Assembly: GCF_000196115.1 (NCBI RefSeq)
Contig: NC_005027.1
Coordinates: 2,604,001-2,668,000 of the forward strand
Direction: 5' to 3'
DNA from: Rhodopirellula baltica SH 1
GTDB taxonomy: Bacteria > Planctomycetota > Planctomycetia > Pirellulales > Pirellulaceae
DNA length: 64,000 nucleotides
The position numbers were made by a program, and so were the translations under genes. Shown here one piece after another: positions 1-64,000 of this stretch. Position 1 is the first letter of the stretch, and each line of letters opens with the position of its first letter. The notes beneath the pieces were generated by a model. The model ran no database searches and had not been told where the DNA came from. It saw only the letters and a program-made list of their open reading frames with translations.

Positions 1-748
1 TTTGCATTGCGGTGACATCCACGCTGCGGGATGACCGCAGACTTCTCGCAATCCGACGAGCAAAGTCATCGTCGGGGCCAAGCATTTGCGAGAGAACCCC
101 GATGACGATCCCGACCATCACAAAGCCACGGTTGCTGGCCAACCCCGCTTGCACCAACCACTTCAGCGGAATTTCCAGCAACGTCGTGCTCGCCGAAACC
201 GGCGCAAGATCCACCGGAACATTCGCACTCGCCGGGACAGCGTGGGTCGTTTCACTTGCGCTTGCATTGGACGTCTTCACCTCACCGAGAGCTGGTGCCT
301 GCTGACGCGCCGCTTCAATTTGTCCACGCAGTGAATCGACCTCACTGAGTGAAAGCACTTTGAGGATCGCCTCGGGTTCCGTTCCGCTGGCGGTTTCGAC
401 TCGCACCTCCGCAACGCCCAAGATGCGATGGAACACGTTTTGTACGAGGTCCACGTTCTGTATTCGAACGACCGGCACGTTGCGTCTGGATTTGAAGAAA
501 ACCCCAGACGTCACGATCAACTCGCCTTGCGTCAACTGATAGCGATAAAACCAGTATCGGATGAATCCAATCATCCCGAACCCCGCGACCATCACCGCGA
601 GAAAGCCATACGCTCCTAAGAACCCGAGCCAGCTTGATTGGGCACCGTTCCAAGCAACCAAGGCAAGAGGAAGGATCGTGCGTTTCAACACCGCGACAGC
701 TTGAAAGATGATCGAAATTGGATGCAGCGGTTTCGGTTCCGATCTCAT
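1..748 (-). CDS. PH-domain membrane protein, YdbT-like (partial)
   Basis: The frame is open from an ATG at 748 to the left window edge, so the C-terminal end is missing (about 249 residues visible). The translated N-terminal part has hydrophobic segments (around FLGAYGFLAVMVAGFGMIGF) followed by a bacterial PH (bPH2) core with the pattern YQLTQGELIVTSGVFFKSRR and VPVVRIQNVDLVQNVFHRIL, typical of YdbT/DUF304 proteins. A further hydrophobic stretch follows near the edge. Its ATG overlaps the stop of the upstream YdbS-like gene (ATGA at 745-748), so the two are probably translationally coupled, as YdbS/YdbT pairs usually are. The function of this family is not well established; a role at the membrane is inferred only. 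Confidence 0.75.
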   Translation of the reverse strand, partial: MRSEPKPLHPISIIFQAVAVLKRTILPLALVAWNGAQSSWLGFLGAYGFLAVMVAGFGMIGFIRYWFYRYQLTQGELIVTSGVFFKSRRNVPVVRIQNVDLVQNVFHRILGVAEVRVETASGTEPEAILKVLSLSEVDSLRGQIEAARQQAPALGEVKTSNASASETTHAVPASANVPVDLAPVSASTTLLEIPLKWLVQAGLASNRGFVMVGIVIGVLSQMLGPDDDFARRIARSLRSSRSVDVTAMQ

Positions 749-1410
749 TCGGTCACCACTTGTTCAGTCGAGACGATCACTTCCCAGTGGCCGCTCGTCA
801 ACGCATCTCGCAATTGATCCGCGGTTTCGGCATTGAGGTTCTCGAGCTGAACCGAAGAGTTCTTCGTTCCCGCGGTGTGAATCACCAACGTCGCCAAAGA
901 ATACATCCGCTGCAAAGGCCCCTGCTCGATGTCGCTGTGTTGCATTCGCGAATGCGGGACCACAATTCGATGTCGCCACCAAACGCCACGGCGAATTTCC
1001 AAACCATGTTCGCTGATCTTCCAAGAGGCACAACGGTGGGCCGCTTTGGGATAGATCCAACCGCCGTAAACGACCGCGGCAAAAAGCACCAGGCAACCAA
1101 ACACAACGCCTGCCAAAACCTCTGGCGTCGCTGGCGAGACGAACAAAGGAACAATCATCCCAATCAGACAAACCACCCCGACGATGACAATGAAGATTCC
1201 GCCGACAAACCTCTCTAAACGAAGAGCTTCCATAGGCAGGGATTGGTAGGACGCGTCGCCATCCACCGTCACCGAACCACTGGGCCGCGTGACCTCCGGT
1301 ACGTCTTGCTGCTCGTTTGCAGCTGCTTCCTCTGCCATTGAATCGACACTGACCGGCGCAGTCTCGACGATTGCTTCATCGCTGGAATTCGGGGCGGGTT
1401 CGGTGTTCAT
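745..1410 (-). CDS. PH-domain membrane protein, YdbS-like
   Basis: 221 residues. Domain order: an acidic, low-complexity N-terminus of about 65 residues, two transmembrane helices (VGGIFIVIVGVVCLIGMIV and VLAGVVFGCLVLFAAVVYGG), then a bPH2 domain with HGLEIRRGVWWRHRIVVPHSR and the motif MQHSDIEQGPLQRMYSLATL, characteristic of YdbS-like DUF304 proteins. The ATG at 1410 is preferred over an in-frame TTG 24 bases upstream; neither has a strong ribosome binding site. It forms a two-gene unit with the YdbT-like gene, joined by a 4-base overlap. The biochemical role is unknown. Confidence 0.8.
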   Translation of the reverse strand: MNTEPAPNSSDEAIVETAPVSVDSMAEEAAANEQQDVPEVTRPSGSVTVDGDASYQSLPMEALRLERFVGGIFIVIVGVVCLIGMIVPLFVSPATPEVLAGVVFGCLVLFAAVVYGGWIYPKAAHRCASWKISEHGLEIRRGVWWRHRIVVPHSRMQHSDIEQGPLQRMYSLATLVIHTAGTKNSSVQLENLNAETADQLRDALTSGHWEVIVSTEQVVTE

Positions 1411-1706
1411 GGGTCGAGTCACTTTGGGGGGCAAGTCGGTCTGACTTGAAATCTCTATAGGTTGTTTTCCAGCGTGCCAAAGCTAGCGGAAGGCTTGTTT
1501 CGCTACACAAATCGCAGTCAACACTCGTCACTCGACGCGATTCCAACACGTCAATGTTCACCGAACAATCTTCCGTGCTTTATCGAAATGCCGGGGTCAT
1601 TCAAGTTGGAGGATGGAACTGGATTGGCTAGACTGAGGTTCCCTCCTGCGGACAATTCCACCAGACCCGCGAACTTCCCCACCTTTAGCCGTTTGAGCAT
1701 CCATTG

Positions 1707-3653
1707 ATGTTCCCCGCGATGCCGTTCGCCCGAGCTCCAATCTGCTGCTTCGTTTTGATTGCGTTGGTTGCTGCGCCGACGCATTCCTTCGGCGATGAAG
1801 ATCCATTCGCCGCGTGGCGAAATGAATATGAAACCGCAATCTATCCGATTTTGGATCAGGCCTGTTCGGAGTGCCATCGGGGCGCGGACGCCGAAGGATT
1901 TGACCTGGAACAATTCGGTGCGAGCGACAAACTGCAAAAGAACGCGACCGTTTGGGAAGAAGTCGCCAAACGCGTGCGACTCAATGAGATGCCACCCGAA
2001 GGAAGCCCGCAGCTCAACGACGAACAAAAGGCTCTCGTCCATCGATGGTTTGATTCGCGACCGGATGACAACGAGTGCGCCAAGCTGGCCAATGAAGAAA
2101 CCCAGGCGTGGTACCGCGGCGTCGTGATGAGCCGCCGGCTGACTCGAACAGAATATCTCAACGCCATCCGAGACTTGGTCGGAATGCCCGTCGACGAATC
2201 CTTGCAGATCCCGTCGGATGGTTCCGGAGGCGAAGGATTCGACACCGCCGGTGACGCCCTTTTTACCTCGGCGTTGCACATCGAACAGTACTTGGCCGTT
2301 GCCAACCAAATCATTACGGATGCTTTGAATTCGGCCGGAAAAGCTTCCTTGGCGGGTGGTTTGTTGACGAACATCGCAAGCGAGGCCGATGCACGCGAAG
2401 CGATCAATCAATTTGCCCGTCGTGCGTGGCGACGCCCCGTCGAGGGATCCGAAGTCGATCGACTGATGACCTTGATGAACGCATCCCAACAATCGGGATT
2501 GCCAATCCGCGAAGCGACCGCTGATGCATTCAAAGCAATCTTGGTGTCACCTCATTTCTTGTTCGTCGTCGAAACCGAATCCGAAGCCGGTGGCGTACAA
2601 CCACTGACGCCGCATCAGATGGCAACTCGGTTGGCATTGTTCCTATGGTCATCCATCCCAGACGAAGCATTGATGTTGGCTGCGGATGCAAACGAACTGG
2701 TGACCGACGAACAGATCATTGCACAAATGCGTCGCATGCTCGCCGACGAACGATCGCGGGCACTGGGAGAGAACTTTGGATTGCAGTGGCTGGGGCTTTC
2801 TCAATTTGAAGGCGAATCCAAACCGGATACGACCCTCTTCCCAGACTTTGACGAACGCTTGGCGGCCGAAATGCGTGAAGAAGCCGTGCGAACGGTGTGG
2901 AATGTATTTCGAGACGATCGTCCGTTGATGGAATTGATCGATGCGGACTCCATCCATGCCAACGCGACATTGGCGTCTTACTACGGCCTGGATGCTTCCG
3001 AACAAGGACTGACGGAGTTTGACGACTCGGAAACGTGGAAACGCATTCCACTCTTGGATCGCCGCCGTGGTGGCGTGATCACTCTCGCCGCCGTGCTGAC
3101 CCGATCATCCTACGGACACCGAACCAGCCCCGTGTTGAGAGGCCGTTGGGTTTTGGAAGAGGTACTCGGCGGGCGAGTGCCTCCTCCACCTCCAGGGGTT
3201 CCCGCTTTGGAAGAGGCCGAGGCAGACCACGCAGCCACCCTTCGCGAACAACTCGAAATTCACCGCAAGGACCCTCAGTGTGCCGCGTGCCACAACCGCA
3301 TGGACCCAATCGGTTTTGGCCTCGAAAATTTTGACGCGATCGGTCGTTGGCGAACCGAACAAGACGGTCAATCGATTGACTCCAGCGGCAAACTTCCTTC
3401 AGGGGAAACGTTCTCCGGCCCCGAAGAGCTGAAACAATTGTTGTTACGACGAAGCGGTGAATTCAAGAAGCACTTCGTCAAGAAACTGTACGGCTTCGCT
3501 CTGGGCCGGTCGCTCAATAAGTTTGACAATTGTGTCGTCGATGAATCGTTGGAAGCGTTGGATAACAATGAGCAACGCGCCACAGTGATCCTGGAAACCA
3601 TCGTGACCAGTTATCCATTTCGCAATCGTTATTTCAAACCTGCCAACCCATAG
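1707..3653 (+). CDS. Planctomycete DUF1587/1592/1588/1585 haem protein
   Basis: 648 residues from the ATG at 1707 (a TTG directly before it is a less likely start). A signal peptide covers about residues 1-30. A PSCyt1-type cytochrome segment follows with CSECH (C53, C56, H57), then DUF1587-like sequence (RRLTRTEYLNAIRDLVG), the long DUF1592/1588 region, and a second haem-binding motif CAACHNRMDPIGFG near residue 525 in the DUF1588/1585 part. The architecture is standard for the family of planctomycete periplasmic proteins that almost always pairs with a DUF1552 protein, which lies 15 bases downstream. Electron transfer or oxidation of an unknown substrate is inferred from the two CxxCH motifs; no substrate is established. 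Confidence 0.88.
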   Translation: MFPAMPFARAPICCFVLIALVAAPTHSFGDEDPFAAWRNEYETAIYPILDQACSECHRGADAEGFDLEQFGASDKLQKNATVWEEVAKRVRLNEMPPEGSPQLNDEQKALVHRWFDSRPDDNECAKLANEETQAWYRGVVMSRRLTRTEYLNAIRDLVGMPVDESLQIPSDGSGGEGFDTAGDALFTSALHIEQYLAVANQIITDALNSAGKASLAGGLLTNIASEADAREAINQFARRAWRRPVEGSEVDRLMTLMNASQQSGLPIREATADAFKAILVSPHFLFVVETESEAGGVQPLTPHQMATRLALFLWSSIPDEALMLAADANELVTDEQIIAQMRRMLADERSRALGENFGLQWLGLSQFEGESKPDTTLFPDFDERLAAEMREEAVRTVWNVFRDDRPLMELIDADSIHANATLASYYGLDASEQGLTEFDDSETWKRIPLLDRRRGGVITLAAVLTRSSYGHRTSPVLRGRWVLEEVLGGRVPPPPPGVPALEEAEADHAATLREQLEIHRKDPQCAACHNRMDPIGFGLENFDAIGRWRTEQDGQSIDSSGKLPSGETFSGPEELKQLLLRRSGEFKKHFVKKLYGFALGRSLNKFDNCVVDESLEALDNNEQRATVILETIVTSYPFRNRYFKPANP

Positions 3654-3668
3654 ACCGTTAGGTTGATC

Positions 3669-5054
3669 ATGCAAAAGCCCATTCCTCGTCGTCGCTTCCT
3701 TCGTGGCAGCGGAGTCTTGCTGGGACTGCCGTGGATGGCATCCATGGCAGAAACCATGGCCGCTGCCAAACCGGATGCATCGGGTTCGCAAAATGGCGAT
3801 CCGCAACCGCCACTTCGCACCGCGTTTTTGTATTTCCCCAATGGAGTCTGGGAGAAAGATTGGGTGCCCCAGTCCGAAGGAACCGACTACGAATTGTCAC
3901 CCTCGCTCGAACCGCTGGCGGACTTGAAGGATGACTTTCTCGTACTCTCAGGACTCGACAAAAAACACTCGCACGGTGGCGACGGTCACTACGCCAAAAC
4001 AGCCAACTACTTAACGGGCATGCCGGTCGCAAAAACCACTGGCAAAGACATCAGCAGTGGCGGCATCTCGATTGACCAATTGATCGCGGCAAAGGTCGGC
4101 AACCAGACACCGTTGCCGTCGCTGGAGTTGGGCATCGATCCGGTGATCAGCGGAATCGACAGCAACGTTGGCTACACGCGTTTGTACGGATCACATATCT
4201 CATGGCAATCGCCAACCCGCCCGATTGCAAAAGCGATTAATCCTCGCGTGGTCTACGAACGTCTGTTTGGTAAGCGGATGAAGACCAGCACACCAGAAGC
4301 AAGGTCTTATCAGAACTTGCTGGACTACGTGCTGGAAGACGCTCGTTTGGTTCGCGGCAAACTCAGCCGCGACGATCAGTTCAAGATGGACGAGTATTTG
4401 GATTCGGTCCGTGAAGTGGAGAAGCGGATTGAGTTTGCCACCCGTGACCAAAGCCACCGAGAACGATTCGAAGCAGAACGTGATCGCATTGCGAGCGGTC
4501 ACGCACTGGAAATTCCCGAGACCGGAACTCCGGGCGACTTTCGACAGCACATTGACTTGATGCTGGACATGATGGTGCTCGCTTTCCAAACCGATTCGAC
4601 TCGAGTCGCGACGTTCATGTTCGCCAACGATGTGTCGGGGCGTTCATTCAGCTTCCTCGACGGAGTTCATGGCGGGCACCATGAGCTATCGCACCACGAG
4701 AACAAAGAAGAAAAGATCGCTCAATATCAACTCATCAACCGTTGGCACACCGAACAATTCGCTCGGATGCTGCGGAAGATGAAAGCGGTCAAGGAAGGCG
4801 AGTCAACGCTGCTCGACAACAGCATGATCATGTTCGGCAGCAGCTTCTCCGACGGCAACCGTCACGACCCTGACAACCTGCCGTTGCTGCTGGCCGGTCG
4901 CGGCGGCGGCACGATCCAGCCCGGTCGTCACATCGCTGCCCAAGACCAAGTCCCGGTCTGCAACTTGTATTTGTCGATGGCCAAACGCTACGGATTGGAC
5001 CTCGAACGATTCGGCGACAGCGAGGCAGAACTGACCGAATTGGCAGGAACCTGA
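3669..5054 (+). CDS. DUF1552 family Tat-exported protein
   Basis: 461 residues. The N-terminus MQKPIPRRRFLRGSGVLLG carries a twin-arginine signal (RRRFLRG), so export in a folded state is likely. The body matches DUF1552 planctomycete proteins: TAFLYFPNGVW, LSGLDKKHSHGGDGHY, and DNSMIMFGSSFSDGNRHDPDNLP near the C-terminus, a pattern related to DUF1501 and sulfatase-like folds. It follows the DUF1592 gene by 15 bases and is almost certainly co-transcribed with it. The ATG at 3669 is chosen; a TTG six bases upstream is possible. No catalytic function is established for the family. The repeat array begins 12 bases after the stop codon. Confidence 0.88.
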   Translation: MQKPIPRRRFLRGSGVLLGLPWMASMAETMAAAKPDASGSQNGDPQPPLRTAFLYFPNGVWEKDWVPQSEGTDYELSPSLEPLADLKDDFLVLSGLDKKHSHGGDGHYAKTANYLTGMPVAKTTGKDISSGGISIDQLIAAKVGNQTPLPSLELGIDPVISGIDSNVGYTRLYGSHISWQSPTRPIAKAINPRVVYERLFGKRMKTSTPEARSYQNLLDYVLEDARLVRGKLSRDDQFKMDEYLDSVREVEKRIEFATRDQSHRERFEAERDRIASGHALEIPETGTPGDFRQHIDLMLDMMVLAFQTDSTRVATFMFANDVSGRSFSFLDGVHGGHHELSHHENKEEKIAQYQLINRWHTEQFARMLRKMKAVKEGESTLLDNSMIMFGSSFSDGNRHDPDNLPLLLAGRGGGTIQPGRHIAAQDQVPVCNLYLSMAKRYGLDLERFGDSEAELTELAGT

Positions 5055-5066
5055 TTCGGCACCACT

Positions 5067-5141
5067 CACCGTAGCCGGATTCGCCAAGAATTCGGACGCG
5101 TCCCAACTGAAACATCTGAATTCTGCCGACTCCAACCACGG
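5067..5141. repeat. Palindromic repeat A, copy 1
   Basis: About 75 bases. Left arm GGATTCGCCAAGAATTC (5077-5093) pairs with right arm GAATTCTGCCGACTCC (5118-5133); the loop holds the palindrome GGACGCGTCC. It starts the A-B-A-B-A array that lies between two convergent genes. Confidence 0.85.
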
Positions 5142-5154
5142 ACTAACTAGCCAC

Positions 5155-5275
5155 GTAGGCCAGGTCTCACCTGGCAACCAAGCCGATGCTTTGGAACAAA
5201 GCGAGGCGTTTTAGCATTCATCCGCGAGTTCGCGAGGCTCCGTCCATTCACCTCGCCAGGTGGAACCTGGCCTAC
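5155..5275. repeat. Palindromic repeat B, copy 1
   Basis: 121 bases bounded by the inverted ends GTAGGCCAGGT and ACCTGGCCTAC. Inside are three mini-hairpins: CCAGGT-CTC-ACCTGG at the left, GCTTTG-GAA-CAAAGC in the middle and CCAGGT-GGA-ACCTGG at the right. Confidence 0.9.
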
Positions 5276-5301
5276 GTCGATGTCCACTGAAAGCCGTCAC
5301 G

Positions 5302-5375
5302 CACCGTAGCCGGATTCGCCAAGAATTCGGTCGCGTTCCAACTAAAACATCTGAATTCTGCCGAATCCAACCACG
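5302..5375. repeat. Palindromic repeat A, copy 2
   Basis: Close match to copy 1, with arms GGATTCGCCAAGAATTC and GAATTCTGCCGAATCC. It is separated from the B copy before it by a short conserved linker (GTCCACTGAAAGCCGTCACG). Confidence 0.85.
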
Positions 5376-5389
5376 AACTAACTAGCCGC

Positions 5390-5509
5390 GTAGGCCAGGT
5401 TGTACCTGGCATCCAGCCGATGCTTTGGAACAAAGCGAGGCGGTTTGATCAGCGTACTCGATTTCGCGGTGCACCGGCCAATCACCTCGCCAGGTGGAAC
5501 CTGGCCTAC
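5390..5509. repeat. Palindromic repeat B, copy 2
   Basis: 120 bases with the same outer inverted ends and three mini-hairpins. The left triloop is TGT rather than CTC, while the six-base arms are unchanged. Confidence 0.9.
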
Positions 5510-5535
5510 GTCGACGTCCGCAGAAAGCCGCCACG

Positions 5536-5608
5536 CACCGTCGTTGAATTCGCCAAGAATTCGGACGCGTCCCAACTGAAACGTCTGAATTCTGGCGAGT
5601 CCAGCGAC
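5536..5608. repeat. Palindromic repeat A, copy 3
   Basis: Third A unit, with left arm GAATTCGCCAAGAATTC and right arm GAATTCTGGCGAGTCC. It ends 19 bases before the stop codon of the convergent pseudopilin gene. Confidence 0.8.
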
Positions 5609-5626
5609 ACGTCGAATGCTCTCGAT

Positions 5627-6535
5627 TCAAAGGGCCCCGTCTTTGGGATCGATCAGACTGCGGAACAACTCGCCATCGACGCTGGACGTAAGAAACCCCG
5701 TCGATCCATCCAACCGCGAAAACAGGGCGCCGCCTGGATGAGCCGATCCCCAGTTGTCCATGTAACGCGCGCCGGGGCCATCTCGTTCGATCAACAAACC
5801 ACTTCGCACGGTTCCGTTGCTACCGCCACTGAAGATCGGTTCGTCGTAATACCAACTCGTTTCCGTTTGAATGATCGGGTCGAATGCTTTCTCCCCCGTC
5901 CCTAACGTGTTGCTCAGTCCGTCCGCAATCGCACTGAGCCGCTGGGCGTCAGGGAAGTTCAACATCACTCGGCGGTTGCCAGCGTAGTCCGTCTTGGCCC
6001 ACGCCCGACCGCCCCCAGAATATCTGCCGTACGAATCATCTCGTGGGACCAAGGGATCTGCCCGCGAGCGACTGGGGCAACGGAACAGCGGCCCAGCGGA
6101 TTCGACCTGAACATTCTGGTACGCTTCCCCTTGTTCCAGCGATGGCAGAATCGCATAGGCCCAGCACCCCGTTTGTTGTGTCGGCGAGGCTCCCGGTTGG
6201 CCGACTCCCCACCAGAATTGATGGTCAACCGCAAAGGTATAGGTGCCAACCCGAATCGGTTTGCCCGATGCAGAGGTGACGGTGCACTTGCCATCATCAC
6301 CGCCATTGCTGGGAAGGTACTCATGCTTGGCAGCGTGCATTTGAATGCCGAGCGCAAGTTGCCGCTGTTGATTCATGCACTGAGTCCGCCGGGCTGACTC
6401 GCGTGCATTCTGAACCGCTCCGGTGAACAACGACACCAGCAAGCCTATAATCGCCAATACGATCAGCAGTTCGATCAAGGTAAAGCCGCGGCGAACGTTC
6501 GTGATGCGTCCCGGTTCGAAATGAGATTGGTTCAT
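5627..6535 (-). CDS. DUF1559 pseudopilin-like protein
   Basis: 302 residues. The N-terminus carries a type IV pilin/type II pseudopilin methylation motif, RRG|FTLIELLIVLAIIGLL, with cleavage expected after G17 and the conserved glutamate at mature position 5. The ending of the hydrophobic helix (GAVQNARESARRTQCMNQQ) and the later motif DGLSNTLGTGEKAF are typical of the greatly expanded planctomycete DUF1559 family, as is the WYYDEP segment. It should be processed by a prepilin peptidase and anchored at the inner membrane. It stands alone, flanked by repeat array A/B on one side and a single B repeat upstream. Its role is unknown; surface fibre or secretion functions are inferred. Confidence 0.88.
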   Translation of the reverse strand: MNQSHFEPGRITNVRRGFTLIELLIVLAIIGLLVSLFTGAVQNARESARRTQCMNQQRQLALGIQMHAAKHEYLPSNGGDDGKCTVTSASGKPIRVGTYTFAVDHQFWWGVGQPGASPTQQTGCWAYAILPSLEQGEAYQNVQVESAGPLFRCPSRSRADPLVPRDDSYGRYSGGGRAWAKTDYAGNRRVMLNFPDAQRLSAIADGLSNTLGTGEKAFDPIIQTETSWYYDEPIFSGGSNGTVRSGLLIERDGPGARYMDNWGSAHPGGALFSRLDGSTGFLTSSVDGELFRSLIDPKDGAL

Positions 6536-6571
6536 GGCGAGTCCTCAATGATAGTTCAGGGTCGAAGCAAC

Positions 6572-6692
6572 GTAGGCCAGGTTTCACCTGGCAACCAAGC
6601 CGATGCTTTGGAACAAAGCGAGGCGGTTTGGCCCGCTTTCTCGAGTCCGCATGGATTCGGCCAGCAACCTTGCCAGGTGGAACCTGGCCTAC
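6572..6692. repeat. Palindromic repeat B, copy 3 (isolated)
   Basis: 121 bases, left triloop TTC, same arms and inverted ends as the other B copies. It has no adjacent A unit. It lies between the start of the pseudopilin gene and the end of the next minus-strand gene. Confidence 0.88.
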
Positions 6693-6787
6693 AACGTCTG
6701 ATGCTTGAAACCAACGACACCATGCTGTCCAGAAATTAGGCGTGGTGAGGAATGAAATATTGCGTGCGCATGGCTTAATTCCCCCTT

Positions 6788-7978
6788 CTAATTGGATCGT
6801 GGCCAGAATCGGTAGGCGACCAACCCGAGGATCAGGACGACCAACCCGGCATTGAAATAGAAAAACTTGGGTGACTCCGGCGACGGTGCATCCGCTCGAG
6901 CATTGGCCAAACCGTGCTGCTGAATCTTGGCAAGTTGCGCATCCGAATAGGGAACATGAAAGCGTTTCCCATCTTTGATACGCGCCCACTCAGTACCAGC
7001 CGGCCAGGGCGGAATCCACTCAAAGCTGTCAACGTCGATCTCACTAATGTCGAGCATTTCGATCGAGCAGATGTAACCCGATTTTCCATCGGGAGTGACA
7101 GCCCGGTACGTTGCCTTCTTGGGGTATCGAAAACCATCGAACGTCATCAACTCTGAGATGTCGACCTGAAGTGGACCATCGGGATAGCTTTCCCGTCGCT
7201 CAACGAGCAGGAGTTCCGGTTGCGAAGTGAACACGACGTAGGATTGATCCCCTGGGTCGGTTGCTGACATTCGAATTGCTTTTGTATCGGCCTCGTGTTC
7301 GAACCATTCGGTTTGAAGCTTGTCGCCCATTGGAACGAACTCAACGTCATTCGTTCGTTCAGTTCCATTGATCAAAGCAACATCGTTAACAAGAAGGCTG
7401 ACGAGTGGGTCTTGATGAAAAGCAGGTAAGAGATGGCCAACGGAAGCATTGCCAAAAGAAGTCACTGCTTTCCTGCCTTCAAAGTCGAATAGCAACTTCC
7501 GAAGAAAACTGTGGCTGGCCCGTCCGTCGGTGCCCTCAAAATAGGTCAGCAACGGATCGTCATCGATGTGAGGTTCGCCCTGGTTCTTCTGATAGTGCAT
7601 CAGACGAACCGGAATGTTCGAGCGATCTGGACTTGGCTTGCCAATGGCAAGCGTCCGCACGCCATTGGCAGCGATGTCCAAGTGCCCCGAGAAAAATGTC
7701 GCGCCACCGTGATCGGTGCGGCTCTCGGTTTCGATCGTGTACCGAAACTCTTTGCCGTAGAAATAGGTGCGAGGCTCCCCCTTCACGCGACGCAGTTCGT
7801 CAGCACTCAATATCCGGTCTTCCGCGCTAGACGACTGAGCTAGCGAACTAGCCGGTGAAAGGCCAAGAAACGCGAGTAGCACCAGGCTTGCTAGGAGGAC
7901 TCTGACGCACGAGCGAACCATTCGACGATCCCATCTTGTCGAATCGTCTTTGTTCGGCATATGAAACGCCCCCACCAT
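6788..7978 (-). CDS. Membrane-anchored exported protein, unknown function
   Basis: About 396 residues from an ATG at 7978 preceded by GGAG at a good distance; further in-frame starts lie at 8038 and 7960. An N-terminal signal or anchor (SCVRVLLASLVLLAFLGLSPASSLA) precedes a globular region of about 330 residues, and a C-terminal helix (FFYFNAGLVVLILGLVAYRFW) ends in a short basic tail, so the protein is probably a periplasmic domain tethered to the inner membrane. No known domain was recognised. The segment around QPELLLVERRESYPDGPLQVD is rich in beta-type sequence. Repeats flank both ends of the gene. Start uncertain. Confidence 0.65.
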   Translation of the reverse strand: MVGAFHMPNKDDSTRWDRRMVRSCVRVLLASLVLLAFLGLSPASSLAQSSSAEDRILSADELRRVKGEPRTYFYGKEFRYTIETESRTDHGGATFFSGHLDIAANGVRTLAIGKPSPDRSNIPVRLMHYQKNQGEPHIDDDPLLTYFEGTDGRASHSFLRKLLFDFEGRKAVTSFGNASVGHLLPAFHQDPLVSLLVNDVALINGTERTNDVEFVPMGDKLQTEWFEHEADTKAIRMSATDPGDQSYVVFTSQPELLLVERRESYPDGPLQVDISELMTFDGFRYPKKATYRAVTPDGKSGYICSIEMLDISEIDVDSFEWIPPWPAGTEWARIKDGKRFHVPYSDAQLAKIQQHGLANARADAPSPESPKFFYFNAGLVVLILGLVAYRFWPRSN

Positions 7979-8271
7979 TTCAAACTCCGCTGCTTCCTCA
8001 GTGGCATCCGAACGCGAACATCTTGCAGCGGACATCAAGGCTCCCTACAGGGCTCTGAACGGCGATGGAACAACCACACCATCCTAAAGAGGGGATCGCT
8101 CAAAATTCAACCCCCTGACTCCAGGACTTCATCCAGGGCTGTTATCTGGCAAACTCCGAAAAACTAGCTATGCCGCGTACCGTCCTCCACCACACCCACA
8201 TCCGGTGAAATTCCAAACAAAGGCTCTGAAGGAGCCCTCGTTGATGGCTCGGACTGGAAGCCTCGAGTCTC

Positions 8272-8390
8272 GTAGGCCAGGTTGTACCTGGCATCCCGCC
8301 AATGCTTTGGAACAAAGCGAGGCGGTTCGCCAGCGTTCTCGAGTTCGCGGAGATCCGGCCAGCCACCCCGCCAGGTGGAACCTGGCCTAC
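8272..8390. repeat. Palindromic repeat B, copy 4
   Basis: 119 bases, left triloop TGT, with both inverted ends intact. It is followed at 27 bases by an A unit, preserving the alternating B-A order. The interval 7979-8271 before it (about 290 bases) shows no gene beyond possible alternative starts of the preceding protein. Confidence 0.9.
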
Positions 8391-8416
8391 GTCGATGTCC
8401 ACTGAAAGCCGTCACG

Positions 8417-8489
8417 CACCGTAGCCGGATTCGCCAAGAATTCGGTCGCGTTCCAACCGAAACATCTGAATTCTGGTAAGTCCAGCGAC
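8417..8489. repeat. Palindromic repeat A, copy 4
   Basis: Left arm GGATTCGCCAAGAATTC is intact; the right arm GAATTCTGGTAAGTCC is degraded. It ends 22 bases before the stop codon of the FecR-type gene. Confidence 0.8.
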
Positions 8490-8511
8490 ACGCACTGGAC
8501 ACCAAGCGACT

Positions 8512-9933
8512 TCAGTCCGTGGTCGTTTGCTTGACGTGCAATCGCAGGGTTGGTGGGCTGGCGGTTGGGTGGGTTCGGCTGGCGAATCCATGCACGTAGC
8601 TTTGGGTCTGATTCACGGAAGTCAGCCGGGTGATCACCAGCGTCGGCGTGGATCCCAAGTTGTCTTGCACAAACTGCAGCAACCGTGGGTCGGCGATCAC
8701 AAATTGTCCTTGCGGTTTTGATTGTGGAATCAAGAACTCGCCAAGTAACTCGACTTTGTCCGGATTAAGTTGATGAGTCTCTGGCTTCCTGGCGGGAAAG
8801 TTGTTTCGATCGAGCGTTTTGGAATTCCAATCCGTGTTGTATTCCGGCTTCACACCGTGAACGCGAAAGGTGGAATCAGGCAACAAGGACGTGTACCCCA
8901 TCCCTGTGTGGACACCTTCCAGCCGAAGCTCCACGCTCGACAGCTCCGATATGTCAAAGCCCGTGAGATCAAATCGAATGAACGCCTTTCGGTTCCAATG
9001 AGGTTCGCTGTCAGCACGTTTGACCAGCAGCACATGATCCGGCGTGGGGAACACGTCTCCCTCTCGCCGATCCCCAGAGGTGACATCACCTTCGTCGCCA
9101 TCGCCATAGGCGGAGCTGATGTGAATGACTTTGTCGGAAGAGGCAGGCATTACGCCGTTCTGCTCGCCCCCACTTTTCTGCTTCGGGGCAAACGTTTCCA
9201 ACGCATGAACGGAAGCGAACGCTCGACTGGTTCCTTCCAAAGTCATTTGCCGTCCCGTTCCCAAATGTTTGACATCGACCTTGCCTTCCATCACATCCAA
9301 ACGAGCGTCACCGACGTTGTCGACAAAGACACCAAATTTGGTTCCACGATCGGTGATCTCCGCCCGAGGTGTTTCGACCACAAATCCTTCACCGCCTTCG
9401 CTGACCGACCCAACAATGCTGCCCGAATGCAGGCGACAACGTTCCGCTGAGATCAGTTCGATATCGACTGGTCCTTCCATCGAAACAGTCGCACGAGGAA
9501 ACTGCAATTCCGCGATCCCTGAAATCAAACGCAAGCGTCCCGTGGTGAGTTCTTGACCAACGGTTGTTGGCAAAGTCCCGGTGCCCCAATGGCAATCGGT
9601 TGACGAAATAATCGTCGCAACCGATCGCGGCTGCATCGTCATCCATTCCCAGCCCGCCGCCGCAACAAACAAGAGACTGGCGGCAATCAAAGGCAGGTAG
9701 CGGTTCAGCCGAGACAAACCAGTGGCTGATTCGGCGGGGCAAACAGGGGGCAACGTTTGCTCCGGAATGCCATTCCAAATCAACGCTGCATCTTGGTTCG
9801 CATGTTCGATATAGTCATCGAGCAACTCATCCGAGGCATGCAGCAGACTTTGCAGTTCCTCCGTTTCCGCTTGAGTCGCCACACCGCCCAAAAAGGCGTT
9901 TCGCAACTGATCAAATCGTTCACGCTGGGTCAT
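8512..9933 (-). CDS. FecR-domain protein with DNRLRE/CBM96-like tail
   Basis: 473 residues from the ATG at 9933, which has AAGGA ten bases upstream and overlaps the sigma factor gene by 14 bases. Order: a short cytosolic region resembling anti-sigma N-termini (residues 1-75), one transmembrane helix (YLPLIAASLLFVAAAGWEW), a FecR domain (QELTTGRLRLISGIAELQF, RCRLHSGSIVGSV, VETPRAEITDRGTKFGVFVD, LDVMEGKVDV), and a C-terminal module with RKAFIRFDLTGFD and VELRLEGVH, the pattern of DNRLRE/CBM96-type domains. Known family logic is that FecR proteins relay a surface or periplasmic signal to a cognate ECF sigma factor, which is encoded directly upstream. The C-terminal module could sense or bind carbohydrate; that is inferred. 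A GTG at 9990 would add 19 residues. Confidence 0.85.
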   Translation of the reverse strand: MTQRERFDQLRNAFLGGVATQAETEELQSLLHASDELLDDYIEHANQDAALIWNGIPEQTLPPVCPAESATGLSRLNRYLPLIAASLLFVAAAGWEWMTMQPRSVATIISSTDCHWGTGTLPTTVGQELTTGRLRLISGIAELQFPRATVSMEGPVDIELISAERCRLHSGSIVGSVSEGGEGFVVETPRAEITDRGTKFGVFVDNVGDARLDVMEGKVDVKHLGTGRQMTLEGTSRAFASVHALETFAPKQKSGGEQNGVMPASSDKVIHISSAYGDGDEGDVTSGDRREGDVFPTPDHVLLVKRADSEPHWNRKAFIRFDLTGFDISELSSVELRLEGVHTGMGYTSLLPDSTFRVHGVKPEYNTDWNSKTLDRNNFPARKPETHQLNPDKVELLGEFLIPQSKPQGQFVIADPRLLQFVQDNLGSTPTLVITRLTSVNQTQSYVHGFASRTHPTASPPTLRLHVKQTTTD

Positions 9934-10513
9934 TGGAGCGAGTTCCTTCGAGAGAAAGAGTGCGGTCAACACATGCGTGAAGTGCCTCACGTATACGGCT
10001 TAACATTTTGTAAACGGCATCCACGCTGGAGCCCATCTCCTCTGCGATATTTTCCACTGGCACACCCTGCCGGTAACGTTGTTCCACAAACAATCGTTTG
10101 CGTTCAGGCAGCTTCTGAACACAACCTTCCAACGCATCCAACCGACGCTGCAAATAGGCCGATCGTTTCTCCTGCCGCTCGGAAATCAACATTACGGTTT
10201 CGGTATCGAAGTGGGGTCGTTTGGCCCGTCGCTTCGACGTGAAAGCTCGGACCTGATTGAGCGCCACCGTGCACGCCCACGCCCGGAAATTAGTTCCTGG
10301 TTCGAATCGTTCGTACTCTCGCCAAAGCACGAGGTTGGTTTCCTGCAGCACTTCATCCGCGTCCATTCGATTGGGGATGAGCGAATGGATGTAGTAAAAC
10401 AGCGAGCGTTGAGACTCGGTCAGTAGCTGAATGAATTCGGTCGTTGCCTGGTCGTTGTTACTCATCTGTTGTTGCGTTGATTTCTTCAGGGCGTCGTATG
10501 CCTGGAAGTTCAT
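9920..10513 (-). CDS. ECF RNA polymerase sigma factor (planctomycete type)
   Basis: 197 residues. Region 2 is visible as RSLFYYIHSLIPNRMDADEVLQETNLVLW with the -10 recognition stretch NFRAWACTVALNQVRAF; region 4 as KLPERKRLFVEQRYRQGVPVENIAEEMGSSVDAVYKMLSRIREAL, a helix-turn-helix that reads the -35 box. The pattern fits the sigma-70 subfamily common in Rhodopirellula. The ATG at 10513 overlaps the stop of the preceding membrane protein gene (ATGA) and the 3' end overlaps the FecR gene, so all are coupled in one transcript. It likely recognises its own promoter upstream of 13379; no motif could be verified. Confidence 0.92.
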   Translation of the reverse strand: MNFQAYDALKKSTQQQMSNNDQATTEFIQLLTESQRSLFYYIHSLIPNRMDADEVLQETNLVLWREYERFEPGTNFRAWACTVALNQVRAFTSKRRAKRPHFDTETVMLISERQEKRSAYLQRRLDALEGCVQKLPERKRLFVEQRYRQGVPVENIAEEMGSSVDAVYKMLSRIREALHACVDRTLSLEGTRSNDPA

Positions 10514-11529
10514 TCCTTTGTTGGGGCTGCCTTTGAGTGTGGCAGATCCAGCTTCGCTAAAAACAAATCTGCAATCTTTCGAGCGGTGGTGATATTTTCC
10601 AAGTCATAGCGAATGTTGCCGTCACCCTCGGAGCCCCCACCGTGCCCCGTCAATTCCAAAATCGCATGAGGACTCTCACGATCGACGTCAATCAGCGCCG
10701 TGTACAGCAACGATGGTTGCCCCCACTCGGTTTCTTGCCACTCATCGTTTGAATCACCCGGCAGATTGAATTCCACACAAACGACAAACCGATTGCCTTT
10801 CCCCGGTTGGAGATACTGATCCAATTCGAAGCGGTGATTCTTAGTGGCCCCTGTCATTCCATCGACTTCTCCATCGGGATCGACCCCGGAGACCATGGTG
10901 TAGGCGTGTCGCCAAATCGGAAGCACATCGCTGCGGCGAAGCACTGCCCCATCGCCGGAAGACGTGGTGCGTGGAACAACTTCGCTGTAAGCAAGCCCTT
11001 CGTCCAGGTACAACGTCTCAATCATGGTCCCGGTTGTGGATTCCACCCAAACCGCCGTGGCAGGCAGGCGATCAAGCGACATCGAATAACCAAGATGAAT
11101 CGAAAGCCTCGCGTCCGATTCTCGCTTGGGTTTTCTCACAACAATCCGCTGATGCGGCGACAACTCGCCAAAGCCCACCAGTGAGGACACTCGTACAATC
11201 TGGTTTCGCTGGCGAGTCTCATAGCTTTGATTCATCAACCAATTGGTAGGCGGGACCGCGGCAAGCGAGGCCACCAGCACCACCGCCCAGAACCCAAGCA
11301 CGCTTGCTTTGCGAGCCAATCCCATCGCCTTTGACTTCCTTGATGCAATGGATCGAAAGTAGCTGAGTCGGCTCAACACATGCTTTGCCACCAAGGCGAC
11401 ACACACGACCCCGGAGACCACATGCAATCGCGTGTTCGTCTGAGAAAACGGCAGCGTGAACACCAGCACCCCGGTGACCATCAGGGTGCTGAACGAAAAC
11501 AGCAAGGCAAGATTGACCCAGTGTCTCAT
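10510..11529 (-). CDS. Membrane protein with DUF4405-like N-terminus and DUF2271-like C-terminus
   Basis: 339 residues. Three hydrophobic helices (WVNLALLFSFSTLMVTGVLV, LHVVSGVVCVALVAKHVL, SVLGFWAVVLVASLAAV) with histidines at helix ends resemble the small cytochrome-b-like DUF4405 fold, although haem ligation cannot be proved from sequence. The periplasmic part of about 230 residues includes VDGMTGATKNHRFELDQYL and, later, QPSLLYTALIDVDRESPHAILELTGHG, resembling DUF2271-type segments seen near FMN-dependent systems. It sits between the FAD oxidoreductase (TGATG junction at 11527-11531) and the sigma factor (ATGA), so it may deliver or accept electrons for the oxidoreductase. That role is an inference. 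Confidence 0.65.
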   Translation of the reverse strand: MRHWVNLALLFSFSTLMVTGVLVFTLPFSQTNTRLHVVSGVVCVALVAKHVLSRLSYFRSIASRKSKAMGLARKASVLGFWAVVLVASLAAVPPTNWLMNQSYETRQRNQIVRVSSLVGFGELSPHQRIVVRKPKRESDARLSIHLGYSMSLDRLPATAVWVESTTGTMIETLYLDEGLAYSEVVPRTTSSGDGAVLRRSDVLPIWRHAYTMVSGVDPDGEVDGMTGATKNHRFELDQYLQPGKGNRFVVCVEFNLPGDSNDEWQETEWGQPSLLYTALIDVDRESPHAILELTGHGGGSEGDGNIRYDLENITTARKIADLFLAKLDLPHSKAAPTKE

Positions 11530-13379
11530 CAGGACGAGCGATCCTCAAAACCGATCAGACTGCGAAGTTCGCGAACATGCTTCTGCCCGACTTCTCGAGG
11601 CGTTGCTTGATAAGCCTTGCACAGCGACGCGGCGTACCCGGTTGCAACTCCCATTTGACCACACGTGTTCATGACGCGCGGTCCGGCCAATCCAATGTGG
11701 GAACAACTGAAACAGCGTCCGGCCATCATCAGATTATCGATGTCCTTTGAATACAGACTTCGGAACGGAACGAAGTATTCTCCACCGGTTTTGTAGAACA
11801 ACGCCTTGGACAAGAAGTCGACCGGATTGCCCTGCAAGACTTGCTGGTAATGCGAATCGATCTCGCGCGTTTCCACCACCACCGCATCCTCGAACTCGCG
11901 TCGTTCAGCGGCATCTTTCATCGTGTAGATGTGATCGCCCGTCAGACGGCGAGATTCGCGTTTGCCACCAACGAACGAAACCCATTTCAACGTCCAGGGT
12001 GCGTTCTTGGGATGCCGTTTCGCATTGGCAAACGAACCGTAGATCGCACGCAACATGTGGTCACGAATGGTTTCCGCATCGTCGATTTGATCCAGATCAT
12101 TGTCAGAGTATTCCCAGTACCATTCCCCCGCGGTCGCTTCGTGATCCTTCGCCACCGGCATCGCCCAAGGCACGTCGGGGAAAGTGCTGCGCTGGCTCGT
12201 TTTCTCGGCATTCCAAAGCACTGACGTTCCCATCACACGTTTATCGGGAACCTCAGGACTCCAAAGATCGCCGTGCTTGTCCCAAGCTTCACCAAATTCC
12301 GTGTGCGATTCGCGGCCGATTCGGTATTCAGCTCCGGCCCAATACCCCAGCCAACCATCGCCAGTCGCATCGACAAAGACAGGAGCATAGAAGCGTTTCA
12401 AACGACCGGAGGACGCTTCCCTGGCTTCCACGCTTTCGATGCGTCCATCGCTCTTGGACAATCCACATGCGATGTGTCCCGCGAAAAGCTCGACGCCCGA
12501 TGCGGCCATGGCGGCTTCACGTTTCTTTTGGTCCTTGCGAGCCAGCGCGCTGCCGTTGGGATAGTGTTCCGTATCGATCTTTTTCAAGATCCCAGCGGCA
12601 CGGCCGTGGATTCCCAACGTGTGAACACGAATTTCTTCAGAGGCGTTGCCGCCAAAAATGGGCCGGTCCTGGATCAATGCCACTTTCAGTCCTTGCGAAC
12701 GTGCCGCCAGCGCCGCACCACAACCTGAAATCCCGCCGCCGACGATGACCAAGTCGAACTCGAGTTCATTGACTTGCAATTCGGCACGACCGGTGACTTG
12801 ATCTTTCCAAGCCACTACTTCCGCGGCGTCGTTCGGCAGCGTTGGCGAGGACGACTTGGAGAAATAGACCGCGTCACAGCGACCATCAAAACCGGTGAGG
12901 TCGGCCAACTCAATCTTCACCTTGGCCGGGTCATCGATCTCGATGGCACCACCTTTTTGCCAATGCCATTTTGTGTCTTCCGTCCCAAATTCCGGTGTCA
13001 GAGTTTTGTCGTTGACTGTCACATGAAAGCGACCGGGAGATTTCCACTCGCCCTGGCACCAATCACGCGTCCTCACCCAAACGTGCCAAGTTCCTGCATC
13101 AGGCAGAGCGACGTGAGTGGTCGCGTTGGCAACCGGCTCTCCCATGCCATGGGCCAACAGATAACAGCCGCCCATTTGCTGGTAGTGCTGGGTATCCAAT
13201 GTCCAGCCACCCAAATCCTCGAACTGGCTGGCCTCGACCAAGACGCCTTCCGCCGCTGAACTCGCCTCCGAAGACAAACGTTCACTTCCCATGATGTATC
13301 CGGGAGCCGTGGCGGAAAGCACTCCTGCTCCTCCCATAACTCGCAAGAAGCCACGTCGTCCAATTTGGTTGTTTTTCAT
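11529..13379 (-). CDS. Tat-exported FAD-dependent oxidoreductase
   Basis: 616 residues. The twin-arginine signal is GRRGFLRVMGGAGVLSAT. Residues about 40-200 form a beta-rich module (VLVEASQFEDLGGW, GTWHVWVRTRDW) that looks like a carbohydrate-binding or golvesin-like domain. An FAD_oxidored core follows: FDLVIVGGGISGCGAALAA (dinucleotide-binding GxGxxG), FGGNASEEIRVHTLGIHG, DATGDGWLGYWAGA and, near the end, NLMMAGRCFSCSHIGLAGPR with GQMGVATGYAA. This family includes planctomycete enzymes annotated as xanthan lyase-like or FAD-dependent oxidoreductases; the substrate is unknown. It is the first gene of the minus-strand operon 13379 to 8512, whose later genes are a membrane protein, the ECF sigma factor and the FecR protein. 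Confidence 0.87.
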   Translation of the reverse strand: MKNNQIGRRGFLRVMGGAGVLSATAPGYIMGSERLSSEASSAAEGVLVEASQFEDLGGWTLDTQHYQQMGGCYLLAHGMGEPVANATTHVALPDAGTWHVWVRTRDWCQGEWKSPGRFHVTVNDKTLTPEFGTEDTKWHWQKGGAIEIDDPAKVKIELADLTGFDGRCDAVYFSKSSSPTLPNDAAEVVAWKDQVTGRAELQVNELEFDLVIVGGGISGCGAALAARSQGLKVALIQDRPIFGGNASEEIRVHTLGIHGRAAGILKKIDTEHYPNGSALARKDQKKREAAMAASGVELFAGHIACGLSKSDGRIESVEAREASSGRLKRFYAPVFVDATGDGWLGYWAGAEYRIGRESHTEFGEAWDKHGDLWSPEVPDKRVMGTSVLWNAEKTSQRSTFPDVPWAMPVAKDHEATAGEWYWEYSDNDLDQIDDAETIRDHMLRAIYGSFANAKRHPKNAPWTLKWVSFVGGKRESRRLTGDHIYTMKDAAERREFEDAVVVETREIDSHYQQVLQGNPVDFLSKALFYKTGGEYFVPFRSLYSKDIDNLMMAGRCFSCSHIGLAGPRVMNTCGQMGVATGYAASLCKAYQATPREVGQKHVRELRSLIGFEDRSS

Positions 13380-13631
13380 CGTTTCTCTGGTGTCGCAAGA
13401 TGGAAATCAATGGATTGAATCGGCGATCCTGTTCGTCGGATTCATGCACTCAGAGAGTCCACCCCAGGTAATTTTGGACAACTAATCCAACTTAATTTGC
13501 ATTTTGCGGAAAAATCCTGTCCAAAAATCAACCCAACCCCCTCTCTTTGATCAGACACGAAATCCTTCGTCTTTTCTGGCGTTGTGCATGGAGCAGCGCC
13601 ACACTTTTCGTTCATTCAAAGGAAGCACATT

Positions 13632-14774
13632 GTGAGAACAGGCAGAAAACGCAAAGCGTTCACGCTCGTTGAACTGTTGGTCGTCATTGCAATCATCGGA
13701 GTTCTCGTTGGACTACTATTGCCGGCGGTTCAAGCAGCGCGAGAAGCAGCTCGACGGATGTCATGCAGCAATAATTTCAAGCAGATCGGCTTGTCGCTGC
13801 ACAACTACCACGCGGCTTACAACCGGTTGCCACCCAACGGAACCGGCCCTTCGTTGCCCGCTCTGAAGCAGCTCAGTGCGAACATTGGACTGTTGCCGTT
13901 TTTGGAGCAGCAGGGTCTATGGGAAATGATGTCCAACCCATTGATGCCCGAACCCGGCGAAACACCAACGGATGCCACTGCCGCTGGTTTGTGGCCGCCA
14001 TTCGGGCCGCGTCCATGGGTCGACTTGAATGAGTACGATCCTTACCAAATGCAAACCCCCGCATTCCGTTGCCCTTCCGATCCAGGCGTGTCGCCCTTGG
14101 GAACAGGCATGACCAATTATGCATTTTCTCATGGCGATGCGATCTTGCGAATCGGGTATCCACCCTCGAACCAGTGGGCCGACCAAGGTGTCTTCCGCGG
14201 TCTGTTCAAACGAGATGAACCGCGTAAATTCCGAGACGTCCTCGATGGATTGTCGAACACAATTGCGATGGCTGAGATTGTGACCAACCTCGGCGACCGC
14301 GGCGTCGGTGGTTCCGTCGTCAACCTTTCGCACTTCCCCGCCGATGACTCGATGGGATCCGATTTGACTCTCTGCACTTCCGTCATTGACCCCGAGCGTC
14401 CCCAATTCATCGAGAGCAGTGTGCCACTGTGGGACAGTGGGGGAACGTCACGAGGCGGTCGCTGGTGGAACTATCACTTGATGATCACGGGCATGAACAC
14501 TGTCCTGCCACCCAACTCACCCACCTGCCCCATGGGTTGGGGCACTGCCTGGCAATCAGGCGTATTCAGCTCAGCAAGTCACCATCAAGGTGGGGTTCAT
14601 GTTCTGTTGACGGATGGAGCCGTGAAGTTCGTCACCGATTCGATCGAAGCGGGCAATCAACAAGCCCAAAGCATTTCAAAGAACTACGGTAATGTCGGAC
14701 AAAAGAGTCCCTACGGATTGTGGGGAGCTCACGGGTCCATTTCTTCCAAGGAAACGATTGAAGGTTTCGAATGA
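13632..14774 (+). CDS. DUF1559 pseudopilin-like protein
   Basis: 380 residues from a GTG at 13632, chosen because AAAGGAAG lies six bases upstream; a GTG at 13584 has no ribosome binding site. The N-terminus is MRTGRKRKA|FTLVELLVVIAIIGV, so the residue before the cleavage site is alanine where glycine is usual. Then come GLLLPAVQAAREAARRMSC, CSNNFKQIGLSLHNYH, LDGLSNTIAMAEIV and a C-terminal H-X9-DGAV region (SASHHQGGVHVLLTDGAVKF), the classic DUF1559 (SBP_bac_10) signature. Prepilin peptidase processing is expected. Its stop codon overlaps the start of a small lipoprotein gene. Confidence 0.9.
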   Translation: MRTGRKRKAFTLVELLVVIAIIGVLVGLLLPAVQAAREAARRMSCSNNFKQIGLSLHNYHAAYNRLPPNGTGPSLPALKQLSANIGLLPFLEQQGLWEMMSNPLMPEPGETPTDATAAGLWPPFGPRPWVDLNEYDPYQMQTPAFRCPSDPGVSPLGTGMTNYAFSHGDAILRIGYPPSNQWADQGVFRGLFKRDEPRKFRDVLDGLSNTIAMAEIVTNLGDRGVGGSVVNLSHFPADDSMGSDLTLCTSVIDPERPQFIESSVPLWDSGGTSRGGRWWNYHLMITGMNTVLPPNSPTCPMGWGTAWQSGVFSSASHHQGGVHVLLTDGAVKFVTDSIEAGNQQAQSISKNYGNVGQKSPYGLWGAHGSISSKETIEGFE

Positions 14775-14950
14775 TGAAGTTGACACGAATGATCGCAACG
14801 CTGTGTTTCGCGGTGGGCCTATCGGGCTTGCCGGCCTGCTCGCAGGGCGGCGGTGACGCGGAAAAATTGGCCGCTCCCGAGGGCATCGACTGGGAAGCCA
14901 TCGAAGCCCAAGACGGCTCGATCGCTGACGCACAAAGCGAAGGCGAGTAG
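14771..14950 (+). CDS. Small putative lipoprotein (59 aa)
   Basis: Starts at an ATG (14771) overlapping the DUF1559 stop codon (ATGA). The 59-residue product has a basic N-terminus, a hydrophobic stretch (MIATLCFAVGLSGLPAC) ending in a plausible lipobox LPAC, and an acidic, alanine-rich mature part (EGIDWEAIEAQDGSIADAQ). Short lipoproteins directly behind DUF1559 genes are common in planctomycetes. It should be co-translated with the pseudopilin. Function unknown; reality of the gene is supported by the coupling, the signal peptide and the terminator-like hairpin just after it. Confidence 0.7.
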   Translation: MMKLTRMIATLCFAVGLSGLPACSQGGGDAEKLAAPEGIDWEAIEAQDGSIADAQSEGE

Positions 14951-14970
14951 AAACGCCTGTTTCGAATCAA

Positions 14971-15004
14971 CGTTCCTCTCGGTGCATTTTCAACGAGAGG
15001 AACG
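14971..15004 (+). terminator. Hairpin after DUF1559/lipoprotein operon
   Basis: Perfect 11-base inverted repeat CGTTCCTCTCG / CGAGAGGAACG with a 12-base loop, 21 bases after the lipoprotein stop. No T tract follows, so it may end transcription weakly or protect the mRNA 3' end. Confidence 0.55.
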
Positions 15005-15065
15005 CTGGTTTGAATTGGAAGGCGATCTTGCCGGATCCGCGTTTCGTTTGGTCCAGCCGCCATTG

Positions 15066-15140
15066 CACCGTCACCGGATTCGCCAAGAATTTGGACGCGT
15101 CCCAACCGAAACACCTGAATTCTGCCGAAGCCAGCTACGG
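15066..15140. repeat. Palindromic repeat A, copy 5
   Basis: Begins the second A-B-A-B array, again between convergent genes. Left arm GGATTCGCCAAGAATTT, right arm GAATTCTGCCGAAGCC. Confidence 0.8.
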
Positions 15141-15153
15141 ACTGGCTAGCCAC

Positions 15154-15274
15154 GTAGGCCAGGTCTTACCTGGCAACCAAGCCGATTCTTTGGAACAAAG
15201 CGAGGCGGTTTAGCATTCATCCGCAAGTTCGCGAGGCTCCGTCCGATCACCCCGCCAGGTGGAACCTGGCCTAC
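15154..15274. repeat. Palindromic repeat B, copy 5
   Basis: 121 bases, left triloop CTT, with intact arms and outer inverted ends. It strongly resembles copy 1 including its AT-rich centre (GTTTAGCATTCATCCGC). Confidence 0.9.
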
Positions 15275-15300
15275 GCCGATGTCCACTGAAAGCCGTCACG

Positions 15301-15375
15301 CACGGTAGCCGGATTCGCCAAAAATTCGGACGCGTCCCACCTAAAACATCTGAATTCTGCCGAATTCAACCACGA
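15301..15375. repeat. Palindromic repeat A, copy 6
   Basis: Arms GGATTCGCCAAAAATTC and GAATTCTGCCGAATTC. It follows the B copy by the same linker as in the first array. Confidence 0.8.
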
Positions 15376-15388
15376 ACTAACTAGTCTC

Positions 15389-15508
15389 GTAGGCCAGGTT
15401 GTACCTGGCATCCAGCCGATGCTTTGGCACAAAGCGAGGCGATTAGTCATTCATCCGCGAGTTCGTGAGGCCCCGGCCATTCGCCCAGCCAGGTGGAACC
15501 TGGCCTAC
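15389..15508. repeat. Palindromic repeat B, copy 6
   Basis: 120 bases, left triloop TGT. The middle hairpin has one change (GCTTTG-GCA-CAAAGC), again in the loop. A degenerate A-like piece follows at about 15526-15583, up to the stop of the endonuclease III gene. Confidence 0.88.
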
Positions 15509-15600
15509 ATCGACAGAAAGCCGCCACGCAACAGGCCCAGAGATTCCAACCGGAGCTCTGATATTCTGGCGAATCCAGCCACGCGGACGAGTAAGAAAGA

Positions 15601-16254
15601 TCAGGGTTTGATCCAGGTCACTGGTTTGCGGCGGTTGGGATAGAGCTCGCGGCAGAGTTCACACACGCGTCCGTCGCAGCCTCGCGCGGTGCAGAACTCT
15701 CGACCGTAGAAAATGATTTGCAGATGCAGCTTGTTCCAAGACGACTCGGGGAACAAGCTTTTCAGATCTCGTTCAGTTTGCACAACGCTTTTGCCGCTGG
15801 ACAATCCCCAACGCTGGGCCAGTCGATGAATGTGCGTGTCAACCGGAAACGCTGGGAAGCCGAACGCTTGCGACATCACAACGCTGGCTGTTTTATGCCC
15901 GACACCGGGCAATGCTTCCAGCTCTTCGAATGTGCTTGGTACCTGGCCTTTGTGCAGATCGATCAGCATCCCCGATAGCTTCGCGAGCGCCTTGGCTTTC
16001 TGCTTTGAAAGTCCGAGCGGGCGGATGATTTCGAGGATTCCCTCTTCGCCAAGCTCACGCATCTTTGAGGGCGTTCCGGCAACCGAAAACAACTCCGGCG
16101 TGATCTCATTAACCTTTTTGTCGGTGCATTGCGCACTCAACAAAACAGCGACCAACAACGTGAACTCGTCGGTGTGGTCCAGCGGAATCGGCGGGTCGGG
16201 ATAGAGCGTGTTCAGACGCTCGAGGACAATGGCGGCGCGTTCTTTCTTCAACAT
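15601..16254 (-). CDS. nth: Endonuclease III (DNA glycosylase/AP lyase)
   Basis: 217 residues from the ATG at 16254 (a GTG at 16260 is possible). It removes oxidised pyrimidines and cleaves at abasic sites in base excision repair. The helix-hairpin-helix is LPGVGHKTA with catalytic lysine K121, and the catalytic aspartate is D139 in FPVDTHIHR; VLLSAQCTDKKVN is the conserved early motif. Four cysteines lie near the C-terminus (C188, C193, C198, C201), spaced C-x4-C-x4-C-x2-C, instead of the C-x6-C-x2-C-x5-C usual for the 4Fe-4S cluster. Length is normal for the family. It is followed by the second repeat array. Confidence 0.92.
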   Translation of the reverse strand: MLKKERAAIVLERLNTLYPDPPIPLDHTDEFTLLVAVLLSAQCTDKKVNEITPELFSVAGTPSKMRELGEEGILEIIRPLGLSKQKAKALAKLSGMLIDLHKGQVPSTFEELEALPGVGHKTASVVMSQAFGFPAFPVDTHIHRLAQRWGLSSGKSVVQTERDLKSLFPESSWNKLHLQIIFYGREFCTARGCDGRVCELCRELYPNRRKPVTWIKP

Positions 16255-16292
16255 CGCCACACTATACCGAATCGTCTGGGGTTACCCAGTGA

Positions 16293-17267
16293 TCAGATTT
16301 GGTAATTCACCTCGGGACGCAACTCATCGGCGGGCTCATCCGAGCCACGTACCTTCAGTTGCGGTTTCTCCAGTACCACCGTGGTGCCGGGCGAGACACT
16401 GCGAGTGATCCAAACGCTCGAACCAATCACCGATTCGCGACCGATCACTGTGCGACCACCCAAGATCGTCGCGTTGGCGTAAACCACCACTTCGTCTTCG
16501 ATCGTCGGATGACGTTTCTGGCCGCGAATCAACTGGCCATCGGCGTCGGTTGGGAAGCTCAATGCGCCAAGCGTCACACCTTGATACAGTTTGACGTGCT
16601 TTCCAATGTGGCACGTCTCACCGATCACCACACCGGTTCCGTGATCGATGAAGAAGTACTCACCGATCGTCGCACCAGGGTGAATGTCGATGCCAGTTTC
16701 TTTGTGCGCCCATTCCGTCATCATTCGAGGAATGAAAGGCACGTTGAGCTGCACCAGTTCATGAGCGATTCGGTAGACCGTGATCGCTTCGAAACCGGGG
16801 TAGCAAAAGACGACTTCATCGGTCGTCTGGCAAGCCGGGTCGCCATCGTGAGCGGCTTGAACATCGGTCGCCAACATGTGCCGCAATTTCACGACGCGTT
16901 TGAGCAACTCGATCGCCATGGCTTGGCCTTTGGCTTCGAAGTCGATGTCCGTTTCACAATCCTTGTGATTCTGCAGCACGCGGTGCTCGTGCCGTAAAGC
17001 ACGAGCGATCTGAGTCGTCAGCTGATCGTGCAAGGAATCAATCAACCCGCCGACGTGGTAGCGGATGTTGCCGGCATGCAAATTGGTATGCCGCTTGTAA
17101 CCCGGGTAAAGGATGTCCTTGAGATCCAAAAGGATGTCAACGACGGCGGTGTAGCTAGGCAATGGGCAGTGCCCCAAATGATTGATTGAATCATCGGAGG
17201 TGTATGTGCTGACGATTTGCTCGGTCAGCTCTGGTAACTGCTCTTTCAGCCGAAAATCGGTTGCCAC
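16293..17267 (-). CDS. cysE: Serine O-acetyltransferase
   Basis: 324 residues, GTG start. It transfers acetyl from acetyl-CoA to serine, the first step of cysteine synthesis. The C-terminal left-handed beta-helix carries [44 protein letters not shown] with the active-site histidine in the HPG and DHGTG motifs, and hexapeptide repeats through [20 protein letters not shown]. The N-terminal helical region is longer than in E. coli CysE, as in SatA/EpsC-type enzymes of planctomycetes and plants. It is transcribed toward nth with a 38-base gap, so the two may share a transcript. Confidence 0.93.
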
Positions 17268-17374
17268 GCCTAAACTCCCTCGGGCGACTGCGGAACACTC
17301 TTCACAGACGGAATCAATTCGAGAGCCTCAGGCACAACGGCCTGAGCAGACTCGAAATTCAAACCCCAGTGCGA

Positions 17375-17836
17375 TCAGGGACCGATGCTGGGCGGATTGT
17401 CCAGCAAGAAGTCGCGAGGACCACGGTGGGTATAGTAAGGATACGCGACTTGGGCAGACGGCGCACCTGGAGTAAATGGCTGGCCCTGCATTTGAGCCGC
17501 CGCTCCGTGACCCAACAAACCTGGGTTCAGATGCGAGCTGTAGTCCAAGCCACCTTGCTGCCAACCGAGTGGTCCGGCTTCGCAGCCAGTCCGACATCCG
17601 GTTTTGCAACCCATCAGGCGACCGCGAGTTTTGCCCAACAGTCCGCCACCACCGACACGACCGCACGAGCCATTGCTGCATGCACCGTTTCCGCAAGACG
17701 AATCACCACAGCCACAATCGCTTGACGCGACGCCGCAGTTGCCAGTCGAGCATCCGCCGCGAGTGTTGTGGTGAAGGCATCCGGTGCTGATCATCAGCAT
17801 TCCGGCCATCGATCCGAGTAAAAGCCAACGATTCAT
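17375..17836 (-). CDS. Cysteine/glycine-rich lipoprotein, unknown function
   Basis: 153 residues from the ATG at 17836, with AAGGA seven bases upstream; a longer start at 17890 adds an unlikely charged leader. The signal peptide MNRWLLLGSMAGMLMISTGC ends in a lipobox. The mature protein starts with a Cys/Gly-rich segment (about 12 cysteines between residues 20 and 90, including repeated CGxxxCGNGxCSNGSCG and CKTGCRTGCEAG) and ends in a Pro/Gly-rich tail. The cysteines suggest disulfides or metal binding in the periplasm. Similar short Cys-rich lipoproteins are frequent in Pirellulaceae; none has a known role. Confidence 0.65.
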   Translation of the reverse strand: MNRWLLLGSMAGMLMISTGCLHHNTRGGCSTGNCGVASSDCGCGDSSCGNGACSNGSCGRVGGGGLLGKTRGRLMGCKTGCRTGCEAGPLGWQQGGLDYSSHLNPGLLGHGAAAQMQGQPFTPGAPSAQVAYPYYTHRGPRDFLLDNPPSIGP

Positions 17837-18382
17837 TCCGAATCCTTCCATCCAATATGAATTGGGTGCCGAGGAGAAACGCCTCGACACGTGATACGAG
17901 TCTGTCTTTCACCCTTCGTTTCGGCCGTTGACACCGATTCGATGCACACAATCGCACCAACCGCGCCAGAAGTCGGAAGTGGTTGGCGGCAAGGTTTACC
18001 TAACTTGACAATCGCGGATTTCGACAGTGTTTAAACCTCTCTCCAAGTCCATCGCTCTGCGATCCGCGGAAGTATGCCAGAAGCGACTTATAACTGGATA
18101 TAAACACAAATAACGTCAACCTGTGGCGTTTTACGAGTGCGTCTGAGAAAAGGCGGAGACGCTTGAGCGACAACATCTCTCTGCGGCAGGTTCGGGAAAG
18201 CGAACCCAGCAAGACGCATGATCTGTCGCGGATAGACACCGTTTCCATCGCGAATCTGCGTGCAAAGATCCCGAATCCGCGTTACTCTGAGATGTCCAGC
18301 AAAAGCCGACACCGACAACGTTGCGACTGATCGGTGTCGGGGATCAGTAAGTAGCAAGAGCCATCATTTGCAGGCGAGGATC
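17837..18382. other. Intergenic region between divergent genes
   Basis: About 545 bases. No convincing gene was found: the short open frames lack ribosome binding sites and recognisable products. It should hold the promoters of both flanking genes and contains the inverted repeat at 18306-18340. Confidence 0.5.
18306..18340. promoter_or_regulatory. Perfect inverted repeat upstream of membrane protein gene
   Basis: CCGACACCGA / TCGGTGTCGG, ten bases each, 15-base spacer, ending 42 bases before the start codon at 18383. It could be a regulator binding site or a leader hairpin in the mRNA. Confidence 0.4.
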
Positions 18383-19318
18383 ATGAACTTCCAGACGCCC
18401 GCCGCAGAGCCATCCGCCTCGCAACCGTCCGACACGACACCATCCGACGCTCAGCGATCGGATGCTTCGGCGACCGAAACGCTGGCGGACCACTTCGCTT
18501 CGATCCAAGCATTTGGGACGGATCTTCCTGAGGAACCCCCAGGCCGGGTGCTGAATTGGTTTCGTCAAGTTGTGACCTTATTGGGCATCACAGCCTTTCA
18601 TGGCACGCTCAGTTTTGTTGCCAGCCTGTGCTTGCTGCTGACCATTCGTTTCCTGTTCTTTACCTCTCGAGCCGGCATCGAGAGCATCCTTTTATTCGTC
18701 GCCGCGGTGATTGTCGGTGGTCTGATTGCAGCGACGCAACTGATGATTGTTTGCCGCTACGAAGAGTATCCGTTTCACCTCTTGCTTGCTCGCCAACTCC
18801 GCCGCGTCATCGCGGGACGCCGCAATCCGGTGGTTCACCCCAATGAAGATGGATCCAGATTTTGCGAGATCGTTCCGCAAGAACGATGGAATCTGCTGCG
18901 ATTGGAAACCGCGTCCGATCTGGTTTGGGTACGCATCGACAACAACGGTGTTTGGATGGAAGGCGATCGCAACCGCTACCACTTTGGACCAAGCTCCATT
19001 CTGGGTGCGATCCCCCAATCGTTCACGCCCGCCGGCGGATGGACTCAATTGCATGCGGCCATGATTTATGTTCGCACGCCCGATGGTCCGGAAGAAATCC
19101 CATTGGTCTACCGCGACTTCCGATTCGCAAACATGAAGTCATCCGAACGACGTCGTCAGCGCGACGCGATGGTCAATGCGATTTGCGAAATCGCGCGAGG
19201 CAGCGAATACGAACCGATCTATGTGCCGACGGCAACCAACCCATCGCAAGCGTCGGACACACTGGGCAACAACAATCCCTACGCCCCACCTCGGATGACA
19301 TCGCACACCGGGGCGTGA
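18383..19318 (+). CDS. Two-helix membrane protein, unknown function
   Basis: 311 residues from the ATG at 18383, preceded by GAGG at five bases. An alanine/serine/threonine-rich N-terminus of about 50 residues is followed by two transmembrane helices (VVTLLGITAFHGTLSFVASL... and IESILLFVAAVIVGGLIAATQ), then a soluble domain of about 150 residues (LVWVRIDNNGVWMEGDRNRY) and a tail NNNPYAPPR, a proline motif common in planctomycete membrane proteins. No known domain was recognised. Just after its stop begins the duplicated segment at 19357. Confidence 0.7.
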   Translation: MNFQTPAAEPSASQPSDTTPSDAQRSDASATETLADHFASIQAFGTDLPEEPPGRVLNWFRQVVTLLGITAFHGTLSFVASLCLLLTIRFLFFTSRAGIESILLFVAAVIVGGLIAATQLMIVCRYEEYPFHLLLARQLRRVIAGRRNPVVHPNEDGSRFCEIVPQERWNLLRLETASDLVWVRIDNNGVWMEGDRNRYHFGPSSILGAIPQSFTPAGGWTQLHAAMIYVRTPDGPEEIPLVYRDFRFANMKSSERRRQRDAMVNAICEIARGSEYEPIYVPTATNPSQASDTLGNNNPYAPPRMTSHTGA

Positions 19319-19356
19319 GAAGAGTTATCGAAGTTGGTAGCATCGCGAAGTGCTGC

Positions 19357-19701
19357 AAGTTCACGAACATCGTCTCGGACGAGACTGTCGTGAAGATGCG
19401 GTGGGTGCATTGCAAACTGCAAATTGTTCAATGCAAATTGCAAAGTGCTTCAGCTCGGCCAAGCCACCGGATTCCATCGATCTGCAATTACCAATTTGCA
19501 ATGTCCATTTTGCAATTTGCAATCGCCCCATCTTGCATCCCGCTCACGACACATCGCCCCGGACGGGGCCGGCGTGGGGAACGTTTATCTTGTCTAGCAG
19601 TCTGACGCAAACGATCGGAAGCGAACTCGGTTGCAATGAGGCTTGGCGTTTAAACGCTGCCCGACGGAACAATTGAGGACAAATGTTCTACTCTGGTGCT
19701 C
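19357..19701. repeat. Direct duplication, copy 1
   Basis: 345 bases matching 19725-20069 at a constant spacing of 368 with no net insertions or deletions. Its left third contains AT-rich arms (ATTGCAAATTG type words near 19412-19443 and TTTGCAATTTGCAA words near 19493-19527) that are inverted relative to each other, so the copy can fold into a long imperfect hairpin. Confidence 0.85.
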
Positions 19702-19724
19702 TCCATATTCTCGCAACGAGGCCG

Positions 19725-20069
19725 AAGTTCGGCATCATCGTCTCGGACAAGACTATCGTGAAGATGCGGCGGGTGAATTGCGAAGTGAAAATTGTTCAAT
19801 GTAAATTGCAAAGTGCTTCAGCTCGGCCAAGCCACCGGATTCCACCGATCTGCAATTGCCAAATTGCAATGTCCACTTTACAATTTGCAGTTACCCCATC
19901 GTGCATTCCGATCAAGACACATCGCCCCGGACGGGGCCGGCGTGGGGAATTCTTGTGCTGTCGAGCAGTCTGATACAAACGATCGGAAATGAACTCGGTT
20001 GCGATGAGGCTTGACGTTTAAACGCTGCTCGACGGAACAGTTGAGGACAACTGTTCTACTCTGGTTCTC
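19725..20069. repeat. Direct duplication, copy 2
   Basis: Second copy. Its last 14 bases overlap the 3' end and stop codon of the TetR gene (20056-20069), so copy 1 carries a relic of that gene end. Confidence 0.85.
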
Positions 20070-20691
20070 GATAGCAACACAGAAACATCTCGACGGTGGA
20101 CTCGATGATGTCAACACGTTTCTTTTTGCTCGGCGGTGACTCGCCGTTGACGATCATCGGCCAGAACGCAAACGTCATCAGCATTCCAACGAACTGCTTG
20201 GCCGCAAATTCTGTGCTGGTGTGGTTCAGGCAACCCGCCGCAAGAGCATCATCCAGCCAGCTCTTGACGCGTTTGTGAAAGCGTCGGTGATCGATTTTCT
20301 TGCCTACCTCGGGCTCGGCCAAAACTCGCGAGATGCCGGCACGCGCCAAAGCGACAACGGATGCCGAGGTCATGAATTGCACCTCGGCCTCAGCCAGTTC
20401 AACCAACTGTTCCCGCAAGTCGCGTGTTGGATCGAAAGAGCACTCGGGCAGCAACTCAGCCTTCTGCGTCAACTCCTCGATGATCGCGTCGAAGAGAGCC
20501 TCTTTGCTGTCAAAATGGTTGTAGAGCGTCCGCTTGCTCACGTTCGCGGTCGCTGCAATCACATTCATGCTGGTCGAAAAATAACCGCGTGTCTGGAACT
20601 CCATTGCCGCCGCCTGCACAATCGCAAGGCGTTTGCGATCTGTCAGCCGGCGTGGCGCGGCGTCTTCGGACTCGGTTGGACGGGCTGGCAA
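20056..20691 (-). CDS. TetR/AcrR family transcriptional regulator
   Basis: 211 residues from a TTG at 20691. This start is forced by the frame: a stop codon lies shortly upstream, no ATG precedes the DNA-binding domain, and GGAG lies seven bases before the TTG. The N-terminal helix-turn-helix is IVQAAAMEFQTRGYFSTSMNVIAATANVSKRTLYNHFDSKEALF. The C-terminal ligand-binding region resembles AefR-like TetR proteins (LARAGISRVLAEPEVG, FHKRVKSWLDDALAAG). It is divergent to the RND efflux operon, the usual position for its repressor. Two direct GGTTTACTT words at about 20704 and 20743 upstream are possible operator parts, though unproven. Confidence 0.9.
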   Translation of the reverse strand: MPARPTESEDAAPRRLTDRKRLAIVQAAAMEFQTRGYFSTSMNVIAATANVSKRTLYNHFDSKEALFDAIIEELTQKAELLPECSFDPTRDLREQLVELAEAEVQFMTSASVVALARAGISRVLAEPEVGKKIDHRRFHKRVKSWLDDALAAGCLNHTSTEFAAKQFVGMLMTFAFWPMIVNGESPPSKKKRVDIIESTVEMFLCCYREPE

Positions 20692-20843
20692 AACTTGCTC
20701 CGGGCGGTTTACTTTTGAAAATCACGTTATAGAGTACACCGATGGGTTTACTTATTGCAGTTCTGCCACCTGAACGCCAGGGGCAATCTCGCCACCGATG
20801 TGAATGACCTCATCATCGATCATTGAATTAACTCTTAGCAGAC

Positions 20844-20949
20844 TGTTGATTTAATCGCGTACCGAATGCCAATCATTAGCCGTTGGGCGTTAGCCCCGGT
20901 TGGCGTCTAATCAACCGCCGCTAACGCGGTGCGGCTCAATAAATCAACA
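20844..20949. mobile_element. MITE-like element with 10-bp inverted ends
   Basis: 106 bases bounded by the perfect terminal inverted repeats TGTTGATTTA and TAAATCAACA. It has a GC-rich palindromic interior (GCCGTTGGGCGTTAGCCCCGG... CCGCTAACGCGGTGCGGC) and no coding capacity. The word CTCTTAG occurs on both sides (20832-20838 and 20952-20958), close to but not exactly at the ends. Confidence 0.6.
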
Positions 20950-21070
20950 ACCTCTTAGCCTCCCCAATGCCACCCCTGTTACATGAGCTGCTCCGCTTCG
21001 TGGAAAGCCATTGCAGGCTCTCCTTCTTTCGCTGACCTTTCATCGCGTCCAACTAACGAAACGAACGATT

Positions 21071-22804
21071 GTGCCTATCCGAACTCAACCGCGTTTGTTT
21101 TTCGCGGTCTCCAGCACGACTTGCTTATTGCTCGCGACGATCGGATGTTCCAGCGAATCGGCGACCGAATCCGCTGAAGTCGACAAGCCGCCCAAAACCG
21201 TCACCGTGATGAGGTTGCAACCGAGCAGTCCTTCTTATCAACATCACACCACCGCTTCCGTCGCTCCTTGGAAAGCCGAACGAATCGCATTCGAACAGGC
21301 CGGGCGCGTGGTGCAGGTGATTGAACCCAACGAAATGGTGACCGGAATCGGGAACGGTCGAATTGGCGTTCCACTGGCTCGGCTCAATGAAGAACAGTTT
21401 CAAATTGCGGTTGATGCTGCACGTGCCGACTTGGCAGTTGCCCAACGGCGGCGAGAAGCCAACCTGATCTCGATCGAACAACGGTTGCCGAGTCGAATCC
21501 GCACAGCGGAAGCTGAACTGCAATTGGCCCAGCGAGAATTGGATCGCGCTCAAAGGCTATCACGCTCCAACGCGATGTCAGGATCGGAACTGGATACCAC
21601 TCGCACTCGAGCATCGACAGCACAACTTCAGGTCGACAGTGCGACCGCTGAATTGGCCCAGGCCAACGCGGAACAATTGGCGCTGGACGCTCAAGTGCAA
21701 CAGGCCAGCCAGCGATTGGCCGAAGCGGAGCGAAATCTGAGAAATACAACACTCTACAGCTCCTTCCCCGGCCAAGTCACTGAGATTCATGCGGTCCCTG
21801 GGACTTACGTCAAAGAAGGCGATCCGATCGTGACCGTGCAAATGGTTGACCCAATGTTAGTGGAGTTCGAAGTCACTGCGGCGAATTCTCGTCGCTATCA
21901 ACGTGGTGACACTCTCGGCGTGACGGTGACCGGTCATGACGGAAGCCAACATCGTGTCACAGGTATGGTCTACACCGTGGACTCCATTGCGGATGCCAAC
22001 ACCCGAACGTTCACGGTATCGCTGCACGTTCGCAACCAACAGGAAAGCAGCGTTGATTTGCATGCATCTTCGCAAGCTCAATTGAAAACCAAAGACATCT
22101 TCCCTCTCAACATCGGCCCCATTGTCACGGGCGATCGGCGTCTTCTGGTTGAGCAACGCTGTATCCATCGGATCGGCGAAGAGTCGTTTGTGTGGAAGGT
22201 CACCAATCGATCCTGGAACCAACTTTCAAATGCTCATGATCGCGGATTGACGGTTCAGCGAATGAAAGTGAATCTCGTCAGCGATGTGATTCCGTTCTTG
22301 GGCACTTGGAATTTCGTTGCCATCGATTTTGCGGACCCTTCATCCATCGATCTCGACAACGACTTGATCACGGGCCAACTCTTGGCGATCGATGGTTCGC
22401 AACCGGAACGTGAGGCGCTGCTTCGAAAACAGAATGAAAACGTCTATTTGGAACAAACCCGGTGGATGCTTCGTGCTGGCGATACCGTTCGGGTTGCATT
22501 GATCCCCGACAATTCCAACGTCGGGTTCTATGTTCCCATGAAGGCGGTCCGCCAAGAGAATGGTGAGACGTTCGTCCATATCGTTGACGACATGCAGTCA
22601 GAACCAACAGCGAGACGCGTTCAAATCAATGTCAAAGACGAAGACTCATTGGACGAAGATTCGTTGATTCTCTGCATTGAACCAGTCGAATCCGGTGACG
22701 TGCTCGATGGAACCCAGGTTGTCGTCCGCGGCACTCACTACCTCGACGACGGTGATCGAGTTCGAGTCGTACCTAAGCAATCCGGATCGGTGGTTGCCCG
22801 ATGA
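21071..22804 (+). CDS. RND efflux periplasmic adaptor (membrane fusion lipoprotein)
   Basis: About 577 residues from a GTG at 21071, which gives a compact lipoprotein signal (PRLFFAVSSTTCLLLATIGC). A TTG at 21011 with GGAAAG nearby is an alternative. The HlyD-type layout is visible: a lipoyl-like half (WKAERIAFEQAGRVVQVI), a long alpha-hairpin coiled coil (residues about 120-235, with AEAELQLAQRELDRAQRL and AQANAEQLALDAQVQQASQRL), the second lipoyl half (LYSSFPGQVTEIHAVPGTYVKEGDPIVTV) and beta-barrel sequence (YQRGDTLGVTVTGHDG). The protein links the inner membrane pump to an outer membrane channel. The C-terminal part is longer than in AcrA. The stop overlaps the pump gene by four bases (ATGA). 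Confidence 0.9.
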   Translation: MPIRTQPRLFFAVSSTTCLLLATIGCSSESATESAEVDKPPKTVTVMRLQPSSPSYQHHTTASVAPWKAERIAFEQAGRVVQVIEPNEMVTGIGNGRIGVPLARLNEEQFQIAVDAARADLAVAQRRREANLISIEQRLPSRIRTAEAELQLAQRELDRAQRLSRSNAMSGSELDTTRTRASTAQLQVDSATAELAQANAEQLALDAQVQQASQRLAEAERNLRNTTLYSSFPGQVTEIHAVPGTYVKEGDPIVTVQMVDPMLVEFEVTAANSRRYQRGDTLGVTVTGHDGSQHRVTGMVYTVDSIADANTRTFTVSLHVRNQQESSVDLHASSQAQLKTKDIFPLNIGPIVTGDRRLLVEQRCIHRIGEESFVWKVTNRSWNQLSNAHDRGLTVQRMKVNLVSDVIPFLGTWNFVAIDFADPSSIDLDNDLITGQLLAIDGSQPEREALLRKQNENVYLEQTRWMLRAGDTVRVALIPDNSNVGFYVPMKAVRQENGETFVHIVDDMQSEPTARRVQINVKDEDSLDEDSLILCIEPVESGDVLDGTQVVVRGTHYLDDGDRVRVVPKQSGSVVAR

Positions 22805-25800
22805 ATCGCCTACCCGCATTTGCCGTCGCACGCCCGACCGTCGTCATTGCCTTTGTGATGATGTTTGTCTGCTGGGGCGTCATCGCCGCTTTGACAATGC
22901 CTCGCCGTGAAGACCCCGAATTCACATTGAAAATATGTGTCGTTTCGGCACGCTGGCCAGGTGCGTCGGCGGAAAAGATGGAAGAACTGGTCACCGATCC
23001 TCTCGAGGTAGCCATCGATGGGATGGAGGAGGTCCGCCTGATTCGCTCCACCTCCAGCAGCGAACAATCGGTCATCTTTGTCGAACTCGAAGAATGGTTG
23101 CCTGGGGCGAAGATTGACGACGCCTGGGATCGCGTTCGCGCGAGGGTTGAAAACGTTCCGATGCCCGACCCTTCTGTGGTTCCGTTTGTGAACGATGAAT
23201 TCGCGGACACGAGCGTCATTTTGTTTGCTGTCCATCAGCAACCCACCGATGGCAGCGATTCGATCGATCCCGCTTTCGTCTACACCGACCGTGAACTGGA
23301 CATTTACTCCGAAAGAATTCGTGACGCACTGCGATTGCTGCCGGGCGTTGCCAAAGTGGAACGCCATGGAGTCCGCGAAGAAGCCATCTATGTCGAAACG
23401 GACGAACGCAACTGGTCTCAGTTGGAATTGACAATCGACCAAATCGCTGATCTGGCGCAGGCCCAAAACATTGTCGAACCAGGTGGCCGAATCGATGCAG
23501 GGGACGGACGTTTTTTCGTCAAACCAGCCGGGGAGGTCAACGCGCTCGCGGAAATCAATCGGTTGGTCGTCAGCGGTGTGCCGTCTCGTGGTGGCGTCAA
23601 TCCCATTCACTTGGAAGACCTGGGACTTCGAGTCCGACGAGGCTATGTGGATCCTCCCACTCGAATTTGCCGCTATGGCGACGTTCATTTGGAAGCGACC
23701 GCCAACGTGGTCGCCGTGCAAATGAAATCGGGTGCCAACATCGTCGACATTTGCAGCAGTGCTAAGCAACGCATTGTCGAGCTTCGCAACAGCGGTGAAC
23801 TGCCGCCGGACTTGGCCGTTCCAATCATTTCAGACCAATCCGACAGCGTGAATCAAAGGCTCCGCGAAGTCGTGATGAACATCATCTCGGCGATCGTGAT
23901 CGTGGTCGTCGTGGTCTACCTCGTCGTTGGGTTTCGCACCGCGGCGGTCATGGCGGCTAACATTCCCTTCGTCGTGCTCACATCGCTAGCGATTGTGACT
24001 TTGTTTGGCGTTCAACTGGAACAGATGTCGCTGGCTTCGATGATCATTTCACTCGGTTTGCTAGTCGACAATGCCGTCCAGATCTGCGACCAAGCGAGAA
24101 CCAACCAAATCGCCGGCATGCCGCCAAAAGAAGCAGCGGTTCAAGGAGCCCAAACGCTCGGCAAGTCGATGTTGAACGGAACGCTGACAACCATCGCCGC
24201 GTTCGTGCCGATGCTGATCGCGATGGACGGGGTCAACCGAGAATTCATTTACAGTTTGCCAACAACGCTGTCCGTGATGCTGGCCGTGAGCTGGGTGCTG
24301 GCGATGACGTTTTGTGTGATCTTGGCGGCCTGGTTCATTCGACCTCCGAAAGACCCAAGCAAACCAACTGCGCCGCTGCCATGGCTGATGGGCAAACTGA
24401 GTTCGTCCAGATGGGGTCGTCGATTTGGAAGTCACCGTACGACCGCGTCTTCCTCCGAGTTGCCTGCAGGGGAATCCGAACTCGCTCCTCAAGCCACGGC
24501 AACAGACGGAATTTTCTTTCGGTTGTATGGTTCTTCACTGCGATGGGCATTGAGACATCGTTTCATCACGATCGCCGCCGCGTTTGGTGCATTGCTCGCA
24601 ACGACGCAACTACCCATCTCGGCAGAGTTCTTTCCATTGACTCAAAGAAATCAATTCGCCGTTGAAGTCTGGCTTCCCGTATCATCTTCGATCGCTCAAA
24701 CCGATGAGCTTGCTCGAGAAGTCGAAGACATGATTCGACGCTGCAGCGTTTTCCTTGATGAAGACGGCAACCAAAAAGAACGTCTTTTGAACATGCGAAC
24801 GATGGTCGGCGGCGGAGGTGCCAGGTGGTATCTGTCCTGGGAACCCGAGGCCTTGAAACCAAATTTCGCCGAGATCTTGATTCAAACGACCGACGGAAAG
24901 CTGACACATGAGTTCGCAGAAAAACTGCGTCACGTCATCGCCCACGGAGATCCTGATTTAGGATTGCAGCCAATCGTTGGGGCCCGTGTCGTGCCAATTG
25001 AGTTACTGCTTGGCCCACCGGCTGATCCCGTCGTGTTGCGGGTTGTCGGCAACGGTTTTGCAAACATGAAAACTCTTCGAAACGCGGCCGATCGCATCAA
25101 GAAAATGGTGAACTCGAATCCTGACACCATCTCACTCAGCGATTCCTGGGGCGTTAGCAGTCAAGAATTGTATGTTGACGTTGAATCGGATCGAGCCAAT
25201 CTGGCTCGCGTGAGCAACACGGAAGTCGCGAAGACTTTGGACACCTACTTCTCGGGACGCCTGCTGACTTACTACCGCGAAGGGGAGCACCAGATCCCCG
25301 TCTATTTCCGACTCGAACCAGATAGTCGTTCCCTGTCGTCGATTGCCAACGCACACGTTGAAACCAGCCAGGGCAAACTGCCGCTCGCCTCAATCGCGAG
25401 CATCGTTCCGCAGTGGCGTCCCGCTCTGATTGATCGTCGCGATGGCAACCGAACCATTGAAGTTCGCTCGCAAGTCAAAGTGGGGGCCTCGGGGAACGAT
25501 ATCACAACAGGCGTTTTCAATTCGCCCGAGATGAAAGCACTCCAAGCTGAACTGCCCGACGGATACAAAGTCGAAGTGGGCGGGGCACTTGAAGAATCCC
25601 AGAAGGCTCAGATCAAGATGCTAAAATCGTTTGGCATGTCGTTTGTCGCGATCATCATTTTGTTGATCGTGCAATTCAATAGCCTGTTCCGAACCTCAAT
25701 CATCGTCGCGACTTTGCCGCTCGCTCTGGCGGGTGCCTTGTTGGGTTTGTGGCTGACCAACAGTGCCTTCGGCTTCATGCCTCAATTAGGTGTCTTGGCG

Positions 25801-26130
25801 CTTTTCGGCATCGTGCTCAACGCCGCCATCTTGTTTGTCGAATTCGCGGACATGTCGGTTTCAGAAAGCGATTCAAAACAGATGAGCGATGCCGATGCGA
25901 CCGAGGAGTTTCAAAACGCGATCGTATCGGCGGGACAGCAGCGATTGACCGCTATCTTCCTGACCACGGCAACCACGGTAGGAGGATTGGTTCCGCTCGC
26001 CCTTGATGGCGGACCACTTTGGGAAGGCATGGCGTGGTTGCTGGTTTCTGGACTCAGCTTTGCGACGCTACTCACGTTGATCGTTGTACCGGTTCTGTAT
26101 TCGTTCGGAAGGCGATGGAGTCCTTCCTAA
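22801..26130 (+). CDS. RND family efflux pump, inner membrane permease
   Basis: 1109 residues, the usual size for the HAE1/AcrB superfamily. It exports small molecules using the proton gradient. Visible features: first helix (PTVVIAFVMMFVCWGVIAALTMPRREDPEF), porter domain (WPGASAEKMEELVTDPLEVAI), helix 4 with the proton-relay aspartate in LGLLVDNAVQICDQAR (second position N, where AcrB has D), two sets of six helices split by periplasmic domains, and the C-terminal repeat IVSAGQQRLTAIFLTTATTVGGLVPLAL. It is coupled to the adaptor gene. A TolC partner is not adjacent; the TolC-like protein at 51056 could serve but this is a guess. Confidence 0.94.
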   Translation: MNRLPAFAVARPTVVIAFVMMFVCWGVIAALTMPRREDPEFTLKICVVSARWPGASAEKMEELVTDPLEVAIDGMEEVRLIRSTSSSEQSVIFVELEEWLPGAKIDDAWDRVRARVENVPMPDPSVVPFVNDEFADTSVILFAVHQQPTDGSDSIDPAFVYTDRELDIYSERIRDALRLLPGVAKVERHGVREEAIYVETDERNWSQLELTIDQIADLAQAQNIVEPGGRIDAGDGRFFVKPAGEVNALAEINRLVVSGVPSRGGVNPIHLEDLGLRVRRGYVDPPTRICRYGDVHLEATANVVAVQMKSGANIVDICSSAKQRIVELRNSGELPPDLAVPIISDQSDSVNQRLREVVMNIISAIVIVVVVVYLVVGFRTAAVMAANIPFVVLTSLAIVTLFGVQLEQMSLASMIISLGLLVDNAVQICDQARTNQIAGMPPKEAAVQGAQTLGKSMLNGTLTTIAAFVPMLIAMDGVNREFIYSLPTTLSVMLAVSWVLAMTFCVILAAWFIRPPKDPSKPTAPLPWLMGKLSSSRWGRRFGSHRTTASSSELPAGESELAPQATATDGIFFRLYGSSLRWALRHRFITIAAAFGALLATTQLPISAEFFPLTQRNQFAVEVWLPVSSSIAQTDELAREVEDMIRRCSVFLDEDGNQKERLLNMRTMVGGGGARWYLSWEPEALKPNFAEILIQTTDGKLTHEFAEKLRHVIAHGDPDLGLQPIVGARVVPIELLLGPPADPVVLRVVGNGFANMKTLRNAADRIKKMVNSNPDTISLSDSWGVSSQELYVDVESDRANLARVSNTEVAKTLDTYFSGRLLTYYREGEHQIPVYFRLEPDSRSLSSIANAHVETSQGKLPLASIASIVPQWRPALIDRRDGNRTIEVRSQVKVGASGNDITTGVFNSPEMKALQAELPDGYKVEVGGALEESQKAQIKMLKSFGMSFVAIIILLIVQFNSLFRTSIIVATLPLALAGALLGLWLTNSAFGFMPQLGVLALFGIVLNAAILFVEFADMSVSESDSKQMSDADATEEFQNAIVSAGQQRLTAIFLTTATTVGGLVPLALDGGPLWEGMAWLLVSGLSFATLLTLIVVPVLYSFGRRWSPS

Positions 26131-26149
26131 GATTCCTCAACGTCGAGTC

Positions 26150-26530
26150 TCAGCCATCTTCCGCGATGATTCGGTCGTCATTCTGCACCGCAAAGAAGCC
26201 CCAGCAATAGGCTGGGACGAGCCGCCCGTAAAGTTTGCTGTGCACAATGGAGGCAGCAAACCAGAGTAACAAGAGGGTGCCTATCGGTGGCGTGAACGTG
26301 ATGTATCGGTACGAACGAAGAATGTTCGGAATGACGATGATTCCGATGACGGTGATTGACCAAATCCACGGTTTTCGGTCCCAGTGACGGATCGTGAGAT
26401 AGTTGCGACAATGCTCGCAATATCCCAGCGGGAATACGAAACGCCAAAAGCCGACCGGCCCTCCGCAAACAGGACAGTCGTGAGTCCGATTCGTGGGTGC
26501 CGATTCAGGTGGCTGGTACGGGTTGATCAT
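26150..26530 (-). CDS. Small zinc-ribbon membrane protein
   Basis: 126 residues from the ATG at 26530 (a start at 26572 is possible). N-terminus MINPYQPPESAP is the proline-rich leader typical of planctomycete membrane proteins. A zinc-ribbon follows with CPVCGGPVGFW and CEHCRNYL (two CxxC pairs), then two transmembrane helices (WIWSITVIGIIVIPNIL and PPIGTLLLLWFAASIV). It converges on the RND pump gene with a 19-base gap. Function unknown. Confidence 0.75.
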   Translation of the reverse strand: MINPYQPPESAPTNRTHDCPVCGGPVGFWRFVFPLGYCEHCRNYLTIRHWDRKPWIWSITVIGIIVIPNILRSYRYITFTPPIGTLLLLWFAASIVHSKLYGRLVPAYCWGFFAVQNDDRIIAEDG

Positions 26531-26612
26531 GGCGACGCAAACGAGCAAACATGGATGGTGTTCCGCAATCATAACAGGAGAAATGGCTCCTCCGCGTCAT
26601 GCAGCCACGATG

Positions 26613-29600
26613 TCACTCATCGCTCTTCGGAGCGGGCAATCCAAGTGACCCAGACGTCAGATACGTGGCCCAGAACAACGGCTGATTCCCCGTGATGTTC
26701 TGAGAATCCTCATCCGCTTTGCCGAGCAATGGTTCGCCGGCGACGGCAAGTTCCGCTTGCCGAAGCAACGACACTCCGCGGCGTGTCGCTGACGCGAGCG
26801 ACGTGTGAGGTGTTTCATTGATCAATTCACCGATCACCGTCGCGGCTGAATGGCCTCCGGTGACCCATCGACTCAGCGTGATCTCTTTCACGCCACTACA
26901 ACGAAGCGCGGCGAGAGGAAAGAAGAGCTCCGATCCATCGCCAAGCTTTGCCGCCCCCGATGCCGTTCGGTATCCAGGAAGTGCAACCGTCCGCGGACCA
27001 CCGGCGGGAAGACGAACCCAACCGAACAACTGATCCCATTGACCGCTGGCATCCGATCGCGGCGTGGACGTGGTGCTGGGGATGGTCGTCGTCGCCATCG
27101 GCGCCGTGACGTTTGGTGTCAGTGGCGATGCGACAATCAAGTGAGCCACGCCCAAGCCGACTCGATCGGTCGGTGGTGCGGAACCGATCGTCCATTGCAA
27201 CGGGTCATCCGCCGCGGCCAACATCTCCGCGATCATTTGATCGTTCAGTTCTTTTTGGCGAGGTGCGAAGAACGTTCCAGCCATCACCGCCACTCGATTC
27301 GCTTCACTCGCGGCACCGACTTCCCGAAGTGCCAACCCCGGCGTGGGGGCGTAGCTGAGTTTGATCGTGTCGGCCCAAAGTTGTCCGGGTGAAAGCGGAT
27401 CGCGATCGGCTTCGGCATCATCCGCCGCATCGTCGTTCTCTTCTGCGGTCACGTCTGGACCATCGCTGGCGGGCAGCAATTCAAATGGCAAATACCACAG
27501 TGGCCCATCAGGAACGATCACCAGATTCTCCAGTCCGGTTTCGTTCCAACCCGAGTTAGGTGGAAACAACACTTCTTTTAACTTCGCAGCGGTATCGCGC
27601 CACGACTCATCGTCAGGCAACCGCTTGCCGCGACTTCGGTTGGCACCAATGTCGGCCAACAACTTCGAGATCATTGTTGGGATGCGACGTCCGGCGGGTG
27701 AAATCCATCCGGTCGTGTCACCGTCTCGCGAAAGCGTAGCGACCAAACGAGGTCCATCCACCACAAAGGTCAGCAACCCAGTCCCCGGTGGAAGCGCCGC
27801 GGCATCCTCCGATGCAACCGACGGCGGACAGATCGAAGGAATTCGCAACCGCTGAAGTGCAATCTGGGTGACAAGCGATTCTTCCACACTCGCGACCGCA
27901 GCGGCTCGCGGTTCAGTATCGTCCGCCCCTTCTCGCAGAAACGTTTGAACTCTCTGACGCAACTCGGCGATCATCTGCGGCGGTTGCACCACCATGTCTT
28001 TGGTAGACGGCCAAAACGATTCAACCGGATCCGTCACCAACGACCGAACGTCCATCAAGCGACCTCGCAGCGGCAAAGCAGAAGCCAGACGTGCCGCATG
28101 AATTCGGTCGGTGGACTTCAGCACATCCAACCCGTTGTTTTCCGCCACGGCCAATTCCAACCGACCACGGTGCAAAGGTGTCGAATCAAGACCGATCAAT
28201 GCAATCGCGTCCACTGGGTCTCGCCGCCATGTTGGCAACGACACGGGCGAGGTGAAGTAGTCCAACAAGCTCTTGGTCGACTGGTTACCGATCGACCGTC
28301 CCATCATGGATTGCACCAAACTCAGTTGGTAGTGCGATGGCATTGAGATGACCGGTCGGTTGCGGTCCCGTCGATTGTTCACGAACTCATTCAACGATCC
28401 CATCGCGTTGGACAGTTTGCCTTCCGGGCCACCGAGTGATTCACCACGGGCGGCGGCAATCCGAGCCGCAACATAGGCACCGTAGGCTTCCAAACGCGGA
28501 AAATCCACATCGCGCCGGGATGCAATTTCGATCGCCAGTGTCATCGACTCCGCAGCCGCATCGACTCGCCCGGCACTGATCGCAGCATCCGCCGCGACGA
28601 GATAGCAATGCAGCGAAGCGAGACGAGATTCGCGAATCAATGTGCGTCCTGCAAGCAACGCGGTCTGCTCGACCTTTCCGTATTGCTGTGGTCCGGCCGC
28701 ACCAACTGCCAACTGCAAGGCTTCTCCAATGAATTCGTACTGTTCCAGTGCCGCCGCGGAATTGACGGCTTGTTGGCTGGTTGCCACCAATCCCGCTGCC
28801 ATGTTTGGATCCAGTGCACCAGTTGCGTCACCAGAAACGCCGACCGTCATTCCCGCCAGCAACATCAACGGCGTAATCGGATGCACGGCACCACCAAGCG
28901 TCGAGTATTTCCCGACGCGATCCACAACCGTCGAGTCTTCTGAAACAGCTAGCTGCCCGACACCTCGCATTGCACCGATCAATGATCGACCGCCGGGCGA
29001 ATTCAAACCGCTCGGGTATTTGGTCGACTCCATCAGCTCTGCGGCCAAGGGTTCTTGAGCGGACAGTTCGCCCATCACAACTCGGCGTCGATACATCATC
29101 AACGCAATCGATCGCATGATTTCAATCGCGTCGACGCGTTTCAAATTCTGATTCTCAATGCGGCCACCTTGTTGCAACCGCTGTTCGGTCAAGATTTCGC
29201 CGCTGTGAAGCATCAATCCTTTTGGAACCGGAGCCAGCCGCACCGCGTTGGCCTCCGGCCACAGGTTCGTCGCCCCGGCCCTGATGGCGCCACCTTGATT
29301 CAAACCGTTCCAATCGATCGCACCCAACCAACCTCGGTTGCGGACCGTGATCTGCATTCCCGCGTCCAGATGCGTTCGGCAAAGAGGCAAATGCCCAAGG
29401 TGCCAATAGCATTCGGCCAACATCGCATGCACGGGAATCGCATCGATCCATTTGCCGTTGACGTCCGTTCGCGAACTACGAAGCGCCGACTCAAACGCAT
29501 TGATGGCGTTCTTCATGTCGCCGTCGCGATAGATTTCCAGCGCCGTGTAATAGTTTTGCGGCGGATACTGGTTACCCGTGTTTCCTCCGCCGACGACTTG

Positions 29601-29738
29601 AGCCTCGGTGCAATTTGCCGCACCAAAGGTCAACAACGCAGCAATCGCAAACAAGAGAAGCGTCCAAGTTCTTTGTGGTGTGGGTGATGGGTGCACGGTC
29701 ATGCCAGCAAAGCGATAGGAAGGAAACATGGGTTTCAT
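26613..29738 (-). CDS. Exported CHAT-like domain protein
   Basis: 1041 residues. A signal peptide (TWTLLLFAIAALLTFGAANC) is followed by TPR-like helical repeats (YYTALEIYRDGDMKNAINAFESAL, AMLAECYWHLGHL) and, in the last 350 residues, a CHAT-type caspase fold: LVIVPDGPLWYLPFELLP, LSYAPTPGLALREV, HLIVASPLTP, VALPGYRTASG, AALRCSGVKEITLSRWVTGG and the closing NQPLFWATYLTSGS. Where active CHAT proteases have histidine (HxATHG) and cysteine (LSACET), this protein appears to read HLIVAS and LPGYRT, so both catalytic residues seem absent. A structural or binding role is inferred. An acidic insert (ENDDAADDAEADRD) and a Thr/Ser-rich insert interrupt the domain. The start at 29738 has GGA six bases upstream. 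Confidence 0.75.
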   Translation of the reverse strand: MKPMFPSYRFAGMTVHPSPTPQRTWTLLLFAIAALLTFGAANCTEAQVVGGGNTGNQYPPQNYYTALEIYRDGDMKNAINAFESALRSSRTDVNGKWIDAIPVHAMLAECYWHLGHLPLCRTHLDAGMQITVRNRGWLGAIDWNGLNQGGAIRAGATNLWPEANAVRLAPVPKGLMLHSGEILTEQRLQQGGRIENQNLKRVDAIEIMRSIALMMYRRRVVMGELSAQEPLAAELMESTKYPSGLNSPGGRSLIGAMRGVGQLAVSEDSTVVDRVGKYSTLGGAVHPITPLMLLAGMTVGVSGDATGALDPNMAAGLVATSQQAVNSAAALEQYEFIGEALQLAVGAAGPQQYGKVEQTALLAGRTLIRESRLASLHCYLVAADAAISAGRVDAAAESMTLAIEIASRRDVDFPRLEAYGAYVAARIAAARGESLGGPEGKLSNAMGSLNEFVNNRRDRNRPVISMPSHYQLSLVQSMMGRSIGNQSTKSLLDYFTSPVSLPTWRRDPVDAIALIGLDSTPLHRGRLELAVAENNGLDVLKSTDRIHAARLASALPLRGRLMDVRSLVTDPVESFWPSTKDMVVQPPQMIAELRQRVQTFLREGADDTEPRAAAVASVEESLVTQIALQRLRIPSICPPSVASEDAAALPPGTGLLTFVVDGPRLVATLSRDGDTTGWISPAGRRIPTMISKLLADIGANRSRGKRLPDDESWRDTAAKLKEVLFPPNSGWNETGLENLVIVPDGPLWYLPFELLPASDGPDVTAEENDDAADDAEADRDPLSPGQLWADTIKLSYAPTPGLALREVGAASEANRVAVMAGTFFAPRQKELNDQMIAEMLAAADDPLQWTIGSAPPTDRVGLGVAHLIVASPLTPNVTAPMATTTIPSTTSTPRSDASGQWDQLFGWVRLPAGGPRTVALPGYRTASGAAKLGDGSELFFPLAALRCSGVKEITLSRWVTGGHSAATVIGELINETPHTSLASATRRGVSLLRQAELAVAGEPLLGKADEDSQNITGNQPLFWATYLTSGSLGLPAPKSDE

Positions 29739-29841
29739 TCTATCCGCGCGGCCGGATCAGGACGAATGAAACGTTTGCCGCGACGCCAGAGAATTGGCGA
29801 GCACTTCCGTGTAAAGCAACCGAACCGGTTATGCTGGTTGC

Positions 29842-30558
29842 ATGAATTCCGACACTGACAATGCCGCCTCGCCTGATGTCGTCGACCCACCGAACCCCTA
29901 CGCGACGGGCCCTCTAAAAGAGGGAGATGCCGACGATCAAGAGCTGTTGCTGGACATTCCTCTCGAGGAAAAGCCGTTTCCGACGTTGCCTTCCACCATT
30001 CTGCGGTGGACATTGGTCTGCGGCATCGCCGCGGTCCCCAGTTTTGTGATCGGGCTAAACGTCACCGAAGGACAATTTCTGGGGATGGTCACCGGGATTG
30101 CGATCTTCGTCGCCGGTTACGTTTGGGCCGATCTGGTCACGCGAAATCGGCCGTGGCGACGATACCGGAACATCAGGATCACCTTGCGGACGGTTTACAT
30201 ACTCCGCCTGATCGTTTCGATCATTCTTCCGGCCGGAATGATTGTCGACATGTTCACCGGAATGATCGCGGTGGTGACCGTCACCTCCATCTCACAGCTC
30301 AACGACGGCACGGGATTAGGATTCATTTCCACCGTCTTTACCACACTCATCCAAGGAGTTCTGCTCAACATCCTTTTGATGGTGCTGGCACTGTGCATCT
30401 ACCCCATCGTGAGACTGACGGGGCGAGGGCGGCAGAGCAAGCGACTGCGGAAACAAGGCGGCGACGATCAGACTCCGTCGGATTCTTCATCGGAGTCACT
30501 GGCGAATCCTTTGCTATCCTCGTCCGAGTCGTCTTCGTCAGAACCTTCGTTGCGATAA
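29842..30558 (+). CDS. Multi-pass membrane protein, unknown function
   Basis: 238 residues. A proline-containing N-terminal leader (PPNPYATGP) is followed by about four transmembrane helices (LRWTLVCGIAAVPSFVIGL, LGMVTGIAIFVAGYVWADL, YILRLIVSIILPAGMIVDMF, LIQGVLLNILLMVLALCIYP) and a very Ser-rich C-terminal tail of about 35 residues. The tail is encoded in the 91 bases shared with the convergent FlgI-like gene, whose own C-terminus there is Asp/Ser/Glu-rich. No family was recognised. Function unknown. Confidence 0.72.
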   Translation: MNSDTDNAASPDVVDPPNPYATGPLKEGDADDQELLLDIPLEEKPFPTLPSTILRWTLVCGIAAVPSFVIGLNVTEGQFLGMVTGIAIFVAGYVWADLVTRNRPWRRYRNIRITLRTVYILRLIVSIILPAGMIVDMFTGMIAVVTVTSISQLNDGTGLGFISTVFTTLIQGVLLNILLMVLALCIYPIVRLTGRGRQSKRLRKQGGDDQTPSDSSSESLANPLLSSSESSSSEPSLR

Positions 30559-32198
30559 TAGGTTCTCAGGTTCTTTGGCAGCGGATCGAAAGCCAACTGA
30601 TCGGGCAGGATGCCTTGCGTCTTGGCCATTCTCAGCAGTGCAACCGCATCGCCATAGCCTCCGCCGACTTCCGTCAGGCCTTCCAGCATCCCAGCGAGCG
30701 TGTTGTCGACTTCGGCAAACGCATCGTCTTTGCCCGCTTGAAAACGGCTGATCCGAAGCTGTCCGGTTTCAGGCACGGAGCGAATCATGATCCCCGATGG
30801 GCCTAAGAAGAACGTTTCGATCTGCAATGGTTGAACATCGCCGAACAAAACGATCTCTGGATTGCGACGCAGCGATACCACGACGGCGGGTTTCGCGGTC
30901 GATGCAACTTGATAGAGCCGATAGGTTCCACGAAGATTTTGTCCGGCGAGTTTTTGTCGGCCATCTTCACGATTTCGCAGTGTGCTGAATCCTCCATAGC
31001 GAGTCTCCAAGCTGGGCGAATCCATCAAACGCTGCAGACCCTCGACCACATTGTGGTGTTGCATGTCTTCGAGTGCTTTGAGCGCTGGCGCACGGAACGC
31101 GGGCTCCGCGCGAATCGCCGCGATCAATGGATCCACCGCTTCTTCGCGATCCAAGTAAGCCAACGCTTCCGCGGCATAGAAACGCAATTCGGGGTTGGAC
31201 GACTGAACCGCATCCAGCAAAGTTGGAATGGCTGGTTCGCCGAGCCCTTCCAACTGCAACGCCGCATCGGCAGCCTTCGCAGGCAGCTTCATGCGTTCGC
31301 CAAGTTCCGTCAGACGCACCTGCGTGTTGGATGATTCAGGTGCCACACCGATCGCACGAATAACCGCCATCAAGCGAGAGACACTGTTGCGGTAACGAGG
31401 ATGGACATCCAACTGAATGAAGTCGTCTTCGATCGGTTCGGCGATGCCGCGACGAGTTGATCCGTCAAAGAAATAGAAACGATGGTTGATGGCTTGAGCG
31501 ATTGCCGCCGACATTTTGACGTGTTGAAAATCAGGCCGCAAAACCAATCCCAACTTGCGATCGTTCTGCACGACACCGCCGGACAAAACCGTACCTTGGA
31601 CTCGCAACGCACCGTCTGCTTCGCCTTCATGATCGCCTCGCGTGAGCACGGGTCCGGTACCAACCGCCAACACATCGCTGCTGCGAACGGCACTGTCGAG
31701 AACTTTTTGGTGACGAAGGCGAGTGTCAAGCAGCCAACCACCGTGTAGGTCGGTCGCTTCGGTTTTCGTAGGGGTCAAGATTTCCAAATCGATCGTGTCG
31801 CCACGACGTGACCCTGGTGGAATCGTTCCCAGCACTTGAACAAGCGCGGTGGTGTTGAGTTCCAAGAAATCATTTGGATTTGGAATCTCTTTCCGTTTCA
31901 TCTCCTCCAGCAACATGTCGCGAAAGGTAGAAGGCAATGCGGGGCCGCCGGAGTCGGGCAACGCGTTGACAATCGCAACGCCATTGACGCGAACGCTTTG
32001 CATTCCATGAGGAATGGCCGCTTCTCGAATTAAATCCGGCGGATCAGGAACCTTCAGCAATTTGGCCAATTTTGGATTGTTCGACGGGTCGTTCTGATCA
32101 CGTTTCCAAAACGATGTGCATCCGCCAGCGGCGGTCAGCGACAGCGTGATCCACACCAACCCGAATCGGCAGCGTTGGAGAGCGGTAGTTGCGTTCAT
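30468..32198 (-). CDS. FlgI-like domain lipoprotein with HEAT repeats
   Basis: 576 residues. The signal peptide FGLVWITLSLTAAGGC ends in a lipobox. Residues about 60-270 resemble flagellar P-ring protein FlgI: VRVNGVAIVNALPDSGGP, ALVQVLGTIPPGSRRGDTIDLEI, LHGGWLLDTRL, VLAVGTGPVL, VLSGGVVQNDRKLGLVLRPD and AIAQAINHRF follow the FlgI order. A HEAT-repeat stretch comes next (GLGEPAIPTLLDAVQSSNPELRFYAAEALAYLDREEAVDPLIAAI), then a beta-rich domain and an acidic tail (DEDDSDEDS). No flagellar genes are nearby, so a role as an envelope ring or scaffold unrelated to motility is plausible but inferred. The stop lies inside the convergent neighbour. Confidence 0.75.
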   Translation of the reverse strand: MNATTALQRCRFGLVWITLSLTAAGGCTSFWKRDQNDPSNNPKLAKLLKVPDPPDLIREAAIPHGMQSVRVNGVAIVNALPDSGGPALPSTFRDMLLEEMKRKEIPNPNDFLELNTTALVQVLGTIPPGSRRGDTIDLEILTPTKTEATDLHGGWLLDTRLRHQKVLDSAVRSSDVLAVGTGPVLTRGDHEGEADGALRVQGTVLSGGVVQNDRKLGLVLRPDFQHVKMSAAIAQAINHRFYFFDGSTRRGIAEPIEDDFIQLDVHPRYRNSVSRLMAVIRAIGVAPESSNTQVRLTELGERMKLPAKAADAALQLEGLGEPAIPTLLDAVQSSNPELRFYAAEALAYLDREEAVDPLIAAIRAEPAFRAPALKALEDMQHHNVVEGLQRLMDSPSLETRYGGFSTLRNREDGRQKLAGQNLRGTYRLYQVASTAKPAVVVSLRRNPEIVLFGDVQPLQIETFFLGPSGIMIRSVPETGQLRISRFQAGKDDAFAEVDNTLAGMLEGLTEVGGGYGDAVALLRMAKTQGILPDQLAFDPLPKNLRTYYRNEGSDEDDSDEDSKGFASDSDEESDGV

Positions 32199-32477
32199 GA
32201 GCGTACGAATGCGTTCGTCGTAAGTTGGTTGGCCACGATTACTTCAGGAAGTAGCCAATCCTTAGAACCCGACACAAGAGCAGACCGACACTGGAGTTCA
32301 ATGCGATCCGATCACATCCGTTTCCTGCGAATCGGACAATCATTGAACTGCGACAGTGGACGCACTGTTAAACTGACTCGGGCCACACGGTCTTTCTCCA
32401 GACTCGCGGATTGCTTCAAACTCGATCCCCGCAAGTTGAATTCCCGGTCGCATCCATTCTTCCAGCGATTTGAATCG

Positions 32478-33989
32478 ATGATTCGTTGTTGTTCCCAGCT
32501 CGATAGCCACCACTTCGCGAAAACGCGTCGGCTGATTGCCGGTTGCGTTTTTTTGCTCGCGTTGCCTGCCATTTCCCCGAGTGTTCACGCCACCGAATTC
32601 GCGAAGACTTCGGCGAATCCGCAGGGCAATGCCTTGCGGTCGGACACTCGCGCGATCGAGCTCGGCTGGGAAGTGCTGACTCGAAAAGCGTTGTTGCCCA
32701 GCGACTTTTCTCAGGAAGTGATTAACGACATCTGGAGAAGCTGGCCCGATGAGGCTCGCGAAAAGGTCGAAAACGCGTCACCGGAAGACCGACTGCGAGC
32801 GATCTATTATCGCTACGGATTGTCGGAACGTCCCGAATTGGTCGTGCGAGACGACGGCGTCGCAACGTTTCATTCTGCGGAAGAACAGGACTCCGTCGGC
32901 CCGCCAATGCAGTATGTCGTTGATGAAGACGGCAACTGGACGATGAATTGCCTTTCCTGCCACGGTGGTTCCGTCTACGGGACGCCAACGCCCGGTGCCC
33001 CCAACAACCGTTACGCTCTTCAAACGCTCACCGAAGAAGTCCGCAGCACCAAGTTTCGATTGGGCAAACCGCTGGGTCGAATGGAGTTGGGTTCGCTGGT
33101 CATTCCCCTGGGTACGACCAACGGAACCACCAATGCAGTGGTGTTCGGCATGGGGCTGATGCACTATCGGGATTCGCAACTGAATCTCGTTCAAAAGACA
33201 CCTCAGACATTCGTTCATCACGACATGGACGCTCCGCCTTGGTGGCACTTCTATAAGCGGCCGTACCTCTACATTGATGGGTTCGCACAAAAGGGGCATC
33301 GCGGGTTGATGCAGTTCACGCTGGTCCCCGAAAACGGCCCCGATTTTTATCGCGAGCATGAAAACGACTTCCGAAACGTTTTCGCGTTCCTGTCGTCATT
33401 GCGGGCACCGAAGTATGACGGCCCGATCGATGAAGACCTCGCCGAAACCGGACGTCATTTGTTCGCACAAACTTGCTCGCGTTGCCACGGAACTTACGGC
33501 GATGACGGCGGAAGCTACCCGAACCAAATGGTTTCGATCGATGAGATTGGAACTGATCCCGTCCGTTTCGAAGCCCTTCCCAGCGAAGGTCGTCAGAAGT
33601 ACGCGGATTCCTGGTTCGCTGAACTCGGGCCCGGAAACTCACAGAAAACGCTGGTCAATCCTGAAGGCTACGTCGCGCCGCCTTTGGATGGCGTATGGGC
33701 TAGCCCACCGTACTTTCACAACGGCAGCGTTCCGACTCTATGGCATGTCCTACACCCCGAGGAGCGACCTGTTGTGTGGAGACGATCCGAAGAAGCAATC
33801 GATCGTGAGCGAGTTGGTTTTCAGATTGAATTGGCAGAGAAAACGCCTTTGTTCCAGCCCGATGTCCTGATTCGACGCAGCTATTTTGACACCCGTCGGT
33901 TTGGCAAAAATGCCTCTGGCCACGACTATCCCGACGAATTGAACGAAGCGGAAAAGCGAGCGGTTTTGGAATATCTCAAAACGCTTTGA
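32478..33989 (+). CDS. Exported cytochrome c protein with two CxxCH motifs
   Basis: 503 residues from the ATG at 32478; the frame stays open further upstream but without export signal. The signal peptide (RRLIAGCVFLLALPAISPSVHA) precedes two haem c sites: NCLSCHGGSVYGTPTPG and, about 160 residues later, QTCSRCHGTYGDDGG. Between them lie THNAVVF-like and WWHFYKRPYLYIDGF segments, and near the end VAPPLDGVWASPPYFHNGSVPTLWHVL, a motif found in di-haem peroxidase-like and thiosulfate dehydrogenase-type planctomycete cytochromes. A periplasmic electron-transfer role is inferred. It is divergent from the FlgI-like gene (279-base gap holding both promoters). Confidence 0.78.
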   Translation: MIRCCSQLDSHHFAKTRRLIAGCVFLLALPAISPSVHATEFAKTSANPQGNALRSDTRAIELGWEVLTRKALLPSDFSQEVINDIWRSWPDEAREKVENASPEDRLRAIYYRYGLSERPELVVRDDGVATFHSAEEQDSVGPPMQYVVDEDGNWTMNCLSCHGGSVYGTPTPGAPNNRYALQTLTEEVRSTKFRLGKPLGRMELGSLVIPLGTTNGTTNAVVFGMGLMHYRDSQLNLVQKTPQTFVHHDMDAPPWWHFYKRPYLYIDGFAQKGHRGLMQFTLVPENGPDFYREHENDFRNVFAFLSSLRAPKYDGPIDEDLAETGRHLFAQTCSRCHGTYGDDGGSYPNQMVSIDEIGTDPVRFEALPSEGRQKYADSWFAELGPGNSQKTLVNPEGYVAPPLDGVWASPPYFHNGSVPTLWHVLHPEERPVVWRRSEEAIDRERVGFQIELAEKTPLFQPDVLIRRSYFDTRRFGKNASGHDYPDELNEAEKRAVLEYLKTL

Positions 33990-34072
33990 CACTCTTGCTG
34001 CGAATCCACCGAATCTGCTAATGACGAGTCAAACAACTCGCTCGCATCGTTTCGATTCAGGATTTGGTTCCG

Positions 34073-35254
34073 ATGAACAGTTCGCTTCGCCTCGGATTGA
34101 TCGCAATCCTCGCCGTAGTCGCCTCTGGCCTCGTTTCGCCTTCGCCCGCAGCCGCACAAACTTCTCCGTTTCTGCGGATGTTCAAACGCGGCAACAAAGT
34201 CGAAGTCGATACGACCAAGACCTATGAACTGACTCAAGAGGATGGGCCTTGGTTGATCCTGGCTCACACCTTTGTCGGTGCGGGATCGAAGGAGCGAGCC
34301 GAACGATTGGCACTCGAAATTCGCCAAGAACTCAACTTGCCTTCGTATGTCTACGAAGAGAACTTCGACTTTTCGGGCGAGGTGGAAACCCCAACCTCAA
34401 CCATCCAAGTTGCCGGTGGAGCCACTCGTCCCAACCATCGCCGAATGCGATACGCGAACAGCATTCAGTATGACGCTCACGCGGTTCTGGTCGGCGAATA
34501 CGATCACGCAGAACACCCGCAAATCGCAGAAGACCTGAAACGCATCAAGTCGGCAAAGCTGCCAGTCTTTGGTGACAAGAAAGAGATGGAAGCCGAAACA
34601 GACTTCCGAAATCCAGTCACAGCGGTCAAGGCGTTGCACCGTCAATTCGTCAGTCGCAGTGGCGACAAGGATCGTGGTGAAATGGGCAGTGCATTCCTGA
34701 CCCGCAATCCGATGCTGCCCGATGACTTCTCGCACGCACCCGAAGTCGATTCGTTTGTTCGCAAACTAAACGAAGACAAGCAATTCAATTTGCTGGAGTG
34801 CGATGGTAAATTCACTGTCGTCGTTCGCACCTTCGAGGGCTACAAGACCATCGTTGACGGCAAGAAGGAAAAGAACTTCCAACCGAACATCAATCGCCTG
34901 GACCGCATGGCGATGGACGCCAATAAAATGGTGGTCGCACTTCGAAAAGAAGGCCAAGAAGCCTACCAGTACCACGATCGCACTCGATCGATTGTGACCA
35001 TCGGCAGCTTCGAAACGCTGGGCTACGATCTGCCCGATGGCGGATTTGAATACGCACCAGAGATTCAAGCGATCATGTCAAACTACCGGGCATTCAATGT
35101 CGATCCGAGCATCGCGAATCAAGTCAAAAGCAAGACCAACGACGGGCTAGCGGCTAAACACATCGAAAACATCCCTTTCGATGTTCAGCCGACACCGATT
35201 CGCATTCCGAAGGCTAGCAAACGCAGCTTCTACAGCGCGGCAGTTGGACGTTGA
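34073..35254 (+). CDS. Exported SPOR-like domain protein
   Basis: 393 residues from the ATG at 34073 with AGGA ten bases upstream; a TTG nine bases earlier is less likely. Signal peptide: LRLGLIAILAVVASGLVSPSPAAA. The segment WLILAHTFVGAGSKERAERLALEIRQELNLPSYVY looks like an SPOR-type peptidoglycan-binding fold, repeated in weaker form later (FTVVVRTFEGYK). The remaining sequence is hydrophilic. Planctomycetes have peptidoglycan, so a cell-wall role is possible, not shown. Its stop codon overlaps a possible TTG start of the rdgB gene, so the two are likely co-transcribed. Confidence 0.7.
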   Translation: MNSSLRLGLIAILAVVASGLVSPSPAAAQTSPFLRMFKRGNKVEVDTTKTYELTQEDGPWLILAHTFVGAGSKERAERLALEIRQELNLPSYVYEENFDFSGEVETPTSTIQVAGGATRPNHRRMRYANSIQYDAHAVLVGEYDHAEHPQIAEDLKRIKSAKLPVFGDKKEMEAETDFRNPVTAVKALHRQFVSRSGDKDRGEMGSAFLTRNPMLPDDFSHAPEVDSFVRKLNEDKQFNLLECDGKFTVVVRTFEGYKTIVDGKKEKNFQPNINRLDRMAMDANKMVVALRKEGQEAYQYHDRTRSIVTIGSFETLGYDLPDGGFEYAPEIQAIMSNYRAFNVDPSIANQVKSKTNDGLAAKHIENIPFDVQPTPIRIPKASKRSFYSAAVGR

Positions 35255-35259
35255 ATCGA

Positions 35260-35877
35260 ATGTTTGATCTCGTTCTCGGAACCGGCAACGCAAAGAAGCT
35301 CGTTGAGCTTCGGATGATGTTGCCCGAAGAAACAATCGCCCTGACCGCGTTGTCAGAAATAGAAAACGCGATCGACGTGGTCGAAGACGGCGAAACGTTT
35401 TCCGCGAACGCTGCGAAGAAGGCGACCGAACAAGCCAAGCATCTTGAACGCTGGGTCTTGGCCGAAGACAGCGGATTGTCCGTCGATGCGTTGAAAGGCG
35501 CCCCGGGCGTTTACTCCGCTCGGTATGCCGGAACACATGGCGACGACGAAGCGAACAACGAGAAACTTCTGCGTGAACTGACGGACGTGCCAATGGATCG
35601 CCGCGGGGCACAGTTCAATTGCCACCTTTGTCTGTCTGATCCCGACGGCAACGTCCGACTCGCGGAGTCCGGAATTTGTCGCGGTCGAATCGCGACGGAA
35701 CGAAGCGGTGGCGCAGGATTTGGATACGACCCGCTGTTTGTGATCCCCGAATATCACAAAACATTTGGCGAGCTGAACCTGACCGTGAAGCGAGCTCTCA
35801 GCCATCGCTCACGAGCACTGCGTCTCTTCATTCCGCAATTGCTAAGATTGGTTCAGTCCAACTCGACTTCCGCATAA
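35260..35877 (+). CDS. rdgB: Non-canonical purine NTP pyrophosphatase (RdgB/HAM1)
   Basis: 205 residues from the ATG at 35260. It hydrolyses dITP/XTP to the monophosphate, cleansing the nucleotide pool. Family motifs: the N-terminal LGTGNAKKLVEL, ENAIDVVEDGETFSANAAKKA, LAEDSGLSVDALKGAPGVYSARYAG and SGGAGFGYDPLFVIPEYHKTFGEL with KRALSHRSRAL at the end. Length matches the family. It follows the SPOR-like gene directly and overlaps the 3' end of the convergent queD gene by 25 bases. Confidence 0.94.
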   Translation: MFDLVLGTGNAKKLVELRMMLPEETIALTALSEIENAIDVVEDGETFSANAAKKATEQAKHLERWVLAEDSGLSVDALKGAPGVYSARYAGTHGDDEANNEKLLRELTDVPMDRRGAQFNCHLCLSDPDGNVRLAESGICRGRIATERSGGAGFGYDPLFVIPEYHKTFGELNLTVKRALSHRSRALRLFIPQLLRLVQSNSTSA

Positions 35878-36281
35878 GTCTCTTCGCTTTCCCAAAGGCG
35901 AACCTTGTAAGCGGTCGCTCCGGAATCGCCCAGAATCGAAGGGCAGATCTTTTCCAGGAAGTGCTTGGCCATGTTCTCCGCGGTTGGATTGCTTTCCAGC
36001 TCGTAGATCCGGTGAGGCTCTGAACTGCGGATCGCATCCAATCCGTTCTGATCCTTTTTCCACAATACAAACGTGTGGTCCCAGTTCTCGTCGATCCAGT
36101 TCTTACAGCGAGTTTTGAGCTGTTTGAAGTCGAGGATACGTCCGATCGCATCCTGCTCTTCTCCGGTCACGTAGACCTCCAACACATAATTGTGCCCATG
36201 CAGGTTTTGGCATTTCCCTTCGTGGCCGACCAATCGGTGCCCAGAGCAGAACGTAAAGCGACGCATGATTCGGATGGACAA
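35853..36281 (-). CDS. queD: 6-carboxytetrahydropterin synthase (QueD/PTPS family)
   Basis: 142 residues from a TTG at 36281 with AGGA about ten bases upstream; an ATG at 36266 is the alternative. The zinc-binding histidines are visible in FTFCSGHRL and KCQNLHGHNYVLEVYV (the C-x3-HGH motif with the catalytic cysteine), and the C-terminal part has RLWESEETYAEVEL with the substrate-binding glutamate. The reaction makes 6-carboxytetrahydropterin in queuosine synthesis, or pyruvoyl-tetrahydropterin; the residues do not separate the two uses. Small convergent overlap with rdgB. Confidence 0.9.
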   Translation of the reverse strand: MSIRIMRRFTFCSGHRLVGHEGKCQNLHGHNYVLEVYVTGEEQDAIGRILDFKQLKTRCKNWIDENWDHTFVLWKKDQNGLDAIRSSEPHRIYELESNPTAENMAKHFLEKICPSILGDSGATAYKVRLWESEETYAEVELD

Positions 36282-36969
36282 GGGAGAGATTCCTGGGTTG
36301 AGAAGTTGTCAGGTAGTTGAGGGGTTGCCAAATGAACAAATAGACACGCAAACGAATCGACAGGCAAACGAATCGACAGGCAAACGATGGATAACGATCG
36401 TGGCACGAGGCAGCAAACCGCGGAAGTTGACAGGTCACTGGCGGGAAGACCGCATTTTCGCCGTCACCTGTCCCACCGAAACCGAGACTCGCCTCAATCG
36501 CCGACAGGTCCACTGCCGAACGGATCCTGTCGAGCACGTCAGAAAGAGCGAGTGAGAGCTGAGGCGTTCCGGCAACTCCAGCACGCGATATTTTCCGCGC
36601 TGGTCAATCTCTGGCTAGCCGCCTGGCCCCTGTTTGACCGCCGGGCTGCAGAGCCACGCGTGTTGGTTCGCCGTCTAGCTAGTTCTTTCCCATCGCCGGC
36701 AAAGGGTTTCTGATCCAAACGACTTTGTCGACCCCCACAATCAGATCCAAGAGAGGAATGCGATTCCAACCGCTGAAGGATTCGGGTGATTCTGTATACA
36801 CTCGGTTGGCGAATGGTCACTTGGCTGCCATAATGAGCGTTCCCCCTTCACTGGACGTCCCTTGGCGTGAGCTGAACCAACCTTGAGCGTGTCAATCGCG
36901 GCACGTGTCGGTGGTCGCTTTGTCGCCTAGGCGTTCCATCCTCCCTGCCCACGACGGAGCCCATTCTCG
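36282..36969. other. Long intergenic region with 16-bp tandem repeat
   Basis: About 690 bases. Open frames here have no ribosome binding site and no recognisable product. The only structure seen is a tandem repeat of GCAAACGAATCGACAG at 36348-36387 (2.5 units). It lies upstream of queD and of the DoxX operon and should contain their promoters. Confidence 0.5.
36348..36387. repeat. 16-bp tandem repeat
   Basis: GCAAACGAATCGACAG at 36348-36363 and 36364-36379, followed by the partial unit GCAAACGA. Perfect copies. Confidence 0.8.
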
Positions 36970-37920
36970 GTGGCCAAGTATCTGCTTTCCCCTTTGCGTT
37001 TGGCTGTCGGATGGGGAATCTCACCCCGGCTGCTCGGAACGATCGCGGTGGTCATGCTGACCCTCCTTCGTCTCACTATCGGCTGGCACTTCATCAGCGA
37101 AGGTATCGACAAATACCAGGCTGGAAACTGGTCCGCCAAGCCGTTCTTCGCCAACGCTCGCGGCCCATTTGCTGGTCATTTCCGCCAAATGGTGTGGGAT
37201 TACGACGGCACGATGCGACTGGATGTCGACCAAACCAATCTCACCTGGGCTTACTACCGCGATCAAATCTCCGAGCACTACGGATTTGATGACAAGCAGA
37301 AGATCGAAGCTCACAACAACTACAGCATCGCCGCCAAGCAACTGGCCATGGTGCTCGAGCTCAACGCAAACGAAATCCAGGAGTTCCAGCTTGGCCTCGG
37401 CCGGATCGAGGAACTGGATGGCGATGCGGTCGCTTCGGGAGTCAGCTCACTGAGCGGACAACGCGAAAGCGTTCGAAAAGAGCTGTCTCAGAAGATCGAA
37501 CCCGTTTTCAGCCAAATCGACGCGATCTGGGAAAATTACGAAACCGCTCAAAACAAAGTCGCGACGGCGGAACAACAGGCCCGTCATCTTGCGTATCCAC
37601 TGGTGCGACCACGCTTGCAAATGATGGACACCAGCGTGATTGATTCGATCGTCCCTTACTTCGACATGCTGGTGGGTTGGTGCCTGCTGCTTGGACTGTT
37701 CACACCCGTTGCCGCGTTAGCAGCAGCCGGTTTTCTCGGTTCTGTATTCTTGAGTCAGTACCCACCTTTGACTGGGCCGACATCCAGCAATTACCAGCTG
37801 ATCGAGTGCATGGCGTGCCTGGTGCTTGCCGCCACGGGCGCTGGTCGTTTCGCCGGCCTCGATTTCTTTCTGCATCTCATTATTCGAAAATTCAACGGCG
37901 ACGACGCCGCAACTGCGTGA
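36970..37920 (+). CDS. DoxX family membrane protein
   Basis: 316 residues, GTG start. DoxX-type helices are visible at the N-terminus (LLGTIAVVMLTLLRLTIGWHFISEGIDKYQ) and C-terminus (FDMLVGWCLLLGLFTPVAALAAAGFLGSVFLS, YQLIECMACLVLAATGAGRFAGLD), separated by a hydrophilic, coiled-coil-prone insertion of about 150 residues (residues 55-215), much larger than in ordinary DoxX. Sixteen bases separate it from the Gfo/Idh/MocA gene, so they form an operon. A quinone- or electron-related membrane role is suggested by other DoxX proteins but is not established here. Confidence 0.85.
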   Translation: MAKYLLSPLRLAVGWGISPRLLGTIAVVMLTLLRLTIGWHFISEGIDKYQAGNWSAKPFFANARGPFAGHFRQMVWDYDGTMRLDVDQTNLTWAYYRDQISEHYGFDDKQKIEAHNNYSIAAKQLAMVLELNANEIQEFQLGLGRIEELDGDAVASGVSSLSGQRESVRKELSQKIEPVFSQIDAIWENYETAQNKVATAEQQARHLAYPLVRPRLQMMDTSVIDSIVPYFDMLVGWCLLLGLFTPVAALAAAGFLGSVFLSQYPPLTGPTSSNYQLIECMACLVLAATGAGRFAGLDFFLHLIIRKFNGDDAATA

Positions 37921-37936
37921 CCGGGAGTCCTAGCAA

Positions 37937-39778
37937 ATGGTAGACAAGCTCAACGCCGATCAAAAAGAAGTCGGCTCACACAATTACTATTCCGCCGTCG
38001 GCAGTTACTACGACGTCAATCGTCGTGACTTCCTTCGCGGGATCGTCGCCACCGGAGCCGTCAGCGGCGCCGGCCTGGGTGCGGCTTACTTCGGATACAG
38101 CAAAGTCACCGACCCGGTCCGCGTTGCGGTCATCGGCACCGGCGACGAAGGCAACGTGTTGATTGGTGGTTGCAACCCCGAGTACGTGGACGTCAAAGCA
38201 ATCTGCGACATTCGTCCATTCAGCCAATTCCGAGCTTTCCACGGTGACTGGTCGTCCTCATCGGCTCTGAAACGCCGTCCGGGTTTGATCAGCGTTGCTG
38301 GTTACAAAGACGAAGCGGAAGCTCGCAAGAACGTCAAAGTCTATGACGGATCCAACGGCGGCATCATGGCGTGCCTGGACGATCCCGATATCGAAGCGGT
38401 GATCATTGCATTGCCACTTTGGTTGCACGCTCCCGTCGCCGCTCAAGCGATGGAACGTGGCCTTCACGTTCTGACCGAAAAACTGATGGCCCACAACGTG
38501 GCTCAGTGCAAAGTCATGTCGCGGATGGCCGGCAGCATGGAAGACAAGAACGGGAACCCGATTCACTTGGCGACCGGTCACCAACGTCACTACAACGTCA
38601 AATATCAAGACGCGATCAACCTGATCCGATGGGGTTTGCTGGGGCAACTGCACCACATCCGTGCCCAGTGGCACCGCAGCAACGTGCCTGGCGCAGATAG
38701 TTGGTCGATGCCGATCCCCGGTGGCGAAATGGTCAACGGAAAGAACTTCGATCGGATCGCGAAGGACATTGAATACCGCAAGAAGAAGCTGAACGAGACC
38801 ACTGACCCAGACGAAATGATTCGTTTGAAAATGGAGATCGATCAGTGGACCGCTTGGGACGCCGACAAAAGCGTCGACCCGAAGGAGTTTGGCTACGAAA
38901 ACTTCTCGCTCGGCGACAAAACCTTCAGTGCAATGGAAGAACTCCACCGCTGGCGATTGTTCGATCGCACCGGCGCAGGCCTGATGGCAGAACTGGGCAG
39001 CCACCAACTGGATGCCGTCAGCATTTTCCTCAGCTCGTTGCGTGACGACAAGAAGAAAGTTCACCCACTGAGCGTCCACGCCGTTGGTGGACGTCACATC
39101 ATGCCATTGGATCGTGAAGTCGGCGACCACGTCTACTGCATGTTCGAGTTCCCTGGGCCAGAATACAGCAGCACGTTCGATGTTGGTTACTACGACCGTG
39201 TCGAGCGTTATCCCAACCCGGAAAGCCCCGGAAACGGACCTGTTGCTGGCTACGAAACCGATCCAAACAAGAAGGTCGTTGTGACCTACTCGTCGATCAA
39301 CGGCAACGGCTTTGGTGGCTGGGGCGAAGTCGTCATGGGCACAAAGGGAACGCTGATCCTGGACAAGGAAACCGACGTTTACTTGTACCGCAACAGCGAC
39401 ACCAGCAGCAAAGCTGGAGTTGTGAAGAAGGACGCTGGCTTCGCCTTGGACACATCCGCCAGCGGCGATTATGCCGCTCCGGTTGCCCAAGCCGCTTCGA
39501 GTGGCCCAGTCAGTCGCGGGTACCGCGAAGAGATCGAGCACTGGGCCTACTGCATTCGCAACCCGGACGGCGAAAACAAACCTCGCTGCTACCCCGAAGT
39601 CGCCATGGGTGACGCGGTCATCGCGCTTGGAACCAACGTGGCTCTGAAGCGTTCAGCCAAGGGCGAAAGCGGTTACCTGCAGTTCAAAGAAGAATGGTTC
39701 GACATCGACAACGATGCGACTCCGGACGACAGCGACATCGCTGCGGAAACCGAGTTCATGAAGAAACCTGTGGCATAG
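37937..39778 (+). CDS. Tat-exported Gfo/Idh/MocA family oxidoreductase
   Basis: 613 residues. A Tat motif (NRRDFLRGIVATGAVSGAGLG) lies about 30 residues in, after a hydrophilic leader. The Rossmann fold shows VRVAVIGTGDEGNVLIGGC, then CDIRPF, DPDIEAVIIALPLWLHAPVAAQAMERGLHVLTEKLMAHNVAQCKVM, where the usual EKP of the NAD(P) site reads EKL. Later GHQRHYNVKYQDA and GAGLMAELGSHQLDAV match the C-terminal sheet. Such exported oxidoreductases are greatly expanded in planctomycetes and probably act on sugars or polyols, substrate unknown. The operon ends with a strong terminator 30 bases later. Confidence 0.9.
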   Translation: MVDKLNADQKEVGSHNYYSAVGSYYDVNRRDFLRGIVATGAVSGAGLGAAYFGYSKVTDPVRVAVIGTGDEGNVLIGGCNPEYVDVKAICDIRPFSQFRAFHGDWSSSSALKRRPGLISVAGYKDEAEARKNVKVYDGSNGGIMACLDDPDIEAVIIALPLWLHAPVAAQAMERGLHVLTEKLMAHNVAQCKVMSRMAGSMEDKNGNPIHLATGHQRHYNVKYQDAINLIRWGLLGQLHHIRAQWHRSNVPGADSWSMPIPGGEMVNGKNFDRIAKDIEYRKKKLNETTDPDEMIRLKMEIDQWTAWDADKSVDPKEFGYENFSLGDKTFSAMEELHRWRLFDRTGAGLMAELGSHQLDAVSIFLSSLRDDKKKVHPLSVHAVGGRHIMPLDREVGDHVYCMFEFPGPEYSSTFDVGYYDRVERYPNPESPGNGPVAGYETDPNKKVVVTYSSINGNGFGGWGEVVMGTKGTLILDKETDVYLYRNSDTSSKAGVVKKDAGFALDTSASGDYAAPVAQAASSGPVSRGYREEIEHWAYCIRNPDGENKPRCYPEVAMGDAVIALGTNVALKRSAKGESGYLQFKEEWFDIDNDATPDDSDIAAETEFMKKPVA

Positions 39779-39808
39779 TTGCCACGATTCTAAAAATGAC
39801 AAACGACA

Positions 39809-39838
39809 CGGCGGCCACTTGGCCGCCGTTTTTTTTTT
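39809..39838 (+). terminator. Rho-independent terminator of DoxX operon
   Basis: Stem CGGCGGCC / GGCCGCCG (39809-39816, 39821-39828), loop ACTT, followed by a run of ten T (39829-39838). Confidence 0.93.
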
Positions 39839-40144
39839 GCATTCAGCATGGCCACATGGTGCCCGGGTATATCGTGCCAGCCATCTTCCAACCGTCGCCT
39901 CAATCACCAGATTCGACAATTTACAACTTCACTTTTTCAATCGATCCCCCACCTCATCGCTCGTCACCTGCCGCCGCTCCGCAGATTGTTGAGCGTGGGG
40001 TTCTCAACCGAGACCTCGGGTCGAAAACCCGAGGCTGACAACTGTCACCGCTCCGCGGTTGTTCGATTCCCCAAACACAGCAGACCGGACGCCGCGAAGA
40101 TCAATTTTGACGCGACTTCCCGCCCCCCAAACCCCGCCTCAACA
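39839..40144. other. Intergenic region before sialidase-like gene
   Basis: About 305 bases, probably the promoter region. The one open frame through it is an upstream extension of the sialidase frame without a signal peptide. A hairpin CCTCGGGT-CGAAA-ACCCGAGG lies at 40014-40034. Confidence 0.45.
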
Positions 40145-41287
40145 ATGTCCCACCTCATGAACCGAACCATCCCACTTGCGGTCTGTTTCATCCTCTCAAC
40201 GCTTGGTGTCCTTCAAGCACAAGATTCCACATTCCTGGCGCCGCCAAAATACATCGGTCCACCTCAAACTATTCACGCGGTAACAAACCGAGCCTTCACG
40301 GGAATCCCCAGCCTTGCCGTCTCACGCGGTGGCCGACTTTGGGCAACCTGGTATGCAGGCAAAACCCCAAGGGAGGACGCCAACAACTACGTCGTTCTCA
40401 GCACCAGTGGCGATGGCGGAGAGACCTGGGAGGAAGTCCTCGTTGTTGATCCAGACGAGGATGGCCCGGTTCGAGCCTACGATCCCGAGCTGTGGATCGC
40501 ACCCGACGGAAAGTTAAGACTGATCTGGGCACAGGCCGTCGGCCATTTGGGAACGATTGCGGGAGTTTGGTTTCTGGAGATCGAAGATCCTGATATGGGG
40601 CAACCAGTTCACGGCGAAGCGAAACGCGTTACCGATGGAATCATGATGTGCAAACCGCTCGTCCTCTCGACCGGCGAATGGGCATTGCCCGCTTCGACTT
40701 GGCGTGAGACCGATGAAAGTGCCCGCATGATTGTCTCGGATGACCAAGGAAAGACCTGGGCGCAACGCGGTGGCTGCAATGTCCCCAAAGACGTTCGCGC
40801 CTTCGACGAGCACATGTTTGTCGAGCGGAATGACCAATCGATCTGGCTGCTCGCTCGCACGAAATACGGAATCGGCGAAAGCGTCTCCACCGATCGAGGA
40901 AAGACTTGGTCCGAACTGGCACCATCAACAATTGCCCACCCCAGCGCCCGCTTCTTCATCCGACGACTCGATTCGGGCAACCTGCTTCTGGTCAAGCACG
41001 GCCCCATCGAGGAAAGAACGGGGCGTTCTCATCTGATGGCTTTCGTATCGATCGACCATGGCAGAAACTGGAAAGGCGGACTGATGCTCGATGAACGTGC
41101 AGGCGTCTCCTACCCTGATGGTCAACAAGATGCGGACGGCGTCATCCACATCATTTATGACTACAACCGCACCAAAGACCGGCACATCCTCTTGGCCAAC
41201 TTTCGCGAAGAAGATGTTGCGGCAGGGAAAGCGATCACGGACTCAGTGAAATTGCAACAGGTGATCAGCGACGCGTCTGGTGAATAA
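40145..41287 (+). CDS. Exported sialidase-like (BNR repeat) glycoside hydrolase
   Basis: 380 residues from the ATG at 40145 (ATG at 40157 also possible); the frame is open further upstream but that part lacks a signal. Signal peptide: RTIPLAVCFILSTLGVLQA. The body is a six-bladed propeller with repeated Asp-box motifs: STSGDGGETWEEV, VSDDQGKTWAQRG, STDRGKTWSEL and VSIDHGRNWKGG, plus RLIWAQAVG and DEHMFVERNDQSIWLLAR in the catalytic face. It resembles planctomycete exo-alpha-sialidase family proteins; true substrate unknown. It is followed by a strong terminator and then by a sulfatase gene. Confidence 0.85.
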   Translation: MSHLMNRTIPLAVCFILSTLGVLQAQDSTFLAPPKYIGPPQTIHAVTNRAFTGIPSLAVSRGGRLWATWYAGKTPREDANNYVVLSTSGDGGETWEEVLVVDPDEDGPVRAYDPELWIAPDGKLRLIWAQAVGHLGTIAGVWFLEIEDPDMGQPVHGEAKRVTDGIMMCKPLVLSTGEWALPASTWRETDESARMIVSDDQGKTWAQRGGCNVPKDVRAFDEHMFVERNDQSIWLLARTKYGIGESVSTDRGKTWSELAPSTIAHPSARFFIRRLDSGNLLLVKHGPIEERTGRSHLMAFVSIDHGRNWKGGLMLDERAGVSYPDGQQDADGVIHIIYDYNRTKDRHILLANFREEDVAAGKAITDSVKLQQVISDASGE

Positions 41288-41362
41288 ATCCGCGGGTCAG
41301 TCACGCCGCACCCGATTCCATGTGTGGCGTAACCCACTGGATTTCAGAAACGATTTGCGACA

Positions 41363-41388
41363 CGGCGGCCTGAGGCCGCCGTTTTTTT
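41363..41388 (+). terminator. Rho-independent terminator after sialidase-like gene
   Basis: Stem CGGCGGCC / GGCCGCCG (41363-41370, 41374-41381), loop TGA, then seven T. The stem is identical to the terminator at 39809. Confidence 0.92.
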
Positions 41389-41522
41389 GGGCCCCGCCTC
41401 AATCGACTGGTTCGGAGTTTCAGCCCTGGTCGCTAGGATTGCCTGCTAACGCCGGCTCCCATGCCGCGAGCGTTCTGCTGAATGATCCAGCAACAATGAC
41501 AAAACACTCGAGGATTTGAAAC

Positions 41523-43091
41523 ATGCCTTCCACACGTCGCCTGTGTGCCTCCGTCGTCATGCGATCCCGCATCACGGTCCTCTCTGCAATGATGACCTGC
41601 CTGTCTTTGGTACTCACCAGCCAGAACGTCACGGCGGACAAGCAACCCAATATTCTGATCATCTATGCCGATGACCTCGGATACGGAGACCTGTCCTCGT
41701 ACAACGAAGACTGCGCCTACGAGACACCTCACTTGGATCAACTGGCAGCCGAAGGCATTCGATTCACGGACGCGCACAGCCCCTCGACCATTTGCTCCCC
41801 GTCACGCTACGGATTGATGAGCGGTCAGTGTGTTTTCCGAACCGGGCGGCGAACTACGGCGTTCGAAGGAGCGAGTGGGCCGAGCTACCTGCGACCGGAT
41901 GACTTATCGATCGCGGAAATGCTTCAGCAGGCCGGTTACAAAACAGCCATTTTTGGCAAATGGCACCTCGGGCTGACGTGGTGCGGCAGCGACGGCAAAC
42001 AACTGCGAGGTGGTTTCAAAGATGTCACGGAAATTGATTACGAACGAAGCACGCCGCTGATCGATGGCCCCAACAACCAAGGCTTTGACGAATCATTCGT
42101 GACTCCCAACTGCCCCACAACGGACCCGTTGTATCTGTATATCGAAAACGGCATGGTCCCCGTGCCCGCCAATCAACGACACAAGAGCGACACGCTTCCT
42201 AACCCCGGCGGAAAATGGCGATGGGACAACGACGAGGGATGGAAAGCCCCCGGCTACGAGTTCGTCGAAGCGGACGTGCTCTTCTTTCAAAAGACGCGAG
42301 AATTTCTTGGTGCTCACGTCAACAAGTCACCTGAGCAACCTTTCTTCGCCATTGTCTCCACCCAGATCGCACACGCCCCGGTACTTCCCGCCGATCAATA
42401 CTCAGGGTCCACGCAGGCCGGTGCCCGAGGCGATTTTGTTCGAGAACTCGATTCGCTCACCGGGGACTTGCTCGATTACTTGAAGGAACTCGGCGTCGAC
42501 GACAACACGCTCATCATCTTCAACTCCGACAACGGTCCCGAAACCATGCACACCGTGTGGATGCGTGAAGACCACCAGCACGACGCCGCTGGTGGATGGC
42601 GTGGAATGAAACGCGATGGATGGGAAGGCGGCCACCGTGTCCCCATGATGATGAAGTGGCCCGGACAGATCTCACCCGGTCGCATTTCGGATCAATTGAT
42701 CAACACGACCGACATCTACAAAACCCTGGCGGCGGTCGCAAACGTGAACCTGCCCAAGAACGTTGCCCTGGACAGTTTCAACATGCTTCCCGAGCTTCTA
42801 GGACAAGTCCCCGCGGGCGAGTCCATTCGCCCTCACATGATCACACAAAGTTTTCGCGGCGAATTTCAACTTCGAGTCGGTGAATGGAAGTACTTGGATC
42901 ACACCGGATCGGGAGGCAACAACTACAACGACCGAGTGCTCCAACCCTACGCGAAAAGGGTTGCTGAGACCGACTACCCGGGCCAGCTTTACAACCTGAA
43001 GCAAGACCCGATGGAGACAGTGAATCTATACGAACAAGAAGCCGCGAAACGGAAAGAGATGCAAGCGTTGCTAAAATCGATCGTCGAGTGA
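41523..43091 (+). CDS. Exported sulfatase (arylsulfatase type)
   Basis: 522 residues from the ATG at 41523 with GAGGA nine bases upstream. Signal peptide near residues 14-38. The catalytic site is ICSPSRYGLMSG with C91 expected to become formylglycine (CxPxR), preceded by metal-binding D50/D51 in IIYADDLGYGD; later FGKWHLG, FNSDNGPE and WKYLDHTGSG complete the family pattern. It removes sulfate esters from polysaccharides in the periplasm or outside. It lies after the sialidase-like gene as a separate transcription unit because of the terminator, and needs an anaerobic or aerobic formylglycine maturase encoded elsewhere. Confidence 0.95.
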   Translation: MPSTRRLCASVVMRSRITVLSAMMTCLSLVLTSQNVTADKQPNILIIYADDLGYGDLSSYNEDCAYETPHLDQLAAEGIRFTDAHSPSTICSPSRYGLMSGQCVFRTGRRTTAFEGASGPSYLRPDDLSIAEMLQQAGYKTAIFGKWHLGLTWCGSDGKQLRGGFKDVTEIDYERSTPLIDGPNNQGFDESFVTPNCPTTDPLYLYIENGMVPVPANQRHKSDTLPNPGGKWRWDNDEGWKAPGYEFVEADVLFFQKTREFLGAHVNKSPEQPFFAIVSTQIAHAPVLPADQYSGSTQAGARGDFVRELDSLTGDLLDYLKELGVDDNTLIIFNSDNGPETMHTVWMREDHQHDAAGGWRGMKRDGWEGGHRVPMMMKWPGQISPGRISDQLINTTDIYKTLAAVANVNLPKNVALDSFNMLPELLGQVPAGESIRPHMITQSFRGEFQLRVGEWKYLDHTGSGGNNYNDRVLQPYAKRVAETDYPGQLYNLKQDPMETVNLYEQEAAKRKEMQALLKSIVE

Positions 43092-43119
43092 ACCGATCGA
43101 GTGAGCAGCGGCTAAATAA

Positions 43120-45273
43120 TCACTGTTCGTCTGAGTGAACTTCAAACTTCTTGAGGCGAACGCTTGATTCACTTCCCGCACCTCCGCTGTGCAGCATCAT
43201 AATGATTCCGTTGATCGGCGCGTTCGAGTGATCTGACATCGACACGATACGATCGTGCTGTTCACCTTCGGCACGAACCATCATGAAGAATCGCTCACCC
43301 CGGCGAGCGATTCGCAACGCGGTGGCAGATGTCACGGTGTGCCGTTCGGTTCCATTGAACCATTGACTTCCATCTGGCATTCGCACTCGCGCGTAGCCTT
43401 CCGCTTGAATAACGCCGGGTGCATTCAGACCCAACATCGAATTGACCGTCGTTCGCGGTTCAGACGTCGGCTGAACCTCGATTGCGAGAATGGCTTGTTG
43501 CCCGTTTCCCGAACTAAGTTTGAGTTCATCAAATTCTAGACGAATATCAAAGTCACCTTCGACGGGCATTTGCGCGACGAGGGCACTCGCCCCCCACTCG
43601 CCCGTTCCGATGTCTCGCATCCGAAGACCATCGTCAGCTTCGTTCCAAGGTCTTGTATCGTTGATCCTGGCAAACATCTCCGCATCCGGAGCTGCTTTCG
43701 TAAAGTCGTGCACGAACGACTTCTTCAACAGCTTCTTCGAGTCGTCCAACTGGTTCCGCAACGCTTGCATGTCCGGTACCGCGACGCCCGATATTTCCTC
43801 GGCGCGCACGCTGATGTTGGTCCAGGTCGTCGATGCAGAACCCCCCTTCGAGGAAAACGCTTTGAGGGTGATGCCTCCCGCGTTCAGGGAACCACGGCCG
43901 ACTTGATCAGTCGACAGAAGACGAAAGGTTTCAGAATCGTTTTCAGCGAACAAGTAGTGAACGGTGGTGCCCAGACGGACCATTCGAAAAACCCCCGATG
44001 TCGCTTCGTTCGCGACCCAATGATCTCTTGCTCGTTGAGCTTGATGGCCGGCATCCGTCATCGGCGAAAATCGGGTTCGCAGCTTTTGCTCTTTGTTATC
44101 CCATCGATGTCGAGCAACGCGAATTTTCTGACCATCACTTGGCAGGTACGCGAGCATTTCGAGAGCCCCGTCGCCGACGTCCGCATGTTGAAAGTTCTCG
44201 AATCGTGCGCGTAAATCGAAGTCGCCGCGCACCTCGAGCCAAAGGGGAAGATCGGTGCTTTGACTACCGCTCGCTTTCATTGTGATGCCGTCCTCTTCGA
44301 CTGAGATCGGCCCACCTCGTTGAATGAAATGGCTCGCGTCGAATTCCAATTTGCGAAAATCTTGCTGGTACGATTGCGGCAGTGCAGACGCCAACTGTTC
44401 CATCTCAGCTGTATTCGGCATCACGCGAAAATTCTCACCAAACACTTGATCCGCATTCGGCCAGTCACCTGACCATCGCAAATTACGAACTCGCACGTTC
44501 GTTTCGTCCGCGAAATGGAACAATCCGAACTGCCGTTGATTCCATGGTTCAAGCGTCCTCTCCACGATAGGCTTTCCATTCAGATGCAACTGAACATCAT
44601 CGCCTCGAAGCTCCAATCGAACTCGGTTCCATGAATTGTCTTTCAAGTCGAGCTGGGGACGTCTCTGACCTTCCTTGATTGCGAATACTCGATTCGCAGG
44701 CGAAAGAATGCCTGGTTGATGCGCACCGTCTGTCACCCAGTGCACCTTGACGCCATCCGGTTCGAGCATCAAAGCCATCCGATCAATCGCTGGGTGGACG
44801 GCCGTTTTTCCCTTCGCGTAGAAGAACTCATATTCAATCGAGCCATGTTCCATCATCGGCCGGTGATACATCAGCAGACTCTCCAAATTGGATCCCGCGA
44901 GTTCACGTCGAGCCGCGTGCTGAACCTCAAACGACGCTTCCGTTTCTTGCGTCGCAACGGATCGCCATGAAAACATGTCGTTCGGGTTGTCAACAGGCTC
45001 GTCGTAGTAGCTGTACCAACCAACTAGTTTCGGCGAATTGACCATGTCGATGGAGGAGGGAATTTCAGGCGATCCCGTGATAGTGAGGTTGCGAATGCCT
45101 CCGTGGCTCAACCGATGTGCTCGCAACGCCACCCAAGGGAACTGCCCGTCCACCAACGTTCGCTGCAAAATGGGCCTTCCGTTGATGAAGTGACGACAGA
45201 CCCCATCACGAACCGAGACTCGACAACTCATCCAATCGTCTGGCGGGCTCATCGGGGGATCCAGTGGCAGCAT
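43120..45273 (-). CDS. DUF1581/DUF1583-type protein, C-terminal part (frameshifted)
   Basis: 717 residues in this frame, with no signal peptide and no good ribosome binding site at its first ATG (45273). It continues the protein begun at 46370: the frame upstream of its ATG reads FASHHSSRDQAEIGGIRSQE, which continues the DUF1581 domain broken off in the N-terminal piece. Repeated concanavalin-like modules are visible (DDWMSCRVSVRDGVCRHFINGRPI, NSWNRVRLELRGDDVQLHLNGKPI, GDFDLRARFENF, GDFDIRLEFDEL). Joined at the T6 tract the whole protein would be 1083 residues, normal for this planctomycete family. Role unknown; surface glycan binding is a guess. Confidence 0.75.
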   Translation of the reverse strand: MLPLDPPMSPPDDWMSCRVSVRDGVCRHFINGRPILQRTLVDGQFPWVALRAHRLSHGGIRNLTITGSPEIPSSIDMVNSPKLVGWYSYYDEPVDNPNDMFSWRSVATQETEASFEVQHAARRELAGSNLESLLMYHRPMMEHGSIEYEFFYAKGKTAVHPAIDRMALMLEPDGVKVHWVTDGAHQPGILSPANRVFAIKEGQRRPQLDLKDNSWNRVRLELRGDDVQLHLNGKPIVERTLEPWNQRQFGLFHFADETNVRVRNLRWSGDWPNADQVFGENFRVMPNTAEMEQLASALPQSYQQDFRKLEFDASHFIQRGGPISVEEDGITMKASGSQSTDLPLWLEVRGDFDLRARFENFQHADVGDGALEMLAYLPSDGQKIRVARHRWDNKEQKLRTRFSPMTDAGHQAQRARDHWVANEATSGVFRMVRLGTTVHYLFAENDSETFRLLSTDQVGRGSLNAGGITLKAFSSKGGSASTTWTNISVRAEEISGVAVPDMQALRNQLDDSKKLLKKSFVHDFTKAAPDAEMFARINDTRPWNEADDGLRMRDIGTGEWGASALVAQMPVEGDFDIRLEFDELKLSSGNGQQAILAIEVQPTSEPRTTVNSMLGLNAPGVIQAEGYARVRMPDGSQWFNGTERHTVTSATALRIARRGERFFMMVRAEGEQHDRIVSMSDHSNAPINGIIMMLHSGGAGSESSVRLKKFEVHSDEQ

Positions 45274-46370
45274 TTCTTGACTGCGGATCCCGCCGATCTC
45301 GGCTTGGTCTCGAGAGGAATGATGCGAAGCAAAAAATCGGCATACGCAACTTGCATTTCTTGAAAAGGTTGACCAGTCAAATCACATTCAATTTCAAAAT
45401 CCCCCGTCAACGGCGAAGGCAAATACAGGTAATCGTTGTTGTGGCCCGAGACCTTGTGCACGGCATAGCCCATAGGCCGCCATGTTGCAGCGGCGAAGCC
45501 GTTGCCCCGAGAGTTGGCAGACACCACCGAGGCTCGCTGCCAAGATCGGAAGGGCGAATTCTCGAAGGCACTCGACGACACCGATCGATGCATTGCATTG
45601 GTTTCGTTGCTCAAGGTGAGAGCAGCAAGAGAACCAAAGGCATAGACATCCCAAACCCCGTTTGAATCCCATTCGAAGTCCTCCATTTTCGGCGAGCAAA
45701 TACTGGCGGCAAGTTCGACCAATTCACTTCGCCGCAACGCACTCTGTCTCCCGTAGGCGAGCGCCAAGATCTCCGGCCAATCCTGCCTGTTTGAATCAGG
45801 AGATTGTTTCCGAACGAGAGTTGCCAACGCATCCAAAATTGCGGAAGTGGATTGAGACGGAGTCGCAGGTGACTTCGACGTGAGACTCGCAACATCGATC
45901 ATGAACAGCAGAGCCAGCTTCGCTCGAATTTGATCCGACTGCGACGAATCCGGAACCTCATGCACTCGTCGGCGAAGTTCGCTCAGACGGTTTGTTTCTT
46001 TGGCTGATGTTAGAAGATAGAACGCTGGCGATGTGATTCCTTCGACAACGCTTTCCTTAGGAGCAACCTCTGAGTCTGCGATGGGAGAGATCTGCACAAA
46101 CCTGGATTGCATTCGAAAGTTTGAACGCGTTTCTGAAGGCAACACCCAATCGGCCAAAACATCAAAGCGATCTTCAGGGGTAAGCTTAGACGCTTGCAGG
46201 ACAACGCTGTCAAAGCCCTGCGAAAGAACGTCGTGCTCCCTCGTAAACAAGAGCTCTCGAACAGACTCGTCGGAACTTCCCGCATGCAAGTGCCGGGGAG
46301 TTCCAACCGACAGCGATGTAAAAAGCGAAACGACGATCAACAAGAGTCGGCAACATGCTTTCGAAATCAT
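45249..46370 (-). CDS. DUF1583-type protein, N-terminal part (frameshifted)
   Basis: 373 residues from the ATG at 46370, which has GGAG nine bases upstream (a start at 46421 is less supported). A signal peptide (ACCRLLLIVVSLFTSLSVG) precedes a helical region. Near the end the DUF1581 domain begins (DYLYLPSPLTGDFEIECDL) and is then lost: after VAYADFLLR the frame reads a nonsense tail (IIPLETKPRSAGSAVKKCC) to a stop at 45249. The continuing domain is in the -1 frame. Either the gene is broken, or a slip at the T6 tract at 45330-45336 makes the full protein. Confidence 0.7.
   Translation of the reverse strand: MISKACCRLLLIVVSLFTSLSVGTPRHLHAGSSDESVRELLFTREHDVLSQGFDSVVLQASKLTPEDRFDVLADWVLPSETRSNFRMQSRFVQISPIADSEVAPKESVVEGITSPAFYLLTSAKETNRLSELRRRVHEVPDSSQSDQIRAKLALLFMIDVASLTSKSPATPSQSTSAILDALATLVRKQSPDSNRQDWPEILALAYGRQSALRRSELVELAASICSPKMEDFEWDSNGVWDVYAFGSLAALTLSNETNAMHRSVSSSAFENSPFRSWQRASVVSANSRGNGFAAATWRPMGYAVHKVSGHNNDYLYLPSPLTGDFEIECDLTGQPFQEMQVAYADFLLRIIPLETKPRSAGSAVKKCCHWIPR
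45330..45336 (-). promoter_or_regulatory. Candidate -1 frameshift site U UUU UUG
   Basis: On the minus strand the in-frame codons are GAT TTT TTG, forming the slippery heptamer T TTT TTG. A -1 slip gives Leu then GCT TCG CAT CAT, entering exactly the frame of the C-terminal part. A one-base loss from a T7 tract would look the same. Confidence 0.45.
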
Positions 46371-46531
46371 CCAATCTTCTCCCGTATAGAACGCACCATT
46401 TAAGAGCGTCAGAGCAGCCAATTGAGACCAGTATCTCGATCAGCCTGCCTGAGGGATTTGATTGTATGCCAGCAAGGGCAACCGTGTCACACAACAGAGA
46501 TTGTTGGTGACAATACGCGACAAACACGTAG

Positions 46532-46557
46532 CGACGATGCGAATCCCGGCATCGTCG
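46532..46557 (-). terminator. Hairpin after ilvA
   Basis: Stem CGACGATGC / GCATCGTCG with an eight-base loop, 11 bases beyond the ilvA stop. No T tract, so strength is uncertain. Confidence 0.45.
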
Positions 46558-46567
46558 AAATCAATCC

Positions 46568-47815
46568 TTACACCAACAACTCGAACAGCATGCGTTGTTC
46601 GTTGACGACTTGGTATTCGATATTGCTGGCGGCCATCCGGTCGAGCAAGCCTTGGTAGTCGTCGCGGTGGGCGACCTGCAAACCAACGAGCGCCGGCCCG
46701 GTTTCGCGATTGTGCTTTCGTGTGTACTCAAAGTGTGTGATGTCGTCGGTTGGCCCAAGCACATTGTTGAGGAACTCTCGCAAAGCCCCGGCTCGCTGCG
46801 GAAACTTGATGATGAAGTAGTGCTGCAAACCTTCGTACAACATTGCTCGGTCACGAATTTCTTCGGTGCGAGTGATGTCGTTGTTGCTTCCGCCGACAAC
46901 GCAGACAACAGTTTTGCCGCAAATTTCGGATGCGAGCTGGTCCAGTGCGGCGATCGACAACGCGCCAGCCGGTTCCACGACCAAACCTTCGTCGTTGTAG
47001 AGCTGCAACATCACGCTGCACACCTTTCCTTCCGGCACCAAAATCATTTCGTCAATCACATGTTGAGCGATCTTGAAATTCAAATCTCCGACACGCCTGA
47101 CCGCGGCTCCATCAACGAAGTTGTCGATCTTTTCCAGCGTGATCACCTCGCCTGCTCGAAGGCTATCATGCATCGCTGGTGCACCGGTGGGTTCAATGCC
47201 GATGATCTTCGTTTTCGGTGAAAGCTGTTTGAAGATGCTGCCCAATCCCGAGATCAGACCGCCGCCACCGACGGCAACGAGCACCATATCAATTGGCTCG
47301 GAATGGTCCTCTAAAATTTCAGCACCAACGGTGCCTTGTCCCTCAATGATCGCGGGATCATCAAACGGAGGAATGTACGTCAGGCCTTCCTCAGCTGCGC
47401 GATGAGCCTCCGCGGCGGCGTCGTCAAAGGTGTCACCAATCAAGATGACCTCAACGTGTTCCTGTCCAAACAGCTTGACTTTGTCGACCTTTTGCTTCGG
47501 CGTGACCGCCGGCATAAAAACTCGCCCCTGAATCCCCATGGCATGGCAGGCGTAGGCGAATCCTTGCGCGTGATTTCCGGCACTAGCGCAAACGACTCCC
47601 GCGGCACGTTGTGCATCACTGAGTTGCGACATCCGGTTGTACGCGCCACGAATTTTGTAGCTGCGAACTTCCTGCAAGTCCTCACGTTTGAGCAAAATCT
47701 CCGCATCATAAAGTGCAGAGAGCCGAGCGTTTCGCATCAATGGCGTGTGGCGAACCACTTTGGCGATTCGCTTGCGAGCCGCTTCAATTTTGTCGGCGGC
47801 GATCAGAGGGGACAT
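46568..47815 (-). CDS. ilvA: Threonine ammonia-lyase (threonine dehydratase)
   Basis: 415 residues. It converts threonine to 2-oxobutanoate and ammonia, the first step toward isoleucine. PLP lysine K54 is in EVRSYKIRGAYN; other marks are SAGNHAQGFAYA, the phosphate-binding loop AVGGGGLISG, and VVEPAGALSIAAL. A single ACT-like domain follows (residues about 335-415: HYFIIKFPQRAGALREFLNNVLG, VGLQVAHRDDYQGLLDRM), the short form like Bacillus IlvA rather than the two-ACT E. coli form. It is 19 bases downstream of lptB. Confidence 0.94.
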   Translation of the reverse strand: MSPLIAADKIEAARKRIAKVVRHTPLMRNARLSALYDAEILLKREDLQEVRSYKIRGAYNRMSQLSDAQRAAGVVCASAGNHAQGFAYACHAMGIQGRVFMPAVTPKQKVDKVKLFGQEHVEVILIGDTFDDAAAEAHRAAEEGLTYIPPFDDPAIIEGQGTVGAEILEDHSEPIDMVLVAVGGGGLISGLGSIFKQLSPKTKIIGIEPTGAPAMHDSLRAGEVITLEKIDNFVDGAAVRRVGDLNFKIAQHVIDEMILVPEGKVCSVMLQLYNDEGLVVEPAGALSIAALDQLASEICGKTVVCVVGGSNNDITRTEEIRDRAMLYEGLQHYFIIKFPQRAGALREFLNNVLGPTDDITHFEYTRKHNRETGPALVGLQVAHRDDYQGLLDRMAASNIEYQVVNEQRMLFELLV

Positions 47816-47834
47816 GGTGCTAATCAGGTAGGTG

Positions 47835-48788
47835 TCAAACGTCGGTCACGCGACGCCGAGGGACTTGCCGTCGCGGTGTTGCGGTGGCGGGTGACGCAGG
47901 TGGTGGTTGTGGGTGAGCCGGATCGACTCGGAATTGATTCGCGGCAGGCGCATTGGAAGCTGCCTGACCGCTATCGACCGATGTGCCAGCGGCAGCGTCG
48001 AGGTCACCCAAGTATTCTTCTCGAACCTTGGGGTGACGTTTGACTTCATCGGGTGTGCCATCAATCAACACTTGACCCTGGTAGATCACATAGCAGCGAT
48101 CCACCGTCGTCAAAATTTCGCGAGCCGCGTGGTCCGTGATCAACACACTGATCCCAGAGTCACGCAGTTGTTGGATAACGCCTTGGATGGATTGCACGGT
48201 CACCGGGTCGATCCCCGCGAACGGCTCATCAAGCATCACGATCCGTGGATTGGATACGAGGCATCGTGCGATCTCGAGCCGGCGGCGCTCGCCACCGGAC
48301 AAACCTGCCGCCCGGCTCTTTCGAATGTGCGTGATATTGAATTCTTCCAACAACTCGTTGGTTCGCTGTTTGCGTTGCTTGCGATCCACGCCCAACAACT
48401 CGAACAACGCGGAGATATTCTGTTCCACCGTCAGCTTTTTGAAAACGCTCGGTTCCTGAGGCAGGTACCCCATCTGACCGTCGCGAGCACGCCGGAACAT
48501 CGGCCAATCGGTGACATCTTGTCCGCCTAAGTACACGCGACCTTGGTCGGGCTGAACGAGTCCGCATATCATTCGAAAGCTGGTCGATTTTCCCGCACCG
48601 TTTGGCCCGAGCAAGCCAACGATCTCCGCTTCGCCCACGTGCAAATTCACGCCATCGACGACGCGGCGACGACCATAGGTCTTTTGCAGACCAACTGCTT
48701 CGAGCACCGGTTCGGACGATTGCGGCATGACACCGTGTCCCATCGCAGATTCGGTGGGAAAGGATGTCGGTGTAAATTCGTCACTCAT
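47835..48788 (-). CDS. lptB: LPS export ABC transporter ATP-binding protein
   Basis: 317 residues from the ATG at 48788, with AAGGA nine bases upstream. It is the cytoplasmic ATPase of the Lpt machine moving LPS to the outer membrane. Walker A GPNGAGKST (residues 61-69), Q-loop GYLPQEPSVFKKLTVEQNI, signature LSGGERRRLEIARCL, Walker B IVMLDEPFAGIDP and H-loop LITDHAAREIL are all present and match LptB closely. A Pro/Ala-rich C-terminal extension of about 55 residues (residues 262-317) is not found in E. coli LptB. The gene lies just after lepB with a 21-base gap. Confidence 0.94.
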   Translation of the reverse strand: MSDEFTPTSFPTESAMGHGVMPQSSEPVLEAVGLQKTYGRRRVVDGVNLHVGEAEIVGLLGPNGAGKSTSFRMICGLVQPDQGRVYLGGQDVTDWPMFRRARDGQMGYLPQEPSVFKKLTVEQNISALFELLGVDRKQRKQRTNELLEEFNITHIRKSRAAGLSGGERRRLEIARCLVSNPRIVMLDEPFAGIDPVTVQSIQGVIQQLRDSGISVLITDHAAREILTTVDRCYVIYQGQVLIDGTPDEVKRHPKVREEYLGDLDAAAGTSVDSGQAASNAPAANQFRVDPAHPQPPPASPATATPRRQVPRRRVTDV

Positions 48789-48809
48789 GATTCGATTCCT
48801 TTCAGTGAA

Positions 48810-50837
48810 TCACTTGATTCGTTGCATCCGGTCCACGTTGGGCCAAAACGGCAACGGCGACTTCCACGGGTGCGGCCAGAACACCAGCAAAGCCTTGCCC
48901 ACCAACAAGTCTCGCGGGACGTACGAAACATCCGCGAATTTGTAGGCGTCTTTATCGGGACTGGCGTAATTGCCCAGCCGAGTCTTATTGCCAGCCCAAC
49001 ACCGCGCATCCAAACTTTCAGGACTGTTGTCGCCCATCGGAAAGAACTGGTCCTCTTCCATACGGAACGAAACCGTGCGGCGATTTTGCCAACCGGGAAA
49101 GTCCGACCAGATTGTCGGTTCGCCCATTAGCAACTGTATGTCACGAACAATCTCTTCGGTTTGCGATCCAGCACCGACGAAGCGTCGCAGGGCACCCATG
49201 TCATAGTCGAGCATGTCATAGTCTCTGCTATCGACCGCGATATAGTACTTATCACGATGAATCACCAAATGATTCAGCGTGGCGGATCCACCGGTCACAC
49301 CGATGGCGACCGGTGCGGCGTCCAGCGGATTGCCCGGCCCGTCATACCGTGGTTGATTCTCAGCGACCGGGACAATCGAATCGAAATCGAAAGTGGTTGG
49401 TGATTGAAACGCAACAACCTCGTCATCGATCCAAAGCGTCAGTTCGTTGTCCGCGTTGCTGAACCGAAAATCGTGTTGTTGACCGGCACGCACGGATGTT
49501 GTCGCAACAGGGTGCAGATTTCCATCGCCATCAAACGCGCGGACGTCTCCGTCATCGAGCGTCAGCTTTACTTCACCGGTTTTCAAATCAATCTCACAAA
49601 GATGCCGCACGCCGGCTTCGACAATCTCAAACGTCAACCGCTCCGCATCCGCTGAGGTTTCGATACTTTTGGAAACGATCAAATCGCCAACCCAGTGCAC
49701 CCCATCGGCACCATGGAAGGAACCGCCGAAATTCACTGTGCCGCGAAACTGAGACAAATCACCACCGGATTTGTAATCCATTCGGAAAACGCCATCGGAT
49801 CGGGATTGACCAAGAAGACGTTTCATACGCGAAACGTTTACCGGACTCGGTTTCTGGTCATAGACACGATCGGAATCCACATTCAAATACGCATCGTAGG
49901 CGTAGAAGTCGGTCACGAGGCGCCCACTGTGTGGGTCCACTTCCGCCAACGACTGTCCGGCAATCGCTGCGTCCCACTGTTCTTGATTTGGAAAGTGGTG
50001 GTAGTAACGAAGCCACTGGGTTTGTCCCTCGGCAGCCTGCACTGTTGCGGTGAGACCTTCGGTGGACTGGTCGACCGACCAAGAATCCTTCGGAACAGAA
50101 TCGCCACCCGGTGTCCAAGGCTGCAATCGCGATGGATACCCCGCCTCGATCAATGCCTGTGCCTGGTGCTCGCTGTCGTAAACCAAATGGCTCATCGCCA
50201 TCAACTTCTCAGGTGACTTGCGTTGGATCTCGCCGATCCCCGCCGACGCCTCGTCCGCGTTTTGGCTCGCGTAGACGTCACCGTATCGAATCGAAATGGT
50301 TTCGCCGGGCAATCCCACCAGGCGTTTGATGTAGTTCTGCTTTGGGTTGACCGGCACCTTGAAGACGATCACGTCCCAGCGTTTGGGTTCTTTCAACGTG
50401 TAAGCGAATTTGCTGACCAAAATCCGATCACCGCTGAAGGTCTGGTGATCGGGATCGTTTGCCAAATCCAACGGGTTCACGTGCCGACAATTGGGGCAAA
50501 TGCCACCGACGACGGCCTTCTCCAGAGCGGGCGTGCGATTTTCCAAACTCGCTCCGATTGGGAACTGTTGCCCGCATTGGTCGCAAAAGACATCTTTGTG
50601 GGCGCCCATCAACGCTGGAGCCATCGATCCGGTGGGAATAACGAAGGCTTCTGCGATGAAAGCACGGAACAACAAAGCCAAAATGAACGCCACCGCGAAG
50701 GCTTCCACGGTTTCGCGTCCGCCCTGCAATCGGAAGACGGCTGCTCTTTGTTGCGGAATCGTCAATGCATCAAAAGCCGCCTGGGCCTCCGACACGGTAC
50801 CGTCCTTGCCGGACTTCGATTCGGTCGATGATTTCAT
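48810..50837 (-). CDS. lepB: Signal peptidase I with large inserted domain
   Basis: 675 residues from the ATG at 50837; E. coli LepB has 324. It removes signal peptides at the membrane. One helix (VEAFAVAFILALLFRAFIAEAF) precedes the catalytic serine S71 in IPTGSMAPAL; the general base is K171 in NYIKRLVGLPGE, and box E GDNSPESLDARCWAGN is near residue 602. A zinc-ribbon-like insert sits after S71 (CDQC at 85-88 and CPNC at 114-117). Between residues about 200 and 570 there is an extra region with jelly-roll character (RLTFEIVEAGVRHLCEIDL, HDFRFSNADNELTLWIDDEVV, ATLNHLVIHRDKYYI). It starts a group with lptB and ilvA. An upstream in-frame start at 50993 is less likely. Confidence 0.9.
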   Translation of the reverse strand: MKSSTESKSGKDGTVSEAQAAFDALTIPQQRAAVFRLQGGRETVEAFAVAFILALLFRAFIAEAFVIPTGSMAPALMGAHKDVFCDQCGQQFPIGASLENRTPALEKAVVGGICPNCRHVNPLDLANDPDHQTFSGDRILVSKFAYTLKEPKRWDVIVFKVPVNPKQNYIKRLVGLPGETISIRYGDVYASQNADEASAGIGEIQRKSPEKLMAMSHLVYDSEHQAQALIEAGYPSRLQPWTPGGDSVPKDSWSVDQSTEGLTATVQAAEGQTQWLRYYHHFPNQEQWDAAIAGQSLAEVDPHSGRLVTDFYAYDAYLNVDSDRVYDQKPSPVNVSRMKRLLGQSRSDGVFRMDYKSGGDLSQFRGTVNFGGSFHGADGVHWVGDLIVSKSIETSADAERLTFEIVEAGVRHLCEIDLKTGEVKLTLDDGDVRAFDGDGNLHPVATTSVRAGQQHDFRFSNADNELTLWIDDEVVAFQSPTTFDFDSIVPVAENQPRYDGPGNPLDAAPVAIGVTGGSATLNHLVIHRDKYYIAVDSRDYDMLDYDMGALRRFVGAGSQTEEIVRDIQLLMGEPTIWSDFPGWQNRRTVSFRMEEDQFFPMGDNSPESLDARCWAGNKTRLGNYASPDKDAYKFADVSYVPRDLLVGKALLVFWPHPWKSPLPFWPNVDRMQRIK

Positions 50838-51055
50838 GATGTTGGAAAATCGGGGTATTTTGCGAAGGACGCAGTCTAGCGAAAGATCGTCTCGACCGGA
50901 CCATCGGTTTTTTTCGTCCAAACCGGTGCAATCCCGCCAATGCAGTGGTGGGAACCTCGGCTGGTTTTGGGCGCAGAATCCGACCGAACACACCTGAATA
51001 GAGGAAACTGCAAAACTCTTTCACGGACGAAAGGGAGCCTCTGTTCATTCCAGGG

Positions 51056-52354
51056 ATGATTTCTGCCGTGAAACCCGCGATCCAAGCCGCTCGGTCCCCG
51101 GCCCACCGCTGGATCCTTCCGTTGATTCTCGGCATGGCCATGATGGCGGTCCTTTCCGCTCAATCACCCGGCGATCCCGCCATGGATTGGTCGTTGGCAG
51201 ATTCCCCGGCAATTGCTTCTTCGAGCGATGCGTTTCCGACCTCGAAAGAGACGCCATCGCTCAAGCTCGACGGCCCCCAGTCAATTGAAACGATTGTCAT
51301 CGAGAATCTTACTGAGCCGATCGGAGCAGATTCGTCGATCAGCTACACACGACAACAGGTCATGCAGTGGGCGTATCAGCACTCACCTGAAGCCAACATG
51401 ATCGACCAAGAATCCCGGGCGGTTGCATGTGGAGTCGATTGTGATGATGACGATGCCGTCTGCCAACTTCGCTTGATCCGGTCCGTCCTAGCCGAGATCG
51501 CGTTGGGTCGCCGTTCGGACGACGCCGCAGATGCGGCCAAAGCCTACGATCGATTGGTTGCGGCACAGCTCGGCAAGCAAATCGCTCGACAAGGGATCGA
51601 GGTGCAAAACCGATTGATCGACTTGGCAAACGAAGCCGATCGATTGGGCGTCACCGATGGAAATGTTTTGCAACTGCAACAAGCCAAACTGGTTTGGCAG
51701 GACATGGAAGTCCAACAAACGTTCGCAACGCAGAAACTACGACAAGAATTGGCCCGACGGACCGGTCAGCCCGAATCCGAAGTCGCCCTCGCGGTAGCAA
51801 TCGACTCATTGCAATCCATCGAATCGGTCGACGCGGGCTTCAGCGTTGCAACCGCTTTGGACAACCGCAATGATTTGAAAGCGGTCAAACAACTGTGCGC
51901 CGGCATGCGAAGTTGCAATCTGTCCTCGGCACGACAATTGATCGGTGCCCTCAGTCCGGGCGCCGGTTTGGCCATCGCGTCGGCTGCCGGAAAGAAACTC
52001 TTTTCGTGTTTCTCGCCAGATGCGAACACGAGCGATTTGAGTTGCCGACGTCAACAATGTTCACTACTTCGCGAATCGTTGTCGGATGTGATTCGCAACG
52101 AAACACTGCAAGCTGTCCTTGACGTTCGGCTGGCGAACGCTCGTCTCGGTCTGATTGATCGTCAATTGCAATGGGCGGAGGAACGGTTGGCAGAAACAAA
52201 GGCCGCGATCGAACTGGACCAACAACCCGTTGGCTCGGATGACCTGATTCGCTTGGAACTGGAAAAATTGCGTGGTGATCAACTCGCCCGGCAATTGGAT
52301 GTTTCATTGGCGATTACTGAGTGGAAACGTGTGCAAGCGATCGTGTTAAAGTAG
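51056..52354 (+). CDS. TolC-like outer membrane efflux protein (probable)
   Basis: 432 residues. A signal peptide (WILPLILGMAMMAVLSAQS) is followed by long amphipathic helices rich in Gln/Ala/Leu (VAAQLGKQIARQGIEVQNRLIDLANEADRLGVTDGNVLQLQQAKLVWQDM and LDVRLANARLGLIDRQLQWAEERLAETKAAIEL), the paired coiled-coil pattern of TolC family channels. About eight cysteines in the middle are unusual. No obvious partner pump is adjacent. The assignment rests on helical pattern rather than conserved residues. Confidence 0.55.
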   Translation: MISAVKPAIQAARSPAHRWILPLILGMAMMAVLSAQSPGDPAMDWSLADSPAIASSSDAFPTSKETPSLKLDGPQSIETIVIENLTEPIGADSSISYTRQQVMQWAYQHSPEANMIDQESRAVACGVDCDDDDAVCQLRLIRSVLAEIALGRRSDDAADAAKAYDRLVAAQLGKQIARQGIEVQNRLIDLANEADRLGVTDGNVLQLQQAKLVWQDMEVQQTFATQKLRQELARRTGQPESEVALAVAIDSLQSIESVDAGFSVATALDNRNDLKAVKQLCAGMRSCNLSSARQLIGALSPGAGLAIASAAGKKLFSCFSPDANTSDLSCRRQQCSLLRESLSDVIRNETLQAVLDVRLANARLGLIDRQLQWAEERLAETKAAIELDQQPVGSDDLIRLELEKLRGDQLARQLDVSLAITEWKRVQAIVLK

Positions 52355-52423
52355 CCTCTCACGATCATTCCACGATTCGACCATGCCGCCTCGCGCTGCG
52401 TGGCAAACTGATAGGCCATCGCG

Positions 52424-53602
52424 ATGAATTCAATCTGTTTATGGAAGGGAACTGCCACATCACTCTTTGGTGCGGCACTCCTGACGTCATTGATCAGTGC
52501 TCCCGCCCGAGCCGCCGAGGGTGATCCGGTTGCGGTTCGCGTTTGGCCTGGGGGAACTGTAACGATTGAATCGCACTGGGGTTTGAGTGTTGCAATCAAA
52601 GGTGAAACAAAGAACACCGAAGATCTGTCAGATGAGAAAGCGTCCACAATCCCAAATGCTGACGCGACGGTGACGGTTGGTGAGTCCGGTAGCTACCTAC
52701 TCAGCAGGCCAGCCAACGAAGAAGAAGTGACATGGCAGCAAGTATCTCGGGAAGAAACGAAAACCGATTCAGTCAGTGTCACACCAAACGACATTCAAGT
52801 GAGCCATTTGGGTGGAGACGCGGTTCATGTTCAATTGGATGGCATTGACCTCGTTGTCGCTGGCCCAGGTTGCACTACCGAGACGCTGGCATCAATTCAG
52901 AACATTGATGCAGTCATTGGATCAGACCTTCAACGTTTTGTCGTAGAAGGACGCCCGATGCCGGTGACCGTTCGGAACTGGATTTCCGCTTCATCGGGAT
53001 CGCCCGACTCGGTCAAAGTCGCAAATCAGGACCACAACACGGTTGCCATTTCATCGAATTCGACTGACTCGGCAACCGAACCGGTTGTTGTTTGGTGGAA
53101 CGTCTCTCCGAAACCCTGGCAGATGCCCGAAGGGATGAACAAACTCTTCGCCGCGATGGAAAAGTCCTGTGCTGAGTCGCAAGCAGTCTTCGCCGAGCTG
53201 ACGACAGCTCAAATGAATTTTAAACCGGCCAACGGAACCCATACCCCACGATGGAATGTCGAACACATGATGGGGCGTCAGTTGCTTTTCTTCTCTCAGA
53301 TGTACCACGAGGCTGACGCTTCCATTCCAGTGATGGATTTGAATCCTGCCCAGATGCCACCCGACTATGAATTCGCCAATGCAGACTGGGATGGGGCCGA
53401 AGAAGCTCGCCAGATGCAACGCGTCAGCGACTTTTCGCGTCGGTTTGCCTATTTGCTAGACGGATACTCAGTCGACGACAAAGTGCCGGGCAGTCGCTGG
53501 CCAACTTTGAAGGCGTTGCTGAAACAAATGGATCGGCATTACAGCGAACACACATCCAATACGGAAAAGAAGTTCGCGCTGCCGGGATGGCCTAAAAATT
53601 AG
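52424..53602 (+). CDS. Exported protein with C-terminal DinB-like domain
   Basis: 392 residues with a signal peptide (SLFGAALLTSLISAPARA). Residues about 35-150 (VRVWPGGTVTIESHWGLSV, IQVSHLGGDAVHVQLDGIDLVVAGPG) resemble the N-terminal strands of UlaG-type metallo-beta-lactamase folds but no HxHxDH motif is present. The C-terminal 170 residues are a DinB-type four-helix domain: WNVEHMMGRQLLFFSQMYHE with the first metal histidine, and MDRHYSEHTSNTEKKF with the last pair. DinB-like enzymes are metal-dependent thiol-linked proteins of unknown use here. A 69-base gap separates it from the TolC-like gene. Confidence 0.6.
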   Translation: MNSICLWKGTATSLFGAALLTSLISAPARAAEGDPVAVRVWPGGTVTIESHWGLSVAIKGETKNTEDLSDEKASTIPNADATVTVGESGSYLLSRPANEEEVTWQQVSREETKTDSVSVTPNDIQVSHLGGDAVHVQLDGIDLVVAGPGCTTETLASIQNIDAVIGSDLQRFVVEGRPMPVTVRNWISASSGSPDSVKVANQDHNTVAISSNSTDSATEPVVVWWNVSPKPWQMPEGMNKLFAAMEKSCAESQAVFAELTTAQMNFKPANGTHTPRWNVEHMMGRQLLFFSQMYHEADASIPVMDLNPAQMPPDYEFANADWDGAEEARQMQRVSDFSRRFAYLLDGYSVDDKVPGSRWPTLKALLKQMDRHYSEHTSNTEKKFALPGWPKN

Positions 53603-54189
53603 CTCCGCCAGGTTCGGGTTTTCGAACTAACACGCAGAGGGGCAACGGTCTTCTATAAGTGCATGCGCCCAATTGTCATTTTTACAATCGTGGCCGGCCG
53701 CCCAATCGTTACGACCGGAGCAACCCGGCAACTTGCCTCGCCGTTAAGGTTCGGCCAACCGATCTTTTTTGACACCTTCGTTTTCTGTCGTAGTGTTCGG
53801 TAGTGAGAAAGTGAATTGCCCAAATGCGGCGGTTCACTGCCACGTCGAGCATTCGAAGGTGTGTTGCCTTGGACTGCTCGACTGGGTCAGCCGAAGTTCC
53901 CTGACAAAGGCAAACCGTTCGAGAGGACGGCACGCAAAACCACGGGTCCGTGAGTCGGTCGATCGCATTGTTTGCGTTCGGCTTGGCTTCAGGAAAGCCG
54001 AGTTGCCGTGGAAAGAACTCTACGTCGTTTCGATGTGAAACACGTTTGAGTTTGAACCGAGGCTTGTCAGTTTGATTTCCATTGACGAAGGCTGTTGTCA
54101 CCTGGGTCGGTTCACATCGAATCGACTGACACTTTGTCGCCGGGTTAACGAGACATAATCGTGGCCCCCGTTTTTGTCTGGAGTTAGAT
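53603..54189. other. Intergenic region upstream of the pilin gene
   Basis: About 590 bases with no supported gene; the open frames on both strands lack ribosome binding sites. A -10-like CATAAT lies near 54152, some 38 bases before the pilin start, and probably belongs to its promoter. Confidence 0.45.
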
Positions 54190-54369
54190 ATGAAAAAGTT
54201 TGCTGAAAACGTTGTTGCTTTCCTGAAAGAAGAAGACGGACCAACTGCTGTTGAGTACGCCGTCTTGTTGGCTCTGATCATCGTCGTTTGCATCGGTGCT
54301 GTTACCACAATCGGTAGCAACGCCAACGCGAAGTTCGGCGAAGCTGGCGCTGCAATCGCTGCCAACTAA
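54190..54369 (+). CDS. flp: Flp-type pilin (Tad pilus major subunit)
   Basis: 59 residues from the ATG at 54190 with GGAG seven bases upstream. The sequence EEDG|PTAVEYAVLLALIIVV shows the Flp prepilin site: cleavage after G17, glutamate at mature position 5 and tyrosine next to it, followed by a single hydrophobic helix and a short Ala/Gly-rich tail. It is the structural subunit of the adhesive Tad pilus, processed by a CpaA/TadV peptidase such as the one encoded at 54816. A terminator-like hairpin follows, which would allow more pilin message than downstream assembly genes. Confidence 0.9.
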   Translation: MKKFAENVVAFLKEEDGPTAVEYAVLLALIIVVCIGAVTTIGSNANAKFGEAGAAIAAN

Positions 54370-54416
54370 GTGCTGATCCGGCGGGTCCATCCCGTCAATT
54401 TGGCGACATACCGAAT

Positions 54417-54443
54417 GGCGGCGAGACCACTCTCGCCGCCTTT
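54417..54443 (+). terminator. Terminator after pilin gene
   Basis: Stem GGCGGCGAGA / TCTCGCCGCC (54417-54426, 54431-54440), loop CCAC, then TTT. Strong stem, short T tract, so partial read-through into the assembly genes is likely. Confidence 0.75.
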
Positions 54444-54579
54444 CGGCATCGCCCGTGGGGGAGCCCTTTTGCGACGACTCATTGGATCGCCATGAGACAA
54501 TCCGCCATTGAAAGTTCAATGGAAGTCTTCGCTACCACTCATTTCACACCTTTTAGGTTTGCCCCCGGGCATCGAGCGA

Positions 54580-54690
54580 ATGAACTACCCACTAATTCCC
54601 GCTGACGCTGCCGCCCATGTCTGGCAATTGGCCTGCTGTGGCGTGACTTTGCTGTTCGCAATGTTGAGCTGGATGATCGGTCCTCGCTGA
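54580..54690 (+). CDS. Possible small membrane protein (36 aa)
   Basis: An ATG at 54580 opens a 36-residue frame, MNYPLIPADAAAHVW plus a hydrophobic helix (LACCGVTLLFAMLSWMIG). Its ribosome binding site is weak. It sits between the pilin and cpaA, where small Tad-associated peptides could be. Weak support. Confidence 0.3.
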   Translation: MNYPLIPADAAAHVWQLACCGVTLLFAMLSWMIGPR

Positions 54691-54815
54691 TCCGTCCGTT
54701 TCAACCGGAAACCAACCAGACGTTCACCGCCAACTCACACACCTTCCAATTTGAAACCACCAACGGACGACTCGTTTCACGGACGACTCGGCCGAAGAAA
54801 CACGGGGAAATCACC

Positions 54816-55373
54816 ATGGACACTCTCCTTCAAGGCATCACCGAAAACTGGACCATCTGGTTCGTGACGGTTGTCCTTATCGTTGCTGCCGTCATCGACG
54901 GCATGATTTTGAAAGTCCCTAACTGGTTGACTTTCCCGTTCATAATTTGCGGATGGGCACACTGTTTCATCCAGGGCGGTTTTCCCGAACTGGGATACAG
55001 CTTGCTCGGCACTTTCGTCGGCATGATGCTTCTGTTGCCACTTCGCAACGTAGGCGGAATGGGTGCAGGCGACGTGAAACTGCTTGCGGGCATCGGAGCC
55101 TGGTGCGGTACCATGATCACGTTGAAAGCGTTTGCTGCGACCGCCATCGTCGGCGGAATCATGGCAGCCTTCATGATCTGGAAGAGCGGAGCATGGGTGA
55201 AACACTATGCTCAATTCTGGAAAATCATGGATGAATGGCGAACGATTCGGAAACCTGAGCAACTCGCCGCGATTGCTCGAGAGCGAAAACCGACCATGTA
55301 CCTGTTGCCATACGGAATTCCAATGGCCATCGGCACAATTATCTACTTCGCCGCGACGGGCCAATTGGTCTGA
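54816..55373 (+). CDS. cpaA: Prepilin peptidase, CpaA/TadV type (A24)
   Basis: 185 residues, multi-pass. It cleaves the Flp prepilin leader. The two catalytic aspartates are visible in VIDGMILKVPNWLTFP and GGMGAGDVKLLAGIG (the GxGD motif). It lacks the N-terminal methylase domain of PilD, as usual for CpaA. A C-terminal loop of about 45 residues precedes the last helix. It lies in the Tad cluster with pilin upstream and cpaB downstream. Confidence 0.93.
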   Translation: MDTLLQGITENWTIWFVTVVLIVAAVIDGMILKVPNWLTFPFIICGWAHCFIQGGFPELGYSLLGTFVGMMLLLPLRNVGGMGAGDVKLLAGIGAWCGTMITLKAFAATAIVGGIMAAFMIWKSGAWVKHYAQFWKIMDEWRTIRKPEQLAAIARERKPTMYLLPYGIPMAIGTIIYFAATGQLV

Positions 55374-55391
55374 TTCAAATTGAAGATCGAG

Positions 55392-55416
55392 GGCCGCATG
55401 GTACCCCCATGCGGCC
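55392..55416 (+). terminator. Hairpin after cpaA
   Basis: GGCCGCATG / CATGCGGCC with a seven-base loop, 19 bases after the cpaA stop. No T tract; it may attenuate or stabilise the message. Confidence 0.5.
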
Positions 55417-55652
55417 TGTCATCATTTGCACCCCATTTCCCGGGGTTTTTCCTTCTAGCGTTGGAAATTCGAAGCAAAAAGTTCGTTTGGCAATCTGTAG
55501 CGATTGCGCAAAGGGACTCGGTTGCCCCAAGTGTGTTTAGCTCTTGAAGACTCACACCCGATACCGTGAGTGACGCTTCCATTGCGGGCGGTCGGTCATC
55601 GATCGAATTCAACGCGAGCAGTCTGTCACCTCTGGTTACCCACTCGATTGCC

Positions 55653-56777
55653 ATGCGAAACAAATCAGTCTTCCTCATCTTGGCCTGCGTTTGCGGCACG
55701 ATCGCCGCGATCGGCGTTAGCCAATGGATGCAAGCTCAATCGACGGGTCAGAGTTCGGTAGCAACGGTCGAGATTTTCGTCACTGCGAAAACCATTGATA
55801 TCGCCGAAGAAATCACCGCTGACAAAATCCGTCTCGAACAATGGCCCGCCGATCGTGTTCCGACCGGAGCGAGTGGCAAACTCGAAGACGTCGAAGGCAA
55901 ATTTGCGCGCCAGCGTTTCTACGAAGGCGAACCCGTGATGCCGGTCAAATTGATGGCCGATGCCAACGGTTCATCCCAAACCATTCCTGTCGGTTTCAGC
56001 GTCGTGTCGATGCGAGCCGACCCTGAAAGTAGCGTTGCGACCCTGGTCCGCCCCGGCGACCGTGTGGACGTGATGGCTTACTTTGTCAAAAGCGAATTGA
56101 TTCCTGAGACGACCGCGAAAACGGTTTTAACAGGCGTTCGAGTCTTCGCCGTTGACGGACGCACCGAACGCGAAGTTGACTCGGAAGCCGAAGCCAAACC
56201 GGCCCGGTCGATCTCGCTGCTGATTCATAAAAAAGACACTCCCGCTTGGACCTATGCCAGCGAACTCGGCAAGATTCGTCTGACGCTGGGTAACCCGAGC
56301 GACATCAACGAAACAAAGGACGGCGAGACCGATGGCGGTGCCGGGCAAGAATTCTTGCGATGGCTGTCCGACTATCAGATCGCTCAAGCACAACGCGAAG
56401 AAGACAACAATCGCGTCGAAGTTCCAGTGACGACACCTTCCATTCAAGCACCCAAGAAAGAGAAGAAACGGGGCTTCAAGATGTTGAAGATGTCCGGTGG
56501 TGTGCTGACTGAATACTGGATCGAAGAAGGATCCAGCGTGCCGAAGGTCTTGGCTGAATCAGGTCGTGAAGAACTGGAAGACACCAACAACGACCTGCGA
56601 ACTCGTCCGGGTGCAGATTATCCCCTCCCTAGCGTGAACGAACTGGATGAACCCAGTGCACCGACCGATTACAGCTACCTGAACGGATCGCAAAGTCCGT
56701 TCTACAACAGCGGACCACCGAACCGTTCCGAAGCGGATGATTCAAGGTCCGATGAGTTTGGTCCGACCAGCCGCTAA
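55653..56777 (+). CDS. cpaB: Flp pilus assembly protein CpaB/RcpC
   Basis: 374 residues from the ATG at 55653, which gives a compact N-terminal membrane anchor (RNKSVFLILACVCGTIAAIGV); an upstream start at 55566 adds 29 non-hydrophobic residues. An SAF domain follows (EIFVTAKTIDIAEEITADKIRLEQWP) and the CpaB signature (GFSVVSMRADPESSVATLVRPGDRVDVMAYF). The C-terminal 110 residues are hydrophilic and Pro/Ser-rich, longer than in typical CpaB. It modulates the secretin in the periplasm. Next gene is the secretin cpaC. Confidence 0.9.
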   Translation: MRNKSVFLILACVCGTIAAIGVSQWMQAQSTGQSSVATVEIFVTAKTIDIAEEITADKIRLEQWPADRVPTGASGKLEDVEGKFARQRFYEGEPVMPVKLMADANGSSQTIPVGFSVVSMRADPESSVATLVRPGDRVDVMAYFVKSELIPETTAKTVLTGVRVFAVDGRTEREVDSEAEAKPARSISLLIHKKDTPAWTYASELGKIRLTLGNPSDINETKDGETDGGAGQEFLRWLSDYQIAQAQREEDNNRVEVPVTTPSIQAPKKEKKRGFKMLKMSGGVLTEYWIEEGSSVPKVLAESGREELEDTNNDLRTRPGADYPLPSVNELDEPSAPTDYSYLNGSQSPFYNSGPPNRSEADDSRSDEFGPTSR

Positions 56778-56944
56778 AGGCTCGGACGAAAACAAGATTC
56801 ACGACTGATGCCAAGGCAAGTTCGCCCCCAGCGAATCGCCGCCCAGCCCGCCGCTTAATCGACGGACTGATCGCCGAGAGTTCATGGATGAATTCTCGCG
56901 GAGATGAATGAATAACTCGACCCGCCCCGGCAAGGATGCCTCAG

Positions 56945-58705
56945 ATGCGAGTGTGCACTTTTCTTATCCGTCGCGACCTATCGGTCCGCTGTCTGCTCGC
57001 CACCGCATTTGGATTGGCGATGCTTTCGGTTTCTCAACCGGTGATGGCGCAGTCCGCGACGACGCTTGCTTCTGCCGCAGGCGATCACCAGATCAACCAA
57101 ACCGTTGAGCGGATGGACTTGATCGTGAAGAGCAGTCGCATCCTCTCGCTCGGCGAACGCATTCCACGATTCCAAGTTCACAACGAGGAAGTCCTGGGTG
57201 CGACCCCGGTATCTGAAAACCAAATCCAGGTCTTCGGCAAAACCCCGGGTACCACTCAGATCAACCTTTGGGACACCGAAGACAAGCTTTACACCATTGA
57301 CGTCACCGTCGTCGCCGACGCTCGTGAAGTCGAAGGCATTTTGAACTCGCAGCTGCCGCTGGCATCGCTTCGAGTCACGCCCATCGGCGAGTCGGCGATC
57401 ATTTCTGGATATGTAACCAGTGTTGACGACGTGGACAAAGCGGTCGCGATCACCGAACAATTTTACACGACGGTCATCAACAACATCCAAGTCGTCGGCA
57501 TCCAACAAGTCTTGTTGCACACCAAGATCATGGAGGTCAGCCGTACGAAGCTCCGTGAACTCGGCGTCGACTTGGCAATTCTTGACGATAACTTCACATT
57601 GCTAAACGGCCCTAGTGGAGTCCTCGATGTTGGTGCCGGTATCGTCGAAGGTGACGCTGGCTTTGGCCCCATTCCACTTGGTGATACGAATCTGCGATTC
57701 AATGTCAACGGAAATTTCGAGACGCTCATCAACGCGTTGCACGAACAGCGTTTGACCAAGCTGTTAGCGGAACCGACTGTCGTCGCCACCCACGGACGCC
57801 CCGCACGATTCACCGTTGGTGGTCGAATCCCGACGATTGTTCCCGGGCAGAACGGCCAAGTTCAAATCACCTACGAAGATTACGGAACAAGCATCGACTT
57901 CTTGCCGTTCGTCGTTGGCCCCGGTCGTATTCGACTGGAAGTGCGACCAGAAGTTAGTGAGCCCGATCCTTCGCGAGCCGTCACGGTCAACGGTACCAAT
58001 GTGACCGCGTTTACGACGCGATACGTTGAAACGGCCGTCGAAATGCAAGCGGGACAAACGTTCGCTTTGGCTGGTTTGTTGCAAAGCCGCACCGAATCAA
58101 CGACATCCCGAACACCATTCTTCGGAAGCTTGCCTTACGTCGGGACATTGTTCCGCAAAATGCAGGAACGTCGAAACGAGATCGAATTGCTGATCCTGGT
58201 CACTCCAGAATTGGTGGAAGCCATGGATCCACACGAAGTCCCTCGTGGTGGCCCTGGCATGAACTCGCACTCACCTGACGATAAAGAGTTCTACCTTTAT
58301 GGTCACATCGAAGTGCCGAACTTGAAAGCCAACGATTGCGACAACGAAAACTTGCAACCTGGCATCAGCGGCGGCTTCCGCGGAGGACCAATCGAACCTG
58401 GTCCGATGATGCACCAAGCACCGATCTACCAAGATTCGCAGAACGGTGCCCCAGAGCTCATTTACCCGCAAGGTGAGATTGTCGATCCAAGCATGTCGAC
58501 CCCGCAAGCTTCGCGAAACATGCCGCAGCGAGCGATGCCAAATCCGTCTGGCTACTACCCGCAGCGGACTGCACGCAACACCGCGTCACCCGCAAACAAT
58601 CGTTTCGGTGCTGGCGAGTTGCTTCCACCGAATGCAATCGTCCCTGGTCCACAACCAACGAAGGTTGCCGAAGGTGTGATCGTCAGCCAACCGGACTACA
58701 GATGA
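56945..58705 (+). CDS. cpaC: Tad pilus outer membrane secretin CpaC/RcpA
   Basis: 586 residues from the ATG at 56945, chosen because AAGG lies eight to nine bases before it; the ATG at 56936 has that AAGG too close. Signal peptide: LLATAFGLAMLSVSQPVMA. The N-terminal pilus/BON region is RILSLGERIPRFQVHN ... LASLRVTPIGESAIISGYVTSVDDVDKAV, followed by the secretin fold: VLLHTKIMEVSRTKLRELG, LINALHEQRLTKLLAEPTVV, RFTVGGRIPTIVPGQNG, VEMQAGQTFALAGLLQSR, and LPYVGTLFRKMQERRNEIELLILVTPELV. It forms the pore for the Flp fibre. The last 130 residues are Pro/Gly/Asn-rich and not conserved. Confidence 0.94.
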   Translation: MRVCTFLIRRDLSVRCLLATAFGLAMLSVSQPVMAQSATTLASAAGDHQINQTVERMDLIVKSSRILSLGERIPRFQVHNEEVLGATPVSENQIQVFGKTPGTTQINLWDTEDKLYTIDVTVVADAREVEGILNSQLPLASLRVTPIGESAIISGYVTSVDDVDKAVAITEQFYTTVINNIQVVGIQQVLLHTKIMEVSRTKLRELGVDLAILDDNFTLLNGPSGVLDVGAGIVEGDAGFGPIPLGDTNLRFNVNGNFETLINALHEQRLTKLLAEPTVVATHGRPARFTVGGRIPTIVPGQNGQVQITYEDYGTSIDFLPFVVGPGRIRLEVRPEVSEPDPSRAVTVNGTNVTAFTTRYVETAVEMQAGQTFALAGLLQSRTESTTSRTPFFGSLPYVGTLFRKMQERRNEIELLILVTPELVEAMDPHEVPRGGPGMNSHSPDDKEFYLYGHIEVPNLKANDCDNENLQPGISGGFRGGPIEPGPMMHQAPIYQDSQNGAPELIYPQGEIVDPSMSTPQASRNMPQRAMPNPSGYYPQRTARNTASPANNRFGAGELLPPNAIVPGPQPTKVAEGVIVSQPDYR

Positions 58706-58801
58706 TCGCCTGAGTGAACTCGATACGCCCCACCATGTCGCCCGCCTGACAAGCGGGCTGTCCCCTATGAAACCTTTCTCCGTCTATCGAAGCTGCCTGT
58801 T

Positions 58802-60031
58802 ATGAGTAACGTCCTACGATTGGCCTTGGTCGATCCAAACGACTCGTCCCGCGAAACACTGAAAGCGATGCTTTTGGGGATGGACACCGTTTGGCTGGAA
58901 GCGGACTGCTCACGCTACGAGTTCTTTCCTGACATCGTCGATCAAACGACTCCCGATGTCGGGGTCATCTCGCTGGACACCGATTCCACCGCCGCAATCA
59001 AACTGATTGAGCGGATCACTCGCGAAACGCCCGACACGGCGTTGCTCGCGACCAGTGCCGTCAGCGATGGACAATTGATCCTGCAGGCGATTCGTGCTGG
59101 AGCACGTGAGTTTCTGACGTTGCCTTTGGTAGAAGAAGAACTGTCTTCGGCGCTCGGTCGGATCAGTCAAACCAAGTTCGGCGGTGGAGACGCACGCAAT
59201 CGTTCATGCGAAGTCATCGCGATCGCTGGAGCAACCGGTGGTGTGGGAACGACCAGCACCGCGGTGAACCTGGGCTGCGTGTTGGCCGAAGAAAGCCGCA
59301 ACAGTGTTGCCCTGTTGGATCTGGATTTAGCGCTCGGTGACGCCGACGTTTTCTTGGATGCTATTCCGGATTACACACTCGCCGACGTCGTTCAAAACAT
59401 CGGACGACTCGACATTCAACTGCTCAAGAAGTCGCTCACGAAACACTCCAGCGGTCTGTATTTGCTGCCGCGACCAGTTGAACTGCATGACCTGGAAGCC
59501 ATCGACACCGAAAGTCTTCGCAAAGTTGTCGGTTTGCTGAAGGCCTCGTTCACGCATTTGATCGTCGACCTTTCAAAGACCTACAACGCGCTCGACATGA
59601 TCGCCATCGAATCCGCGTCGAAGGTATTGCTGGTCACTCAATTGGACCTGCCATGTCTCCGCAACGTGGTTCGTTTGATGATGAGCTTCGATGAAACCGA
59701 AGGCCTCGCCGAACGAGTTGAAATCATCGTCAACCGAGCTGGTTTGGACGCCGGACAAATCAGCCTGAAGAAAGCGAAAGAAACACTCGGACGTGAGATC
59801 TTCGCTTTGTTGCCCAACGACTATCGAACGATGGTCGAAGTCCGCAACAACGGTGTGCCGTTGATCACGCAAGCCCCGAAGGCAGCCTTGACCCAGGCTT
59901 TCCGGGATGTTGCGTATCGATTGACGCACCGAGAAACCGGGGTAACTGCGGAAGAAGGCGCCGGTGCGGACGACCACGCCAACAACGAAAGCCGTTGGAA
60001 ACGATTCTGGCCGGGTGCCGCCAAGGCCTAA
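58802..60031 (+). CDS. cpaE: Tad pilus localisation protein CpaE/TadZ
   Basis: 409 residues. Residues 1-125 form a receiver-like domain (LRLALVDPNDSSRETLKAML, AIRAGAREFLTLPLVEEEL) and the rest a MinD/ParA-type ATPase. Its P-loop reads GATGGVGTTST at residues 143-153, where the signature and P-loop lysines of MinD are replaced by Thr, the atypical form reported for TadZ. LLDLDLALGDADVFLD and LIVDLSKTYNALDMIAIESASKVLLVTQLD complete the fold. It positions the Tad machine. It follows cpaC by about 95 bases; the ATPase cpaF and the TadB/TadC genes are not in this window. Confidence 0.93.
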   Translation: MSNVLRLALVDPNDSSRETLKAMLLGMDTVWLEADCSRYEFFPDIVDQTTPDVGVISLDTDSTAAIKLIERITRETPDTALLATSAVSDGQLILQAIRAGAREFLTLPLVEEELSSALGRISQTKFGGGDARNRSCEVIAIAGATGGVGTTSTAVNLGCVLAEESRNSVALLDLDLALGDADVFLDAIPDYTLADVVQNIGRLDIQLLKKSLTKHSSGLYLLPRPVELHDLEAIDTESLRKVVGLLKASFTHLIVDLSKTYNALDMIAIESASKVLLVTQLDLPCLRNVVRLMMSFDETEGLAERVEIIVNRAGLDAGQISLKKAKETLGREIFALLPNDYRTMVEVRNNGVPLITQAPKAALTQAFRDVAYRLTHRETGVTAEEGAGADDHANNESRWKRFWPGAAKA

Positions 60032-60124
60032 CACGCGTCGGGAAATGTGAAACGGGTTGCCGGCCCGCGGTTGGGCTGGTATTTCACGGGGATATCAATC
60101 ATCCCGCGAACGTGAGCCCCTCCG

Positions 60125-61918
60125 TTGAGCGAAAACAAATCCGTCTCCGACCTTCCTGCTTCGGAAGTCGCCACCAAGCAGCCATCGCTCGACCCCGCCT
60201 CGATGAGGTGGCTTTCTGCGGCATCGTCCGCATTCGCAGTGGTGCTTTGGCTCTCGGGACCTCCATTCGCGATCGGTCCCTTGGTGTTCATCGCACTGGT
60301 TCCACTGCTGGCGATCGCGGAAGTCTCGCCGAGCTCTTCTTGGAAGCGACCCCTGTACGCCGCTTCGCTCGCCTATTGGTTGCTCAGCCTTCAAGGTCTC
60401 CGCTACGCACATCCGCTGATGTTCTTGCCTTGGATTGCATTGTCAGGCTACCTGGCAATCTATCCCGTTCTCTTTATCGCGTTGCTCCGGCGACTGCGAT
60501 TGGTAGACAACTGTGATGTCTCTCAAGCACGGCGAGATCGAGTACCGCTTTGTCTTGTGGCCGCCGTCGTTTGGGTTGGCTTGGAGTGGATTCGGAACTA
60601 CTTCTTCACCGGGATCTCGGTGTTGATGCTCGGCCACGCACTGGCTGATATGCCAATGCTCATCCAAATCGCAGACTTGGGCGGAACCTATGCGGTCAGC
60701 TTCGTGATCGTCTGCGTCAACGTCGCAATGTTCGACGCACTGAATCGATGGGTCGTTCAACGGACATCAAGTGTCTCTGACTCCCCGATGAAGTCATTGG
60801 TGACCGCAGGCGGTTTACTGATTGCCACGATGGTCTACGGAGCAATGTCGATGAATGCCGAGACGGAACCGACCGGCAAAACGATCGCACTTTTGGGAGA
60901 CAACGAACTGACGGTCTATGAACAAGACATCGTGCGTGAACAGGAGATTTTTGCGACATACGGTCAAATGGCAATCGATGCGGTCGCTAAATCGAACACA
61001 CGAATCGATGCAGTTGTTTGGCCCGAGTCGATGTTCTCAGGCGGATTGCCTTGGATGACGACCGGCGCCGATCTGGTGGTTCCTGACTTCATGCAGAACC
61101 CAGCAGCCGCGCCGTTGCAGCCTGAACAACTTCGCTTCGCAGTGGAAAGCAAGCAGAACGACTTCTTGGATCGCGCGAACAGTATTCAGCGAGCGATGAG
61201 GGCCAGTTCGACCGTGCCAACCGAGGCGCCACCGGCAATCATTGGCGGCTGTGGATTGGTCCAGTACGCGGATCGCCCCAGCCAATACAGCGGCGTGGTT
61301 TGGGTGAATGCGACCGGAAACATGTCCGGCACCTACTCGAAGAATCACCTCGTCCTATTCGGAGAAACCATCCCATTGGTGCACAGCTTGCCCTGGATCC
61401 GCGACATTGTCCCTCCGGGACTTGGATTGGATCGAGGAACCCAACCGGAACGCTTTGACTTGGATGGGATTTCGTTAATGCCAAATTTGTGCATCGAAAC
61501 GGCGGTGGAACGAATTCCTGTCAATCACATGCACCAACTGAATTCACGAGCCAACCCAAAACTGCCTGACGCAATCGTGACGTTGACCAACGACGTTTGG
61601 TTCCACGATTCCGCGGTCGTGGATCACCATTTGCGATGCGCACAATTAGTTGCGGTTGGATGTCGGCGTCCAATCTTGTCCGCCGCCAACGGTGGCCCAA
61701 CCGTGTGGATTGATTCGGCCGGTCGAGTGGTCGAGCGATTGGCAAAAGGACAAAGCGATGTGATCTATGCCCAGCCAAGGCGAGACTCGCGAATCAGCCT
61801 GTATGTACGCATAGGATCTTGGCCGGCCGGCTTGATGGGCGCGGCCACACTTTGCGGATTGGCATGGATGACGTTTGAGTGGCTGATGCGTCGGCGGAAA
61901 CGCAGTGTGATCGCCTAA
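60125..61918 (+). CDS. lnt: Apolipoprotein N-acyltransferase
   Basis: 597 residues from a TTG at 60125; a start at 60203 is possible and neither has a strong ribosome binding site. It adds the third acyl chain to lipoproteins at the inner membrane. Several helices precede a nitrilase fold with the catalytic triad E301 (VVWPESMFSGG), K406 (YSKNHLVLFGE) and C456 (LMPNLCIETAV). The glycine-rich loop GGCGLVQY and DVWFHDSAVVDHHLRCAQL are also conserved. Many lipoproteins in this window would be its substrates. Located after the Tad genes with a 93-base gap. Confidence 0.92.
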   Translation: MSENKSVSDLPASEVATKQPSLDPASMRWLSAASSAFAVVLWLSGPPFAIGPLVFIALVPLLAIAEVSPSSSWKRPLYAASLAYWLLSLQGLRYAHPLMFLPWIALSGYLAIYPVLFIALLRRLRLVDNCDVSQARRDRVPLCLVAAVVWVGLEWIRNYFFTGISVLMLGHALADMPMLIQIADLGGTYAVSFVIVCVNVAMFDALNRWVVQRTSSVSDSPMKSLVTAGGLLIATMVYGAMSMNAETEPTGKTIALLGDNELTVYEQDIVREQEIFATYGQMAIDAVAKSNTRIDAVVWPESMFSGGLPWMTTGADLVVPDFMQNPAAAPLQPEQLRFAVESKQNDFLDRANSIQRAMRASSTVPTEAPPAIIGGCGLVQYADRPSQYSGVVWVNATGNMSGTYSKNHLVLFGETIPLVHSLPWIRDIVPPGLGLDRGTQPERFDLDGISLMPNLCIETAVERIPVNHMHQLNSRANPKLPDAIVTLTNDVWFHDSAVVDHHLRCAQLVAVGCRRPILSAANGGPTVWIDSAGRVVERLAKGQSDVIYAQPRRDSRISLYVRIGSWPAGLMGAATLCGLAWMTFEWLMRRRKRSVIA

Positions 61919-61961
61919 TCAGCTCAACCAAATTGACAATCAACGCGTCATCGCGAGAGCG

Positions 61962-63467
61962 TCAATACGCTTTCGCGAAAATGGCTCGTTGAGCTGCGGG
62001 TTTGCCAGTCAAGAAGCAGGTGCCTTCGGTCGCGTTGTCCGATCGCGGAACGCAACGTATCGTCACCTTCAACTCTTTCAACAACGGCTGCAAAGAGTCT
62101 TCATCGCAGTAGTGACACCAAGCGAACCCGCCGGTGATTGCGGTGTCGCCTTTGTCAGCAAAGAAGTCGCGAAACTCAGCTTCGGATGTCAGCTCGACTG
62201 TGTTGTCTTCCCGCATCTTCAAAGCGGCGTCGAACAACTCCTGCTGCAACGTTGCCAGTTTCTCGCCGATCGTTGCGACCAATTCCGCTCGGTCGATGCC
62301 GACACTTTTGGGTTGGTTGCGAATGCCGCAGAAAACCGTGCCCGCGGCGATGTCCTTCGGTCCAACTTCCAATCGAATCGGCACGCCTCGTTTGACGTGG
62401 TACCACTTCTTTTCGCCGCCGCGAATGTCGCGGTCGTCGATGGTTACCCGGACAGGTGCATTCGCGTAGGTTTGAGCCGCCAATTCGTCGCGGAGTGATT
62501 GAACGTATTCCATCACCTCCGCTCGCGAATCGTCTTTGTAGATTGGTTGAATGACGACATGCGTTGGTGCCAAACGCGGTGGCAAAACCAACCCATCATC
62601 GTCGCTGTGCGTCATAATCAAAGCACCGATCAAACGAGTGCTGACGCCCCAAGAGGTTGTCCAAGCAAACTCGATGTCGCCGGACTCACTTTGAAATTTG
62701 ATTTCCTGCGCTTTTGAAAAGTTCTGACCCAGGAAGTGGCTCGTCCCCGCTTGCAAGGCCTTGCGATCTTGCATCATGGCTTCGATCGACAACGTCTCAA
62801 CGGCGCCGGGGAAACGTTCCAGCGGAGTCTTGCTACCGACGATGACTGGCATCGCCATCCAGTTCTCAGCAAAGTCTCGGTAGACCTCGACCATCTTCTC
62901 GGTTTCTTCGACCGCTTCTTCCGAAGTCGCGTGGACGGTGTGGCCTTCCTGCCAAAGAAATTCCGCGGTGCGCAAAAACATTCGCGTCCGCATTTCCCAA
63001 CGCACAACGTTGGCCCATTGGTTGATCAGAATTGGCAAATCACGGTAACTCTGCACCCACTTCGCGTAGGTTGCACCAATGATCGTTTCGCTAGTTGGTC
63101 GAACGATCAATGGTTCTTCGAGCTTGCCCGCAGGCCGCAACCCGCCATCAGGATCTGGTTCAAGACGGTGGTGAGTGACGACCGCGCACTCTTTCGCAAA
63201 TCCCTCGACGTGTTCGGCTTCCTTCTCGAGGAAGCTCATCGGGATAAACAATGGGAAGTAAGCGTTTTGGTGGCCGGTTGCTTTGAACATGTCATCCAAA
63301 GCACGCTGGACGTTTTCCCAAAGCTGGTAGCCCCACGGTTTGATCACCATGCAACCGCGAACCGGCGAGTTCTCAGCGAGGTCGGCTGCCCGAATGACTT
63401 GTTGATACCACTCGGGATAATTCTCTTCGCGAGTTGGGCTGATGGCTGTCCTGGGGGCTTTGCTCAT
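61962..63467 (-). CDS. proS: Prolyl-tRNA synthetase, archaeal/eukaryotic-type (ProS3)
   Basis: 501 residues from the ATG at 63467, which overlaps the carA stop (ATGA). It charges tRNA-Pro. Class II motifs: FIPMSFLEKEAEHVEGF, RPTSETIIGATYAKWVQSYRDLP (motif 2 region), RWEMRTRMFLRTAEFLWQEGHT, and motif 3 GVSTRLIGALIMTHSDDDGLVLPPRLAP, followed by the anticodon-binding domain and a C-terminal zinc-type part ending in the conserved KAY. It lacks the INS editing domain of the E. coli type, as usual for ProS3 enzymes. Coupled to carA. Confidence 0.95.
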   Translation of the reverse strand: MSKAPRTAISPTREENYPEWYQQVIRAADLAENSPVRGCMVIKPWGYQLWENVQRALDDMFKATGHQNAYFPLFIPMSFLEKEAEHVEGFAKECAVVTHHRLEPDPDGGLRPAGKLEEPLIVRPTSETIIGATYAKWVQSYRDLPILINQWANVVRWEMRTRMFLRTAEFLWQEGHTVHATSEEAVEETEKMVEVYRDFAENWMAMPVIVGSKTPLERFPGAVETLSIEAMMQDRKALQAGTSHFLGQNFSKAQEIKFQSESGDIEFAWTTSWGVSTRLIGALIMTHSDDDGLVLPPRLAPTHVVIQPIYKDDSRAEVMEYVQSLRDELAAQTYANAPVRVTIDDRDIRGGEKKWYHVKRGVPIRLEVGPKDIAAGTVFCGIRNQPKSVGIDRAELVATIGEKLATLQQELFDAALKMREDNTVELTSEAEFRDFFADKGDTAITGGFAWCHYCDEDSLQPLLKELKVTIRCVPRSDNATEGTCFLTGKPAAQRAIFAKAY

Positions 63468-64000
63468 GCGGTCACCCCGCACTTCTCGTTCAGTTGTTCC
63501 TGGAATCGTGAGAATAAGTAGTGGCTGTCGTGAGGACCGGCCGCAGCTTCGGGGTGATATTGAACAGCAAACGCTCCGGTGTCTTTGTGACGAACACCTG
63601 CGATCGTGTCATCGTTCAAATTGCGGTGCGTGACTTCCAAGCAATCTGGCAAACCTTGATCATCGACCGCGAAGCCGTGGTTTTGGCTGGTGATTTCAAC
63701 CTTGCCCGTTTCCAAATCGAGAACGGGTTGGTTGGCTCCACGGTGACCGAATTTCAGTTTGAAGGTTTTGGCACCGCAGGCGACGGACAGCAGTTGGTGA
63801 CCGAGACAAATTCCAAACACGGGGACTTGGCCGAGCAATTCACCAATCGCTTTGTGAGCGTAGGTCAATGGTTCGGGGTCGCCGGGTCCATTGGACAAGA
63901 ACACACCGTCGGGATCCATCTTCAAGATGTCATCGGCGGATGCATTTCCAGGAACGATCGTGACTCGGTTGCCGCGTGAACGCAGGTGCCGCGGAATGTT
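63464..64000 (-). CDS. carA: Carbamoyl-phosphate synthase small subunit (partial)
   Basis: The C-terminal 178 residues or so; the N-terminal part lies beyond the right edge. It supplies ammonia from glutamine to the large subunit for arginine and pyrimidine synthesis. Glutamine amidotransferase marks: PDGVFLSNGPGDPE, the catalytic cysteine in VFGICLGHQLLS, KFGHRGANQPV, ITSQNHGFAVD, and the His-Glu pair in FAVQYHPEAAAGPHD. Its TGA overlaps the proS start codon by four bases (ATGA), an uncommon pairing. Confidence 0.95.
   Translation of the reverse strand, partial: NIPRHLRSRGNRVTIVPGNASADDILKMDPDGVFLSNGPGDPEPLTYAHKAIGELLGQVPVFGICLGHQLLSVACGAKTFKLKFGHRGANQPVLDLETGKVEITSQNHGFAVDDQGLPDCLEVTHRNLNDDTIAGVRHKDTGAFAVQYHPEAAAGPHDSHYLFSRFQEQLNEKCGVTA

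Follow-up and report, generated by a model that had tools for sequence, protein, structure and literature searches.

The six palindromic repeats that lie between positions 5155 and 15508 of the window (the whole stretch of DNA that was analysed, 64,000 nt of the Rhodopirellula baltica SH 1 chromosome) raise the question of what these elements are and how they came to be spread. A first-pass annotation had read them as a REP/BIME-type system. Here, we describe their structure, their distribution in the genome and the genus, and their association with a RAYT gene in sister species, and then weigh the explanations that might account for them.

Anatomy of the repeats

All six copies of 119-121 nt, here called B dimers, were re-located in the window:

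5155..5275 (+), B dimer 1: REP GTAGGCCAGGT-CTC-ACCTGGC, middle hairpin GCTTTG-GAA-CAAAGC, then inverted REP
5390..5509 (+), B dimer 2: left loop TGT
6572..6692 (+), B dimer 3: left loop TTC
8272..8390 (+), B dimer 4: left loop TGT
15154..15274 (+), B dimer 5: left loop CTT; in the middle hairpin the left arm has mutated to TCTTTG
15389..15508 (+), B dimer 6: left loop TGT, middle loop GCA

The left loops (CTC, TGT, TTC, TGT, CTT, TGT) and the middle loops (GAA in five copies, GCA in one) are those originally read. GCTTTG, said to occur in every copy, is present in five of the six and was claimed wrongly for the copy at 15154, where the arm reads TCTTTG and a pair of the hairpin is broken.

Each copy consists of two inverted 21-nt units flanking a third hairpin, which is the layout of a GTAG-tagged REP dimer (BIME/REPIN). 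The B unit itself is made up of GTAG, a 7-bp stem (GCCAGGT/ACCTGGC) and a 3-nt loop, with the GTAG 5' of the palindrome present in 12/12 units of the six copies. Exact matches to GTAGGCCAGGT in the window number 12 and are the two ends of all six copies; when up to two mismatches are allowed there are 23, compared to a shuffled mean of 6.6, and 0/100 shuffles reach 23.

Interleaved with the B units are those of a separate REP family, designated A, and both kinds are carried on a 300-nt stretch that occurs twice:

5071..5095 (+), A-family REP unit: GTAG-CCGGATTC-GCCAA-GAATTCGG, 8-bp stem including one G.T
5306..5330 (+), A-family REP unit
5540..5564 (+), A-family REP unit: tag degenerate, 4 mismatches
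8421..8445 (+), A-family REP unit
15070..15094 (+), A-family REP unit: 3 mismatches
15305..15329 (+), A-family REP unit: 1 mismatch
5067..5366 (+), 300-nt stretch with A and B units: 92% identity to 15066-15365
15066..15365 (+), second copy of that stretch: direct repeats about 10 kb apart

Conservation of structure

The unit set used for structural comparison was reduced from 270 raw matches to 155 by dropping 115 that were offset complements of a better unit, and then to 153 by removing two four-mismatch matches that look like chance; units with 4-nt loops fall outside this set and its loop tally. Arm covariation, one of the checks proposed for these repeats, was found: nearly every double change in the arms is compensatory, and 41 of the 43 units with two mismatches still keep 7/7 stem pairs. 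Four of the seven pairs have changed on both sides (36/500 shuffles reach four), and neither the 24 covarying cells nor the covariation score is reached by any of 500 shuffles, although cell counts overstate the number of independent events because the copies share ancestry and have duplicated in tandem.

Dimers were collected from 75 middle-hairpin matches, of which 15 were dropped for want of a recognisable REP on one side, leaving 60. Arms vary less than loops: the mean pairwise difference is 0.018-0.130 for arms, 0.371-0.433 for loops and 0.627 for the variable spacer; in this comparison the conservation of the middle hairpin is inflated, since the dimers were found through that hairpin. 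The loops vary, but not freely. On the GTAG strand they read YNY, with a pyrimidine at position 1 in 153/153 units and at position 3 in 151/153.

Which pairing is maintained? Both REP hairpins are intact in 49/60 dimers and arm pairing across the whole element is perfect in 22/60; the corresponding counts in a reduced set of 31 dimers are 22 and 12. Long-range pairing of one outer arm with the other was rejected as the selected structure, considering that 27/60 dimers have perfect local hairpins and imperfect long-range pairing. The middle hairpin is not universal: it occurs in 50 and is missing from 10 of 60 dimers defined by REPs alone, a different set from the 60 located through the hairpin. 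Folding of two units as DNA gave -7.4 kcal/mol, and 0/200 shuffles did as well.

Distribution and placement

The further copies that the first-pass annotation proposed to look for are numerous, as pattern searches of the whole 7.15-Mb genome and of the genus revealed. Paired exact B ends 75-105 nt apart occur at 19 places in the genome (control 0), and the 21-nt unit with up to two mismatches has 168 matches (reversed-pattern control 5), which include a few offset complements of one hairpin; tandem arrays of dimers are visible among them. Thirty-two stretches, chosen from about 100 listed of these 168 places, contain 151 of the matches and resolve into 146 distinct units, the remaining 17 lying outside these stretches. 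Exact B units are present in 6/13 genomes of the genus, with 0 in controls. A search of viral contigs with the gene neighbouring the repeats gave no match.

The copies had been described as sitting close to gene ends, and this is so. In the window, two clusters lie between convergent genes and two between co-directional genes. Among 44 clusters placed against the gene calls of a purpose-written codon-usage script, 41 are intergenic, 2 overlap a predicted gene and 1 is at a stretch edge, and the intergenic ones are skewed to gene 3' ends, with convergent ends flanking 26/41 compared to 8/103 other gaps.

Comparison with sister genomes bears on individual copies. In the syntenic locus of sister genome G002, nothing between the aligned pieces corresponds to window 5281-5608, which includes B dimer 2. 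At the junction of B dimer 4, R. europaea 6C (G003) has a B dimer too, directly following its match to window position 5057. We also observed B repeats at the ends of blocks of genes that vary from one Rhodopirellula species to another.

A RAYT gene between B repeats in sister genomes

A RAYT gene flanked by the B repeat, which the first-pass annotation had suggested looking for, was found in three sister genomes (G002, G003 and G006), with B units on both sides in each. The G002 gene (ORF L052:1671-2231) lies between two dimers that differ at only 2/123 nt. It scores 182 bits, and the G006 gene 170 bits, against the NF047646 REP_Tyr_transpos profile (cut-off 80), and the transposase is of the HUH/Y1 kind. 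Its sole solved relative found is TnpArep (PDB 4er8), aligned over 1-179 with E 5.9e-43.

The neighbourhood of a ThuA-type gene contains the RAYT and two dimers in G002, one dimer in G003, one unit in R. baltica and none in G006 or G012; the G003 sequence is 94% identical to that of G002 over 641 nt. A search for an exact empty site found none, and the ThuA sites of G006 and G012 are not alignable past the gene end.

RAYTs of further genomes have other REPs. The RAYT reading frame of G004 is split and is accompanied by GTCAGGT/ACCTGAC and GTCAGGC/GCCTGAC, and that of G005 by GGCCGGT/ACCGGCC, so REP stems differ between RAYTs. A strict test, for a perfect GTAG hairpin no more than 600 nt away, was passed by 10/32 RAYT loci, a count in which GTAG does no better than the overlapping tag CGTA. 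A repeat is common to both flanks in 27/27 loci, not all of these repeats looking like REPs. GTAGG is found in both flanks of 30/31 loci (one of the 32 was left out for a short flank) against a mononucleotide-shuffled expectation of 12.9; the control used 21 of the 28 Y1 loci L024-L051, the seven set aside being four truncated at a contig end, two that were weaker and one that overlapped another. In a tree of 31 proteins, all extracted by tblastn, REPs were labelled short if the locus passed the strict scan, except that L201 passed and was labelled long for its longer flank repeats; L062 was omitted because its gene is split. Since the tree was rooted at its midpoint, we only infer the direction from long to short REPs.

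Apparent loss of the RAYT in R. baltica

Profile and BLAST searches indicate that the cognate RAYT is apparently absent from R. baltica. The NF047646 search of this genome gave no match above the cut-off of 80 and nine below it (best 69 bits), and the best BLAST match to the G002 RAYT was 22 bits at 25% identity. Where two of the sister genomes carry the RAYT, R. baltica retains only the repeat arrays, and these surround another gene; tblastn at the dnaB site found no RAYT, the arrays there flanking a response-regulator/HD gene. RAYTs with B flanks in three sisters and none found here make the B repeats of R. baltica, to judge by sequence, a known kind of REP family that has apparently been orphaned. 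Genome G012 has 66 exact B units and nothing closely related to the G002 RAYT.

If the cognate gene is gone, could another enzyme do its work? Other RAYT-like proteins of R. baltica might still move B REPs in trans, and the nine sub-cut-off matches supply candidates; several RAYT-like genes of this genome have flanking repeats of their own. Those flanking repeats differ from B, however, and the accessible text of PMC8266576 reports co-evolution of REP and TnpA-REP. Moreover, 18 overlapping stretches covering 11 distinct Y1/RAYT-like places (three of the weakest profile matches, two of them near 27 bits, are not included) yielded a single B-like unit with up to three mismatches, which lies in L088 at a distance of about 1 kb from the gene. 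The RAYT-like genes are disfavoured as B partners by this lack of nearby B units, and we consider movement in trans improbable.

Explanations for the spread

Copy number, covariation, placement and RAYT adjacency in sister genomes all support the REP/BIME-type reading. Very probably, the B copies are head-to-head GTAG REP dimers that were spread by a RAYT which R. baltica has apparently lost. In the proposed pathway, the single-stranded B unit (GTAG, 7-bp stem, YNY loop) would fold in a strand-specific manner, and the folded unit would be recognised and cut by the cognate RAYT, an HUH tyrosine transposase. What is copied would be the dimer together with its spacer, which in most cases includes the third hairpin, and movement would proceed through cleavage and transfer of a single strand, reactions that have been measured with other TnpA-REPs. 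Dimers would have been placed at gene ends, convergent ones for the most part, and would later have multiplied as tandem arrays. The RAYT may then have been lost in R. baltica, perhaps through recombination between its flanking repeats, which would leave the copies immobile unless moved in trans. The data include no transposition event, and mobilisation by the RAYT is what we infer from them.

The preference for convergent gene ends would also suit host RNA elements, such as bidirectional terminators or 3'-end stabilisers whose structure is kept in transcripts, with RAYT adjacency incidental; stem covariation suits RNA equally with DNA. It is difficult to see these elements as intrinsic terminators, for which a hairpin is followed by a T run, because TTTT occurs within 10 nt of either outer end in 0/60 dimers. 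In addition, the 14 terminator-like sites in window 5000-15600 all fall outside the copies, and a search of window 4900-15700 against Rfam gave nothing at gathering score. A part in stabilising mRNA that needs no T run may still be compatible, but RNA elements would leave unexplained why the units have a GTAG tag and a YNY loop specific to one strand, and why a RAYT lies between near-identical dimers; we regard them as a very unlikely account. Inverted ends, small size and many copies likewise recall a MITE of a classical DDE transposon, with terminal inverted repeats and a target-site duplication. Flush 3-nt direct repeats, however, border only 2/60 dimers (shuffled expectation 1.34), the ends are self-complementary hairpins, and the associated transposase is HUH/Y1 rather than DDE, so that this possibility is close to nil.

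Implications

Planctomycetes gain a REP family and, in sister species, its likely cognate RAYT, and B repeats mark the boundaries of gene blocks that vary among Rhodopirellula species. The apparent natural loss of the RAYT in R. baltica provides comparable genomes with and without it, and makes testable both the lifetime of a REP population without its transposase and the manner in which a RAYT lineage changes the hairpin that it reads. One bolder proposal, which we put forward as a long shot, is that the REP population has outlived its transposase in R. baltica, and perhaps in G012, and that an E. coli-like RAYT lineage has switched substrate. If true, REPs persisting without a RAYT would imply that the REPs, or the three-hairpin dimer and the conserved hairpin at its middle, serve the host or are moved in trans, and the lineage would illustrate how RAYT-REP specificity changes, its REPs having gone from long and irregular to short and perfect with a YNY loop.

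Relation to known REP systems

The first-pass annotation called such a system not commonly described in planctomycetes, which is only partly right: the accessible text of Di Nocera et al. (2013, PMC3733652) names R. baltica as one of the genomes that harbour several REP families and numerous tyrosine transposase genes. No other planctomycete REP study was recognised among the matches listed by a literature search. The available part of PMC6006769 mentions that Planctomycetes have Y1 proteins of a different class, class 3; further literature, likewise available in part, includes PMC8049555 and PMC6749651.

As far as that text goes, the GTAG REP superfamily of Di Nocera et al. resembles B in its GTAG tag, RAYT adjacency, tandem clusters and head-to-head dimers, most of which are spaced by 20-100 bp. 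Its stems are mostly 6-9 bp long, many of its families have loops of 2-3 nt, and its repeats likewise lie between genes that converge or run in the same direction. Two features of B, the middle hairpin and the missing cognate RAYT in R. baltica, are not mentioned in the text available, which, rather than the consensus sequences of its Figure 1, was the basis for comparing the GCCAGGT family. In the Pseudomonas REPIN/RAYT system (Bertels and Rainey 2011, PMC3116915, accessible part), an inverted REP doublet likewise replicates with a RAYT nearby, and the spacer is again less conserved than the REPs. Unlike that system as described there, most B spacers (those of the 50 REP-defined dimers noted above) have a conserved hairpin, and the B population persists in a genome where the cognate RAYT was not found.

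For the protein, the parallel is the E. coli REPtron of the group 2 TnpA-REPs, whose TnpArep (4er8) is the sole solved relative found; the RAYT may or may not belong to group 2 (subclass 2.2), the comparison having taken in no group 3 sequence. The accessible text of PMC8266576 reports long, bulged REPs for group 2, and B units, short and with a perfect stem, do not have that form; they match instead the short perfect REP format that the same text reports for group 3.

Structure of the B element

The six B copies of the window have the positions, outer ends and loops given by the first-pass annotation. Its further statement, that the left arm of the middle hairpin is GCTTTG in every copy, fails at 15154 (TCTTTG) and holds elsewhere. 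Units of a second GTAG-tagged REP family, A, are interleaved with the B copies:

5071, A unit
5155, B dimer
5306, A unit
5390, B dimer
5540, A unit
6572, B dimer
8272, B dimer
8421, A unit
15070, A unit
15154, B dimer
15305, A unit
15389, B dimer

Each end of a B copy, read inward, consists of GTAG, GCCAGGT, three loop nucleotides and ACCTGGC, a tetranucleotide tag followed by a hairpin (7-bp stem, 3-nt loop). Because this order reads inward at both ends, the element is a head-to-head dimer of REP units. Dimers were analyzed in 32 stretches of the window's own genome (G000; one contig, 7,145,576 bases), namely the window and 31 stretches fetched for holding B units. A search for the middle hairpin gave 75 matches, 60 of them with a recognizable REP on both sides; the distance between the start of the hairpin and the outer end of one of the REPs is 31-33 nt, and the element is therefore directional. 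Searching for REPs only also returned 60 dimers, a different set, in which the middle hairpin is exact in 38, has one mismatch in 10, and is present at up to three mismatches in 50; the 10 that lack it are spread over seven stretches. The base preceding GTAG is C in 49 of 60 dimers and T in 11.

Conservation and covariation

Among 31 dimers reduced from the middle-hairpin search, mean pairwise difference was 0.016 in the tag, 0.018-0.130 in the REP arms versus 0.433 and 0.371 in the REP loops, and 0.627 in the variable spacer. The value for the middle hairpin arms, 0.053, understates their variability, since that hairpin served to find these dimers. Once offset complements were removed, 155 B units were kept, 89 of them exact, although unit and dimer counts are not counts of independent events because many copies are tandem duplicates. 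All seven standard pairs are kept in 41 of 43 units with two mismatches; the 14 one-mismatch units have a broken pair (12) or the mismatch in the tag (2).

Covariation was scored in 42 distinct units, hand-picked to take in variants, broken units and relatives. Four of the seven stem pairs changed on both sides (four were reached in 36 of 500 shuffles), and such changes fill 24 cells, a number matched by none of 500 shuffles. The covariation score was 0.286 versus a shuffled mean of 0.104, with 0/500 shuffles as high, and slid controls fell far below the observed value.

Pairing along the whole element fits less well than local hairpins: both REP hairpins are intact in 49 of 60 dimers and the long-range arms in 22, with perfect hairpins accompanying imperfect long-range pairing in 27. 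The corresponding counts in the reduced set of 31 are 22 and 12. The loop is variable, yet is YNY on the GTAG strand, with T or C at position 1 in all 153 units with a 3-nt loop and at position 3 in 151. Outside the genus, genome G215 carries the B stem with loops GAA and GCA, adjoining a RAYT (REP-associated tyrosine transposase) gene.

Genomic placement and neighboring rearrangements

The 32 stretches hold 44 B clusters: 26 in convergent gaps, 12 co-directional, 3 divergent, 2 overlapping a predicted gene and 1 at an edge. The other gaps of at least 60 nt (n = 103) comprise 8 convergent, 66 co-directional and 29 divergent, so that convergent gaps are enriched for clusters (26/41 versus 8/103, Fisher p = 1.3e-11). 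Other REPs also favor convergent and co-directional gaps, according to an excerpt of PMC3733652.

Two 300-nt stretches, at window 5067 and 15066, are 92% identical. At the syntenic locus of G003, another genome of the genus, the counterpart of window 5058-8270 is absent and one B dimer stands in its place; in G012 only A-type fragments align in the interval that separates the counterparts of window 3001-5161 and 15547-16500. Both blocks, 5058-8270 and 5161-15547, are bounded by A/B repeats. Because these loci differ from the window at A/B repeats, the repeats coincide with block ends, and may have caused the block changes. Within the window, positions 13659-13846, in the 5' part of a DUF1559 (N_methyl/SBP_bac_10) gene, have many matches at ~76-82% identity in 13/13 genomes, presumably because a large paralogous family shares this N-terminal region in conserved form.

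RAYT genes associated with B in related genomes

Among 13 genomes of the genus, six contain exact B units (G000 89, G002 43, G003 55, G004 5, G006 98, G012 66). A RAYT of 186 aa in G002 has a dimer on each side, the pair being identical but for 2 of 123 positions, and the RAYTs of G003 and G006 are flanked by B arrays on either side. These proteins score 182, 172 and 170 bits, respectively, with the REP_Tyr_transpos profile NF047646 (cut-off 80), and the G002 protein matches TnpArep (PDB 4er8) at E 5.9e-43. The RAYT of G004 is split over two frames and adjoins REPs with stems GTCAGGT/ACCTGAC or GTCAGGC/GCCTGAC; the REPs of the G005 RAYT have the stem GGCCGGT/ACCGGCC, and those of G008 are long. 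Relatives at E <= 1e-25 are found in 58 of 241 genomes of the family. GTAGG is present in both flanks of 30/31 RAYT loci versus 12.9 expected from mononucleotide shuffles, and of 3 of 21 other Y1 loci versus 9.4; a stricter hairpin test is passed by only 10 of 32 RAYT loci. All 27 loci L178-L204 have a flank-to-flank repeat, some not REP-looking.

According to an excerpt of PMC8266576, TnpA-REP binds and cleaves folded single-stranded REPs strand-specifically, and the tag, the stem and one loop base matter to it. By analogy with that biochemistry, the GTAG unit would be bound by the RAYT in single-stranded form, and the RAYT would copy or move the B dimer. Flush target-site duplications at B dimers did not exceed expectation (n = 60); HUH enzymes are expected to leave none.

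Apparent absence of a cognate RAYT in R. baltica SH 1

None of the nine NF047646 matches in G000 is above the cut-off (best 69 bits), and no close relative of the G002 RAYT was found there (best match 22 bits, 25% identity). The RAYT lies between dnaB and a membrane-protein gene in G003 and G006; in G004 it adjoins the same membrane-protein gene, with dnaB ~2.6 kb off. At this site in G000, B arrays flank a 430-aa response-regulator/HD gene on both sides, and tblastn found no RAYT; one B unit is left in G012 and none is present in G002. At a ThuA-type gene, a RAYT with a dimer on each flank is present in G002, one dimer in G003, a single unit in G000, and four units of a different stem (GTCCGGT) in G004, with no B units in G006 or G012 and no units in the remaining five genomes shown to have the gene.

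In G012 no homolog of the G002 RAYT reaches E <= 1e-25. The orphan status of that genome is less clear because one locus, L063, passes the NF047646 cut-off, barely (84 bits); a GTAG hairpin scan of that locus found none. B is a REP/BIME family of known kind, apparently orphaned in G000, and may well be one of the R. baltica families listed by PMC3733652.

RAYT-like sequences also occur at other loci of G000. At L088, A units lie on both sides of an ORF (L088:1495-1998) that adjoins an IS3-type element (rve ORF L088:536-1411) and had no Pfam match at 0.001. The gene at L022 (G000:C1:5208871-5212083) has a different REP, GTAGCTGACCGAGGCCTCTCGGTCAG, in three near-identical copies on one flank and as a variant on the other. 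At L091 (G000:C1:4348013-4351165) the gene lies between copies of a 66-nt repeat, 94% identical across sides, which starts GTAGCGGAAGTCGCC and ends CTAC.

Relation to known RAYT groups

A midpoint-rooted tree of 31 RAYT relatives, with only 8 of 28 inner branches well supported, was compared with short or long REP labels that we assigned. RAYTs with short perfect REPs fall in two groups (2 label changes versus a shuffled mean of 7.3; 0/500 as low), and the Rhodopirellula-G215 group (support 94/98) sits, under the midpoint root, among RAYTs with long irregular REPs. According to an excerpt of PMC8266576, REPs are long and bulged for E. coli-type (group 2) RAYTs, and short and perfect for group 3. 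The Rhodopirellula lineage, with a TnpArep-like protein in G002 and short perfect REPs, would mix the formats of group 2 and of group 3, the latter known here by its published description.
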